A DNA stretch of 42,841 bases, taken from positions 1 to 42,841 of the forward strand of contig JACRPT010000104.1 of NCBI GenBank assembly GCA_016223045.1, written 5' to 3'. The notes under the pieces were generated by a model. That model was given only the letters and a program-made list of their open reading frames with translations. It was not told the origin of the DNA and did not search any database. The stretch comes from Candidatus Eiseniibacteriota bacterium (GTDB taxonomy: Bacteria; Eisenbacteria; RBG-16-71-46). A program made the translations under genes and the position numbers. Numbering within the stretch: position 1 is the first letter of the stretch; each line of letters starts with the position of its first letter. Shown here piece by piece: positions 1 to 42,841 of the stretch.

Positions 1-137
1 TCACCCTGCCCGGCAAGCTGACCGTCCACCAGAGCCGCTTGTCGGTGCGCACTTCGGCCCGCGAGGAGCGGCTTCGAGAAGTGGTCGATGCCCGCGGCCG
101 CCTGCTGGCGATGCTCCAGGCACGCCGGGCCGGCTAG
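1..137 (+). CDS. 3' end of an unidentified gene (partial)
   Basis: An open frame enters from the left edge in frame 3 and ends at TAG 135-137. It gives about 44 residues that are rich in Arg, Glu and Leu, with a helical look (REERLREVVDARGRLLAML). No motif is recognisable, so the function is unknown. It reads toward the ABC ATPase gene on the same strand. However, 183 bases and a candidate promoter separate them, so they are probably not one transcription unit. The protein start lies outside the window. Confidence 0.45.
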   Translation, partial: TLPGKLTVHQSRLSVRTSAREERLREVVDARGRLLAMLQARRAG

Positions 138-252
138 ACCGACCGCAGCGGTACGCGCGCCCCCCGCCCGCCACCGGGCGTCCGCCTCCGAAGGCTCGCC
201 GCCGCTCGCGTCCCCCGCTCCTTAGAGCGGAGACAAGGGGCGCCGCGCCGGG

Positions 253-281
253 TTGAATCACCGCGGCGGATTCGCTAGCTT
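253..281 (+). promoter_or_regulatory. Candidate sigma70 promoter for the MalK-like ATPase gene
   Basis: TTGAAT at 253-258 and TAGCTT at 276-281 are separated by 17 bases. They lie about 40 bases upstream of the ATG at 321, in a locally less GC-rich patch. This is a pattern match only. Confidence 0.4.
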
Positions 282-320
282 GCCCACGAGCATCAGGCCG
301 TCCGACCCGGGGTGCACGCC

Positions 321-1424
321 ATGCCGACCGTCGAACTGATCCACGTCAGCAAGTCCTACGGACGCGGCGCCCGGGCCGTGGACGACGTCAACCTCGAGAT
401 CCGCGACGGCGAGTTCCTGGTGCTGGTGGGCCCGTCGGGCTGCGGCAAGTCCACGGTGCTGCGCATGGTGGCCGGGCTCGAGGAGGTCACCGAAGGCCAG
501 GTGAAGATCGGCCCGCGGGTGGTGAACGAAGTGCCGCCCAAGGACCGCGACATCGCCATGGTGTTCCAGAACTACGCGCTCTACCCGCACATGACGGTCT
601 ACGAGAACATGGCGTTCGGGCTGAAGCGGCGGAAGCTCCCGGAGCCCGAGGTGGACCGCAAGGTCCGCGGCGCGGCGAAGACCCTGGGCCTCGAGGGCTA
701 CCTGCAGCGCCGGCCGCGCGAGCTGTCGGGCGGCGAGCGCCAGCGCGTGGCGCTCGGGCGCGCCATGGTGCGCGACCCGCAGGTATTCCTGTTCGACGAG
801 CCGCTCTCCAACCTGGACGCCAAGCTGCGCGTCCAGATGCGCGCCGAGATCAAGCGCCTGCACCGCCGGGTCAGCGCCACCATGATCTACGTGACCCACG
901 ACCAGGTCGAGGCGATGACGCTGGGCGACCGCATCGCGGTGCTCAAGGGCGGCGTGCTCCAGCAGGTGGCCGATCCCTTCGCGCTCTACCAGCGGCCGGC
1001 CAACCAGTTCGTGGCCGGCTTCATCGGCAGCCCGCCCATCAACTTCTTCGACGCCACGGTGAGCCCAGCGGGTGACAGGATCGAGGCGCACGGCGTGGCG
1101 GTCCCGCTACCCGCCGCTCTGGCGGCGCGGCTCGAGCCGGTGCGCGGCAGGGCGGTCACGGTCGGGGTGCGGCCCGAGGACCTCGCGCTCTCCGCCGACG
1201 GCCCGGGCGCGGCGCTGGACGGGACGGTCGAAGTGCTCGAGCCGCTCGGCAACGAGGTACTGGTCCACTGGCAGACGCCGGTGGGGGCGCTGATCTCGCG
1301 CGTGCCCGGCCAGAGCGCCCCCGGGGTGGGAGAGCAGGGGCGGCTCCACTTCCTGTACGTGAAGCTCCACTTCTTCGACCCGCAGACCGAGAAGGCCCTG
1401 GACGGCGCCGCCGTCGCGGTGTGA
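321..1424 (+). CDS. ABC transporter ATP-binding protein, MalK/UgpC type
   Basis: This is a 367-residue cytoplasmic ATPase of the carbohydrate-uptake (CUT1) importer family. Visible motifs are Walker A GPSGCGKST (residues 37-45), a Q-loop (VFQNYALYPHMTVYENM), signature LSGGERQRVALGRAM from residue 135, Walker B (QVFLFDEPLSNLD), and the H-loop (YVTHDQVEAM). A C-terminal TOBE region (VGVRPEDLAL) follows, as in MalK. Length is normal for the family. I chose ATG 321 over the in-frame GTG 312 because it places MPTVELIHVSKSYG at the usual N-terminus. No permease lies beside it. The only matching permeases are the MalF/MalG-type genes at 18662-20391, so it probably energises that importer. This class of ATPase is often shared by several sugar importers, so the exact substrate is uncertain. 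Confidence 0.95.
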   Translation: MPTVELIHVSKSYGRGARAVDDVNLEIRDGEFLVLVGPSGCGKSTVLRMVAGLEEVTEGQVKIGPRVVNEVPPKDRDIAMVFQNYALYPHMTVYENMAFGLKRRKLPEPEVDRKVRGAAKTLGLEGYLQRRPRELSGGERQRVALGRAMVRDPQVFLFDEPLSNLDAKLRVQMRAEIKRLHRRVSATMIYVTHDQVEAMTLGDRIAVLKGGVLQQVADPFALYQRPANQFVAGFIGSPPINFFDATVSPAGDRIEAHGVAVPLPAALAARLEPVRGRAVTVGVRPEDLALSADGPGAALDGTVEVLEPLGNEVLVHWQTPVGALISRVPGQSAPGVGEQGRLHFLYVKLHFFDPQTEKALDGAAVAV

Positions 1425-1446
1425 GCGGGGCGCATGCCGTCGGCAA

Positions 1447-1469
1447 CGCGGCCGGAGGATCCGGCCGCG
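1447..1469. terminator. Hairpin between convergent genes
   Basis: A 9-bp perfect stem (CGCGGCCGG / CCGGCCGCG) with loop AGGAT lies 22 bases after the ATPase stop, between it and the convergent radical SAM gene. It has no T-tract, so it is only a possible terminator. Confidence 0.35.
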
Positions 1470-1574
1470 GCGCGGTGGGCGGCGTCGCGCGCCGCGCCGC
1501 GAGTCCTCGAGCGGACCCGGGAACGATCTCGTCGCCCGGCGCGCCGCACGGGCGGCGTCGCGCCCGCGGCCCCG

Positions 1575-3053
1575 CTATACCGCCAGCGCCTCGCAGGTCT
1601 TGCGGAAGTGGTGCCCGTAGATGGCGAGCGTGACCGCCGCCCGGAGGAGCGTGGGGCGACGGAGGGAGGTCCAGAGGAGCAGGCCCCAGTAGTGGAATCG
1701 CTCGCGACCGAAGATCCCGAGGCGGACGCTCGAGAGCGCGAACGTCCGCAGGTTCCGCCAGTCGAATGAGAACGTCATCTTCGGCCCGTGATAGTGGCGC
1801 AGGAACGTGCGGACGCGCTGGTAGTACGGGCCCGGCGCATAGAGGCGGGACAGGAGGTCCCGGTAGCCTTCGCGCAGCGTCTCCATGCTCATGCGCGGGA
1901 CGAAGTTCGTCGTGCCATCCACGTTGTCCCCCGTCATCTGGCCGAGCAGCCGACCTTCCCGCTCCAGGCGCTCATAGAGCCTGGTGCCGCGCGGTGCGTT
2001 GAGCAGGCCGACCATCGCGGTGACGATGCCGCTCCGCTGGATGAGCTCCAACTGCCGCTGGAAGATCGCCGGGGTGTCGCTGTCGAAACCGACGATGAAC
2101 CCGCCCTGCACCTCCAGGCCCGCGCGCTGGATGCGCCGCACGTCGGCGGCCAGGTCGCGTCCCCGGTTGTGGTGCTTGCTGCATTCCGCGAGGCCGGCTT
2201 CGTCGGGCGTCTCGATGCCGATGAACACGGTGTCGAACCCGGCCTCGACCATCGAGCGCATCAGCTCCGCATCGTCGGCAAGGTCGATGGACGCCTCGGT
2301 GTAGAAGCGGATGCCGCGCCTGCCCCGCTGCCAGGCGATCAACGCGGGCAGCAGCCCCTCCCTGAGGAGTCGCTTCTTGCCGATGAGGTTGTCGTCCACG
2401 AAGAACACCGGACCGCGCCAGCCCAGCCGCATGAGACCGTCCAGCTCGGCGATCACCTGCTCCGGCGTCTTGGCGCGGGGGCGATGACCGAACAGCGCGG
2501 TGACGTTGCAGAAATCACAATCGTACGGACAGCCGCGTGAGAACTGGATGCTCATCGAGGCGTAGCGCCGCAGGTCCGCCAGCTCCCACAAGGGCGCAGG
2601 AGTGCAGCGGAGGTCCGGATGCCCGGGCGACGCGTACAGGCGCCGCGCACCGCCATCCTGCAGGTCGCGGAGGAACGCCGGCAGCGTGAGCTCGGCCTCG
2701 TTCAGGACGAGATGATCCACCTCGGGGAACTGTTCGGGCTCGGCCGTGAACAGAGGTCCGCCCGCCACGATCGTCTTGCCCGCCGCACGGCACCGCGCGA
2801 CCAGAGCGCTCGCCGATTCGCGCTGGGCGATCATCGCGCTGATGAAGACGACGTCCGCCCAGGCCAGGTCTTCCAGCGTGAGCCGGCGGACGTTCTCGTC
2901 CACCAGCCGCTTGCCCCATTCCTCCGGCAGCATGGCGGCGACGGTCAGCAGCCCGAGCGGCGGCAGGGAGGCCCGCTTGCGGATGAACTTCAGCGCGTGC
3001 TTGAAGCTCCAGAAGGTGTCCGGGAACTCGGGGTACAGCAGGAGCGCGTTCAT
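1575..3053 (-). CDS. B12-binding-type radical SAM protein with C-terminal DUF4070-like region
   Basis: A 492-residue protein starts at ATG 3053 (MNALLLYPEFPDTFWSFKHAL). The N-terminal ~150 residues form a cobalamin-binding-type fold (PPLGLLTVAAMLP, then VAGGPLFTAEPEQFPEVDHLVLNEAE). It has no DxHxxG motif, as is usual in this subgroup. The radical SAM centre CxxxCxxC is at C175, C179 and C182 (SRGCPYDCDFCNV), followed by VFFVDDNLIG and FIGIETPDE. The C-terminus (RLYAPGPYYQRVRTFL) matches the DUF4070 extension. Such enzymes include the hopanoid methylases HpnP and HpnR, but the substrate cannot be told here. It begins only 14 bases after the GH13 gene stop on the same strand, so it is probably co-transcribed with the glucan genes. 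That context does not explain its role. Confidence 0.9.
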   Translation of the reverse strand: MNALLLYPEFPDTFWSFKHALKFIRKRASLPPLGLLTVAAMLPEEWGKRLVDENVRRLTLEDLAWADVVFISAMIAQRESASALVARCRAAGKTIVAGGPLFTAEPEQFPEVDHLVLNEAELTLPAFLRDLQDGGARRLYASPGHPDLRCTPAPLWELADLRRYASMSIQFSRGCPYDCDFCNVTALFGHRPRAKTPEQVIAELDGLMRLGWRGPVFFVDDNLIGKKRLLREGLLPALIAWQRGRRGIRFYTEASIDLADDAELMRSMVEAGFDTVFIGIETPDEAGLAECSKHHNRGRDLAADVRRIQRAGLEVQGGFIVGFDSDTPAIFQRQLELIQRSGIVTAMVGLLNAPRGTRLYERLEREGRLLGQMTGDNVDGTTNFVPRMSMETLREGYRDLLSRLYAPGPYYQRVRTFLRHYHGPKMTFSFDWRNLRTFALSSVRLGIFGRERFHYWGLLLWTSLRRPTLLRAAVTLAIYGHHFRKTCEALAV

Positions 3054-3067
3054 CGCTGCGGCCGGCG

Positions 3068-5755
3068 CTACTTCGCCGCCGCCCCGGTCGCCTTCGTGAG
3101 CTTGAAGAGCCGCCCGCTCTCGGCCGGGAGCTTCACCGTCGCGCCCGCGACCCACGACTCGGCCGCGCCCGAGAGCACGTCGAGCGCGCGCACCTTGCCG
3201 CCCCACGCCGCGAGGTCCACCGGCATCTCGGCGTCCTGCCGGCCGGCGTTCAGGGCCACCAGCCAGTCCTCGCCGCCGCCGCTCCTCACGTAGCCGTAGA
3301 GCATCCCGCTCGCGTGGACGGTGCGGAAGTCGCCGGTGCGCAGCGCCGCGCTCGACTTCCGCGCCGCGATCAGCGCCCTGTAGTAGTCGTGCAGCGCGAC
3401 GCGCTTCGGGTCCTTCTGCCAGTCCCACGGGAACGGCCGGCGGCAGTCGGGGTCCTTGCCGCCTTCCATGCCGACTTCGTCTCCGTAGTAGATGTGCGGG
3501 GCGCCGACGTAGGTCATGGCGAACAGCGCCGCGAGCTTCAGCCGATTCACGTTTCCACCCACCTGGGTGAGGAAGCGCACCGTGTCGTGGCTGTCGATGA
3601 GGTTCATCTGCACCTCGACCGCCTGGCTCGGGTAGGCGAGCCGCCCGGTGGCCAGCGTGGCGTCGAACTCGGCGGCCGTGCCCTGGCCCATCGCCAGGAA
3701 GCGCGCGACCGGGTCGCGGAAAAACGCGTAGTTCATCACCGCGTCGAAGGCGCCGGGCTTGACCCAGTCGGTGGCGTTGCCCCACAGCTCACCCACGACA
3801 TAGGCGTCGGGCTTGACCTGCTTCACGCGCTGGTTGAAGAGCTTCCAGAACCACGGCGGCACCTCGTTCGGCACGTCGAGCCGCACGCCGTCCACGTCCG
3901 CGGTCTTGAGCCAGTACTCGGTGGTGTCGAGCAGGTAGTTGACGAGCGCGATGTTGGGCTGGGCCTGCGCGACGTCCTTCACCGCGTTCTCGGCCGGGTC
4001 GGGACGCGAGAGGTCGAAGTTCAGGTCGGGCAGGTCGCCGAAGCCCCACCAGCATTTGTAGTAGTCCGCCGGTTTCCACACCTGGCCCACGTCGGGCCAG
4101 CCCGGCGGGAGCGGCCACTTCTTGAACTCGTACCACGACCAGTAGGGGCTCTGCTGGCCCTTCTCCGCGGCGTCCTTGAACGCCCAGTTGGAGTTGCCGG
4201 AGTGGTTGTAGACGATGTCGAGGATGATGCGGATGCCCTTCGCCCGCGCCTCCTTCACGAACGCGATGAACTCGTCGTTGGTGCCGGAGTGCGGGTCGAT
4301 CTTCCGATAGTCCGCGCAGTCGTACTTGTGCGTGGACTTGGCCTCGAAGATCGGGTTGAAGTAGATCACCGTCACCCCGAGATCCGCGAGGTAGTCGAGG
4401 CCCTGGCGCACGCCCTCGACGTCACCGCCGTAGAACGCCATCCAGTCGCGCCCGTCCTGCGTGTAGGGGTTGTGCGTGAGCGCGCCGAAGTCGTTCCAGT
4501 CCTTCACCAGGTGGTAGTACTCCTGGAAATCGGTGTTGAGCCTGCCCGCGGCGGGCGGCGTGTGCTTGCCCTGGTAGTACCACTCGTGGAAGTCCGGGTC
4601 GTTCGCCGTGCTGCCGTTGCGAAAGCGGTCGGGGAAGATCTGGTAGATGACCCCGTTCTTCACCCAGTCCGGTGTGACGAACGCGGGGAAGCGCGTGACG
4701 TCCCAGGTGAAGCGCCCCAGGTCCGCGGTGGGCTTGAGGCCGGTGCTGGTGAGGTACCAGACCTTGCCGCCGTCGCGGTAGCGGAAGGCGTAGGACGCCT
4801 CGCCGGGCAGCGTGACCTCGGCGCGGAAGTAGTCGTAGACCCTGTCGTGGTTCACGCGGCGCATCGGTGTGAACTTCGGCTGCGCGCCGGTGAACTGGAC
4901 GAAGTCCACACCCTCGACGTCACCGGCATGCGCGCGCGCGGTGAACTGCACCTTCCCGCCGCCCAGGTGGTTGACCTCGCTCGCGGCCTGCTCGTGGGTG
5001 ACGCCGTCGGTAAAGACGTCGCCGTCACCCTGCTTCACTTCGATCTTCGGGAATCGGTCGTCCACGTTCACGATCGAGTTCTTGCCGCCGAAGCCGTCGT
5101 CGGTCTCGCCATCCTGGCCGGACTTGTCCTGGAGCCAGGTGTTGTCGCCGACCACGAACTTGTACTGGTAGCTGCCCACCGGGAGCAGCAGCGTGACCGT
5201 GTACTCGCCGTCGCCGTCCGGGTCGGTCACCGCGGTCTTGCCCACGGTCCAGTCGTTGAACGTGCCGGCCAGGCTCACCCGGTCGGGCTTCGCCGTCGGG
5301 CGGAACTTGAACGTGACCTTGCGCAGCCCGAGCTTCGGCGCGGCCTCGGCCTTCTTGATGGTGGAACCCAGACCCACCGTCACCGGCTGGTCCTTGAGCA
5401 CGAGCACCGAGTTCTGCCCGCCGAAGCCGTCGGGGGAGAAGTCCTCCGCGGTCTCGTCGGCGAACCACTGGTCGCCGTTCACCACGAACTTGTACTCGAC
5501 GCGGCCGGGATCGAGATCGAGCGTCGCTTCCCAGATGCCGTCCTTGTCGTCGTCCTTGAGCGGGTTCGCGGTGGCGTTCCAGCCGTTGAACGTGCCTGCC
5601 GCCGACACGGTGGTCACGCCGCCGATCACGGGCTGGTAGCGGAAGGTGACCTTCGTGGCCCAGGCAGCCGTCGCCGCCAGGCACAGCGCGAGCGCGCCGA
5701 GCGCCGCGACCGGGCCGGCGCGCCGCGCGAGGAGGGAGGGACTCGTCAGCGACAT
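3068..5755 (-). CDS. Exported GH13 neopullulanase/cyclomaltodextrinase-like enzyme with two glycogen-binding domains
   Basis: This 895-residue protein should hydrolyse alpha-1,4 (and possibly alpha-1,6) glucan linkages outside the cytoplasm. Residues 1-34 form a signal peptide (ALGALALCLAATAAWA). Two AMPK/CBM48-type glycogen-binding modules follow, at about 36-125 and 142-232, each ending in a DGFGGKNSxxxV strand. A neopullulanase-type N-domain is at ~250-345. The GH13 barrel has DIVYNHSG, GVRLDVPNEV (nucleophile D627), GELWGN (acid/base E656) and IDSHD (D724). The VPNEV after the nucleophile resembles neopullulanase and cyclomaltodextrinase. ATG 5755 has GAGGAG 8 bases upstream. It sits downstream of three lipoprotein genes, two of them with clear GBDs, and directly before the radical SAM gene. 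Confidence 0.95.
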   Translation of the reverse strand: MSLTSPSLLARRAGPVAALGALALCLAATAAWATKVTFRYQPVIGGVTTVSAAGTFNGWNATANPLKDDDKDGIWEATLDLDPGRVEYKFVVNGDQWFADETAEDFSPDGFGGQNSVLVLKDQPVTVGLGSTIKKAEAAPKLGLRKVTFKFRPTAKPDRVSLAGTFNDWTVGKTAVTDPDGDGEYTVTLLLPVGSYQYKFVVGDNTWLQDKSGQDGETDDGFGGKNSIVNVDDRFPKIEVKQGDGDVFTDGVTHEQAASEVNHLGGGKVQFTARAHAGDVEGVDFVQFTGAQPKFTPMRRVNHDRVYDYFRAEVTLPGEASYAFRYRDGGKVWYLTSTGLKPTADLGRFTWDVTRFPAFVTPDWVKNGVIYQIFPDRFRNGSTANDPDFHEWYYQGKHTPPAAGRLNTDFQEYYHLVKDWNDFGALTHNPYTQDGRDWMAFYGGDVEGVRQGLDYLADLGVTVIYFNPIFEAKSTHKYDCADYRKIDPHSGTNDEFIAFVKEARAKGIRIILDIVYNHSGNSNWAFKDAAEKGQQSPYWSWYEFKKWPLPPGWPDVGQVWKPADYYKCWWGFGDLPDLNFDLSRPDPAENAVKDVAQAQPNIALVNYLLDTTEYWLKTADVDGVRLDVPNEVPPWFWKLFNQRVKQVKPDAYVVGELWGNATDWVKPGAFDAVMNYAFFRDPVARFLAMGQGTAAEFDATLATGRLAYPSQAVEVQMNLIDSHDTVRFLTQVGGNVNRLKLAALFAMTYVGAPHIYYGDEVGMEGGKDPDCRRPFPWDWQKDPKRVALHDYYRALIAARKSSAALRTGDFRTVHASGMLYGYVRSGGGEDWLVALNAGRQDAEMPVDLAAWGGKVRALDVLSGAAESWVAGATVKLPAESGRLFKLTKATGAAAK

Positions 5756-5828
5756 GGAGGGGACTCCTCGAGGTTCGAGTGGGATCCGTGCGGCGCCGGC
5801 GGACCGGGCGCGCCGGAGGGGGAGATTC

Positions 5829-5855
5829 GGAGCGCCGCCCGGCGGGCGGCGCTCC
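5829..5855 (-). terminator. GC-rich hairpin after the triple-GBD lipoprotein gene
   Basis: A 12-bp perfect stem (GGAGCGCCGCCC / GGGCGGCGCTCC) with a 3-base loop starts 4 bases past the stop at 5859. It lies in the 103-base gap before the GH13 gene. There is no T-tract. It may partly terminate transcription or stabilise the 3' end of the upstream lipoprotein message. Confidence 0.45.
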
Positions 5856-5858
5856 CGG

Positions 5859-6953
5859 CTACTTCACGGTGACGAGCGAGTTCTTGCCTCCGAACCCGTC
5901 GTCCTTCGCTTCCGGATTGGCGTCATCCTGCTTCCAGGTCGTGCCGTTCACCACGAACTTGTAGGCGTACGTGCCGGGTGCCAGCTTCTTCGAGATGGTC
6001 CAGGTGCCGTCGGCTTGCTTCGCCATCGGGTCGACGGTGGTGGACCAGCCGTTGAATTCGCCGGCCAGCGCCACCGCGGTCGCGCCGCCCGCGAAGGTGA
6101 ACACCACGGCGTCGGCGGTCACCGCGGGCGGCCTGCCCTTGCCCGTGGGTGCGGTGGCGGCGGTCGCGGCGGGCGCGGGAAGCGGAGCGGCCGTGCCGGG
6201 CGCGCCGCCCACCGCGATCACGGAGTTCTTGCCGCCGAAGCCGTCGTCCGTGGACTCCTTCGCCGTCGGGTCTTCCTTCCAGGTGTTGCCGTCCACCACG
6301 AACTTGTAGGCGTAGCGCCCGGGCTCGAGCTTCTTCGTGATGGTCCACGAGCCGTCGGCCTGCTTCGTCATCGGGTCGGCAGTGGTGTTCCAGCCGTTGA
6401 ACTCCCCGGCCAGCGCGACCGAGTTGCCGCCGCCCTTCCATGCGAAGGCCACGCCCTCGCCGGCGACGGCCGCGCCGCCCGCGGCGGGGGCGGGGGCCGG
6501 TGCGGGAGCGGCCGCGCCGCCCACCACGATCACCGAGTTCTTGCCGCCGAACCCGTCGTCGGCGCTTTCGGTGGCCGTGGGGTCGGGCTTCCAGTTCGAG
6601 CCGTCCACCACGAACTTGTACTGGTAGCGCCCGGGCTCGAGCTTCTTCGTGATGGTCCACGAGCCGTCGGCCTGCTTCGTCATCGGGTCGGCGGTGGTGT
6701 TCCAGCCGTTGAACTCGCCGGCCAGGGCGACCGAGCCGCCCTCGCCCTTCCACACGAAGGTCACGCCGGCGGCACTGGCCTGAGTCGCCCCGGGTGCACC
6801 CGCTGTCCCCTTCGCCGCGGGAGCGGCCCCCGCCGCGACGCCCGGCGCCTGGGCGCTCCCCGGGGGCGTGCCGCCCCGCCAGCCGCCGGCGCATCCGCTC
6901 AACGCCACCGCCGCGGCCAGCAGCGGCGCGGCCCAGACGATCGTGCGCTTCAT
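5859..6953 (-). CDS. Lipoprotein with three tandem AMPK-type glycogen-binding domains
   Basis: A 365-residue protein has a lipoprotein signal (AVALSGC, lipid Cys21). An Ala/Gly/Pro linker is followed by three glycogen-binding modules at ~62-145, 166-249 and 281-365, separated by further Ala/Pro linkers. Each repeats the pattern vALAGEFNGWxTTxDPMxKQADGxWTIxKKLxPGxYxYKFVVxGxxWKxDP...DDGFGGKNSxxxV. The conserved Trp residues are those that stack on glucan in the AMPK-beta and CBM48 families. No catalytic domain is present, so it is likely a glucan-holding surface or periplasmic protein. Two starts are possible. ATG 6953 has AGAGGAG 9 bases upstream. ATG 6959 overlaps the upstream stop as ATGA, which suggests translational coupling. 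Modules 1 and 2 are nearly identical in DNA, which points to recent duplication. Confidence 0.9.
   Translation of the reverse strand: MKRTIVWAAPLLAAAVALSGCAGGWRGGTPPGSAQAPGVAAGAAPAAKGTAGAPGATQASAAGVTFVWKGEGGSVALAGEFNGWNTTADPMTKQADGSWTITKKLEPGRYQYKFVVDGSNWKPDPTATESADDGFGGKNSVIVVGGAAAPAPAPAPAAGGAAVAGEGVAFAWKGGGNSVALAGEFNGWNTTADPMTKQADGSWTITKKLEPGRYAYKFVVDGNTWKEDPTAKESTDDGFGGKNSVIAVGGAPGTAAPLPAPAATAATAPTGKGRPPAVTADAVVFTFAGGATAVALAGEFNGWSTTVDPMAKQADGTWTISKKLAPGTYAYKFVVNGTTWKQDDANPEAKDDGFGGKNSLVTVK
5986..6740 (-). repeat. Internal tandem repeats encoding the glycogen-binding modules
   Basis: The same block, beginning TTCTTCG on the plus strand, starts at 6643, 6331 and 5986. The offsets are 312 and 345 bases, both multiples of three. 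The 6331 and 6643 copies are nearly identical across the module core, while the 5986 copy has diverged. Confidence 0.75.
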
Positions 6954-6955
6954 GG

Positions 6956-8371
6956 TCATCGTCTCCTCTGGCTCAGCCGGGGAGCGGGCGCGGCCTCGAT
7001 GCTGAAGGTCTGTCGCCGCTCGTCCAGCGTGAACCTGTAGTTGCCGGCCGCCGCGAACTGCACGTGGAGCGCCGTGCCGAAGCCCGACACCAGCCCCACG
7101 GGCTGGTCGGTCACCGGCACGGCGATGGTCACGCTCTCGTCGCCGCCGTAGTCGGTCGGGTTGTCGAACGAGCCGTCGGTCACGAACTTCATGTTGTAGG
7201 TGCCGGCCGCGATCGCGTGCGACGGCGTGTACTCCCACTTGAGCTGGGAGGTGAGGCTCATGCTGGTGGAGTCGGCCAGCGTGAAGCCGTTGAAGTCGCC
7301 GGCCACGTGGATCTGGCTCGCGAGCTTGCCGAAATCCGCGGCGAGCGTGACGGTGGTGAGCGTCTCCACGGCCGTGCCGACCGTCACCGGGTCCACCGCG
7401 GCAGGGACGAAGAAGTAGCTGCTCACCACCACGCGGTAGTCGCCGGCCGCGAGGGCGGAGAACGAGAAACTCGGGCTGGTGCGCGACGTGGTGTCGGAGG
7501 TCACCAGGAAGGTGCCCTGGTAGAGCTGCACGATCGCCGGCGGGAAGGGCGGACTCGTCAGGTCGGGGAACGTCGTGGGGTCGAAGGCCACGATGCCGTA
7601 GATGCCGCCGGTGTTCCCGCCACCGCCGAAGCTGATGGTGCCGAGGTCCGCTGCCCCGGTCGTCACGATCACGTTCGCGATGGTGCGCGGCGGCTTGCCG
7701 GCCGGCCGCACCAGCACGTTGTAGGTGCCCCGGGCGAGGCCGGTGATGGTGAAGCGGCCGTCCACCGTGCTCGAGAACGTCGCCGGCGACGCGCTCGTGA
7801 TCTTCTCGAACCGGTAGTGGGCCAGGCTGGGGTTCTCGTCCAGGGTACAGAGCAGCAGGCCCGCGGACGACGCGCTCACGGTGGCGCGCAGGTTGGTGCC
7901 ACCCCCCGGGTCCGGCTGCAGGTCGTTCTCCAGGCCGTCCGGCCGCGCGGGATCCGTGCTGGCGTAATCCGCCCCGTTGCCGTTCCAGTCGCCGTTCGTC
8001 CCGAACTTCCATTCGAGCGATCCCGCGGGCAGCGAGAGCGTGTCCACCCACACCTTCGGGGCGAGCTGGGTGAGGTGGGGCGCCGACGCGAAGCTCCACG
8101 CGGGCTGGTTGAAGCTCCCGATCGCCTGGATGGAGGTGAACTGCGAGGCCGCCGCCCCGGCCTTCACCGCGGCGACCAGCACGAGCGTGGCCGGGTAGCT
8201 CCCGGTGCCGAACTCCAGCTTGCCGGTGATGGCGCCGTTCCCGGGCACCACCGGCGGCGTGCCGCTGGGCGCCAGCAGCGTGTTCAGGGAGTTCTTGTCG
8301 CAGGCGCCGAGCACGAACGCCATGCCCAGCGTCGCGGCCGCGAGGATCGTGCGCCTCAGGGTGCTGCTCAT
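6956..8371 (-). CDS. Lipoprotein with SusE/SusF-like and carboxypeptidase-regulatory-like modules
   Basis: A 471-residue predicted lipoprotein (MAFVLGAC, lipid Cys24) has no catalytic motif. Residues ~50-170 hold an E-set-like module (WSFASAPHLTQLAPKVWVDTLSLPAGSLEWKFG). A carboxypeptidase-regulatory-like beta-sandwich follows (FTITGLARGTYNVLVRPAGK), then a second similar one (FSFSALAAGDYRVVV). The C-terminus carries diverged SusE/SusF- or GBD-like units (IHVAGDFNGFTLAD, GTYNMKFVTDGSFDNPTDYGGDESV, GNYRFTLDERRQTFSIE). The arrangement recalls the starch-binding outer-membrane lipoproteins SusE and SusF, though identity is by pattern only. Its stop overlaps the next gene's possible ATG (ATGA). 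It lies between two GBD lipoprotein genes, so glucan binding is the natural guess. Confidence 0.8.
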   Translation of the reverse strand: MSSTLRRTILAAATLGMAFVLGACDKNSLNTLLAPSGTPPVVPGNGAITGKLEFGTGSYPATLVLVAAVKAGAAASQFTSIQAIGSFNQPAWSFASAPHLTQLAPKVWVDTLSLPAGSLEWKFGTNGDWNGNGADYASTDPARPDGLENDLQPDPGGGTNLRATVSASSAGLLLCTLDENPSLAHYRFEKITSASPATFSSTVDGRFTITGLARGTYNVLVRPAGKPPRTIANVIVTTGAADLGTISFGGGGNTGGIYGIVAFDPTTFPDLTSPPFPPAIVQLYQGTFLVTSDTTSRTSPSFSFSALAAGDYRVVVSSYFFVPAAVDPVTVGTAVETLTTVTLAADFGKLASQIHVAGDFNGFTLADSTSMSLTSQLKWEYTPSHAIAAGTYNMKFVTDGSFDNPTDYGGDESVTIAVPVTDQPVGLVSGFGTALHVQFAAAGNYRFTLDERRQTFSIEAAPAPRLSQRRR

Positions 8372-8401
8372 GGCTGCCCTCTCCGGGTCACCGGGACCGG
8401 C

Positions 8402-8797
8402 TCATCGGACGTCGATCACGGAGTTCTTGCCGCCGTAGCCGTCGTCGGTCCACTGCGGGTTGTTGGGGTCTTCCTTCCAGTTCACGCGGTCGATGACGAA
8501 CTTGTACTGGTAGCGACCGGAAGGGAGCTTCTCGGTCCGGGTCCAGATGCCGTCGCCGTCCGGGTCCTCCATCGCGCCGACCAGGAAGCTCCCGGTCTGC
8601 GCCTGGCCGCGCAGCCAGTCGTTCGCAGGCCAGTTGCCGGCGAGCTGGACGATCTTGGCCGACGGCGAGTTGAAGCGGAAGGTCACGCCGGCCGGGCCCT
8701 GGGCCGGCGGCGGCAGCCGCCGCTTGATGAAGGTGAGAGTGCTGCAGCCGCCGGCGGCGAGCGCGGCGGCGAGCAGCAGCATGGAGATCCGCCTCAT
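8402..8797 (-). CDS. Small lipoprotein with one glycogen-binding domain
   Basis: A 131-residue protein has a lipobox at LAAGGC (Cys18), a short basic Pro-rich linker, and one AMPK/CBM48-type module at ~38-131. The module has VQLAGNWPANDWL, DGIWTRTEKLPSGRYQYKFVIDRVNWKEDP and DDGYGGKNSVIDV. It consists of essentially the module plus an anchor. ATG 8797 is preceded by AGGAG 7 bases upstream. The gene starts 9 bases after the stop of the barrel-GBD gene, so it is surely co-transcribed with it. It probably tethers or captures glucan at the outer membrane, possibly as an accessory to the barrel. Confidence 0.9.
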   Translation of the reverse strand: MRRISMLLLAAALAAGGCSTLTFIKRRLPPPAQGPAGVTFRFNSPSAKIVQLAGNWPANDWLRGQAQTGSFLVGAMEDPDGDGIWTRTEKLPSGRYQYKFVIDRVNWKEDPNNPQWTDDGYGGKNSVIDVR

Positions 8798-8806
8798 GGA
8801 TTTCTC

Positions 8807-10972
8807 CTAGAAATGCACGATCGCCTTGAGCTGGAAGCGCCGCTCGTTCTCCAGCGCCTTCTCCGCGGCCGCGATCTTCGGCCCGAGCCCGTAGTAGTTG
8901 GTGCGCGCCGTGGCGGCGTTGGCGCCGCGGTCGAACAGGAACAGGTCGCGGCCGATGGGAGCGTACTGGTTGACCGGCGGGTCGATCACCCACGGGTCCA
9001 CGCCGAAGCCGAGCTCGACCGTGATGCCGGGGGCGAACGTGTAGTTCAGGTCGGCGTAGTGGCTCAGGTATCCGCCGTGGAGCCCGAGGAACGGATCGTC
9101 GTACTTGACCCAGCGGCTGTCGCTGCCGAAGCGCAGCGCCGGCCTCACGTCGCAGCCGAGCTGGAAGATGGACTCCGCGTACTTGGGACGCAGGTCGAGC
9201 GCCACCGCGTCGAACGTGCCCTTCCAGCGCACCACGCCGTTGCGGCGCGCCAGCACCGGTACCTCGACCATGGGGCGCACCTGCACGACGTCGGCGCCGC
9301 CCAGCATCACCATCCGGTCCACGCTCACCACGTGCTCGTTGTGCTCGAGCCAGAAGCTCCCGTTCGGGAACCACATCTGGTAGTCCCACGGGGTGCGCGG
9401 GTCGTAGTCGAAGCTCGTGAACTCGACGCCCAGCGAGGTCCGCACCTCGCGGGCCAGGTAGTGGCGCCAGTTCCGGTCCCAGGTGAGCCGGCTCATCGTC
9501 ATGGCGTTCGACAGGCCGTCCTGGATGATCCGGTAGTCGTGGGTCTGCCGCTCCACCTCGGCGCGCACCACGATGTCCCCATGTGATTCGGTCCACGAGC
9601 CGCCCGCCAGCCAGCGGTCGCTGCGGTCCATGTCGAAGCTGCGGCCGATGATGCTGAGGTTCAGGCCGAGCGAGGTCTCGTCGTAGGAGGTGATGCCGGT
9701 CGAGTCCGCGCCGGTCACGGTGAAGTCCGACTGGAAGGAGTTGGTGTTGGGCACGAAGGTGAAGCGGCGCGCTCCGCGCAGGAACTCCGCGTAGCCGCGC
9801 AGGCCCCGCGGGCCGTCCCACGACAGCTCGCCGCCGACCGCGTACCACTGCTGCTCGAACAGCCCGAAGAAGCGCTGGAAGTTGAGCGGCCCGGTGACCT
9901 GGTTGAACAGGCCCGCGCCCAGGTCGAAACCGCGGTCCGAGCGCCCGAGCAGCCCGGCCCTGAGGCCGTGCCCGAGGGCGCGGCGCGTGCGGAAGGCGAA
10001 CATGTCCTCGTTGGCGTCCGAGACGTTGATCCGGAAGACGCCCGGGACCTGGCCGGGCGCCAGGACGAACGAGGTGTCCGACCGGATCGTCCGCAGGCTG
10101 TCGCGCGTCGCCTGCGACAGGTCGAGGAACTCCTGCACCGTGAAGTCGGGGTACACGGTGCCGCCGGGGTCGAAGTTGTCCGCGTACTGCGCCTCGGTGT
10201 CGAAGCCCCACTGCTGGGTGCTCAGCTTGAAGCCCTGGCGGTGGTAGCCGTAGGCGTGCCGGTAGATGCCGACGTTCCCCACCAGGCGGAGCGGGTCGTC
10301 CCAGGTGCCGACGCCCTCGTTGTCGTAGCCCAGGATCTGGAGCCCGGGCTTCGAGAACAGCAGCGAGCCACGGTCGAAGTTCAGCGCCGTGCGGTAGTCC
10401 TGCGCGTTCTGCTTCTCGCTGTTGATGTCCATCAGGAAGTGCGCCTTCAGGACGTCGGACATGCGGACGTCGAAGTCCAGGTTGATGTCCATGTCCGGGC
10501 GTCGCAGCTCGAAGCGGCGGTCCTCGGCGCTGCGGATGTCCTGGTAGAGCCCGATGATCCTCCCGCCCATGAAGATCTTCGGGCTGTAGGCGGTGTTCGA
10601 GCTGGCACGCGCGGTGACCAGGCCGCCTTCCGCCCCCACCGTTACCACGCTGTTGCCGAAGTCGCCCGCGGTCGCGCCGTTCTCCGGGTCAGCGACCCAC
10701 TGGCCGTCCACCACGAACTTGTACTGGTGCGTGCCGGCCGGGAGGGGCACGACCACGCTCCACACGCCGCCCGCGCCCTTCGCCATGGGCGTGGCGGACG
10801 TGGACCAGCCGTTGAACTCACCGGCCCACGCCACCTGGCCCGCGTTGGGGTCGGTGTAGGTGAAGCGGATGCCGCCGTCGGCCTTTTCCGGGGCGGCCGC
10901 GAGCCGCGCCGCGGCCGGCGGCATCGCGACGGCCGCGAGCGCCAGGATGGCGGTGAGGAGTGCGCGCTTCAT
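8807..10972 (-). CDS. Outer-membrane beta-barrel with N-terminal glycogen-binding domain
   Basis: A 721-residue protein has a signal peptide (residues ~1-27) and a glycogen-binding module at ~33-112 (VAWAGEFNGWSTSATPMAKGAGGVWSVVVPLPAGTHQYKFVVDG). About 590 residues of alternating amphipathic strands follow, rich in Asp, Tyr, Trp and Arg turns. The protein ends ...RRFQLKAIVHF, and the terminal Phe is the classical signal for barrel assembly. No TonB box or plug domain is seen, so it is not SusC-like. I infer a porin-like conduit or scaffold that holds glucan on the periplasmic side, where an N-terminal module would lie. GGAG is 7 bases before ATG 10972. It sits 31 bases downstream of another barrel gene. 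I know of no characterised protein with this architecture. Confidence 0.85.
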   Translation of the reverse strand: MKRALLTAILALAAVAMPPAAARLAAAPEKADGGIRFTYTDPNAGQVAWAGEFNGWSTSATPMAKGAGGVWSVVVPLPAGTHQYKFVVDGQWVADPENGATAGDFGNSVVTVGAEGGLVTARASSNTAYSPKIFMGGRIIGLYQDIRSAEDRRFELRRPDMDINLDFDVRMSDVLKAHFLMDINSEKQNAQDYRTALNFDRGSLLFSKPGLQILGYDNEGVGTWDDPLRLVGNVGIYRHAYGYHRQGFKLSTQQWGFDTEAQYADNFDPGGTVYPDFTVQEFLDLSQATRDSLRTIRSDTSFVLAPGQVPGVFRINVSDANEDMFAFRTRRALGHGLRAGLLGRSDRGFDLGAGLFNQVTGPLNFQRFFGLFEQQWYAVGGELSWDGPRGLRGYAEFLRGARRFTFVPNTNSFQSDFTVTGADSTGITSYDETSLGLNLSIIGRSFDMDRSDRWLAGGSWTESHGDIVVRAEVERQTHDYRIIQDGLSNAMTMSRLTWDRNWRHYLAREVRTSLGVEFTSFDYDPRTPWDYQMWFPNGSFWLEHNEHVVSVDRMVMLGGADVVQVRPMVEVPVLARRNGVVRWKGTFDAVALDLRPKYAESIFQLGCDVRPALRFGSDSRWVKYDDPFLGLHGGYLSHYADLNYTFAPGITVELGFGVDPWVIDPPVNQYAPIGRDLFLFDRGANAATARTNYYGLGPKIAAAEKALENERRFQLKAIVHF

Positions 10973-11003
10973 GGTCGTGCTCCGCGAGCCTGCGGTCCCA
11001 TGG

Positions 11004-12527
11004 TCAGAAACTCCCCTTGAGGATGAACTTCACGATGTCGGCCTGGTCCCCGCTGCCCTGCAGGTTGCCTTCGTCCACGGGGACCGTGCCGCCGCCGATG
11101 TAGTCGGGCCCGTACTGGAGGTACATCTCCACGTTGCCGGTGGGCCGGTACTGGAGCTGGCTGAAGATGCCCTTCCGGAGGATGCTCGCGTCGTTGCCGA
11201 ACGCGAAGCGGTTGTACACCTTGAAGGTGGCCGACAGGTTGACCGAGTTCTCCACCGCGTAAAGCTGCTTGCGCTCGGGCCGTCCCACGTCCTTCACCTT
11301 GCCCTGCACCCTGAGCCAGGCGAGCCGGCTCTCGACCTGCATCTCGCCGAACCAGTCGTTGTGCGCCTCCCGCGTGCGCACGCCGGCGACCTCGCGGTAG
11401 GAGGTGCGCTGGCGGTAGTAGGTCTTGCCGGTGAAGCCGTTCACGAACTCGACGTAGAGCTCGTTGTAGTTCTCGCTGTCCTCCTGGCGCGCGGTGGCGC
11501 GGCTGGCGTAGTGGAGCAGCTTGTTCGTGAAGGTGATCGCGCGCTCGGGGAGCAGGTAGTAAGTGTGGAGGTTGAAGCCGGTCTCGTCGCGGCCCGGACC
11601 GCCCTGGCCGTTCTGCCAGCGCGGCCCGCGCGACCACCAGGTCGGGATGCAGTTGAGGGAGCCGACCACCGGGAGCGGCACGCGGATGGTGCGGATCTCG
11701 GCCTGGGTCACCGCACGGTCGGGGAGCGTGATCCCCACCGGCTGCTTGAAGACGGTGAGCTCGCGGCCGAGCTGGTCCGGGTAGCGCACGGAGGGGTCGG
11801 AGCCACGGCTCTGGCCGACCTCGAACAGGAAGTCGGTGCCGCGCCACTGGTAGCGGCTCGCCAGCCCGAAGACCTCGACGTGGTCGCGCTGGTGGTCGGA
11901 GCCCACCGGCTGGTTGTTCTCGCGCCGGTTCCAGGTGAAGCCGACCCGGAGGCGCTTGTCCTTGAAGAAGTCGCGCCGCACCCGCCCGATGTAGACGTCG
12001 TCGGTGCGCAGGGGGTTGCTGCTGTTGTTGTACTGGTCGCTGTAGTCCCCCACCAGCCACCAGGTGTTGAGCCCCCAGAAGCCCCAGGTGTCGAGCCGCG
12101 CCCCCTGCGCCGAGCCGTTCCCGTAGACGAAGGGGATCAGGTACTGGTCCCACGTGGGGAAGCGGTCCTGGCGCGAGAACACGTAGCTGTCCACCCCGCG
12201 CAAGCCCATCTCCCTGCGGAAGCGCATGTGGGCTTCGCGGTACTGGAACTGCGGGCGCGGCGTGCTGTTGCTGCCCTCGTTCCAGTCGGCCTCGAACTTG
12301 ACGAACGCCTCGGTCCCGGGCCGCGGCTGGGAGAACAGCCGGATCTCGGCCGGCGTCCAGTTCTCGCCGCTGTTGCTGACCCAGTCCCAGGGGAACACGC
12401 GCTGGTTCTTGCGCAGGTCCATCATGAGCTGGTACTGGCCCTCGACCCTGGTGAGGGCGCGCGCCGCGGGCGGCGCGGCGAGGAGCAGCGCCAGGGCCAG
12501 TGCGCCGAGGCGCGGGAGGGCTCTCAT
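11004..12527 (-). CDS. Outer-membrane beta-barrel protein
   Basis: A 507-residue protein has a signal peptide (LGALALALLLAAPPAARA, cleavage near residue 24). The rest is strand-rich and aromatic (RLFSQPRPGTEAFVKFEADWNE, YLQYGPDYIGGG) and ends ...DIVKFILKGSF, with the terminal Phe typical of barrel proteins. No enzymatic or plug motif is visible. ATG 12527 overlaps the TGA of the upstream PorV-like gene (ATGA). The protein is similar in style to the GBD-barrel encoded next, but it lacks the binding module. Possible roles are an oligosaccharide porin or a structural partner of the GBD-barrel. The specific family is not recognised. Confidence 0.8.
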   Translation of the reverse strand: MRALPRLGALALALLLAAPPAARALTRVEGQYQLMMDLRKNQRVFPWDWVSNSGENWTPAEIRLFSQPRPGTEAFVKFEADWNEGSNSTPRPQFQYREAHMRFRREMGLRGVDSYVFSRQDRFPTWDQYLIPFVYGNGSAQGARLDTWGFWGLNTWWLVGDYSDQYNNSSNPLRTDDVYIGRVRRDFFKDKRLRVGFTWNRRENNQPVGSDHQRDHVEVFGLASRYQWRGTDFLFEVGQSRGSDPSVRYPDQLGRELTVFKQPVGITLPDRAVTQAEIRTIRVPLPVVGSLNCIPTWWSRGPRWQNGQGGPGRDETGFNLHTYYLLPERAITFTNKLLHYASRATARQEDSENYNELYVEFVNGFTGKTYYRQRTSYREVAGVRTREAHNDWFGEMQVESRLAWLRVQGKVKDVGRPERKQLYAVENSVNLSATFKVYNRFAFGNDASILRKGIFSQLQYRPTGNVEMYLQYGPDYIGGGTVPVDEGNLQGSGDQADIVKFILKGSF

Positions 12528-13477
12528 CGGCTCCCGGGCCCTCCGAGCGGCACCAGCACGCTCACGCGGTAGGACGCGCCCAGGTCGTGGTTGGTGGCGG
12601 CAGCGGCATCCACCACGTAACCCTTGTGGAAGATCCCGAAGCCCCCGGTGTACTGGAAGTCCTGGGGCGAGCCGGTCGACTCCACGATGGGCGTGAGGTT
12701 GGTGAGCCCCGAGCGGATCGCGAACACGTCGTAGAACAGGATCTCCATGCCCACGTTCACCGACGGCCTGGTGCCCCTGATCTGCGACCAGCCCGCGGTG
12801 ATGGTGGACTCGCGGTTCCAGCGGAACGCCGCGGCCAGCTCGTGGCGCAGCGGCAGGAGCCCGCCGCCGCTGCCCTCGACGAACTGGTAGCGGGGCTCGA
12901 GCAGGTCGCGGCCCACCCACGCCAGGTCCACCTTCCACGGCGTGGTCCACAGCAGGCCCGCGTCGAGCGATCCCTTGGACTGGGCGCCGTAGTCCACGCG
13001 GCCCGCGGGCTGCCAGTCGCCGCCGTAGTCGAGCACGTCGAAGGGCTGGAAGCTCACCCGTCCGAACTTGAAGGTGGCGCCGGCCGCGAGCGCGTGGCCC
13101 TCGCCGAACGTGCGCAGCGAGCGTCCGGCCGAGAGCGTGAGCAGGTCTTCGGCGTAGGCGCCGGAGATGCCGAGCCGGTGCCAGCCCAGCGCCCAGCCGG
13201 TGTCGAAGCGGCGCGCGCCCACGAACAGCGCGCCTTCGTTCAGGTCCGGCACGCCGAAGGGCCGCGCGACATCGGCCAGCACCTGCGCGCGGGTGAGGTC
13301 GGCGAGGCCGGCCGGGTTCCAGTAGGCGGCCGAGACGTCGTGGATGCAGGCCAGCGCCGAGAAGCCGAGCGAGAGCCCGCGCGCCCCGCTGGCGGTCTCC
13401 TCGAACCAGGCGCGCGCGGGCGCGACGCTCGCGAGCATCAGCGCGAGCGCGGCGAAGGCACGGAGCGCGGCCCTCAT
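12524..13477 (-). CDS. PorV/UPF0164-like outer-membrane barrel
   Basis: A 317-residue protein has a signal peptide (AFAALALMLASVAPARA). The N-terminal signature SGARGLSLGFSALACIHDVSAAYWNPAGLADL is typical of the FadL-fold PorV/PorQ/UPF0164 group. Repeated strand pairs follow (HALAAGATFKFGRVSFQPFD, RHELAAAFRWNRESTITAGW). In Bacteroidetes, PorV shuttles cargo of the type IX secretion system. Here the neighbours include proteins with FlgD-type tails, so an export or surface-attachment role is plausible but unproven. Start 13477 is coupled to the upstream gene by ATGA, and its own stop is coupled the same way to the next barrel gene. Confidence 0.75.
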   Translation of the reverse strand: MRAALRAFAALALMLASVAPARAWFEETASGARGLSLGFSALACIHDVSAAYWNPAGLADLTRAQVLADVARPFGVPDLNEGALFVGARRFDTGWALGWHRLGISGAYAEDLLTLSAGRSLRTFGEGHALAAGATFKFGRVSFQPFDVLDYGGDWQPAGRVDYGAQSKGSLDAGLLWTTPWKVDLAWVGRDLLEPRYQFVEGSGGGLLPLRHELAAAFRWNRESTITAGWSQIRGTRPSVNVGMEILFYDVFAIRSGLTNLTPIVESTGSPQDFQYTGGFGIFHKGYVVDAAAATNHDLGASYRVSVLVPLGGPGSR

Positions 13478-14745
13478 CGCACCACCACCACGGGGCGCGT
13501 GATGCGGCTGAGGTTCGGCTCGATCACCACGCGCAGCACGTAGACGCCGGGCGGGACCGGGTGGCCGCTCTCGTCGCGGCCGTCCCACACGTCCCACAGC
13601 GGGTCGAGCGGGGTCAGGCCGTAGCGCCGGTCCGCGATGTAGAGGTTGCGGACCCAGCGCCCGCGCAGGTCGAACACGTTGGCCGTGAGGTCCACGGTGC
13701 GCAGGGCGTCGAGCGGACGGTCGGGATCGAGCGGCGGGTCGAGCCGGAAGCGGAAGCCCACCTTCTCGCCGCGGTCGGGAGCGAACGCCGGCCGGCTGAG
13801 CGCGAGGTCGGCGAGCGCGAAGCGCACGCCCACGATCGGGGGCGGGTACTTGAAGCTCACGCGCGTCTTCGGCTCGATGCCCCAGTCGGCGATGCCGTCC
13901 GACGTGGAGTCCGGGCTCCCGGGCAGCTCCCGCCGCAGGTCCAATTCGATCTCGGCGTAGTTGTCCAGGTAGACGAAGGCGTTGCCGTCGGTGGTGTGGC
14001 CGCGCGTGTTGTCCGGGGCCGAGTCGGGTCCGCCGGTGTTGTCGCCGCCGGCGGTGATGACCCCGGCGATCTTGAGCCTGCGGCCCGGCGGGAACCACCG
14101 CAGGGTGTCGCGCACGCCGCCGATGGTGACCACGGTGTCGCGCGTGTCGGCGTCGTTCGCGAACACCGTGCTCCACGGGATCGCCGCCTCCATCGCCCGG
14201 CCGTCCTGGTCCTGGAAGAAGCTCGCGGCCGCGAGGAACAGGCCGCCGCCCACCAGCTGGTCGCTCACCTGCGTGCCGCTCTGGTGGATGATGAGGTGCG
14301 GGGTGGAATTCCCGTCCCAGGTGGCGGGGAAGAGGTCCGGCATGAACTCGCGCCCGACCGCCACGTCGGAAATGTCGAACGTGAAATTGCGCGACCAGGA
14401 GTTCAGGCCGCTCATCGTGTACATGCCGCGCCCGGGGATGGCGTCTATGAAGAGCACCATGTTGTTGCCCCAGGTCTTGCCCTCGCCTGCGATGTAGAGG
14501 TTGTGGGCGTCCCAGGTCACGCGAATCTGGTTGATGTCGTTGTTCGGGCCCCACTTCGAATCGTCGGTGGCCTCCTCCGGCAGGTTCAGGCCCGCGTTGA
14601 GGCCGAACAGCCGCTCGCCGGCCGTCCATTCACTGGCGAAGCCGTCCACGTGGATGCGCGCGCTCAGGTCGCGGGCGGTCTCGGCGGGCGACGGAGAGGC
14701 CATGAGAAGGAGGGCCAGAAAGGACGGGGCGGTGCGGCGGATCAC
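13474..14745 (-). CDS. Exported protein with CBM9/DOMON-like domain and FlgD-type C-terminus
   Basis: A 423-residue protein starts at GTG 14745, which has GGAG 5 bases upstream. The N-terminus (IRRTAPSFLALLLMASPSPAETA) is a signal peptide. Residues ~30-260 look like the CBM9/DOMON-like sandwich found in many exported FCB proteins (IHVDGFASEWTAGERLF, IRVTWDAHNLYIAGEGKTWGNNMVLFIDA, EAAIPWSTVF). The C-terminus (VFDLRGRWVRNLY...VWDGRDESGHPVPPGVYVLRVVI) is a FlgD Ig-like tail. The module type is common for carbohydrate recognition, but the ligand is unknown. It is the first gene of the ATGA-coupled trio and sits right behind a good promoter match, so it probably heads the whole glucan operon. Confidence 0.8.
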   Translation of the reverse strand: MIRRTAPSFLALLLMASPSPAETARDLSARIHVDGFASEWTAGERLFGLNAGLNLPEEATDDSKWGPNNDINQIRVTWDAHNLYIAGEGKTWGNNMVLFIDAIPGRGMYTMSGLNSWSRNFTFDISDVAVGREFMPDLFPATWDGNSTPHLIIHQSGTQVSDQLVGGGLFLAAASFFQDQDGRAMEAAIPWSTVFANDADTRDTVVTIGGVRDTLRWFPPGRRLKIAGVITAGGDNTGGPDSAPDNTRGHTTDGNAFVYLDNYAEIELDLRRELPGSPDSTSDGIADWGIEPKTRVSFKYPPPIVGVRFALADLALSRPAFAPDRGEKVGFRFRLDPPLDPDRPLDALRTVDLTANVFDLRGRWVRNLYIADRRYGLTPLDPLWDVWDGRDESGHPVPPGVYVLRVVIEPNLSRITRPVVVVR

Positions 14746-14790
14746 GCGATCTCCGGGGCAGAGAGTCGTGGCGAAGCCCAAGGGAGCCGC

Positions 14791-14819
14791 ATCATGCCGT
14801 TGCGCAGCGGGCGGGTCAA
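14791..14819 (-). promoter_or_regulatory. Candidate sigma70 promoter for the glucan operon
   Basis: On the minus strand, TTGACC (14819-14814) and CATGAT (14796-14791) are 17 bases apart. The GTG start is 46 bases further downstream at 14745. It faces away from a second candidate promoter at 14858-14887. Confidence 0.45.
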
Positions 14820-14857
14820 GCGCCGGCAGCCCCCTGCATCTGGTCCCGAGGGACCGT

Positions 14858-14887
14858 TTGCCCCGCTGGAGTCGCGGGGCCTACAAT
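14858..14887 (+). promoter_or_regulatory. Candidate promoter for the exported protein gene at 15009
   Basis: TTGCCC at 14858-14863 and TACAAT at 14882-14887 have an 18-base spacer, about 120 bases before ATG 15009. The strong TACAAT stands out in a GC-rich region. The two promoters are back to back, so one regulator bound between them could control both sides. Confidence 0.4.
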
Positions 14888-15008
14888 GTTGACGCCTGAC
14901 CCCCAGAACCCGGCGCTTGCGCCGGCCGGTTCCTGCTGCCATCCGGGCTTGGCCGCCGGGCCGGGCATCGTGCGTGGCATCCGGTCGGCCCGGCTGGAGA
15001 ATCCCCAC

Positions 15009-17498
15009 ATGCGAACCTTGCGACTGCTGCTCCTGGCCTCCTGCCTCGTGCTGGCGGCGGGGCCCGCGCGGGCGTTCGTGCCGCAGACCATCACGGTGGA
15101 CGGCACCAACGACTTCGACCCCTCGAACCTGGTGACGGACGACCGCCTCGACACGCAGAAGTTCTTCTGCACGCCGGACTCGGTCTACCCGCTCGACGTG
15201 GGCCGCATCTACCTCACCAACGACAACACCTACCTCTACCTCGGGATCGAGTTCAGCCAGTACTGCTTCACCGGCGACAACATCGGCGTGGCCATCGACG
15301 TGAACGGCGCCGCCGGGGGCGCCACCGATCCGTTCGGTCGCAAGATCGGGTGGGCCAGCGTGGCGAACCGGCCGGACTGGGTGGTCTACGATGTGCTCAA
15401 GTACCCGGGCAACACCTTCAACTATGAAGCGCTCTACAAGGACTCGCTGGGAGCCTGGTACAACCGCTCGATCTACGTGAACCCGTCGTACGGTTCGGGT
15501 TCGGACGGCCTGCACATCGCGGACAGCACCGGCTTCATCGAGTTCAAGCTCCCGCTCGCGACACTGGGCATCTCGGCCGGCAACACCATCAACGTCGAGT
15601 GGTGGCTGACCCAGGAGGGCGCGACCAAGGGCCCGCTCGACGCGGCGATGAGCGACAACGTCCAGATGTCGCGCGTCGGGCAGACGACCTGGGACACCAC
15701 GGCCGTGGTGCAGATGACCACCATGTTCGCCTACGGTGTGATGAGCGCGGTGGACAGCATCCCGCCCACGGTCTCGAACGCGGTCGCGGTGAACTTCCCG
15801 CTGCTCGCCGACAAGACCTTCAATCTCACCACCAACAAGATCGACGTCACCTTCAGCGAGCCGGTGAGCCAGGTCACCGCGAACGTGGCGGGCAACTACG
15901 CGTTCAGCGGCCCGGTGTCGCGCACCGTGGTGCTGGCGCAGCGCGACGCCGCCGCGAGCAACGTCGTGCACCTGACCCTCAACAGCGGCATCACGGCCAA
16001 CGCCGCCTTCTACAACATCACGGTGTCGAACGTGCAGGACCTGGCCGCCAACCCCATCGTGGCGAACGGCACCACCAACGTGGGTTCGTTCTTCATCCAG
16101 ACCCTGGCATTCGAAGGGAACTTCAAGGTCGGGCTGTGCAAGGGCATCTTCGCCCCGACCGACACGTTCTCGATCGAGGGGAACCTGCTGCCCCTCACCT
16201 TCTCGTTGTGCGACAACGCGCTCCTGAAGGACCCCAACGCCGACTCGATCTATACGATCAGCGTGCCGTTCTGCATGGCGAAGAACGTCGGGACGGGGAA
16301 GGCGGAGGCGGACCTCGAATGGAAGTTCGCGCGGATCTGCAGCCAGTTCGAGCCGCTGGGCTCGAACCGCACGTATCACCTCACCAGCGACAACGGCGCG
16401 AGCGCGACGCTCGCCGGTTTCTGGAACAACGACGACCCCGCCAACTTCACCTTCCACCCGGTGGACGTCGTCTTCCAGGTGAACGTCACGCTGGTCGGCC
16501 CGGCACCGGGCGACTCGTTCTTCGTGCAGGGCAACGAGTACCCGCTCGCATTCACGCCATCCGGCGTGCTCATGCATGACGACGGCGTGGCGCCGGACCT
16601 GGTGGCGGGCGACAAGACCTACACGGCGAAGGCCCGCTTCCCGAACTGCGCCGGAAAGAACGTCGAGTGGAAGACGTACTACCGCGGGAACTATGAGTGC
16701 CTGACCCAGGGGAACCGCACCTTCTACCTGAACGACGCGGCGTACGACACCGTGGGCGGCGCGATGGGCGCGCTCACCCTGCCGGCGCGCGGGATCGAGC
16801 GCTGCACGGTGACCGACAAGGCGGTGACCGTGGTGTTCCGCGTGGACATGACGCTGCTCGATCCGGACCCGGGCCCGGCCGACACGGTTGCGGCGATGGG
16901 CGACATCGCGCCGATGAGCTTCGTGGCGCCCCCGCCCGCTGCCGCGCGGATGTTCGACGACGGCGCCGGCTACGACGCGGCGGCGGGCGACCACATCTTC
17001 ACGCGCGCGATCACGTATCCCGATTCCTCGAACCTGAGCGGCCAGTTCAAGTACTGGCTGAACGGCGTCTTCGAGTGCGCGAGCATCCCGAACCGCTCGC
17101 TCGTGATCAACGACGTGATCTACTCCACCACGACGCCATGGATCCGGCCGCTGAACGCCTGGGACTTCTGCAGCGATCCCACCGGCGTGCCCTACGGCGG
17201 CGGCGTGGACGCGAGCGCGAGCTTCGCGGTGCTGCGCCAGAGCTTCCCGAACCCGATGATGCCGCGCACTACGATCCGCTTCGACCTGAAGCGCGCCGGG
17301 CGCGTGACCCTGACGGTGTACGACGTGTTCGGCCGGCGGGTAGCCAAGCTGGTGGACGCCGAGCTGGCGGTCGGCCCGCACGAGGCGGTGTGGAACGGCC
17401 GCGACGCCACCGGGCGCAGGGCGCCGAGCGGCGTGTATCTCTACGAGCTGGGGATGGGCGGCCAGCACCTGAGCCGGCGCCTGGTGGTGACCAAGTAG
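15009..17498 (+). CDS. Exported multidomain protein with starch-binding-like repeats and FlgD-type tail
   Basis: An 829-residue protein starts at ATG 15009, with GGAG 9 bases upstream, which puts the signal peptide (LRLLLLASCLVLAAGPARA) at the N-terminus. Residues ~25-250 form a CBM9/DOMON-like domain (ITVDGTNDFDPSNLV, GRIYLTNDNTYLYLGIEF). An SbsA-type Ig-like module follows (IDVTFSEPVSQVTANVAGNYAF). Then come three ~110-residue repeats with the pattern VvFxVxxTLxxPxPgD...G...P, DDG...GDxxYT and a final NRtfxL. The last element recalls the WE..PNR strand of CBM20 starch-binding modules. The FlgD-type tail is SFPNPMMPRTTIRFDL...VWNGRDATGRRAPSGVYLYEL. No catalytic residues are seen. It is likely a secreted or surface alpha-glucan-binding protein. 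The CBM20 resemblance is my inference. Confidence 0.8.
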   Translation: MRTLRLLLLASCLVLAAGPARAFVPQTITVDGTNDFDPSNLVTDDRLDTQKFFCTPDSVYPLDVGRIYLTNDNTYLYLGIEFSQYCFTGDNIGVAIDVNGAAGGATDPFGRKIGWASVANRPDWVVYDVLKYPGNTFNYEALYKDSLGAWYNRSIYVNPSYGSGSDGLHIADSTGFIEFKLPLATLGISAGNTINVEWWLTQEGATKGPLDAAMSDNVQMSRVGQTTWDTTAVVQMTTMFAYGVMSAVDSIPPTVSNAVAVNFPLLADKTFNLTTNKIDVTFSEPVSQVTANVAGNYAFSGPVSRTVVLAQRDAAASNVVHLTLNSGITANAAFYNITVSNVQDLAANPIVANGTTNVGSFFIQTLAFEGNFKVGLCKGIFAPTDTFSIEGNLLPLTFSLCDNALLKDPNADSIYTISVPFCMAKNVGTGKAEADLEWKFARICSQFEPLGSNRTYHLTSDNGASATLAGFWNNDDPANFTFHPVDVVFQVNVTLVGPAPGDSFFVQGNEYPLAFTPSGVLMHDDGVAPDLVAGDKTYTAKARFPNCAGKNVEWKTYYRGNYECLTQGNRTFYLNDAAYDTVGGAMGALTLPARGIERCTVTDKAVTVVFRVDMTLLDPDPGPADTVAAMGDIAPMSFVAPPPAAARMFDDGAGYDAAAGDHIFTRAITYPDSSNLSGQFKYWLNGVFECASIPNRSLVINDVIYSTTTPWIRPLNAWDFCSDPTGVPYGGGVDASASFAVLRQSFPNPMMPRTTIRFDLKRAGRVTLTVYDVFGRRVAKLVDAELAVGPHEAVWNGRDATGRRAPSGVYLYELGMGGQHLSRRLVVTK

Positions 17499-17526
17499 CG
17501 GCTGCGGGTCTGAGTTCCTCAAGCGA

Positions 17527-17560
17527 GCGCGGCGCCCGCCTTCATCGGCGGGCGCCGCGC
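17527..17560 (+). terminator. Strong hairpin terminator
   Basis: A 14-bp perfect stem (GCGCGGCGCCCGCC / GGCGGGCGCCGCGC) with loop TTCATC lies 28 bases after the stop at 17498. It has no T-run, as is common in high-GC genomes. Confidence 0.65.
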
Positions 17561-17857
17561 CGTCTCGGGGCGCGCCGCGAGCCGGGTGCGGCCCACCGGG
17601 TTGCGGCGCCCCGGGTCCGGCGGCGCCCGGGTCGGGCGGGGTGCTGCGGGAGTGGGTGAACCCACCCGGCCGTGGCCGTCCGGGCACGCCCCGGGGGAGC
17701 GGCCGCGCTCTCCCCGTCAGGATACGAAAGTGCGCCGGTCCGTAAATCTACCTGCCGCAGGCGCCTGCGCGCTGGTAGACTAGTCACGGCGATTCCCACG
17801 GCGAACCGGGCATTTCGCCGGCCGCCCAGTAACCCCCTGCTGGAGGAGGACCTCATC
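17561..17857. other. Intergenic leader region
   Basis: This is a 297-base non-coding stretch between the terminator at 17527-17560 and the next start. It ends in a less GC-rich leader. A possible -10 (TAGACT, 17776-17781) has no convincing -35. A small 6-bp stem (GGCGAA / TTCGCC, 17800-17819) precedes a very strong ribosome binding site, GGAGGAGGA at 17842-17850. I see no RNA gene or repeat. Confidence 0.4.
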
Positions 17858-18577
17858 GTGAAGAAGATCGCTACCATGCTCTGCGCCATGCTCCTCGCGT
17901 CCTCGATCGCGCTGGCCGCCGGACCGGGCCCGTTCTACGCGAAGGGCGACATGTACTGCGCTCCCGGCTGCTGGAACGCAGACGGCGGCAACCTGCTGTC
18001 ACTCGCAGCCGGTGTCTGGAGCGGTCCCGTCGCGACCGACCAGGGCCCCGGCCGTCACGAGTTCAAGATCGCGAACCTCGACTGGTCCGAGAACTACTTC
18101 CCGTGGTGCAACCTGTGGGTGCACACCAGCGGCCCCGGTGACGTCGTGCACTTCTCGCTCGACACCAACGTCTACGGCGACGGCTGGCTCCCCAACCAGG
18201 ACATCGTGTGGAGCGACCACTACGCTCCTCCGGGCACCACGTTCGAGGTGATCGGCAGCGCCCCCGAGACCGGCGGCTGGGCCTTTGGCACTCCGGCCAA
18301 CCTGATCGGGACGGTGTGGACCCGCGTCCTCACCATCGCGACGGCGGGTGCGAACGAGGCCAAGTTCCGCGCCACCGGCACCTGGGACGTCTGCAACATC
18401 GGTTCCGAGGGCGCCGGTGCTCCGTGCGGCGCGAACCTCGCCTACACCACGGTCGTGGACAACACGGACGTGAAGTTCGAGTTCAACTCGGCGACCGGCC
18501 GCGCGCGCGTCACCGTGCTCGGACCCACGCCGACGCTGAACACGACCTGGGGCAAGGTCAAGACGCTGTACCGGTAA
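17858..18577 (+). CDS. Small exported protein, possible starch-binding-type domains
   Basis: A 239-residue protein begins at GTG 17858. GGAGGAGGA ends 7 bases upstream, an unusually strong site that suggests high expression. The signal peptide is KKIATMLCAMLLASSIALA. The mature protein has two halves. The first (YAKGDMYCAPGCWNADGGNLLSLAAG...HEFKIANLDWSENYF) and the second (FEVIGSAPETGGWAFGTPANLIGTVWTRVLTIATAGANEAKFRATGTW) resemble the X25/SusE-like beta-sandwich units attached to amylopullulanases. There are several Cys residues and no lipobox. It lies between the exported protein at 15009 and the sugar importer, so a periplasmic or extracellular glucan-binding role is a reasonable guess. The family is not firmly recognised. 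Confidence 0.75.
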   Translation: MKKIATMLCAMLLASSIALAAGPGPFYAKGDMYCAPGCWNADGGNLLSLAAGVWSGPVATDQGPGRHEFKIANLDWSENYFPWCNLWVHTSGPGDVVHFSLDTNVYGDGWLPNQDIVWSDHYAPPGTTFEVIGSAPETGGWAFGTPANLIGTVWTRVLTIATAGANEAKFRATGTWDVCNIGSEGAGAPCGANLAYTTVVDNTDVKFEFNSATGRARVTVLGPTPTLNTTWGKVKTLYR

Positions 18578-18594
18578 GTTCCCGGAACGCCGTC

Positions 18595-18635
18595 ATGCGA
18601 ACGGGCGGGCTCCCACGAGCCCGCCCGTTTCGCAT
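18595..18635. terminator. Bidirectional terminator between convergent genes
   Basis: A 17/18-base near-perfect inverted repeat (ATGCGAACGGGCGGGCT and AGCCCGCCCGTTTCGCAT) has one bulged base and loop CCCACG. It is centred between the stop at 18577 (+) and the stop at 18662 (-). Confidence 0.75.
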
Positions 18636-18661
18636 GGTGCGCCCGGCACGCGGCGCCGCGC

Positions 18662-19507
18662 TCAGCCCTTCACCCCGCCCAGCGCGAGCCCCGAGACCAG
18701 CCAGCGGTTCAGCACCACGAACAGCGCCATCACCGGCACGCACACGAACAGGCTGCCGGCGGCGTAGTTCGCCCACTCGGTCTGGAACACCCCGGCCAGG
18801 CTCTCGAGGCCGAGCGGCAGCGTGTAGAGCTCCTGGCGGTGGATGATGATGCGCGCCACCGGGTACTCGGACCATGCCGCCATGAACGAGAACAGCGCCG
18901 TGATGGCCAGCGCCGGGGCGGCGAGCGGCAGGGTCACCCGCGTGAACGCGGCCCACGGCCCGCAGCCGTCGATCAGCGCCGCCTGCTCCAGCTCGACCGG
19001 GATGGTGTCGTAGTAGCCGCGCATGGTCCAGACGCAGAACGGCAGCGCCGTCGCGGTGTAGGCGACGGCGAGGCCGGTGAAGGTGTCGAGCAGGTGGAGC
19101 GCTCTCATCAGCACGTAGAGCGGCAGCATGAGCATGGTGGGAGGGAAGAGCTGGGTGAGCAGGAACGAGTAGAGGCCCTCGCGCCAGCCGGGGAAGCGGA
19201 ATCGCGAGAACGCGTAGGCCGCGGTGGAGGCGAGCGTGACGCCGAGCAGCGTCACCGCCAGCGACACCACGAACGAGTTGCGCATCCACAGGAGGAAGTC
19301 CTTCTCGAACAGGATCGCGTGGTAGGCGCGGAGCGTCGCGTCCTTCGGGATGAGCGCGAGCGAAGTCGAGTAGAGCCGGTCCGCGGGCCTGAGCGATACC
19401 GCCACGATCTGCAGGATCGGGTACACGGTGGCGAGCGCGAACAGCGCCAGGAACGCGTGCTTCAGCACACCCACCATCCGGCGGCGGGCCCGGCCGGCAC
19501 CGGTCAC
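18662..19507 (-). CDS. Sugar ABC transporter permease, MalG type
   Basis: This is a 281-residue inner-membrane permease of the CUT1 family with six predicted membrane segments, the first at residues ~16-36. It has the ATPase-coupling EAA-type loop (VELEQAALIDGCGPWAAFTRVTLPLAAPALA) and ends LNRWLVSGLALGGVKG, the standard MalG-like C-terminus. I chose GTG 19507, which overlaps the stop of the MalF-type gene (GTGA). ATG 19477 is the alternative. It forms the importer channel with the MalF-type protein. No ATPase gene is in this operon. The MalK-type ATPase at 321-1424 is the obvious partner, and the surrounding amylases point to maltodextrins as substrate. Confidence 0.95.
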   Translation of the reverse strand: MTGAGRARRRMVGVLKHAFLALFALATVYPILQIVAVSLRPADRLYSTSLALIPKDATLRAYHAILFEKDFLLWMRNSFVVSLAVTLLGVTLASTAAYAFSRFRFPGWREGLYSFLLTQLFPPTMLMLPLYVLMRALHLLDTFTGLAVAYTATALPFCVWTMRGYYDTIPVELEQAALIDGCGPWAAFTRVTLPLAAPALAITALFSFMAAWSEYPVARIIIHRQELYTLPLGLESLAGVFQTEWANYAAGSLFVCVPVMALFVVLNRWLVSGLALGGVKG

Positions 19508-20391
19508 GTGCGGGCCTCCAGCGGTGCGGCACGCCGCAGCGTGAACAGCACGAAGCCCAGCAGGATGAGGAACACGATCACCGAGAAGGCGGCGGCGTAG
19601 GAGTAACGGTAGTAGGTGAAGGCGACCTTGTAGATGTAGCTCACCATGATGTGCGTCTGGTCGGCCGGTTGCCCGCCCTGCGAGACCAGCCAGATGACCA
19701 CCATGTTGTTGAAGGTCCAGATGGTGCCGAGCAGCACCGCCGGGGTGAGCACCGGCAGGATCTGCGGCCAGGTGACGTTGCGGAACTTCTGCCACGCGTT
19801 CGCGCCGTCGAGATCCGCGGCCTCGTAGAGGTCGCGCGGGATGGCCGAGAGCGCGCCCAGGCACACGATCATCATGAACGGGAATCCGAGCCAGATGTTC
19901 ACGATCACCGGCGCCAGGAACGCCCACACCTGGTCCGTGAGCCACGGGACCGCGGGCAGGTGCAGGCGCTGCAGGATCAGGTTCACCGCGCCGTACTCGT
20001 AGTTGAACATGCCGCGCCAGGTGAGCGCCGAGATGTACTGTGGCATCGCCCAGGGGAGGATGAACACGGTGCGGTAGAACGCGCGGCCCTTGATCGGGCC
20101 GGTGAGCAGGATGGCGAGGAACAGCCCGATGGCGACGTGGAAGAACAGATTGAGGGCGGTCCAGAGGAGCGACTTGCCGAACAGCACGTAGAGGATCGGC
20201 TGGGAGAACAGCTGCCGGAATTGCGTGAGCCCCACGAAGCGGTGGTCCGCGTAGTGGTAGAGGCTCATGTTCCGGAACGCGAGGTAGAAGTTGTAGAGCA
20301 GCGGGAACAGCACCACCGCCAGCATCGCCACCACCGCCGGCAGCAGCAGCCGGTAGGGGAAGGCGCGGGGCGCCCGCAGCATCGTGCTCAT
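19504..20391 (-). CDS. Sugar ABC transporter permease, MalF/UgpA type
   Basis: A 295-residue inner-membrane protein has six membrane segments (first at LLLPAVVAMLAVVLFPLLYNFYLAF). The cytoplasmic EAA loop is DLYEAADLDGANAWQKFRNVTWPQILPVL. Length is typical of the short CUT1 form and lacks the large periplasmic P2 loop of E. coli MalF. No clear Shine-Dalgarno precedes ATG 20391; a second ATG at 20382 is possible. It lies 76 bases after the binding-protein gene and overlaps the MalG-type gene, so the three form one operon. Confidence 0.95.
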   Translation of the reverse strand: MSTMLRAPRAFPYRLLLPAVVAMLAVVLFPLLYNFYLAFRNMSLYHYADHRFVGLTQFRQLFSQPILYVLFGKSLLWTALNLFFHVAIGLFLAILLTGPIKGRAFYRTVFILPWAMPQYISALTWRGMFNYEYGAVNLILQRLHLPAVPWLTDQVWAFLAPVIVNIWLGFPFMMIVCLGALSAIPRDLYEAADLDGANAWQKFRNVTWPQILPVLTPAVLLGTIWTFNNMVVIWLVSQGGQPADQTHIMVSYIYKVAFTYYRYSYAAAFSVIVFLILLGFVLFTLRRAAPLEART

Positions 20392-20467
20392 GGCGCCGGC
20401 GACGGCGCCGCGGCGGCAGCGACGCGGCGGGCGGGGCGGTCGGGGGTCGGCACGGCGGGCGTTCCGG

Positions 20468-21721
20468 CTACTGCTTCATGCCCGCGATCTGGGTCACCGC
20501 CGCCCGCTGCATGTCCTTCGCGGCCTGCGCGGGGGTCTTGACCCCGTTCATGACGCTCTGCATCTCGGGCCGCATCACGTCCCAGATCACGCGCATCTCG
20601 GGCACCACCGGCATCCGCCCGCCCTTCTCGATCGCCTGGCGCGAGGCCGCGAGCGTCGGGTCGCCCAGCAGCGTCGAGTCGCGGTAGGCGTCGCGGCTGC
20701 TGGGCAGGATGCTCAGATCGCGCACCGAGCGCAGCTCGGCCGCGGGCGAGGTCAGGAAGGAGAGCAACTCGACGACGAGCGGCAGCCGGTCCTTCGGCAC
20801 GTTGACGTTGATCGAGTAACCCTTGCTCGCCACCATCGGCCGGGCCCACTGTCCATTCGGGAGCCGGAAGATGGGCGCCACACCCAGGTCCACGCCGGCC
20901 TTGCGGTAGCCCGACCACGACCACGGACCGTTGACGATCATCGCGGCCTTCCCTTCCTTGAACATCGTCTCCGCGGTCATGTAGTCGCTCTCCCGGGGCA
21001 TGACCTTGTGCTGGTCGCGCAGGCTCTTCAGGAACGCGAGCGCCTGCACCATGGCGGGGGTGTCGAGCGTGGGTCGCGCCTGCGCGTCCATCACCCAGCC
21101 CCCGAAGCCGCCCAGGAACGGGACCAGCCAGTAGGGCTCGGTGGTGTTCATGGCGAAACCGTACCGGCCCGGCCTGGTGAGCCGCTTCGCGGTGGCGATG
21201 AACTCGGCCGTGGTCGCGGGCGCCCGCGGCACCAGCCTGCGGTCAAAGCACAGCACCAGGTGGTTCCCGACCTGGTCCGGCGCGGCGTAGAGGTGGCCGT
21301 TCAGGGTGTCGAGCGAGCCCGGGACGAAGCGGTCGAAGAACCCCTGCTCGAGGGTCTGGTCGAGCGGGACGATGGTGTTGAGGATCGAGAGCGGCCCCAC
21401 CTGGTCGGACGGGCCGAAGATCAGGTCGGGTCCGCCGCCGGCGGTCGCCGCGGTCTGGAACTGGGTGCGCAGCTGCTCGGTCTCGTAGGGCGTGTGCTGG
21501 ATCGTCACCCCGGGGTGCGACTGCTTGAAGACCTCGAGGTTGGCCTCGAAGCGCGCGCGCTCCTCGGGGTCCATCTGCTCCCAGATGACGATGTTCCGTG
21601 CCGTCGCGCCGCCCTTCGCGGAACCGCCCGGGGTCTTCCCGCCGCCGGGGGCGCAGGACGTGGCAGCGAGCACGAGCGCCGCACAGCACGCGAGCAGGCC
21701 GGGGACCAGGACCCGTCTCAT
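20468..21721 (-). CDS. Sugar-binding lipoprotein of an ABC importer, MalE type
   Basis: A 417-residue extracytoplasmic solute-binding protein (family 1) has a lipobox at LAATSC (Cys23). A Gly/Lys linker leads into a periplasmic-binding fold (NIVIWEQMDPEERARFEANLEVFKQSHPGVTIQHTPY, then GPDLIFGPSDQVGPL, and MFKEGKAAMIVNGPWSWSGYRKAGVDLGVAPI). The last strands are followed by the family's C-terminal helices (IWDVMRPEMQSVMNGVKTPAQAAKDMQRA). ATG 21721 has GGAGGA 8 bases upstream. It should deliver maltodextrins or a related oligosaccharide to the permeases encoded next. The lipid anchor on a binding protein in a diderm suggests attachment to the inner or outer membrane. Confidence 0.93.
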   Translation of the reverse strand: MRRVLVPGLLACCAALVLAATSCAPGGGKTPGGSAKGGATARNIVIWEQMDPEERARFEANLEVFKQSHPGVTIQHTPYETEQLRTQFQTAATAGGGPDLIFGPSDQVGPLSILNTIVPLDQTLEQGFFDRFVPGSLDTLNGHLYAAPDQVGNHLVLCFDRRLVPRAPATTAEFIATAKRLTRPGRYGFAMNTTEPYWLVPFLGGFGGWVMDAQARPTLDTPAMVQALAFLKSLRDQHKVMPRESDYMTAETMFKEGKAAMIVNGPWSWSGYRKAGVDLGVAPIFRLPNGQWARPMVASKGYSINVNVPKDRLPLVVELLSFLTSPAAELRSVRDLSILPSSRDAYRDSTLLGDPTLAASRQAIEKGGRMPVVPEMRVIWDVMRPEMQSVMNGVKTPAQAAKDMQRAAVTQIAGMKQ

Positions 21722-21832
21722 CGGCGTCTTCCTCCAACGGTTCGGGTGGGCTCCGGGCCGTGCGGGGTCGCCGCCTCCGGCGGCGGGCCCCACTGTTCGC
21801 GGAACACCCCGGCGGCCGCGGAGCACCAGATG

Positions 21833-21865
21833 CCTCCGTGCGCGCGCGGCGCGCACGCACGGAGG
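21833..21865 (-). terminator. Hairpin after the GH57-type gene
   Basis: A 10-bp perfect stem (CCTCCGTGCG / CGCACGGAGG) with a 13-base GC-rich loop starts 4 bases past the stop at 21870. It separates the GH57-type gene from the importer operon on the same strand. Confidence 0.55.
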
Positions 21866-21869
21866 ACGC

Positions 21870-24800
21870 CTACGGCAGGACGACCAGGCGCTTCACCTGT
21901 TGCCGATTCGCGGCGGAGACTCGCACGAAGTACATCCCCGACGCAAGGCGTCGGCCCTGGTCGTCACGGCCGTCATACGCCACCCGGTACTGGCCGGCCG
22001 GCTGCGGCGAGCGCACCAGGCTGCGCACGTGGCGGCCGCCGAGGTCGTACAGGTCGAGCGTCACGCCGGCCGCCTCGGGCAGGGCGTACGAGATCACGCA
22101 GCGCCCGGTCGTGGGATTCGGCCATGGCGCGGCGAGCTGCAGCGCGCGCGGCGGCGCGACGGCGGGATCCACCGCGACCGGTGGACCCTGGAACTGCGTG
22201 CTGGTCTGGTTCGCCACGTTGTGGAAGCAGCAGGTGTCGGCGATGCCGCTCGCCACCACCGTGTAGCCGACGTACGCCATCGGCGAGACCAGCAGCAGCA
22301 CCGAGCGCTGGTCGCCCTGGAGCGTGGCGCTGCGCACCGTGAGCGACTGGGCCGGGTTCGCGGTCTGATATGCCGAGTAGCGCGACGCCTGGTTCGCGGT
22401 GGACGCGGTGACCGGCTCGCTGAACTGGAGCGTGACGACGCTGTCCCAGCCGGTGGCCGCGGCCGAGGTCAGCGCGGGCGGTGTGCGGTCGCTGGCATCC
22501 GGGTAGCCGTCGCCGTTCGCGTCGACCAGGACGAGCCTGCGGTTGTCCAGCGTGGGGGGCGTGGCCGCCAGGTTGTTCGGCGCCTGGTCGCCGCCCAGCT
22601 CGCCCGCGGGCTCGGGATCCCAGCACAACGAGGCCACGAGGCCGAGCTGGCAGTTCGCCGGCACGCGCCCGGCCCCGAGCCCGTAGAGCGTGCTCCAGGG
22701 GATCGCGATCTCGCTGCCCCCGTTCAGCCCGAAGGCGTGCATCGGGTCGAAGGCCTTGAGGATCGCCGAGGTGGAGTCCGCGCTCGTGGTGGGACTCGTG
22801 ATCCTGAAGAACGACTGGCTGTCGTAGATCCCCTGGTGCTGGTAGGCGCCGAACTGCCAGTCGGCCTTGAACCCGGAGGCGGTGAACTGGGCGCCGCGCT
22901 CCCAGGTGTTGATGGCGCGCAGGTCGGTCTGCCCGTTCGCGCCGCCCGGGTCGGTGTCCAGGTAGAGCAGCCACGAGTTGGCGGTGGCCTCGCCGCGGAT
23001 CCCCAGGTAGAGGTAGGTGCTGTCCCACTGGGCGTAGACCGCCTGGATCTCGTTGTCGGTGTTGCCCGGCGAGTTCCAGCCGGAGTCGAACGAGTCCGCC
23101 ACCGCGATGGTGCAGACGGGCCACTCGCTCGGGTTGAAGTTGCCGTCGAGCGTGATCAGCGTGGGCGGCCCGTAGGAGACGAACACGTCGCCGGTGTTGG
23201 TGAGCGCCGCGTTCGGGTTGCCCGCCACGTCCTTGACCGCGCCGGCCAGGAGCAGCAGCCGCATCTGGTTGTGATCCAGCGCCTGGATCGCCGCGTGCAC
23301 CGCCGGCGACACCTGGAGCGTGAGGAGCGCCGCGTTCGCGCCGTTCAGCACGGCAGTGCCGCCGTCCAGCGTCACGTCCGGCACGCCGTCGTCGTTCGCG
23401 TCGATGGAGATCTTCGTGGCCACGACCTCGTTGTAGCGCACCGGCTCGTCGAAGGTGAGCGCGAGCTGGCGGGTGGCCGGGAAGTAGGTCCCGCTCACCG
23501 CCTCGGGCGGCAGCTGGTCGGTGAGCGCGGCCGCCAGCGCGGCCAGCTCGGCCACGTTGCCGCCGCCGTCCGGCGCCGAGGTCGGTCCCGCGTACACGTA
23601 GAACTCGAACTTCTGCGTGCCGTGGATCTCGTCGCCCTTCATGAGCGTGCCGCCGATCTCCATCTGGAACTGGGCGCCGCCGCCGCCGATCACGTAGGCG
23701 CCGGTGGCGGCGGTGTTCGGGTTGCGCCGGCCCATGTAGGAGACGTCGGGCGCCCAGATGCGGTCCATGCGGGCGTTGTAGAGCAGGTCCACCAGGTCCG
23801 GCGACCAGCCGGCCTGGATGTACTGGTTGCTCGCGCCGACGCGGTAGATGCAGTCGAGGTAGGGCCGACCCAGGGTCAGCCGGATGGTCTTCTTCACGCC
23901 GGCGTGGGTGAAGGTGGCCTGCACGGTGTTGCCCGAGGCGGTGTCCACGGCCATGCCGTAGAAGTCGTGCTGGTAGTTGGGGCCGACGTCCGAGAGCGCG
24001 GCGACGTGGTTGCCGTCGTTGTAGTCGCCCTCGGTGCCGTACCAGTAGGCGTCGTCCACGCCCACCACCGAGTAGTTGCTGCCGCCGCTCTTCGCGAACA
24101 CCCACGGGGCGCGCCCGCCGATGGCCTCGAACGCCGCGAGCACTCGGTCGTTGTACATCACCAGCTCGTTGTTGCCGTCGTCGTCGATGTCGGTGAGGAA
24201 CGCCCCGGTGGGACTCGCATACAGCCCGCCGGCCCAGCGCGCGGCCTCGGCGTAGACGTTCGCGTTCTTGATGTGCGCCGAGTACTGGCGCTCCCAGCCC
24301 GAGAGCGGGCCGCCCAGGTAGTCGTGCCAGCCGGTCTCGTGCAGGTTGGTCATGAGCACGTACCAGCCGGCCTCGCGGATGTTGTTGTCGGGCGCCGCCT
24401 GCAGCGCGGCGTGCGCGTCGTTCCACAGCACGCCGTGGTTCTTGCAGTTCCCGCCGCCGCCGCAGCCGCCGCTGCCGTTGCCGCCGGTCGAGTAGGGGAT
24501 GTAGCCGGCCCAGTCGCCGTACCACGCGTTGTTGCTGCCGCCGTAGCCGTCGGCGCCGCCGATGGTGCCGTAGGTGCCGTTGGTGGGGGTGAAGGTGTCG
24601 CCGTTGAAGTTCGCGTTGCCGAGCGCGGGGTCCAGCTTCCAGGTGTGGAGCCACGCGCTCTCGGTCTGGCACTTGTCGATCATCCACAGGTAGGTGTCGA
24701 GCGCGAACGGGAAGTCGGTCGCCCAGTTCCCCATCTCGGCCGCCATCTCCCAGTCGTCCGCGTAGCTGACCAGCCGGTAGGTGCCCATCCCGGAGCCCGC

Positions 24801-26084
24801 GAGCCCGCTGAGCACGGCGAGCGCGCCGGCGCCGTCGCCGGCGTGCAGCTTGCCCGTGAAGTCGGCGTCGCGCGGGATGAGGCGCAGTCCGGTGCCCGAC
24901 ATGGTGTGGATCTGGTGGTTGTCGTGCCCCTGGAGGTGCGGCCAGTCGTCCAGGATGACGCCGTTGATGCCGTGCGCCTGCCAGTGGGAGCTGCTGGCGT
25001 CGATCACGCCGTTGCCCGGGTACTGCGACGGCGTGAGCCACACCCGCTCCGGCACCCACGCCACGTGCGGCGTGTAGCCGTAGCGCCAGCTCTCCATCGC
25101 CACGTCGCGGTCCACCGCCCAGTCGTTCATCGCGCTTTGCAGGAATGGCAGGATGGGCTGGCCGTAGGCCGAGGCGACGATGCCGAGCCAGCCGCCGGTG
25201 ACGCCGGTGCGCATCCAGGCGTTGAAGTCCTGCGGGTCGCCGTTGCGGGCGTCCCATTCGGCGGAGGATTGCAGCAGCGGCGAGAGGTGGACGTTGACCG
25301 GGACGTTCTTCAGCTCGTGGACGCGCAGGATCTCGTCGAAGCCGCTGCTGCTCTCGGCGCCGGCGCGGCCGTGGAACACGTCGCTGTAGGAGAGGCCCTG
25401 GTTGCCGAAGTGCATGAAGGCGACGTTGGCCTCGTAGGTCGTGGCGCGCTCCGCCCCGAGCGGCGCGACCAGCCGGTCGAGCTCGCGCCCTCCGCTGAAG
25501 GTGATCACCGCCGCCCGCCGCGGCGCGGCGCCCTCCCGGCGCGGGAGCGAGGCGGCCATCCAGCCGCGGTCCAGGTGGAACGCGGCGCGGCCGGGCTCGA
25601 GCGCCGTGCCGGCGGCGCGGGCGTCCGCCGCGGCGCGCGCGGGCACCGGCCCCGCGGGGTCGAGCAGCAGCATGCGGTCCCACGCGATCGGCGCCGGTCC
25701 CCGGAGCGGGGCCGGCAGCTCGCGGTTGCTCCCGGCGCCCTCGTCCACCAGCAGCAGCACGCGCACGCGTCCGCGCGCGACGTGGTCCACGCCGTCGGCG
25801 ATGCCGATCGGCGCCACCAGGCTCACGCGGAAGGTGAGGTCTTCACCGTCGTCGAAGTACAGTGCTAGAATGTTGCCCGCGCTTTCCAGCGGCGTGGCCC
25901 CGCTGCGCACCCTGCCGACGGCCGCGACGCTCCCCTGCGGCCAGGCGTCGGGACGGGCGAGCAGCGCGGCGCGCCCGCCGTCGGCGGGTCCCGGGCGCGG
26001 GACCGCCGCGTGGGCGCTCGGAGCGACCATCGAGACGAGGGCGAGGAGCATCAGGGCGCGGCACGGCGGACGGGCGGGCGGCAT
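21870..26084 (-). CDS. Exported GH57-type glucanase with CBM9/DOMON-like, Ig-like and FlgD-type domains
   Basis: This is a 1404-residue protein. ATG 26084 has GGAG 6 bases upstream and starts a signal peptide (ALMLLALVSMVAPSAHA). Residues ~190-640 match the GH57 barrel. VNVHLSPLL is at the first conserved strand. WVPERVW carries the presumed nucleophile E346, as in the WLTERVW of 4-alpha-glucanotransferases. SYADDWEMAAEMGNW carries the presumed acid/base D443 or D444. A beta-rich C-domain follows (LYASPTGAFLTDIDDDGNNELVMYNDRVLAAFE), then an Ig-like unit (LALTFDEPVRYNEV), a CBM9/DOMON-like sandwich (ITLDGNFNPSEWPVC, YAQWDSTYLYLGIRGEA), another Ig-like unit and a FlgD tail (WPNPTTGRCVISYALPEA). 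A glycine-rich insert (GGNGSGGCGGGGNC) lies in the catalytic region. It should act on alpha-glucan outside the cell. Exact specificity is open. Confidence 0.88.
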   Translation of the reverse strand: MPPARPPCRALMLLALVSMVAPSAHAAVPRPGPADGGRAALLARPDAWPQGSVAAVGRVRSGATPLESAGNILALYFDDGEDLTFRVSLVAPIGIADGVDHVARGRVRVLLLVDEGAGSNRELPAPLRGPAPIAWDRMLLLDPAGPVPARAAADARAAGTALEPGRAAFHLDRGWMAASLPRREGAAPRRAAVITFSGGRELDRLVAPLGAERATTYEANVAFMHFGNQGLSYSDVFHGRAGAESSSGFDEILRVHELKNVPVNVHLSPLLQSSAEWDARNGDPQDFNAWMRTGVTGGWLGIVASAYGQPILPFLQSAMNDWAVDRDVAMESWRYGYTPHVAWVPERVWLTPSQYPGNGVIDASSSHWQAHGINGVILDDWPHLQGHDNHQIHTMSGTGLRLIPRDADFTGKLHAGDGAGALAVLSGLAGSGMGTYRLVSYADDWEMAAEMGNWATDFPFALDTYLWMIDKCQTESAWLHTWKLDPALGNANFNGDTFTPTNGTYGTIGGADGYGGSNNAWYGDWAGYIPYSTGGNGSGGCGGGGNCKNHGVLWNDAHAALQAAPDNNIREAGWYVLMTNLHETGWHDYLGGPLSGWERQYSAHIKNANVYAEAARWAGGLYASPTGAFLTDIDDDGNNELVMYNDRVLAAFEAIGGRAPWVFAKSGGSNYSVVGVDDAYWYGTEGDYNDGNHVAALSDVGPNYQHDFYGMAVDTASGNTVQATFTHAGVKKTIRLTLGRPYLDCIYRVGASNQYIQAGWSPDLVDLLYNARMDRIWAPDVSYMGRRNPNTAATGAYVIGGGGAQFQMEIGGTLMKGDEIHGTQKFEFYVYAGPTSAPDGGGNVAELAALAAALTDQLPPEAVSGTYFPATRQLALTFDEPVRYNEVVATKISIDANDDGVPDVTLDGGTAVLNGANAALLTLQVSPAVHAAIQALDHNQMRLLLLAGAVKDVAGNPNAALTNTGDVFVSYGPPTLITLDGNFNPSEWPVCTIAVADSFDSGWNSPGNTDNEIQAVYAQWDSTYLYLGIRGEATANSWLLYLDTDPGGANGQTDLRAINTWERGAQFTASGFKADWQFGAYQHQGIYDSQSFFRITSPTTSADSTSAILKAFDPMHAFGLNGGSEIAIPWSTLYGLGAGRVPANCQLGLVASLCWDPEPAGELGGDQAPNNLAATPPTLDNRRLVLVDANGDGYPDASDRTPPALTSAAATGWDSVVTLQFSEPVTASTANQASRYSAYQTANPAQSLTVRSATLQGDQRSVLLLVSPMAYVGYTVVASGIADTCCFHNVANQTSTQFQGPPVAVDPAVAPPRALQLAAPWPNPTTGRCVISYALPEAAGVTLDLYDLGGRHVRSLVRSPQPAGQYRVAYDGRDDQGRRLASGMYFVRVSAANRQQVKRLVVLP

Positions 26085-26142
26085 CGGGAACTCCAGTTCG
26101 AGTGGTCGGCCCAGGTGGACGAAGGGGCCCCGGAGGCACGTC

Positions 26143-29100
26143 TTGCGCATTGATTCTAGAGGCCGCTCCGGGCAGGGTCAAAGCCTCCGCGAACGCCCGC
26201 GCCTGCGCCTTTCGGCCCACCGCCTGGCCCTGGCCGGGATCCTCGTCGCCGCCCTGTTCGCGCCGCGCGGCGCTCCGGCCTCGCCCACGCCGTCGCCCGC
26301 CGACTGGCGCGACCAGGTCATCTACCAGGTCATCACCGACCGGTTCCAGGACGGCGACCCCGCGAACGACGCGGTCGAGGGCAACTACGCCCCGGCGGAC
26401 GGCTCCAAGATCCACGGCGGCGACTTCGCGGGGCTCGCGGCCAGGCTCGACTACCTGGCGAACCTGGGAGTGGACGCGGTGTGGATCTCGCCCGTGGTCC
26501 TGAACGCGAACGCGGAGTACCACGGCTACGCCGCACGCGACTTCTTCGCGATCGCCCCGCACTTCGGTACGCTCGCCGAGCTGCGCGCGCTCACGCAGGC
26601 CGCGCACGGGCGCGGCATCCGCATCATCCTCGACGTGGTGTGCAACCACATGGGCACGCTCATTGCCGGCTCGGGCACGGGCTGGCCCGCGTACAAGTAC
26701 CCGGCCGGCTACACGCTCCAGTGGGTGAACGGGTCCAGGCGCTACGCCGGCGTGTTCGACGACCTCACGAAGTTCCACAACTACGGGAGCATCGGGAACT
26801 GGACGGACCCGGAGCAGATCCTGGGCGAGCTGTTCGACCTCGACGACCTCAAGACCGAGGACGCCACGGTGCGGAGCACTCTGCTCCAGGCCGCGCAGTG
26901 GCTGGTGGACAGCACCGACTGCGACGGCTTCCGGATCGACACCGTGAAGCACGTCGAGATGGGATTCTGGGACGCCTACTGCCCGGGCGTCCACGCCCAC
27001 GCCGTTTCGGTCGGCAAGGAGCGCTTCTTCCTGTTCGGCGAGGTCTACGACGGCGACGACGCCAAAGTCGGCTCGTACACCGGGACCAGGAGCGGCGGGA
27101 ACTACAAGTTCGACTCGATGCTCTACTACCCGATGTACTACACGGCGAACGGCGTGTTCCTGTGGGACGACCCGCCCTCGAACATCCCGGGCCGCTACGG
27201 GCAGCTCGCCCAGTACGACAGCACCACGCGCGAGCAGCTCACCAGCTTCCTGGACAACCACGACAACTCACGCTTCCTGCGCGCGGGGCCTTCCTCCACC
27301 GTGCAGGACGAGAGCCGCCTGCGCACCGCGCTCGGCTGGCTCCTCACCGCGCGCGGCGTGCCCATCGTCTACTACGGCACCGAGCAGGAGTTCGACGGCG
27401 GCGGCGATCCCTACTGCCGCGAGGACATGTGGGACGGCCAGTGGGACTACGGCCCCTCCGACGGGGACAATTTCGACGAGGCCCACGCGCTCTACCAGTG
27501 GGTGCAGAAGCTCACCACCGCGCGGCGCCGCCACGAGGCCCTGCGCCGCGGCGCGACCAGCGATCTCTACGCCGAGAGCGCCGGGCCGGGCCTCTACGTC
27601 TACCAGCGCGCCACCGCCACCGACACCGCGCTGGTGGCGGTGAACACTTCGAACGCGCCGGCGACGCGGACGGTCCAGCCCGCGTGGACCGCGGGCGCCA
27701 TCGTGGCGGACGCGCTCGACCCGGCGGTGCGCGACACGCTCGCCGGCCTGCCGGCCAGCTTCGCGCTCAAGGTCCCGGCACGCGGGGTGCGCGTCATCGA
27801 GTCGCTCGCCGCGCAGGCCGCGGCCGCCGCGGCCGCCCCGCTGCGGGTCGAGACCATCTTCCCCGGCCACGACCAGAGCGTGAACGACCTCAAGTCGCCG
27901 CTGCGGGTGGGGTTCGATCGCGAGGTGGACGGCGGGTCGCTGGCGTCCGCGTTCCAGCTCTCGCCCGCCGCCTCCGGCTTCTGGCAGGTCGAGGGGCGCG
28001 TGGCCCGCTACGTCCCCTACGCGCCGTGGACCGGCGGCACGTTCTACTCGTGGTCGCTCGACACCACGCTGCGGGTGCCGGACGGCCGGCGGCTCGCGGT
28101 GCGCTTCGACGCGCGCTTCCGCACCACTTCCTACGCCACCGGCGTCACCGTGCCGTCGGGCTACGTGGCGGACCGCATCGCGCGCCAGGGGCTGGTGGCG
28201 CCCGAGGGCCTGCTGCCCGCGCCGTGGCTCGGCCCCGACGTGATGCTGCTCTCGGACGTGGGACGTGACCGCATCTTCACCCTCACGCCCGGTGGGGACT
28301 ACGGCCACTGGATCGGCGACTCGCGCTGGGGCAAGCCGGAAGGCCTCGCGCGCACGTCGGCGGACGCCGTGGTGGTCGCGGACCAGAACGGGCTGTACGC
28401 CGTGGACCACCCGCGGCGCATGACCACGCAGACGCTCGGCAGTTCGGTGGCCACCCAGACCGGCGCGGTCGTGGTCGGCGGGCCCGACTTCAACAGCCAG
28501 GTCTACCTGTGCGATCCCTCCGGCGACCGCGTGGTGCGCGTGAGCCCGATCAGCACGCTCCAGACCTTCGCGACCGGCGTGAAGGGCGGCGAGGGCCTGG
28601 CGTTCGGACCCGGCGGCGCGTGGGGCACCGACCTCTACGTCGCCGACTGCAACCTCACCTCGCTCGGCACCACCGCCGACGGTCCCGGGCGCATCGCGCG
28701 CATCTCGCCGGCGGGCGCGGTGACCACGCTGGTGCAGGACCCCGCGCTGCTGGGCGGTGCGAGCGCGCTCGCCTTCGACGTCTACGGCTCCTTCAGCGGC
28801 GACCTGTTCGTGGCCGACATCCTCACCGAGCGCATCCTGCGGGTCACCTCCGCGGGGCAGGTGAGCGTGTTCGCCACCGGATTCAAGAACCTGGCGGGCT
28901 CCGGCTGCCTCGCCTTCGGCGCCGACGGCGCACTCTACGTGGCCGACCCGGGCTCGGGCGACTCGTTCTCGAACCCCGGCGGCACCAGCTCTCCGAGCGT
29001 GTTCCGCATCGCGCGCGACCAGCAGGTGGTGGACGTGCCGCGGACGGTGGGCGGCGCGCTCGCCTTCGCCCCGCTCGCGCCCAACCCGGCGCGCGGGTGG

Positions 29101-29331
29101 GTGACGCTGCGCTTCACGCTGCCGGAGGCGGGCGTGGTGCGGCTCGCGCTCTACGACCTGGCGGGCCGCCGCGTCGCCGCGCTGCTGGACGGCGCGCTCG
29201 CCGCGGGCGCGCACGAAGCCCGGTGGGAGGGAGCGGACGCCGCCGGCCGCCCGGCCGCGGCGGGACTCTACTTCGCCCGGCTCGAAGCTGCGGGCCGCGT
29301 GCTCACCCGGCGCGTCGCCGTCGTGAGGTAG
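26143..29331 (+). CDS. Exported GH13 alpha-amylase with beta-propeller and FlgD-type tail
   Basis: A 1062-residue enzyme. No ATG or GTG is available near the signal peptide (RLALAGILVAALFAPRGAPA). TTG 26143, with GGAGG 6 bases upstream, is the best start. The GH13 barrel spans ~55-480, with DVVCNHMG, GFRIDTVKHV (nucleophile D266), FGEVYDG (acid/base E300) and FLDNHDNS (D374). GVPIVYYGTEQEFDGGGDPYCRE is alpha-amylase-like. A beta-sandwich and an Ig-like unit (LKSPLRVGFDREVDGG) follow. A six-bladed NHL-type propeller spans ~690-970 (GRIARISPAGAVTTLV, GSFSGDLFVADILTERILRVTSAGQVSVFATG). The FlgD tail is LAPNPARGWVTLRFTLPEA. It is divergent from the GH57-type gene, with only 58 bases between the two starts. 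The propeller is an unusual attachment for an amylase. Confidence 0.92.
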   Translation: MRIDSRGRSGQGQSLRERPRLRLSAHRLALAGILVAALFAPRGAPASPTPSPADWRDQVIYQVITDRFQDGDPANDAVEGNYAPADGSKIHGGDFAGLAARLDYLANLGVDAVWISPVVLNANAEYHGYAARDFFAIAPHFGTLAELRALTQAAHGRGIRIILDVVCNHMGTLIAGSGTGWPAYKYPAGYTLQWVNGSRRYAGVFDDLTKFHNYGSIGNWTDPEQILGELFDLDDLKTEDATVRSTLLQAAQWLVDSTDCDGFRIDTVKHVEMGFWDAYCPGVHAHAVSVGKERFFLFGEVYDGDDAKVGSYTGTRSGGNYKFDSMLYYPMYYTANGVFLWDDPPSNIPGRYGQLAQYDSTTREQLTSFLDNHDNSRFLRAGPSSTVQDESRLRTALGWLLTARGVPIVYYGTEQEFDGGGDPYCREDMWDGQWDYGPSDGDNFDEAHALYQWVQKLTTARRRHEALRRGATSDLYAESAGPGLYVYQRATATDTALVAVNTSNAPATRTVQPAWTAGAIVADALDPAVRDTLAGLPASFALKVPARGVRVIESLAAQAAAAAAAPLRVETIFPGHDQSVNDLKSPLRVGFDREVDGGSLASAFQLSPAASGFWQVEGRVARYVPYAPWTGGTFYSWSLDTTLRVPDGRRLAVRFDARFRTTSYATGVTVPSGYVADRIARQGLVAPEGLLPAPWLGPDVMLLSDVGRDRIFTLTPGGDYGHWIGDSRWGKPEGLARTSADAVVVADQNGLYAVDHPRRMTTQTLGSSVATQTGAVVVGGPDFNSQVYLCDPSGDRVVRVSPISTLQTFATGVKGGEGLAFGPGGAWGTDLYVADCNLTSLGTTADGPGRIARISPAGAVTTLVQDPALLGGASALAFDVYGSFSGDLFVADILTERILRVTSAGQVSVFATGFKNLAGSGCLAFGADGALYVADPGSGDSFSNPGGTSSPSVFRIARDQQVVDVPRTVGGALAFAPLAPNPARGWVTLRFTLPEAGVVRLALYDLAGRRVAALLDGALAAGAHEARWEGADAAGRPAAAGLYFARLEAAGRVLTRRVAVVR
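26153..26181 (-). promoter_or_regulatory. Candidate sigma70 promoter for the GH57-type gene
   Basis: On the minus strand, TTGACC (26181-26176) and TAGAAT (26158-26153) have an exact 17-base spacer. This is the best promoter match in the window. It lies 69 bases upstream of ATG 26084 and overlaps the first codons of the divergent amylase gene (TTG 26143). Confidence 0.55.
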
Positions 29332-29567
29332 GCGGGCGCGCCGCGCGCAGGTCGCGGCGGCCTCGTCCCTGCGCCCGACCCACTCGTAGACCCGCCCTCG
29401 CCAGGGCGCGTGGGGCAACGCGCCCACGCGCGGGGTATCCCCGGGGACCGGTGCCGCTGGTCCACCCGGCGCACCGCCGGTCGCCCCTCCGCCGTGGCGC
29501 CCGCCGGAGCGGGCTGGTACCATTTTTCACAAGGATGGTTCCGCACTTCACGCACAGGAGGCCGCGC

Positions 29568-30713
29568 ATGAAGAGGTGGGCAGTGCTCGCCGCCGCCGCC
29601 GTGCTGCTCGCCGCGCCGCACGCGGGCTGGGCGCGCATGGCCGGCCCGGAGGATCTCTCGAAGGCGCGCATCCATCGCGGCGCCGGCCCGGGCGTCCGCA
29701 TCGCCGGCGTGACCGGCAGCTACCCCGACGCCGAGCCGCACTTCCACAGCGGCGCCACTCTCGCCTGCTCGGACTGCCACATCTCCCACGCGTCGCAGTC
29801 CCATCTGCGCGACCCCAACGCGCCCGGCATGAACGAGCCGGTCCCGTACCCCGGCAACCCCAATCCGAACCTGCTGCGGGCCGGCGATCCGCTCGACCTC
29901 TGCCTGACCTGCCACGACGGCCGGACCTTCGCGCCCGACGTGCTGGCCGAGGACGCCAACCAGCTCACCCAGCGCTCGGCCGGGTTCTTCGGCACGCCCG
30001 ACACGCAGAACCCGCACGGTCACGACCTGGGCCACGCCCTGCCAAAGGCTCCGGACGACCTGTGCATCCGCTGCCACTGGGGCTCGCCCGACGACCGCAA
30101 GGTGACCTGCATCGACTGCCACGATCCGCACGGCAACGGCCGCGCCCGCAACCTGCAGTGGGCGAGCTGGCCGCAGGGCACGCCGGAGCTGGGCCTGTTC
30201 TCGAGCCCGCTGGCTTCGGGCATGGCGCGCTACGAGGCGGCGAACGTGTCGTACGGCTCGCTGGGGAGCGAGGCGCTGCGCGAGGTCACGAACATCTGCA
30301 TCGACTGCCATCACGTGTTCTCGGGCGACTGGTACATCGACCCCGACGGGAACGGCATCCACAATCGCCATCCATCCTTCGACAGCGAGCGCGGCTCGCC
30401 GAACACCATCAGCCAGGGCGATGCGCGGGGCACCACGGTGTCGTCCCACTGGGTGGCCGGCACGGGCTCGGGCTTCTACGGCACCACGCGCGTGCGGCCG
30501 GTGGTGCCGGGCGCCACCGGCTACGCGGCGGCGAAGGTGGTGGACGCGAACAACGGCGTGTTCTGCCTGAGCTGCCACCGCGCGCACGGCTCGGACCAGG
30601 ACTTCGGGATGGCCTGGCCGCTCTCGGGCGGACTCACCGCGACCGGCTGCGACCAGTGCCACCTCAAGGCGAACGTCGTGCAGCCGGTGCCCGCGGTCGT
30701 GCTCACGCGCTGA
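29568..30713 (+). CDS. Exported heptaheme c-type cytochrome
   Basis: A 381-residue periplasmic or surface protein has a signal peptide (RWAVLAAAAVLLAAPHAGWA) and seven CXXCH heme sites: CSDCH (C67-H71), CLTCH, CIRCH, CIDCH, CIDCH, CLSCH and CDQCH. The spacing pattern and the phrases CHDGRTFAPDV, CIDCHDPHGNG and CLSCHRAHGSD match the doubled-CXXCH family seen in multiheme electron carriers. Distal His residues are abundant. ATG 29568 has CAGGAG 7 bases upstream. It stands alone between the amylase and a convergent gene. The partner for electron transfer, and any link with glucan use, are unknown. No cytochrome maturation or terminal reductase gene is nearby. Confidence 0.9.
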   Translation: MKRWAVLAAAAVLLAAPHAGWARMAGPEDLSKARIHRGAGPGVRIAGVTGSYPDAEPHFHSGATLACSDCHISHASQSHLRDPNAPGMNEPVPYPGNPNPNLLRAGDPLDLCLTCHDGRTFAPDVLAEDANQLTQRSAGFFGTPDTQNPHGHDLGHALPKAPDDLCIRCHWGSPDDRKVTCIDCHDPHGNGRARNLQWASWPQGTPELGLFSSPLASGMARYEAANVSYGSLGSEALREVTNICIDCHHVFSGDWYIDPDGNGIHNRHPSFDSERGSPNTISQGDARGTTVSSHWVAGTGSGFYGTTRVRPVVPGATGYAAAKVVDANNGVFCLSCHRAHGSDQDFGMAWPLSGGLTATGCDQCHLKANVVQPVPAVVLTR

Positions 30714-30733
30714 GCCGCGCGCACGCTGCGGCC

Positions 30734-30771
30734 GCCGCGGGCGCGGGTGACATCGGACCCGCGCCCGCGGC
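30734..30771. terminator. Bidirectional terminator
   Basis: A 15-bp perfect stem (GCCGCGGGCGCGGGT / ACCCGCGCCCGCGGC) with an 8-base loop lies between the convergent stops at 30713 (+) and 30775 (-). Confidence 0.75.
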
Positions 30772-30774
30772 GCA

Positions 30775-33747
30775 TCAGGGCTTGCAGATCACGCCCTGGT
30801 TCTTCCGGCCGTTCATCTTCACCACGACCGGCCGCGCGAAGCGCAGGTGGCGGACGTGGTCCGCCTCGCTCACCGCCGGCTGCGCCGCCAGCCAGTCCCA
30901 GTCCACGAATCCCTCGCCCACCTCGGGGTTCGCGGTGAAGTAGCCGACCTGGAACGAGGTCAGGTTCTGGAAGAAGTGGCTGCCCTGCGAGGGGGTCACG
31001 CGGAAATCGCGGAACCCGGCTTCGACGATGACGCGCGCGCCCGAGATCTCGTCCCAGGTGACCGGGATGCCGAGCCCCGGGTCGGTCGAACCCCAGCGCC
31101 CGACGCCGATGAGCAGGTAGGCGCGCTCCTCGGCCACCAGCCGCGCGTTGAAGCGCGCCACCGCCCGCGCCGCTTCCCGGCTGCGCGCGCGGTCGAAGCG
31201 GTGGAAGTCCACCACCACGACATCGTGCAGGTCGTCCACCACGCCGTTGCCGAGCACCTTCACGCTGCGGCAGACCAGCTGCCCGGGGTCGCTCTCCTCG
31301 ATCTCGAGCGCCTCGGTCTCGCGCGTCAGCGCCAGCGGCCGCATCTGCAGGAATCCGAAATCGCTCGGCTCGCCCGGTCGGCCGCCGAGCCGCACCGCGA
31401 ACTCGATCTCGGTCGGGCGGTTCATGCCGCCCTCGCCGGTCCCGAGCAGCAGGGCCAGGACGTCGGAGAGCGGGAAGACCCCGTGCTTGAGGACCGGCGC
31501 GAAGCTCACCAGCCGCACGCCGGGCCGCGACAGCCCGTCGTAGACCACGTGGTTCTCGGGCGAGTAAGTGGAGCCCAGCGCCCCGAGCGTGCCGTCCGCC
31601 TCGGCGGTCTCGAGGTCGAAGCGCGTCTCGCGCAGCGCGGCCAGGGGATCGCCGGGATCGCCCTCGTGGTCCAGCTCGAGCGCCCAGAACTGACGCTGCG
31701 AGTTCGCGAGGATGTCCTCGACCGACGAGAACTGGAGCAGGTGGCGCGGATAGCGCGGGCAGAAGGTGAGGCACTTCTCGCCCTCGACCACGGTGCGACC
31801 CATGCCGAGCGCCACGGCGGCGATGCCGTCCTCCGGCGTCAGCGGTGGCGTGGGGTAGGAGTTGTGCGAGCGCGCCACACCGGAGAAGTCGGGATAGAAG
31901 CGGTCGCCGTGCGGCGCGCCCACCACTTTCTGGATGATGACCGCCATCTTCTCCTCCTCGAGCCGGTAGGGCGTGGCCTTGAGGTAGGCCTTGGCGTGCG
32001 CCGAGAAGGTCGAGGCGTAGACGCGCTGGATGGCGGAGACCAGCCGGGTGAGCCGCTCCCGCAGGTCGGGATGGTCGTTCGGCAGCATGAAGGTCTCGTA
32101 CACGCCGGTGAACGGCTGGTAGGTCGAGTCCTCGAGCAGGCTGGACGAGCGCACCGCCAGCGGGCAGGTGACGTGCTCGAGGAACACCGCGAGGTCGAGC
32201 AGCGCGTCCTCGGGGAAGCGCGCGGCGAGGAAGCGGCGCACGATCGCCGCGTCGTCCGGGGTGTTGATGGCGAAGTCGAGCAGGGCGTTCTCGGCCAGGA
32301 AACGGTCGAACAGATCGGTGGCGAGCACCACCGCGGGCGGCACGCCGATGCGCACGTCGGGGAAGCGGCGCGCGGCGCGGTGGTGGTTGAGCAGGTAGCG
32401 CACGAACGCCAGCCCGCGCGCCTTGCCGCCCAGCGAGCCGCCGCCGATGCGGGCGAAGAAGGCGGTCGCCGGGTCGAAGGTGTGGCGGTCGAAATCGCTG
32501 ACCAGCGCCTCGCCCTGCTCGCGCCGGTACTCGGCGATGGCGTCGATCAGGTTCCGCCGCAGGTCCTCCAGCGTGGCGAAATCCGAGACCTTGCGCGGGC
32601 GCAGCTTGTGGGCCAGCGCGAACTCGGTGCGCGCGGTGAGCCAGTTCGAGAAGTGGTTGCGCTCGCCGTGGAAGCCGATGCTCTCGGCGGGCACGGTGTG
32701 GAGTTTCTCCTCCAGGCTCTTGAGGTCCGAGGCGCGGTCCACCTCGCGGCCGTCGGCCAGCCGGAAGACGAAGTCGCCGAACGCGAAGTTCTCGACCATG
32801 AAGCGGCGCAGGTCGGTGAGCAGGGTGGGCGAGCCCTTGCGCAGGAACGAGGCGCCGGCAGCGCGCGCCGGTCCCTCGAACTCGGGTCGCGACGACTGGA
32901 GCAGGATGGGCACGTCGGGGAGCGCCGCCCGCGCCATCCGCGCCAGGTCGAAGCCGGCCGCGCGGCTGAGCGACCCGCCGCGCGGGAACTCGATGTCCGA
33001 GATCACGCCCAGCACGTGCTCGCGGTAGGTGGTCAGGTCCTCCCACGCCTCCTCGAAGGTCGAGCACAGCAGGATCTTGGGTCGCGCGCGCAGCCGCACC
33101 AGCTTGTGCGAGAGGTTCACGCCTTCGCTGATCAGGCGCTCGGACTGGCTGATGAGCTCGCTGTAGATGACCGGCAGGAACGAGGAGTAGTAGCGGATGC
33201 TGTCCTCGACCAGCAGGATCACGCGCACGCCGGTGCCGCGCGTGTCGTGGCCGACGTTCCGCCGGTCCTCGACGATCTTGACGATCGCGACCAGGATGCG
33301 CGCGTCGCCCTGCCACAGGAAGATGTGGTCGATGTCGGAGACGTCGCGCCGCGCGAGGAAGTCGTTCAGCTCGCGGCTGTCGTACGCCAGCACGATGACC
33401 GGCACGTCGAGCCCCGCGCGCTTCACCTCGCGCGCCAGCCCGCTGGCGTCCATGTCGCCCAGGTCGAGCGTCGTGATGATGAGGTTGAACCGCCGCTGCT
33501 CGCGCGCCAGCGCCAGCGCCTCGGCGCCGCTCGAGACATGGGTGAGTCCCGGGGTCTGGTGGAGGTTCATGTCCAGGAACTCGCTCACGATCATCTCGTT
33601 GAGGCGGCCGTCCTCCTGCAGCGTGAACGAGTCGTAGAGGCTCGAGACCAGCAGGATGTCCTGGACCCGGTAGGGCATCAGGCCCTGGAAGCCCTGGAAG
33701 GGCTCGCGCGATTCGAGGGTCTCGAAGCGCGGGCCGTGGCCGCTCAT
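30775..33747 (-). CDS. Two receiver-like domains fused to a PEP/pyruvate-binding (PPDK N-terminal) domain
   Basis: A 990-residue cytoplasmic protein. Residues ~30-160 form a receiver-like fold with no acceptor Asp at the expected site (NLIITTLDL). Residues ~173-315 form a second receiver with the acidic pair E181-D182, acceptor D251 (VISDIEFP) and Lys304 (FLRKGS), which looks functional. From ~430 the sequence has ATP-grasp features of PEP synthase and PPDK (IGGGSLGGKARGLAFV, residues 434-449; CPLAVRSSSLLEDSTYQPFTGVYETF; MAVIIQKVVG). The phosphohistidine swivel domain and the C-terminal PEP-binding barrel are missing, so it cannot run the full PEP synthase cycle. It may be a signalling phosphotransferase or an energy-sensing regulator. 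GAGGTGA is 4 bases before ATG 33747. The upstream gene is glutamate dehydrogenase. Confidence 0.85.
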   Translation of the reverse strand: MSGHGPRFETLESREPFQGFQGLMPYRVQDILLVSSLYDSFTLQEDGRLNEMIVSEFLDMNLHQTPGLTHVSSGAEALALAREQRRFNLIITTLDLGDMDASGLAREVKRAGLDVPVIVLAYDSRELNDFLARRDVSDIDHIFLWQGDARILVAIVKIVEDRRNVGHDTRGTGVRVILLVEDSIRYYSSFLPVIYSELISQSERLISEGVNLSHKLVRLRARPKILLCSTFEEAWEDLTTYREHVLGVISDIEFPRGGSLSRAAGFDLARMARAALPDVPILLQSSRPEFEGPARAAGASFLRKGSPTLLTDLRRFMVENFAFGDFVFRLADGREVDRASDLKSLEEKLHTVPAESIGFHGERNHFSNWLTARTEFALAHKLRPRKVSDFATLEDLRRNLIDAIAEYRREQGEALVSDFDRHTFDPATAFFARIGGGSLGGKARGLAFVRYLLNHHRAARRFPDVRIGVPPAVVLATDLFDRFLAENALLDFAINTPDDAAIVRRFLAARFPEDALLDLAVFLEHVTCPLAVRSSSLLEDSTYQPFTGVYETFMLPNDHPDLRERLTRLVSAIQRVYASTFSAHAKAYLKATPYRLEEEKMAVIIQKVVGAPHGDRFYPDFSGVARSHNSYPTPPLTPEDGIAAVALGMGRTVVEGEKCLTFCPRYPRHLLQFSSVEDILANSQRQFWALELDHEGDPGDPLAALRETRFDLETAEADGTLGALGSTYSPENHVVYDGLSRPGVRLVSFAPVLKHGVFPLSDVLALLLGTGEGGMNRPTEIEFAVRLGGRPGEPSDFGFLQMRPLALTRETEALEIEESDPGQLVCRSVKVLGNGVVDDLHDVVVVDFHRFDRARSREAARAVARFNARLVAEERAYLLIGVGRWGSTDPGLGIPVTWDEISGARVIVEAGFRDFRVTPSQGSHFFQNLTSFQVGYFTANPEVGEGFVDWDWLAAQPAVSEADHVRHLRFARPVVVKMNGRKNQGVICKP

Positions 33748-33812
33748 GGCATCACCTCGCAGGCTGTCTCATGCGTCGTCGCCGGAGATCGCGACCTGCC
33801 CCATAAGCCGAG

Positions 33813-33840
33813 TGCGGAGTGGAGAGGCCTCCACTCCGCA
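33813..33840 (-). terminator. Hairpin after glutamate dehydrogenase gene
   Basis: A 12-bp perfect stem (TGCGGAGTGGAG / CTCCACTCCGCA) with loop AGGC lies 24 bases after the gdhA stop, in the 117-base gap before the receiver protein gene. It is a likely terminator or attenuator. Confidence 0.6.
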
Positions 33841-33864
33841 CCGGTGTCACGGACGGAGGGCCTG

Positions 33865-35280
<1,416 letters not shown>

Positions 35281-35312
35281 TCATGGACCGTGGGGGAAGG
35301 CTCGCGTCTGAC

Positions 35313-35343
35313 AATCTAGTGGATGGGACCGCACGTGGTCCAA
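35313..35343 (-). promoter_or_regulatory. Weak candidate promoter for gdhA
   Basis: On the minus strand, TTGGAC (35343-35338) and TAGATT (35318-35313) are separated by 19 bases, about 48 bases upstream of ATG 35265. The spacing is long. It lies in the only AT-richer patch of this gap. Confidence 0.3.
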
Positions 35344-35471
35344 TGGGACCAAGGGCGTAGCATGCGGCCACGATGTGAACGTCGTCCGGGCCGGAGAAAC
35401 GGCGCGCCGGCCCCGGCGCCCCGGCGAGGCCGACGACTGCGGGACCCGTCGCCGGCGCCGGGAGTCGCGCA

Positions 35472-36302
35472 TCAGGGCCTGCGGGCGAGCAGGCGCGCGG
35501 TCACCGGGCCGCCCTCGGGATCGGGCTCATCATAGCGCTCGACCGAGAGACCGGGGAAGGCCGAGCGGAGCTCCCCGTCCCGCAGCAGGAACCGGGCGCG
35601 CCTCGGCCGCCCGAAGCGCGCCTGGCCGAGCCGGTAGGTCTCGTAGACCAGCCGCCCGCCCGGCCTGAGAGCGGCCTCGATGCGGGGGAAGAGCGGACGG
35701 TGGAGGAAGCGGAAGCAGGTGACCAGGTCGAACGCGCTCTCCGGCAGCGGCGGCTCGCCGCGCTCGAGATCCGCGACCACGGTGTCGAGGCGCACGCCGT
35801 GGCGGCGCGCCAGGCCGGCGGCGCGCTCGAGCGCCTCGCTCGACACGTCCCAGGCCTCGACCTCCCAGCCGCCGAGCGCGAGGAACACCGCTTCGCGTCC
35901 GGAGCCGGCCGCCAGGTCGAGCGCGCGGTGCGGACCGCCGCGGGGGTCGGGCAGCAGTGGGAGCACTTCCTCGAGGAACGGGGCGGGACGCCAGAGCCGC
36001 GCGGCGGGCCCGCGGTCGGCGAGCCCGCCCGCGAGCGCCGCGAGCGCCGCGTCGAGGTACGCGATGTCGCGGTAGCCCATCGTGTCGAGGGTCGCGGCCG
36101 CCGCGCGCGCCGCGGCCGCGCTCTCCGCCACCACCAGCACCGGCGCCTCGCGCGGCGGCAGCTCGGCGCGGCGCGGCGCCAGCTCGCCGGCCGGGATGCT
36201 GCCGCTGCCCGCCAGGTGCCCGGAGCGGAACGCCTCGGCGCCGCGCACGTCGAGCACGGCCGCGGCGCCGGGGCGCACGTCCGCGGGGCCGAGCGCGCGC
36301 AA
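35472..36302 (-). CDS. Rhodanese-like domain fused to a TehB-like SAM methyltransferase
   Basis: A 276-residue protein. Residues ~10-95 fold like a rhodanese (VLDVRGAEAFRSGHLAGSGSIPAGEL, then VLVVAESAAAARAAAATLDTMGYRDIAYLDAAL). The loop that normally carries the catalytic Cys reads AESAAAA, so sulfurtransferase activity is unlikely. Residues ~125-276 are a class I methyltransferase (ALDLAAGSGREAVFLALGGWEVEAWDVS, then DLVTCFRFLHRPLFPRIEAALRPGGRLVYETY), close in style to tellurite-resistance TehB proteins. The start is uncertain. TTG 36302, 9 bases after the stop of the ABC-ATPase fusion, keeps the rhodanese strand whole; GTG 36278 is possible. It is the last gene of the iron-uptake operon. Its substrate is unknown. 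Confidence 0.8.
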   Translation of the reverse strand: MRALGPADVRPGAAAVLDVRGAEAFRSGHLAGSGSIPAGELAPRRAELPPREAPVLVVAESAAAARAAAATLDTMGYRDIAYLDAALAALAGGLADRGPAARLWRPAPFLEEVLPLLPDPRGGPHRALDLAAGSGREAVFLALGGWEVEAWDVSSEALERAAGLARRHGVRLDTVVADLERGEPPLPESAFDLVTCFRFLHRPLFPRIEAALRPGGRLVYETYRLGQARFGRPRRARFLLRDGELRSAFPGLSVERYDEPDPEGGPVTARLLARRP

Positions 36303-36310
36303 GCGGGAGC

Positions 36311-37396
36311 CTACGAGATGATGGGCAGCTCGCAGCAGTCGCCCACCGGGATCGGGCGGCCGTGCGGGCAGTGCCGCGGGTGGCCGAGGAAGCCGCAGAT
36401 GCTGTTCGTGACCTCGGGGTCGATGATGTGCTCCATGCGGCAGGCGGCCAGCTCGACCTCGGCCCGCGGCAGGTGGAGCGCCGAGGTGAACAGCACCTCG
36501 GCGAGCCGGCGGCGGCGCACCAGATCGCGCGCCCGCTCGCGGCCGCGCCCGGTGAGCTCGAGCGTCGTGCCGGGCCGCGTCACCAGCCCGCTCTCCTCCA
36601 TGCCCTGCAGCGTGCGCTCGTTGTCCACCACGTCGGGCACCTTGACGCGGCGGGCTTCGGGCAGGCGCCCGTCCTCGAGCAGCGCCCACACTTGGACCAG
36701 CACCTCGTCGTAACGGCGCTCGATCTCCTCGTCGTGCACCGTGAGGTCCGCCAGCCGACCGTGATGCAGCTCGACCCGGCGGTCCGCCAGGTTGCCGATC
36801 CCGGGTGCGTGGGTCACGGTGACCAGCGTGTGGCCCTCGGCGTGCAGCTCCCGGAGCAGCCGCAGCACCCGGTCCTCGTTGTCGGCGTCCAGGTTGCCGG
36901 TCGGCTCGTCGGCGAGGATGAGCTTCGGCTGGTTGATGAGCGCGCGCGCCACGCACACGCGCTGCTGCTCGCCGCCCGAGAGTTGCGACGGCAGGTGCTG
37001 CGCGCGGTCGGCGAGGTCCACCCGCTCGAGCGCGCGGCGCGCCTCGCCGGCGTCGGCGACCGAGTGGTAGTGCTGCGCCACCATCACGTTCTCGAGCGCG
37101 GTGAGGTAGGGGAACAGGTGGAACTGCTGGAAGATGATCCCCACCTTCTCGCGGCGGAAGCGCACGCGCCCGGCCTCGGGCAGCGCCGTGATCTCCACCC
37201 CGTCCACCACGACGCGTCCCGCGGTCGGCTGGTCGAGCGCGCCCAGCAGGTTCACGAGCGTGCTCTTGCCCGAGCCCGAGGGGCCCATCACCGCCAGCCA
37301 CTCGCCGGCGCGGATGCTCAGGTCCACGCGGTCGAGCGCCCGCAGCGGACCGTAGTGGCGCGAGACGCCTTCGAGCCGCACCAGGGTCCCGGCCAT
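36311..37396 (-). CDS. ABC transporter ATPase fused to a DtxR/IdeR-type metal-sensing domain
   Basis: A 361-residue protein. Residues 1-~222 are a LolD/MacB-type ATPase with Walker [10 protein letters not shown] (38-46), signature LSGGEQQRV (139-147), ADEPTGNLD and [17 protein letters not shown]. Residues ~223-361 match the iron-dependent repressor family: a helical, winged-helix-like segment ([22 protein letters not shown]...[24 protein letters not shown]), then the dimerisation and metal domain ([41 protein letters not shown]). C319, E322 and H323 match primary ligands C102, E105 and H106 of DtxR. Ancillary H79 and H98 are replaced by Arg and Glu. The frame is continuous across the junction. 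ATG 37396 overlaps the permease stop (TGATG). I infer that iron binding may gate transport, or that the protein also binds DNA. Confidence 0.88.
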
Positions 37397-38523
37397 CAGT
37401 CCCCCTTGAGCGCCGCCGCGGGCTCGACCCGCAGCGCGAAGCGGATGGGTCCGAGCCCGGCGACCGCCGACACCACGAGCGAGAGCGCGAGCACCGCGAT
37501 CGGCACGTCCCAGCGCAGCGCGAGCGCCGAGGTGAAGACCTGCCGTCCGATGATCTCGGCGAACAGGAGCCCGAGGAGCCAGCCCGCGATGCCGCCGGCC
37601 AGCCCGATCACCAGCGACTCGGCCGCGAACTGCCGCACCACCTCGGCGGCGGTGGCGCCCAGCGCCTTCATGAGCGCGATCTCGCGGCGCCGCTCGAGCG
37701 CCAGGTCGGTGAGCGTGCCGAAGGCGCCGAGGCCGCCTGCCAGCAGCGCCGCGACGGTGACCAGCGCCATCAGCCGGCGCATGCGCTGGAGCAGCCGCGC
37801 CTCGGTCGCGGAGAGCGCGTGCAGCACCAGCGCGCGCATGCCGCCCCCCGCTTCGAGCCGGCGCGTGGCGGCCGCCGCCCGCTCGGCGTCGGGCACCCGC
37901 GCCTGGGCCAGGCTCACCCGGCCTGCCAGCCCGGCGAGCCGCTGCGCGTCGGCGAGCGGCACCCACCAGGCGTCGTCGTCGGCGCCGCCCGCCGCGAGCG
38001 GGGCGCCGACCGCGATCTCGAGGGTCCGTCCGCCCGCGACCGCCACGGTGAGGCGCTCGCCCGGCGCGACGCCCAGCCGTTTCATCAGCCTCACGCCCAT
38101 CAGCGAGGCCGCGTCCGCTGCGGCGTTCCACGAAGGATGGAGCCGCCGCGCCGCCGCCAGGTCGGCGCCCACCAGCTGCACGGTCGCGCCCGGGCCCACG
38201 CCGCGCCTCGCGGTGGCGACCACGTAGAGGAGCGGCACTCCGTCCAGCTGCGCGCGCGCGAGCCGGGAGCGCACAGCGGCCTCGTCGAGCCAGCGGCCCG
38301 ACGCCGCCAGGGCGGGATCGCCGCCCGGCGCCACGTCGCCCTCCGGCACCAGCAGCAGGTTGGGTCCCAGTGCGCGCAGCTCGCGCGAGAGCTTGCGCGA
38401 CACGTCGCCCGAGACCTGGAGCAGGGCGGAGGCGACCGAGGCGCCGATCGCCACCGCGAGCACCGCGAGCAGCACCGCGCCGCGCTTGCGCCACAGCGCC
38501 CCGCGCAACAGGCGCCACTCCAT
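37396..38523 (-). CDS. FtsX-type ABC transporter permease (iron operon, second copy)
   Basis: A 375-residue inner-membrane protein has one N-terminal membrane segment (GAVLLAVLAVAIGASVASALLQVS), a periplasmic domain at ~45-240, and three C-terminal segments. The FtsX coupling region is RREIALMKALGATAAEVVRQFAAESLVIGLAGG. It ends LRVEPAAALKGD, as in MacB/FtsX-type permeases. ATG 38523 lies 17 bases after the stop of the other permease gene. The gene order (Ftr1, permease, permease, ATPase) matches the p19/Ftr1 iron systems of Campylobacter and relatives, where the same pair is found. Confidence 0.9.
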   Translation of the reverse strand: MEWRLLRGALWRKRGAVLLAVLAVAIGASVASALLQVSGDVSRKLSRELRALGPNLLLVPEGDVAPGGDPALAASGRWLDEAAVRSRLARAQLDGVPLLYVVATARRGVGPGATVQLVGADLAAARRLHPSWNAAADAASLMGVRLMKRLGVAPGERLTVAVAGGRTLEIAVGAPLAAGGADDDAWWVPLADAQRLAGLAGRVSLAQARVPDAERAAAATRRLEAGGGMRALVLHALSATEARLLQRMRRLMALVTVAALLAGGLGAFGTLTDLALERRREIALMKALGATAAEVVRQFAAESLVIGLAGGIAGWLLGLLFAEIIGRQVFTSALALRWDVPIAVLALSLVVSAVAGLGPIRFALRVEPAAALKGD

Positions 38524-38539
38524 GTCCCGCTGCCTCGCG

Positions 38540-39796
38540 CTAGCCACGAAGCACCTGCGCCGGATCGAGCCGGAGCGCCAGGCGCAGCGGCCCGAGCGTG
38601 CCGAGCAGCGCCACGCCCGCCGCGAGCGCCAGCGCGAGCGGGAGCAGCAGCGGCTGGAGCGGCGCGCCGGCGCCGAAGGTCTGGCCACGGATGGCGGCGG
38701 CGCCGAGGCTGCCGGCCAGCCAGCCGGCGAGCCCGCCGGCCAGCGAGACCAGCAGGGTCTCGCCCAGCAGCAGCGCGGCGATCTGCGTGGCGGTGGCGCC
38801 CAGGGCGCGCAGCAGCCCCAGCTCCACGCCGCGCTCCACCACGGTCGCGGTGGTGGTGGAGAAGAGCCCGAGCGTCGAGGCGGCGAGCGCGGCGAGCGCG
38901 AGCAGCAGCATGAGCAGGTTCAGCCGCCCGACCACCCGGCCTTCGCCCGCGACCACCTCGGTGGCGGGCAGCACCTCGGCCCCCGGGAAGCGCTCGGCGA
39001 TGTCGCGCGCCACCACGCCCGGGTAGGCGGTGCACATGTAGATCTCGTAGCCGTGCGGGTCCTTCGCGGGATCGGGCGGCGCCTGCTTCGGCTCGGGGAT
39101 GACCAGCGCCGAGAGCCAGATGCGGTCCACCTGGCCGGGCCGCGCGGTGAGCGCCTGCACCCCTGCGAGCGGCGCCCACGCCAGCCGGTCGTCGAATCCG
39201 CCGGCGGTCACCACGCCGGCCACGCGGAAGCGCGCGCGGCTCCCGCCCGCCGAGACCTCGACCGCCCGGCCGGGTCCGAGCGACAACCGGGCCGCGAGAT
39301 CGCGCCCGAGCGCGATCTCCGCCGCGCCTTCGCGCGGCCAGCGCCCGCGCACCTGCCAGGTGGGATGGAGCTGCGGGAGCCCGGTGCGCCACGGACCGTC
39401 GTCGGTCGCGACCGCGCGGTCGAACCAGGTGCCCACCAGGCGCGCGCGCGCGCCGCCCACGGTGGCGGGCGCGGCCAGCTCGGGCGCGGCCTCCAGCACG
39501 TTGTTCTTCCAGAACGCGCGCTTGAGCCCGGCGACCGAGGTGTCGGGGAGCGCGAGGCCCGCGCGCGGCGGGACCACGTCGGCTCCCCCCAGGTCGAGGG
39601 ACAGGCGCGCGCCGGCGGGGAGCACCACGAAGTTGGGGCCGGCCGCGCGCAGCGTGCGCGCCAGGTCGTCGCCCACCTGGAGCGCCAGCGTGGCGAGCGC
39701 GGTCGCCACCGCGACCCCCAGGGTCACGGCGGTGAACGCCAGCGCGATGCGGGCGCGGCGCGCGGCGAGCGAGGCGGTGACCAGGCGCAGCACCAT
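38540..39796 (-). CDS. FtsX-type ABC transporter permease (iron operon, first copy)
   Basis: A 418-residue inner-membrane protein has an N-terminal membrane segment (RIALAFTAVTLGVAVATALATLAL), a large periplasmic domain and three C-terminal segments. The FtsX motif is VERGVELGLLRALGATATQIAALLLGETLLVSLAGG, and the protein ends LRLDPAQVLRG. Its periplasmic part contains GYEIYMCTAYPGVVARDI, a sequence style seen in the Cj1661-type permeases next to Ftr1/P19. It begins 3 bases after the Ftr1-fusion stop. It probably pairs with the other permease and the ATPase-DtxR protein to move an iron ligand, or to power a periplasmic reduction step; the substrate of this transporter class is not settled. Confidence 0.9.
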   Translation of the reverse strand: MVLRLVTASLAARRARIALAFTAVTLGVAVATALATLALQVGDDLARTLRAAGPNFVVLPAGARLSLDLGGADVVPPRAGLALPDTSVAGLKRAFWKNNVLEAAPELAAPATVGGARARLVGTWFDRAVATDDGPWRTGLPQLHPTWQVRGRWPREGAAEIALGRDLAARLSLGPGRAVEVSAGGSRARFRVAGVVTAGGFDDRLAWAPLAGVQALTARPGQVDRIWLSALVIPEPKQAPPDPAKDPHGYEIYMCTAYPGVVARDIAERFPGAEVLPATEVVAGEGRVVGRLNLLMLLLALAALAASTLGLFSTTTATVVERGVELGLLRALGATATQIAALLLGETLLVSLAGGLAGWLAGSLGAAAIRGQTFGAGAPLQPLLLPLALALAAGVALLGTLGPLRLALRLDPAQVLRG

Positions 39797-39799
39797 GCG

Positions 39800-41068
39800 T
39801 CAGCGGCCCCGGGCCCGGGGCAGCGCCGCGCCCAGGTCGGCCGCGCGCAGCGTGACGCGTCCGCCTTCCAGGCGGTGCGGGATCGGGATCGGATTGCAGC
39901 CGCCGGGGCGCCCGATCGAAGTGAGCACGATGGGGGAGACGCAGTTGCGGCAGATCACGTTCCGGCCGTCCTGGAAGTATCCCTTCGGGCCGCAGATCTC
40001 GCAGGCGTCCATGCAGGTCTCGAGCTCGCTGCCGACCTGGATGGCGAAGAAGCGCGCGCGCTGCGAGTCGGGCAGCACCGCCTCGAAGAAGTGGAGCTTC
40101 CCGTCGGTGAGCGGAGTGGCGTCCAGCCTGGCCTCGCCGTCCTCCAGCGGCAGCGGCTGCGCCGGCTCCAGGCTGGGGAGCCGGGACTGGTGGACGAACG
40201 CGCTGGCGAGGAACCCGACCACCAGCAGGCCGACGATCCCGGTCCAGCGCCGCCGCGACGCCTCGCGCGCCGCCGCCGCGCGCGCGAGCCGCGCCTGCGG
40301 TCCCTCGCCGGTGGCGGCGGCCGCGACCGGCGCGCCGCGGAAGCCCGGACCGAGCAGCAGCCACGCGGCCGCCAGCGCCACGGTGAGCGTGAAGAGCAGC
40401 AGCTCGTTCTTGACGAGCGGGCCGATGAGCGCCATCTCCGCCTGGCTCGACGGCAGCAGCTCGGCCTCCGAGAGCTCGTGGAGCCCGCCCACCAGCAGCT
40501 GCAGCGCGATCAGCACCAGCACCGCCGACGTCAGCGAGAAGAACGGCTTGAGCGGCACCCGGATCGCGCCGCGCGCGAACAGCACGCCGAAGGTCACCGC
40601 GACCAGCAGCCCGAGCAGCGCGCCCAGCCACATCGCGACGCCCTGGCTGTTGAAGCCGGCCGCGGAGAGGAACACCGCGGTCTCGAGCCCCTCGCGGAAC
40701 ACCATGCCGAAGGCGAACAGGAAGAGCCCGGGCCCCCCGGCGCCAGGGCCCGCGGCCGTCGCGCGCGCGATGCCGGACTCGATCTCCTGCTTCATGCGCG
40801 GCGCGGCCTGCCACATCCACGCCACCAGGCCGGCCACCAGCCCCGCGCCCACCAGCATCGCGACGCCTTCGGTGAGCTCCTGGTTCCAGGTGACGCGGGT
40901 GGCGAGCGCCGCGACCCCGACGGAGGCGAGGACCGCGAGCGCGGCGCCGCCGAACAGCGCGCCGCTCAGGCTCTCCTGCCCGCGGCGGCGCAGCAGGCTC
41001 AGGGCGATGGCGATGACCAGCGCGGCCTCGACGCCCTCGCGCAGCGTGATGATGAAGGCGTCGAACAT
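39800..41068 (-). CDS. Ftr1-type iron permease fused to a DUF2318-like cysteine domain
   Basis: A 422-residue inner-membrane protein. The Ftr1 part (~1-240) has seven hydrophobic segments and the two iron-binding REGxE motifs, R10-E14 (REGVE) and R125-E129 (REGLE). A further membrane segment (TGIVGLLVVGFLASAFVH) precedes a periplasmic DUF2318-like domain at ~320-400. That domain has Cys352, 356, 359, 373, 376 and 391 in a CxxxCxxC...CxxC pattern (TCMDACEICG, VICRNCVSPI), suited to a metal or Fe-S centre. Elsewhere these parts are often separate genes. ATG 41068 overlaps the regulator stop (TGATG). It should import ferric or ferrous iron. The expected periplasmic P19 partner is not encoded here. 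Confidence 0.93.
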   Translation of the reverse strand: MFDAFIITLREGVEAALVIAIALSLLRRRGQESLSGALFGGAALAVLASVGVAALATRVTWNQELTEGVAMLVGAGLVAGLVAWMWQAAPRMKQEIESGIARATAAGPGAGGPGLFLFAFGMVFREGLETAVFLSAAGFNSQGVAMWLGALLGLLVAVTFGVLFARGAIRVPLKPFFSLTSAVLVLIALQLLVGGLHELSEAELLPSSQAEMALIGPLVKNELLLFTLTVALAAAWLLLGPGFRGAPVAAAATGEGPQARLARAAAAREASRRRWTGIVGLLVVGFLASAFVHQSRLPSLEPAQPLPLEDGEARLDATPLTDGKLHFFEAVLPDSQRARFFAIQVGSELETCMDACEICGPKGYFQDGRNVICRNCVSPIVLTSIGRPGGCNPIPIPHRLEGGRVTLRAADLGAALPRARGR

Positions 41069-41505
41069 CAGCGGGCCCTCGCCCGCGAGCGCGCCCGCGG
41101 CGGCGCCACGGCCTCGCGCCCCAGCGTCGCCCGCCACGCCTGGCACACGCGCGGCGCGCAGAAGCCGAAAGCCTCCTCGTTGAGCGTGTAGAGCTGGCTC
41201 TTGCCCGCGCGCCGCACCCGGACCATGCCTAGGTCGCGCAGGATGCGCAACTGGTGCGAGGTGGCGGAGAGCGAGGCGCCCAGCGCGTGCGCGAGGTCGC
41301 TCACGCAGATCTCGGCGAGCGAGAGCGCCAGCACCATCTTGCTGCGGGTCGGATCACCGAGCGCGCGGAAGGTGCGTGACAGGCGCTCGACCGCCGCGCC
41401 GTCCTGGAGCGCCAGGCGCACGCGCTCGGCGGCGCGGCCCGGAGCGCGGGCGGCGCGGTTCACGCGGCGGCGCGCGCGGGTGGTGCGGGTGCGGGTCACG
41501 GGCAT
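41068..41505 (-). CDS. ArsR/SmtB-family metal-responsive regulator
   Basis: A 145-residue DNA-binding protein has a basic N-terminus (~1-30) and a winged helix at ~38-110. The recognition region is EICVSDLAHALGASLSATSHQLRILRDLGMVRVRRAGKSQLYTLNEEA. C67 and D70 occupy the alpha-3 metal positions used in SmtB (CVGD). C116 and C121 near the end could form another site. I prefer ATG 41505, which has GGAG 5 bases upstream, over the ATG at 41553. It is the first gene of the iron operon and overlaps the Ftr1 gene. Autoregulation is likely. An ArsR-type regulator, instead of Fur, heading an iron operon is uncommon. Confidence 0.9.
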   Translation of the reverse strand: MPVTRTRTTRARRRVNRAARAPGRAAERVRLALQDGAAVERLSRTFRALGDPTRSKMVLALSLAEICVSDLAHALGASLSATSHQLRILRDLGMVRVRRAGKSQLYTLNEEAFGFCAPRVCQAWRATLGREAVAPPRARSRARAR

Positions 41506-41518
41506 CGGGTCTCCGGGT

Positions 41519-41540
41519 TGAACACTTGAGGAAACGTTCA
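41519..41540. promoter_or_regulatory. Candidate operator for the ArsR-type regulator
   Basis: An inverted repeat TGAAC-12-GTTCA (22 bases) lies 14 bases upstream of ATG 41505. ArsR/SmtB proteins usually bind imperfect TGAA...TTCA repeats near their own start. The arms are short, so this is tentative. Confidence 0.35.
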
Positions 41541-42246
41541 CGCGTCCGCGCATGGTGTCCGAAAGCGCGCCCGGCCGTCAAGCGGCGCCGGACCGGCGCG
41601 GGCGCGACCGTTTCATTGCCGGGCAGGCCGAGGGTCGGTGGAGCCTGTCGTCGAGGCAGCGTCACCGCAGGCCGCGGGAATCGGAAGAGTGGCTCTGCGG
41701 GGAATCGTGTCGGTGCGCTCGGCGCATCACCGGTGTCCCGGCCGCCGTGCACGAGTCGCCGCCTCGCGCGGGCGCCACGCATCCCGGGCCGGGTGGCGCG
41801 CGGAGCGCCGGCACGGATCGCCGATGATGGCCGGAGATGTCACCCATCTCTCCGGTCTGAACTGTCACCAGTGTGTCCGGTCCGGACCCTCGCTCGGGCA
41901 TCCAGTCGATCCTGGTCCAGGGCATCGGGCGACCCTCCGTCGAGCGCAGAGGATGCCCAGTAACTGTCACCCATGTCCCCGGTCTGATCTGTTACCAGTG
42001 TGCCCGGTCTGGACCGAATTCTCTTGACAAGCTCGCGAGCGTGCTCGTCGAGATCTCGCCACTGCTCAGTGCAACCCTTCGCCAGCGTGCGTCGGCTGCG
42101 CGCTGCCCGCCTCGAATCGTCCGCGACGAGACAGATCTCGCGGCGCTCTCTTCCCGCCCGCCTGCGGGGCTGCCAGAGCGCCGGAAACGAGCGTGGTATG
42201 AACGAGAGCGTCGCCCCCGGCGTCCCGCCCCCGCGGAGTCACGTCC
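41541..42246. other. Non-coding, scar-like intergenic region
   Basis: About 700 bases show no credible gene. The region holds TTGACG (minus, 41581-41576) as a possible -35 for the regulator, but no good -10. It also holds the four 25-bp repeats at 41838-42014 and a TTGACA at 42024-42029 without a matching -10. Base composition is slightly lower in GC than the flanking operon, which is consistent with mobile-element remains. Confidence 0.5.
41838..42014 (+). repeat. Two pairs of 25-bp tandem repeats, possible insertion-sequence ends
   Basis: There are four units of 25 bases, at 41838-41862, 41863-41887, 41965-41989 and 41990-42014. They share the consensus TGTCACCmrTsTsyCCGGTC plus YGRWC. Each pair is tandem, and the two pairs are in direct orientation 127 bases apart. 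Between them an 8-base inverted repeat (GGGCATCC / GGATGCCC) is seen. Closely spaced units like these resemble transposase-binding subterminal repeats. No transposase gene is present. Confidence 0.65.
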
Positions 42247-42766
42247 GTGAACCGCTACTCCCTGTCTCATCTCCTACTCCCTGTCTCATCTCCCCGATCC
42301 GGTCCTGCTGCGCGATCTGGCCACCCTGGTCGCCCGGGACCGCGTCACCACCGCCGCGCTGCTCGCCCACCTGGCTGAAGTGGACGTCCGGCGGCTCTAC
42401 GCCCCGGCCGGCCACCCTTCCATGTTCTCCTACTGCGTCCACGAGCTGCACTTCTCCGAAGACGCGGCCTGCAAGCGCATCCGCGCCGCCCGGACGGCCC
42501 GGCAGTTCCCCGCCCTCTTCGCCATGCTGGCGGAGGGCCGGCTGCATGTGAGTGCGGTCGTCCTGCTGGCGCCCCACCTGACCCCGGAGAACGCGGACGA
42601 ACTGCTGGCGGCCGCCACGCACCGGAGCAGTTCCGAGATCGAGCGGCTGCTGGCGCAGCGCTTCCCCCGGCCCGACCTGCCCGCCCGGCTCGAGGCCATC
42701 TCCCCGCCGCTGCCGCTCGCTCAACCGTCCCCGTCTATGAAGACGGGTTGTCAACGTTGGACTTGA
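42247..42766 (+). pseudogene. Broken HNH-endonuclease-family gene (N-terminal part)
   Basis: The frame from 42281 to 42766 encodes LSHLPDPVLLRDLATLVARDRVTTAALLAHLAEVDVRRLY..., including FSYCVHELHFSEDAACKRIRAARTARQFP and LAPHLTPENADELLAAATHRSSSEIERLLAQRFP. This is the helical N-terminal domain common to a large family of HNH nucleases. The natural start is GTG 42247, with GGAG 8 bases upstream (MNRYSLSHL...). A 19-bp tandem duplication (42256-42274 and 42275-42293) shifts it out of frame. The C-terminus ends early (PLAQPSPSMKTGCQRWT), and no HNH motif is reached. The rest may be lost or lie past the window edge. Confidence 0.7.
42256..42293 (+). repeat. 19-bp tandem duplication
   Basis: TACTCCCTGTCTCATCTCC occurs twice in direct succession. 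Because 19 is not a multiple of three, it separates the GTG start from the rest of the HNH-family reading frame. Confidence 0.9.
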
Positions 42767-42805
42767 GTCCGTCCGCACCGGCCGTCGCCCACCAGCCGTC
42801 TATTC

Positions 42806-42824
42806 GGGGTCAGGCTTCTGCCCC
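42806..42824. repeat. Possible REP-like hairpin
   Basis: GGGGTCAGGCTTCTGCCCC folds into a short imperfect stem (GGGGtCAG / CTGCCCC). Similar short hairpins flank REP-associated transposases in other bacteria. It is single here and close to the window edge. Confidence 0.3.
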
Positions 42825-42841
42825 AGGTTGCGCTGCGGAGA

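Follow-up and report, generated by a model that had tools for sequence, protein, structure and literature searches.

A conserved locus of AMPK-type glycogen-binding modules and two unnamed barrel families, inferred to serve outer-membrane glucan uptake in Candidatus Eisenbacteria and other bacterial phyla

How Gram-negative phyla without SusC/SusD take polysaccharides across the outer membrane is largely unknown, and the question is raised by a gene run found in a 42,841-nucleotide stretch of DNA (the window; assembly GCA_016223045.1, contig JACRPT010000104.1, positions 1 to 42,841 of the forward strand) from a Candidatus Eiseniibacteriota bacterium. In Candidatus Eisenbacteria and in several other bacterial phyla, starch or glycogen appears to be captured and taken in by a conserved set of outer-membrane proteins which carry the same kind of glycogen-binding module (GBD) as human AMPK, paired with two barrel-protein families that the databases searched do not name and without the SusC/SusD parts known from gut bacteria. 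The initial annotation, made from the sequence alone, had described at least seven AMPK/CBM48-type modules in one strand run (two on a GH13 enzyme, three on one lipoprotein, one on a small lipoprotein and one on a barrel), together with two Phe-ending barrels, a PorV-like barrel and a FlgD-tailed protein, with no visible TonB plug or SusD fold, and had inferred a distinct alpha-glucan capture and import apparatus without a known characterised equivalent.

The observation was confirmed by the analysis. Eight co-directional minus-strand genes, with spacings of −4 to +103 bp, occupy positions 3068–14745, and a Pfam search placed seven AMPK1_CBM modules over the family cut-off within 5.8 kb on the four proteins named, the weakest being that of the small lipoprotein (28.4 bits against a cut-off of 26.8). 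A search of the whole 3.9-Mb genome returned exactly these seven modules and no others, so their concentration is not chance. The residues W100, K126, W133 and N150 (AMPK beta-1 numbering), the first three of which contact glucan in AMPK (PMC2642990), are kept in all seven modules; in the barrel 1 ORFs of the loci compared, these residues are kept in 38/38, 37/38, 35/38 and 35/38 sequences, respectively. No TonB plug or SusD hit was obtained for any protein of the locus, and SusD (PF07980) was absent from the whole genome in a search in which the control genome of Bacteroides ihuae was positive. Nine TonB-plug hits were found, all on other contigs. The PorV-like protein and the FlgD tail of the first gene of the run are supported only weakly (Table 1).

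Two corrections to this description were necessary. The second lipoprotein of the run, overlooked as a module carrier, contains two further and weaker X25/GBD-like modules, the C-terminal one lacking most of the binding residues, and gave a weak SusF_SusE match, below cut-off. In addition, the functional locus is larger than described and extends from a malK gene (position 312) to a gene for a GH57-like enzyme (position 26150), with MalE, MalF and MalG encoded between the latter and the run. MalE is a clear maltodextrin-binding protein, which points to the substrate independently of the modules. The assignment of the enzyme as GH57 was not retained beyond "GH57-like", since the match was poor in the window and just under the cut-off in a homologue.

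Table 1. Genes of the locus, with positions in the window and supporting evidence.
Position	Strand	Predicted product	Evidence
312..1424	+	MalK/UgpC-type ABC ATPase	Pfam ABC_tran, OB_MalK, TOBE_2; also next to the locus in another instance of it (72% identity)
3068..5755	−	GH13 alpha-amylase family enzyme with two N-terminal GBD modules and signal peptide	Pfam Alpha-amylase 8.6e-60, AMPK1_CBM ×2; NCBIfam maltodextrin glucosidase/cyclomaltodextrinase best but below cut-off
5859..6959	−	Lipoprotein with three GBD modules (lipobox LSGC)	AMPK1_CBM ×3, 1.1e-48; nearest solved structure AMPK beta-1 GBD 1z0n
6956..8371	−	Lipoprotein (lipobox LGAC) weakly resembling SusE/F; CarboxypepD_reg plus two weak X25/GBD-like modules	CarboxypepD_reg 7e-10; X25 2e-7 (2 stretches); SusF_SusE E = 0.077; 2 GBD-model stretches
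8402..8797	−	Small lipoprotein with one GBD; signature CSTLTFIKRRLPPP after the lipid Cys	AMPK1_CBM 1.9e-6; 53–81% identical in Eisenbacteria loci with the close barrel 1 type; motif conserved across phyla
8807..10972	−	Barrel 1: N-terminal GBD fused to a predicted outer-membrane beta-barrel of unnamed family	AMPK1_CBM 3.9e-15; GBD in 18/18 homologues, no Pfam family for the barrel; AF2 pLDDT 79
11004..12527	−	Barrel 2: predicted outer-membrane beta-barrel of unnamed family	No Pfam or NCBIfam family in 18 members apart from one chance hit; AF2 pLDDT 78, ~24–26 strands, C-terminal Phe
12524..13477	−	PorV/FadL-like small outer-membrane barrel	NCBIfam PorVQ2 4e-11 (42 bits, cut-off 325), PorV_fam 3e-8 (34 bits, cut-off 90)
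13474..14745	−	Secreted CBM9/DOMON-like beta-sandwich protein (by inspection only) with FlgD-like tail; GTG start at 14745	FlgD_ig 0.0046; conserved first gene of the block
14886..17498	+	Multi-domain secreted protein with FlgD/T9SS-type tail	FlgD_ig 9e-8, T9SS sorting domain 8e-5; linked in relatives
17672..18577	+	Small secreted protein, weak X25-like	Linked in relatives
18662..19480	−	MalG-type permease	BPD_transp_1
19504..20391	−	MalF-type permease	BPD_transp_1
20468..21730	−	MalE-type maltodextrin-binding protein	PDB 6ffl E = 6e-86; E. coli MBP about 1e-35
21870..26150	−	GH57-like secreted enzyme with T9SS/FlgD tail	T9SS sorting domain 4.6e-8, over cut-off; Glyco_hydro_57 E = 0.26, 2.5e-4 in a homologue

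What are the two large barrels? Both end in Phe, are modelled as barrels of about 24–26 strands, and are distantly related to each other, but neither matches a named barrel family, and no Plug domain was found in 18 homologues of either. A search of PDB sequences with profiles of both gave no barrel relative, with two chance hits at 0.04 for barrel 2 and only GBD structures for barrel 1. A Foldseek search with both models returned only generic outer-membrane barrels, among them general porins, ushers and receptors, with TM-scores to the query of at most 0.53 and 0.36 and rmsd above 10 Å; no transporter class was thus assigned, and a channel function is not independently supported. Since TonB receptors top the fold list of barrel 1, membership of that family was considered and rejected, the TM-score being at most 0.36 and the Plug domain absent.

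The block FlgD-tailed protein / PorV-like protein / barrel 2 / GBD-barrel / GBD lipoprotein(s) recurs in 17 of 47 Eisenbacteria and, in whole or part, in 20 genomes of other phyla, whereas 30 of the 47 Eisenbacteria lack barrel 2. Barrel 2 is followed by a GBD-bearing gene in all 37 genomes, and when searched alone in other phyla it always led to a downstream GBD gene. In one phylum barrel 2 is present in 13 of 13 good genomes. Mal genes were found on 23 of the 38 stretches retrieved, and in another phylum a GBD is built into a MalG-type permease of the same locus, showing that the module is reused at the inner membrane too.

The results are best explained, with fair confidence, by a polysaccharide-utilisation locus for alpha-1,4-glucans (glycogen, starch, maltodextrins). 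In this view, the lipoproteins and a secreted enzyme carrying GBD modules would hold the glucan at the cell envelope, the GH13 and GH57-like enzymes would cut it to maltodextrins, and the conserved pair of large barrels, with the PorV-like barrel and the small GBD lipoprotein, would let the oligosaccharides cross the outer membrane, after which MalE would bind them and MalFGK import them. Because the GBD sits at the mature N-terminus of barrel 1, it most likely lies on the periplasmic side or inside the barrel, and receives or gates incoming chains. The modules, the gene content, the conserved gene order and the identity of MalE rest directly on the analysis and the substrate class is well supported, while glucan binding by these modules, passage through the barrels, the sidedness of the GBD and the role of the lipoproteins are inferred.

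The interpretation in the initial annotation is supported in part. A distinct alpha-glucan apparatus without SusC/SusD is supported by the results, and none of the findings set beforehand as contrary to it (a plug or SusD domain in the locus, a cluster not conserved in relatives, modules without the glucan-binding residues) was encountered. On the other hand, import of glucan by the barrels remains an inference, the presence on other contigs of nine TonB-plug proteins, which could carry the glucan instead, means that TonB-independence of the whole pathway is not proven, and the adjacent MalEFG/MalK importer, which makes the system a Sus-like front end on a Mal back end, had been missed, as had the multi-module lipoprotein with weak resemblance to SusE/F.

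Other readings of the locus appear unlikely. The barrels and the PorV-like protein could be a secretion or surface-display device, a T9SS-like branch which exports or anchors the glucan-binding proteins and amylases, with uptake through another porin or a TonB receptor, such receptors being present on other contigs. PorV-type proteins serve T9SS, a SprA homologue exists in the genome and several proteins of the locus carry FlgD/T9SS-type tails; however, barrel 1 carries a glucan-binding module in every homologue, with its residues intact, which fits a sugar substrate better than protein export, and the pair is single-copy and tied to GBD and Mal genes in the loci read. Less likely still, the GBD proteins may only tether cells to starch or glycogen particles, the barrels being general porins. 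Adhesion would need only the lipoproteins, and general porins are among the fold hits, but the inseparability of barrel 2 from a GBD gene in the 37 genomes is not expected of a general porin. Equally improbable is the building or export of an alpha-glucan or glycogen-like capsule by AlgE- or PgaA-like barrels: large barrels with a periplasmic sugar-binding domain would resemble exporters in outline, but no glycosyltransferase or synthase was seen in the window, and hydrolases and a maltodextrin importer were found instead.

A bolder possibility, which we consider rather doubtful although it is compatible with the data, is a TonB-independent outer-membrane polysaccharide importer in which an AMPK-type GBD, on barrel 1 and/or on the small GBD lipoprotein (LptE-like inside an LptD-sized barrel), takes the place of the TonB plug and SusD lid as the substrate-responsive gate, the same module being used from the cell surface to the ABC permease. 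If so, this would be a further architecture for outer-membrane glucan uptake beside LamB and SusCD, spread over several little-studied phyla. Searches of the open-access literature, by title and abstract, on Eisenbacteria and glycogen or polysaccharides, on AMPK1_CBM in bacteria, on CBM48 with the outer membrane and on SusCD with maltodextrin found no description of such a system. The locus provides two unnamed barrel families, a signature lipoprotein (C-x3-F-[IV]-K-[RK]-R-L-P-P-P plus GBD) and a well-supported substrate class, so that the question of polysaccharide uptake without SusCD becomes directly testable, and it shows the AMPK-type module as a putative envelope-wide glucan handle, from outer-membrane barrel to inner-membrane permease.

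Among known systems, the PorV/PorQ family and type IX secretion share with the locus a PorV-like protein and FlgD/T9SS-type tails, and the SprA homologue in the genome, but the resemblance to PorV is distant and no T9SS core gene was seen in the locus. The Bacteroides starch utilisation system (SusC/SusD/SusE/SusF/SusG) likewise combines lipoproteins with several starch-binding modules, a GH13 enzyme and outer-membrane barrels in one gene run; the present locus differs in the absence of a TonB plug and SusD, in the AMPK type of its binding modules, in its unnamed barrel families and in its inner-membrane step, a Mal ABC importer. With the E. coli maltodextrin system (LamB, MalEFGK) it shares MalE, MalF, MalG and MalK homologues and maltodextrin as the likely imported form, but no LamB homologue was recognised, maltoporin appearing only as a generic fold hit of barrel 2 (TM 0.32), and the modules on the barrel and lipoproteins have no LamB counterpart. 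Finally, the AMPK beta-subunit glycogen-binding domain (CBM48/AMPK1_CBM) is the nearest solved relative of the modules and has the same key glucan-binding residues, whereas here the module is found on envelope proteins of bacteria, fused to a predicted outer-membrane barrel and, in another phylum, to a MalG-type permease.

The window is one contig of a 3.88-Mb, 97.6%-complete draft genome, and the genes and ORFs located by coordinates are collected in the table below. The eight genes of the main run, with spacings of −4 to +103 bp, encode, from upstream, a FlgD-tailed secreted protein, a PorV-like barrel, barrel 2, GBD-barrel 1, a small GBD lipoprotein, a SusE/F-like lipoprotein, a triple-GBD lipoprotein and a double-GBD GH13 enzyme. 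Pfam AMPK1_CBM was over its cut-off on four of these proteins, with seven modules in all, and a search of the whole genome showed that these are the only seven that it contains. In addition, two weaker X25-type modules were found in the SusE/F-like lipoprotein.

Location and assignment of the genes and ORFs discussed in the text (L053 is a stretch fetched from genome G075, which belongs to another phylum)
Sequence	Positions	Strand	Feature
Window	1575-3053	−	B12-binding radical SAM protein with DUF4070, directly downstream of the GH13 gene; not seen as part of the conserved block
Window	3068-14745	−	Run of eight genes
Window	6956-8371	−	SusE/F-like lipoprotein
Window	8402-8797	−	Small GBD lipoprotein
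Window	14886-17498		Protein with FlgD/T9SS-type tail
Window	30775-33747	−	Response-regulator-like N-terminus fused to a PEP-synthase/PPDK ATP-binding domain and DUF5752
Window	37396-41553	−	FTR1/FtrD-like iron permease, two FtsX-like permeases (by inspection) and an ArsR-type regulator; probable metal-uptake operon
L053	6817-8190	−	MalG-type ABC permease with inserted AMPK-type GBD; both domains over Pfam cut-off
L053	13195-16161	−	989-aa ORF with six AMPK1_CBM modules

The nearest solved relative of the modules is the AMPK beta-1 GBD (1z0n). Of the residues reported to contact beta-cyclodextrin in that domain (W100, K126, W133, L146 and T148; PMC2642990), the two Trp and the Lys are kept in all seven modules, whereas the L146 position is occupied by Phe or Tyr and the T148 position by Gly or a gap. 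N150, which is reportedly also a glucan-binding residue of the AMPK module, is likewise kept in all seven. Across the barrel-1 ORFs of all genomes, W100 was found in 38/38 modules, K126 in 37/38, W133 in 35/38 and N150 in 35/38. In the SusE/F-like lipoprotein the N-terminal module aligned with W/K/W/N, although this alignment is weak, and the C-terminal module showed F/K/F/D at these positions.

The genes for MalE, MalF, MalG and a GH57-like enzyme lie on the far side of the run, and that for MalK on the near side. MalE matched 6ffl, named a maltose/maltodextrin transport homologue, at 6e-86 and E. coli MBP at about 1e-35, which points to the cargo independently of the GBDs. A SprA homologue in the genome makes the FlgD/T9SS-type tails of the GH57-like protein and of the tailed protein listed in the table plausible sorting signals. 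No TonB plug or SusD was detected in the locus proteins or in 18 members of each barrel family. SusD was absent from the genome, while the Bacteroides control was positive in the same search. Nine TonB-plug hits were found on other contigs, so the cell is not TonB-free.

Neither barrel domain showed a Pfam family in 18 members, apart from isolated chance-level hits. No NCBIfam family was found for barrel 2 either, and for barrel 1 NCBIfam matched only the GBD of the window protein. The AlphaFold models of the two barrels had mean pLDDT values of 77.6 and 79.2, with about 24-26 predicted strands as counted from the DSSP output, ending in a Phe-terminated strand. Foldseek comparison of these models returned only generic outer-membrane barrels, with TM to query of at most 0.53 and 0.36. 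Profile comparison related the two barrels to each other over about 209 columns (probability 94.9), so that they look like an ancient duplicated pair, although repetitive barrel strands can inflate such scores. Every member of the barrel-1 alignment carries the GBD (18/18).

Barrel 2 occurs once each in 17 of 47 genomes of the phylum, and in 20 further genomes outside it among 385 searched. In 38 barrel-2 loci obtained from 37 genomes, 37 have a GBD-bearing ORF directly downstream on the same strand; the exception ends at a contig edge inside barrel 2, and another contig of the same genome carries barrel 2 with its partner. In 33 of the 38 loci this ORF also scored with the barrel-1 model, and in the other five it is cut by a contig end or too divergent. 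Since eighteen of the 20 outside genomes were found with barrel 2 alone, the GBD linkage there is an independent test. A PorV-like gene is present in 28 of 38 and Mal genes in 23 of 38 stretches, several of which are short contigs. Barrel 2 was found in 13 of 13 good-quality genomes of the phylum of G115, one of the genomes examined, and in 2 of 3 in the phylum of G075; with Eisenbacteria, this makes at least three phyla. The small GBD lipoprotein is among the most constant parts, and in most loci, across phyla, it shows the signature C-x3-F-[IV]-K-[RK]-R-L-P-P-P right after the lipid Cys, a motif that may possibly act in sorting or docking.

In the mechanism proposed here, the glucan would be captured by the GBD lipoproteins, trimmed by the GH13 and GH57-like enzymes, passed through the barrel pair and handed to MalE and then to MalFGK. 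The parts list and the substrate class are well supported by the analysis, whereas import through these barrels is an inference, and glucan binding by the modules is predicted from sequence alone. The sidedness is also inferred: an N-terminal domain placed after a signal peptide on an even-stranded outer-membrane barrel faces the periplasm, so the barrel-1 GBD would receive or gate rather than fish outside. In G075 a GBD is inserted in the first periplasmic loop of the MalG-type permease (AMPK1_CBM 6.5e-13 and BPD_transp_1 8.7e-13 on one chain), which fits a hand-over chain on the periplasmic side. No earlier description of such a system was found in searches of the open-access literature. The locus is best regarded as an alpha-glucan utilisation locus, a kind of system that is already known, in which the outer-membrane parts are unrelated ones.
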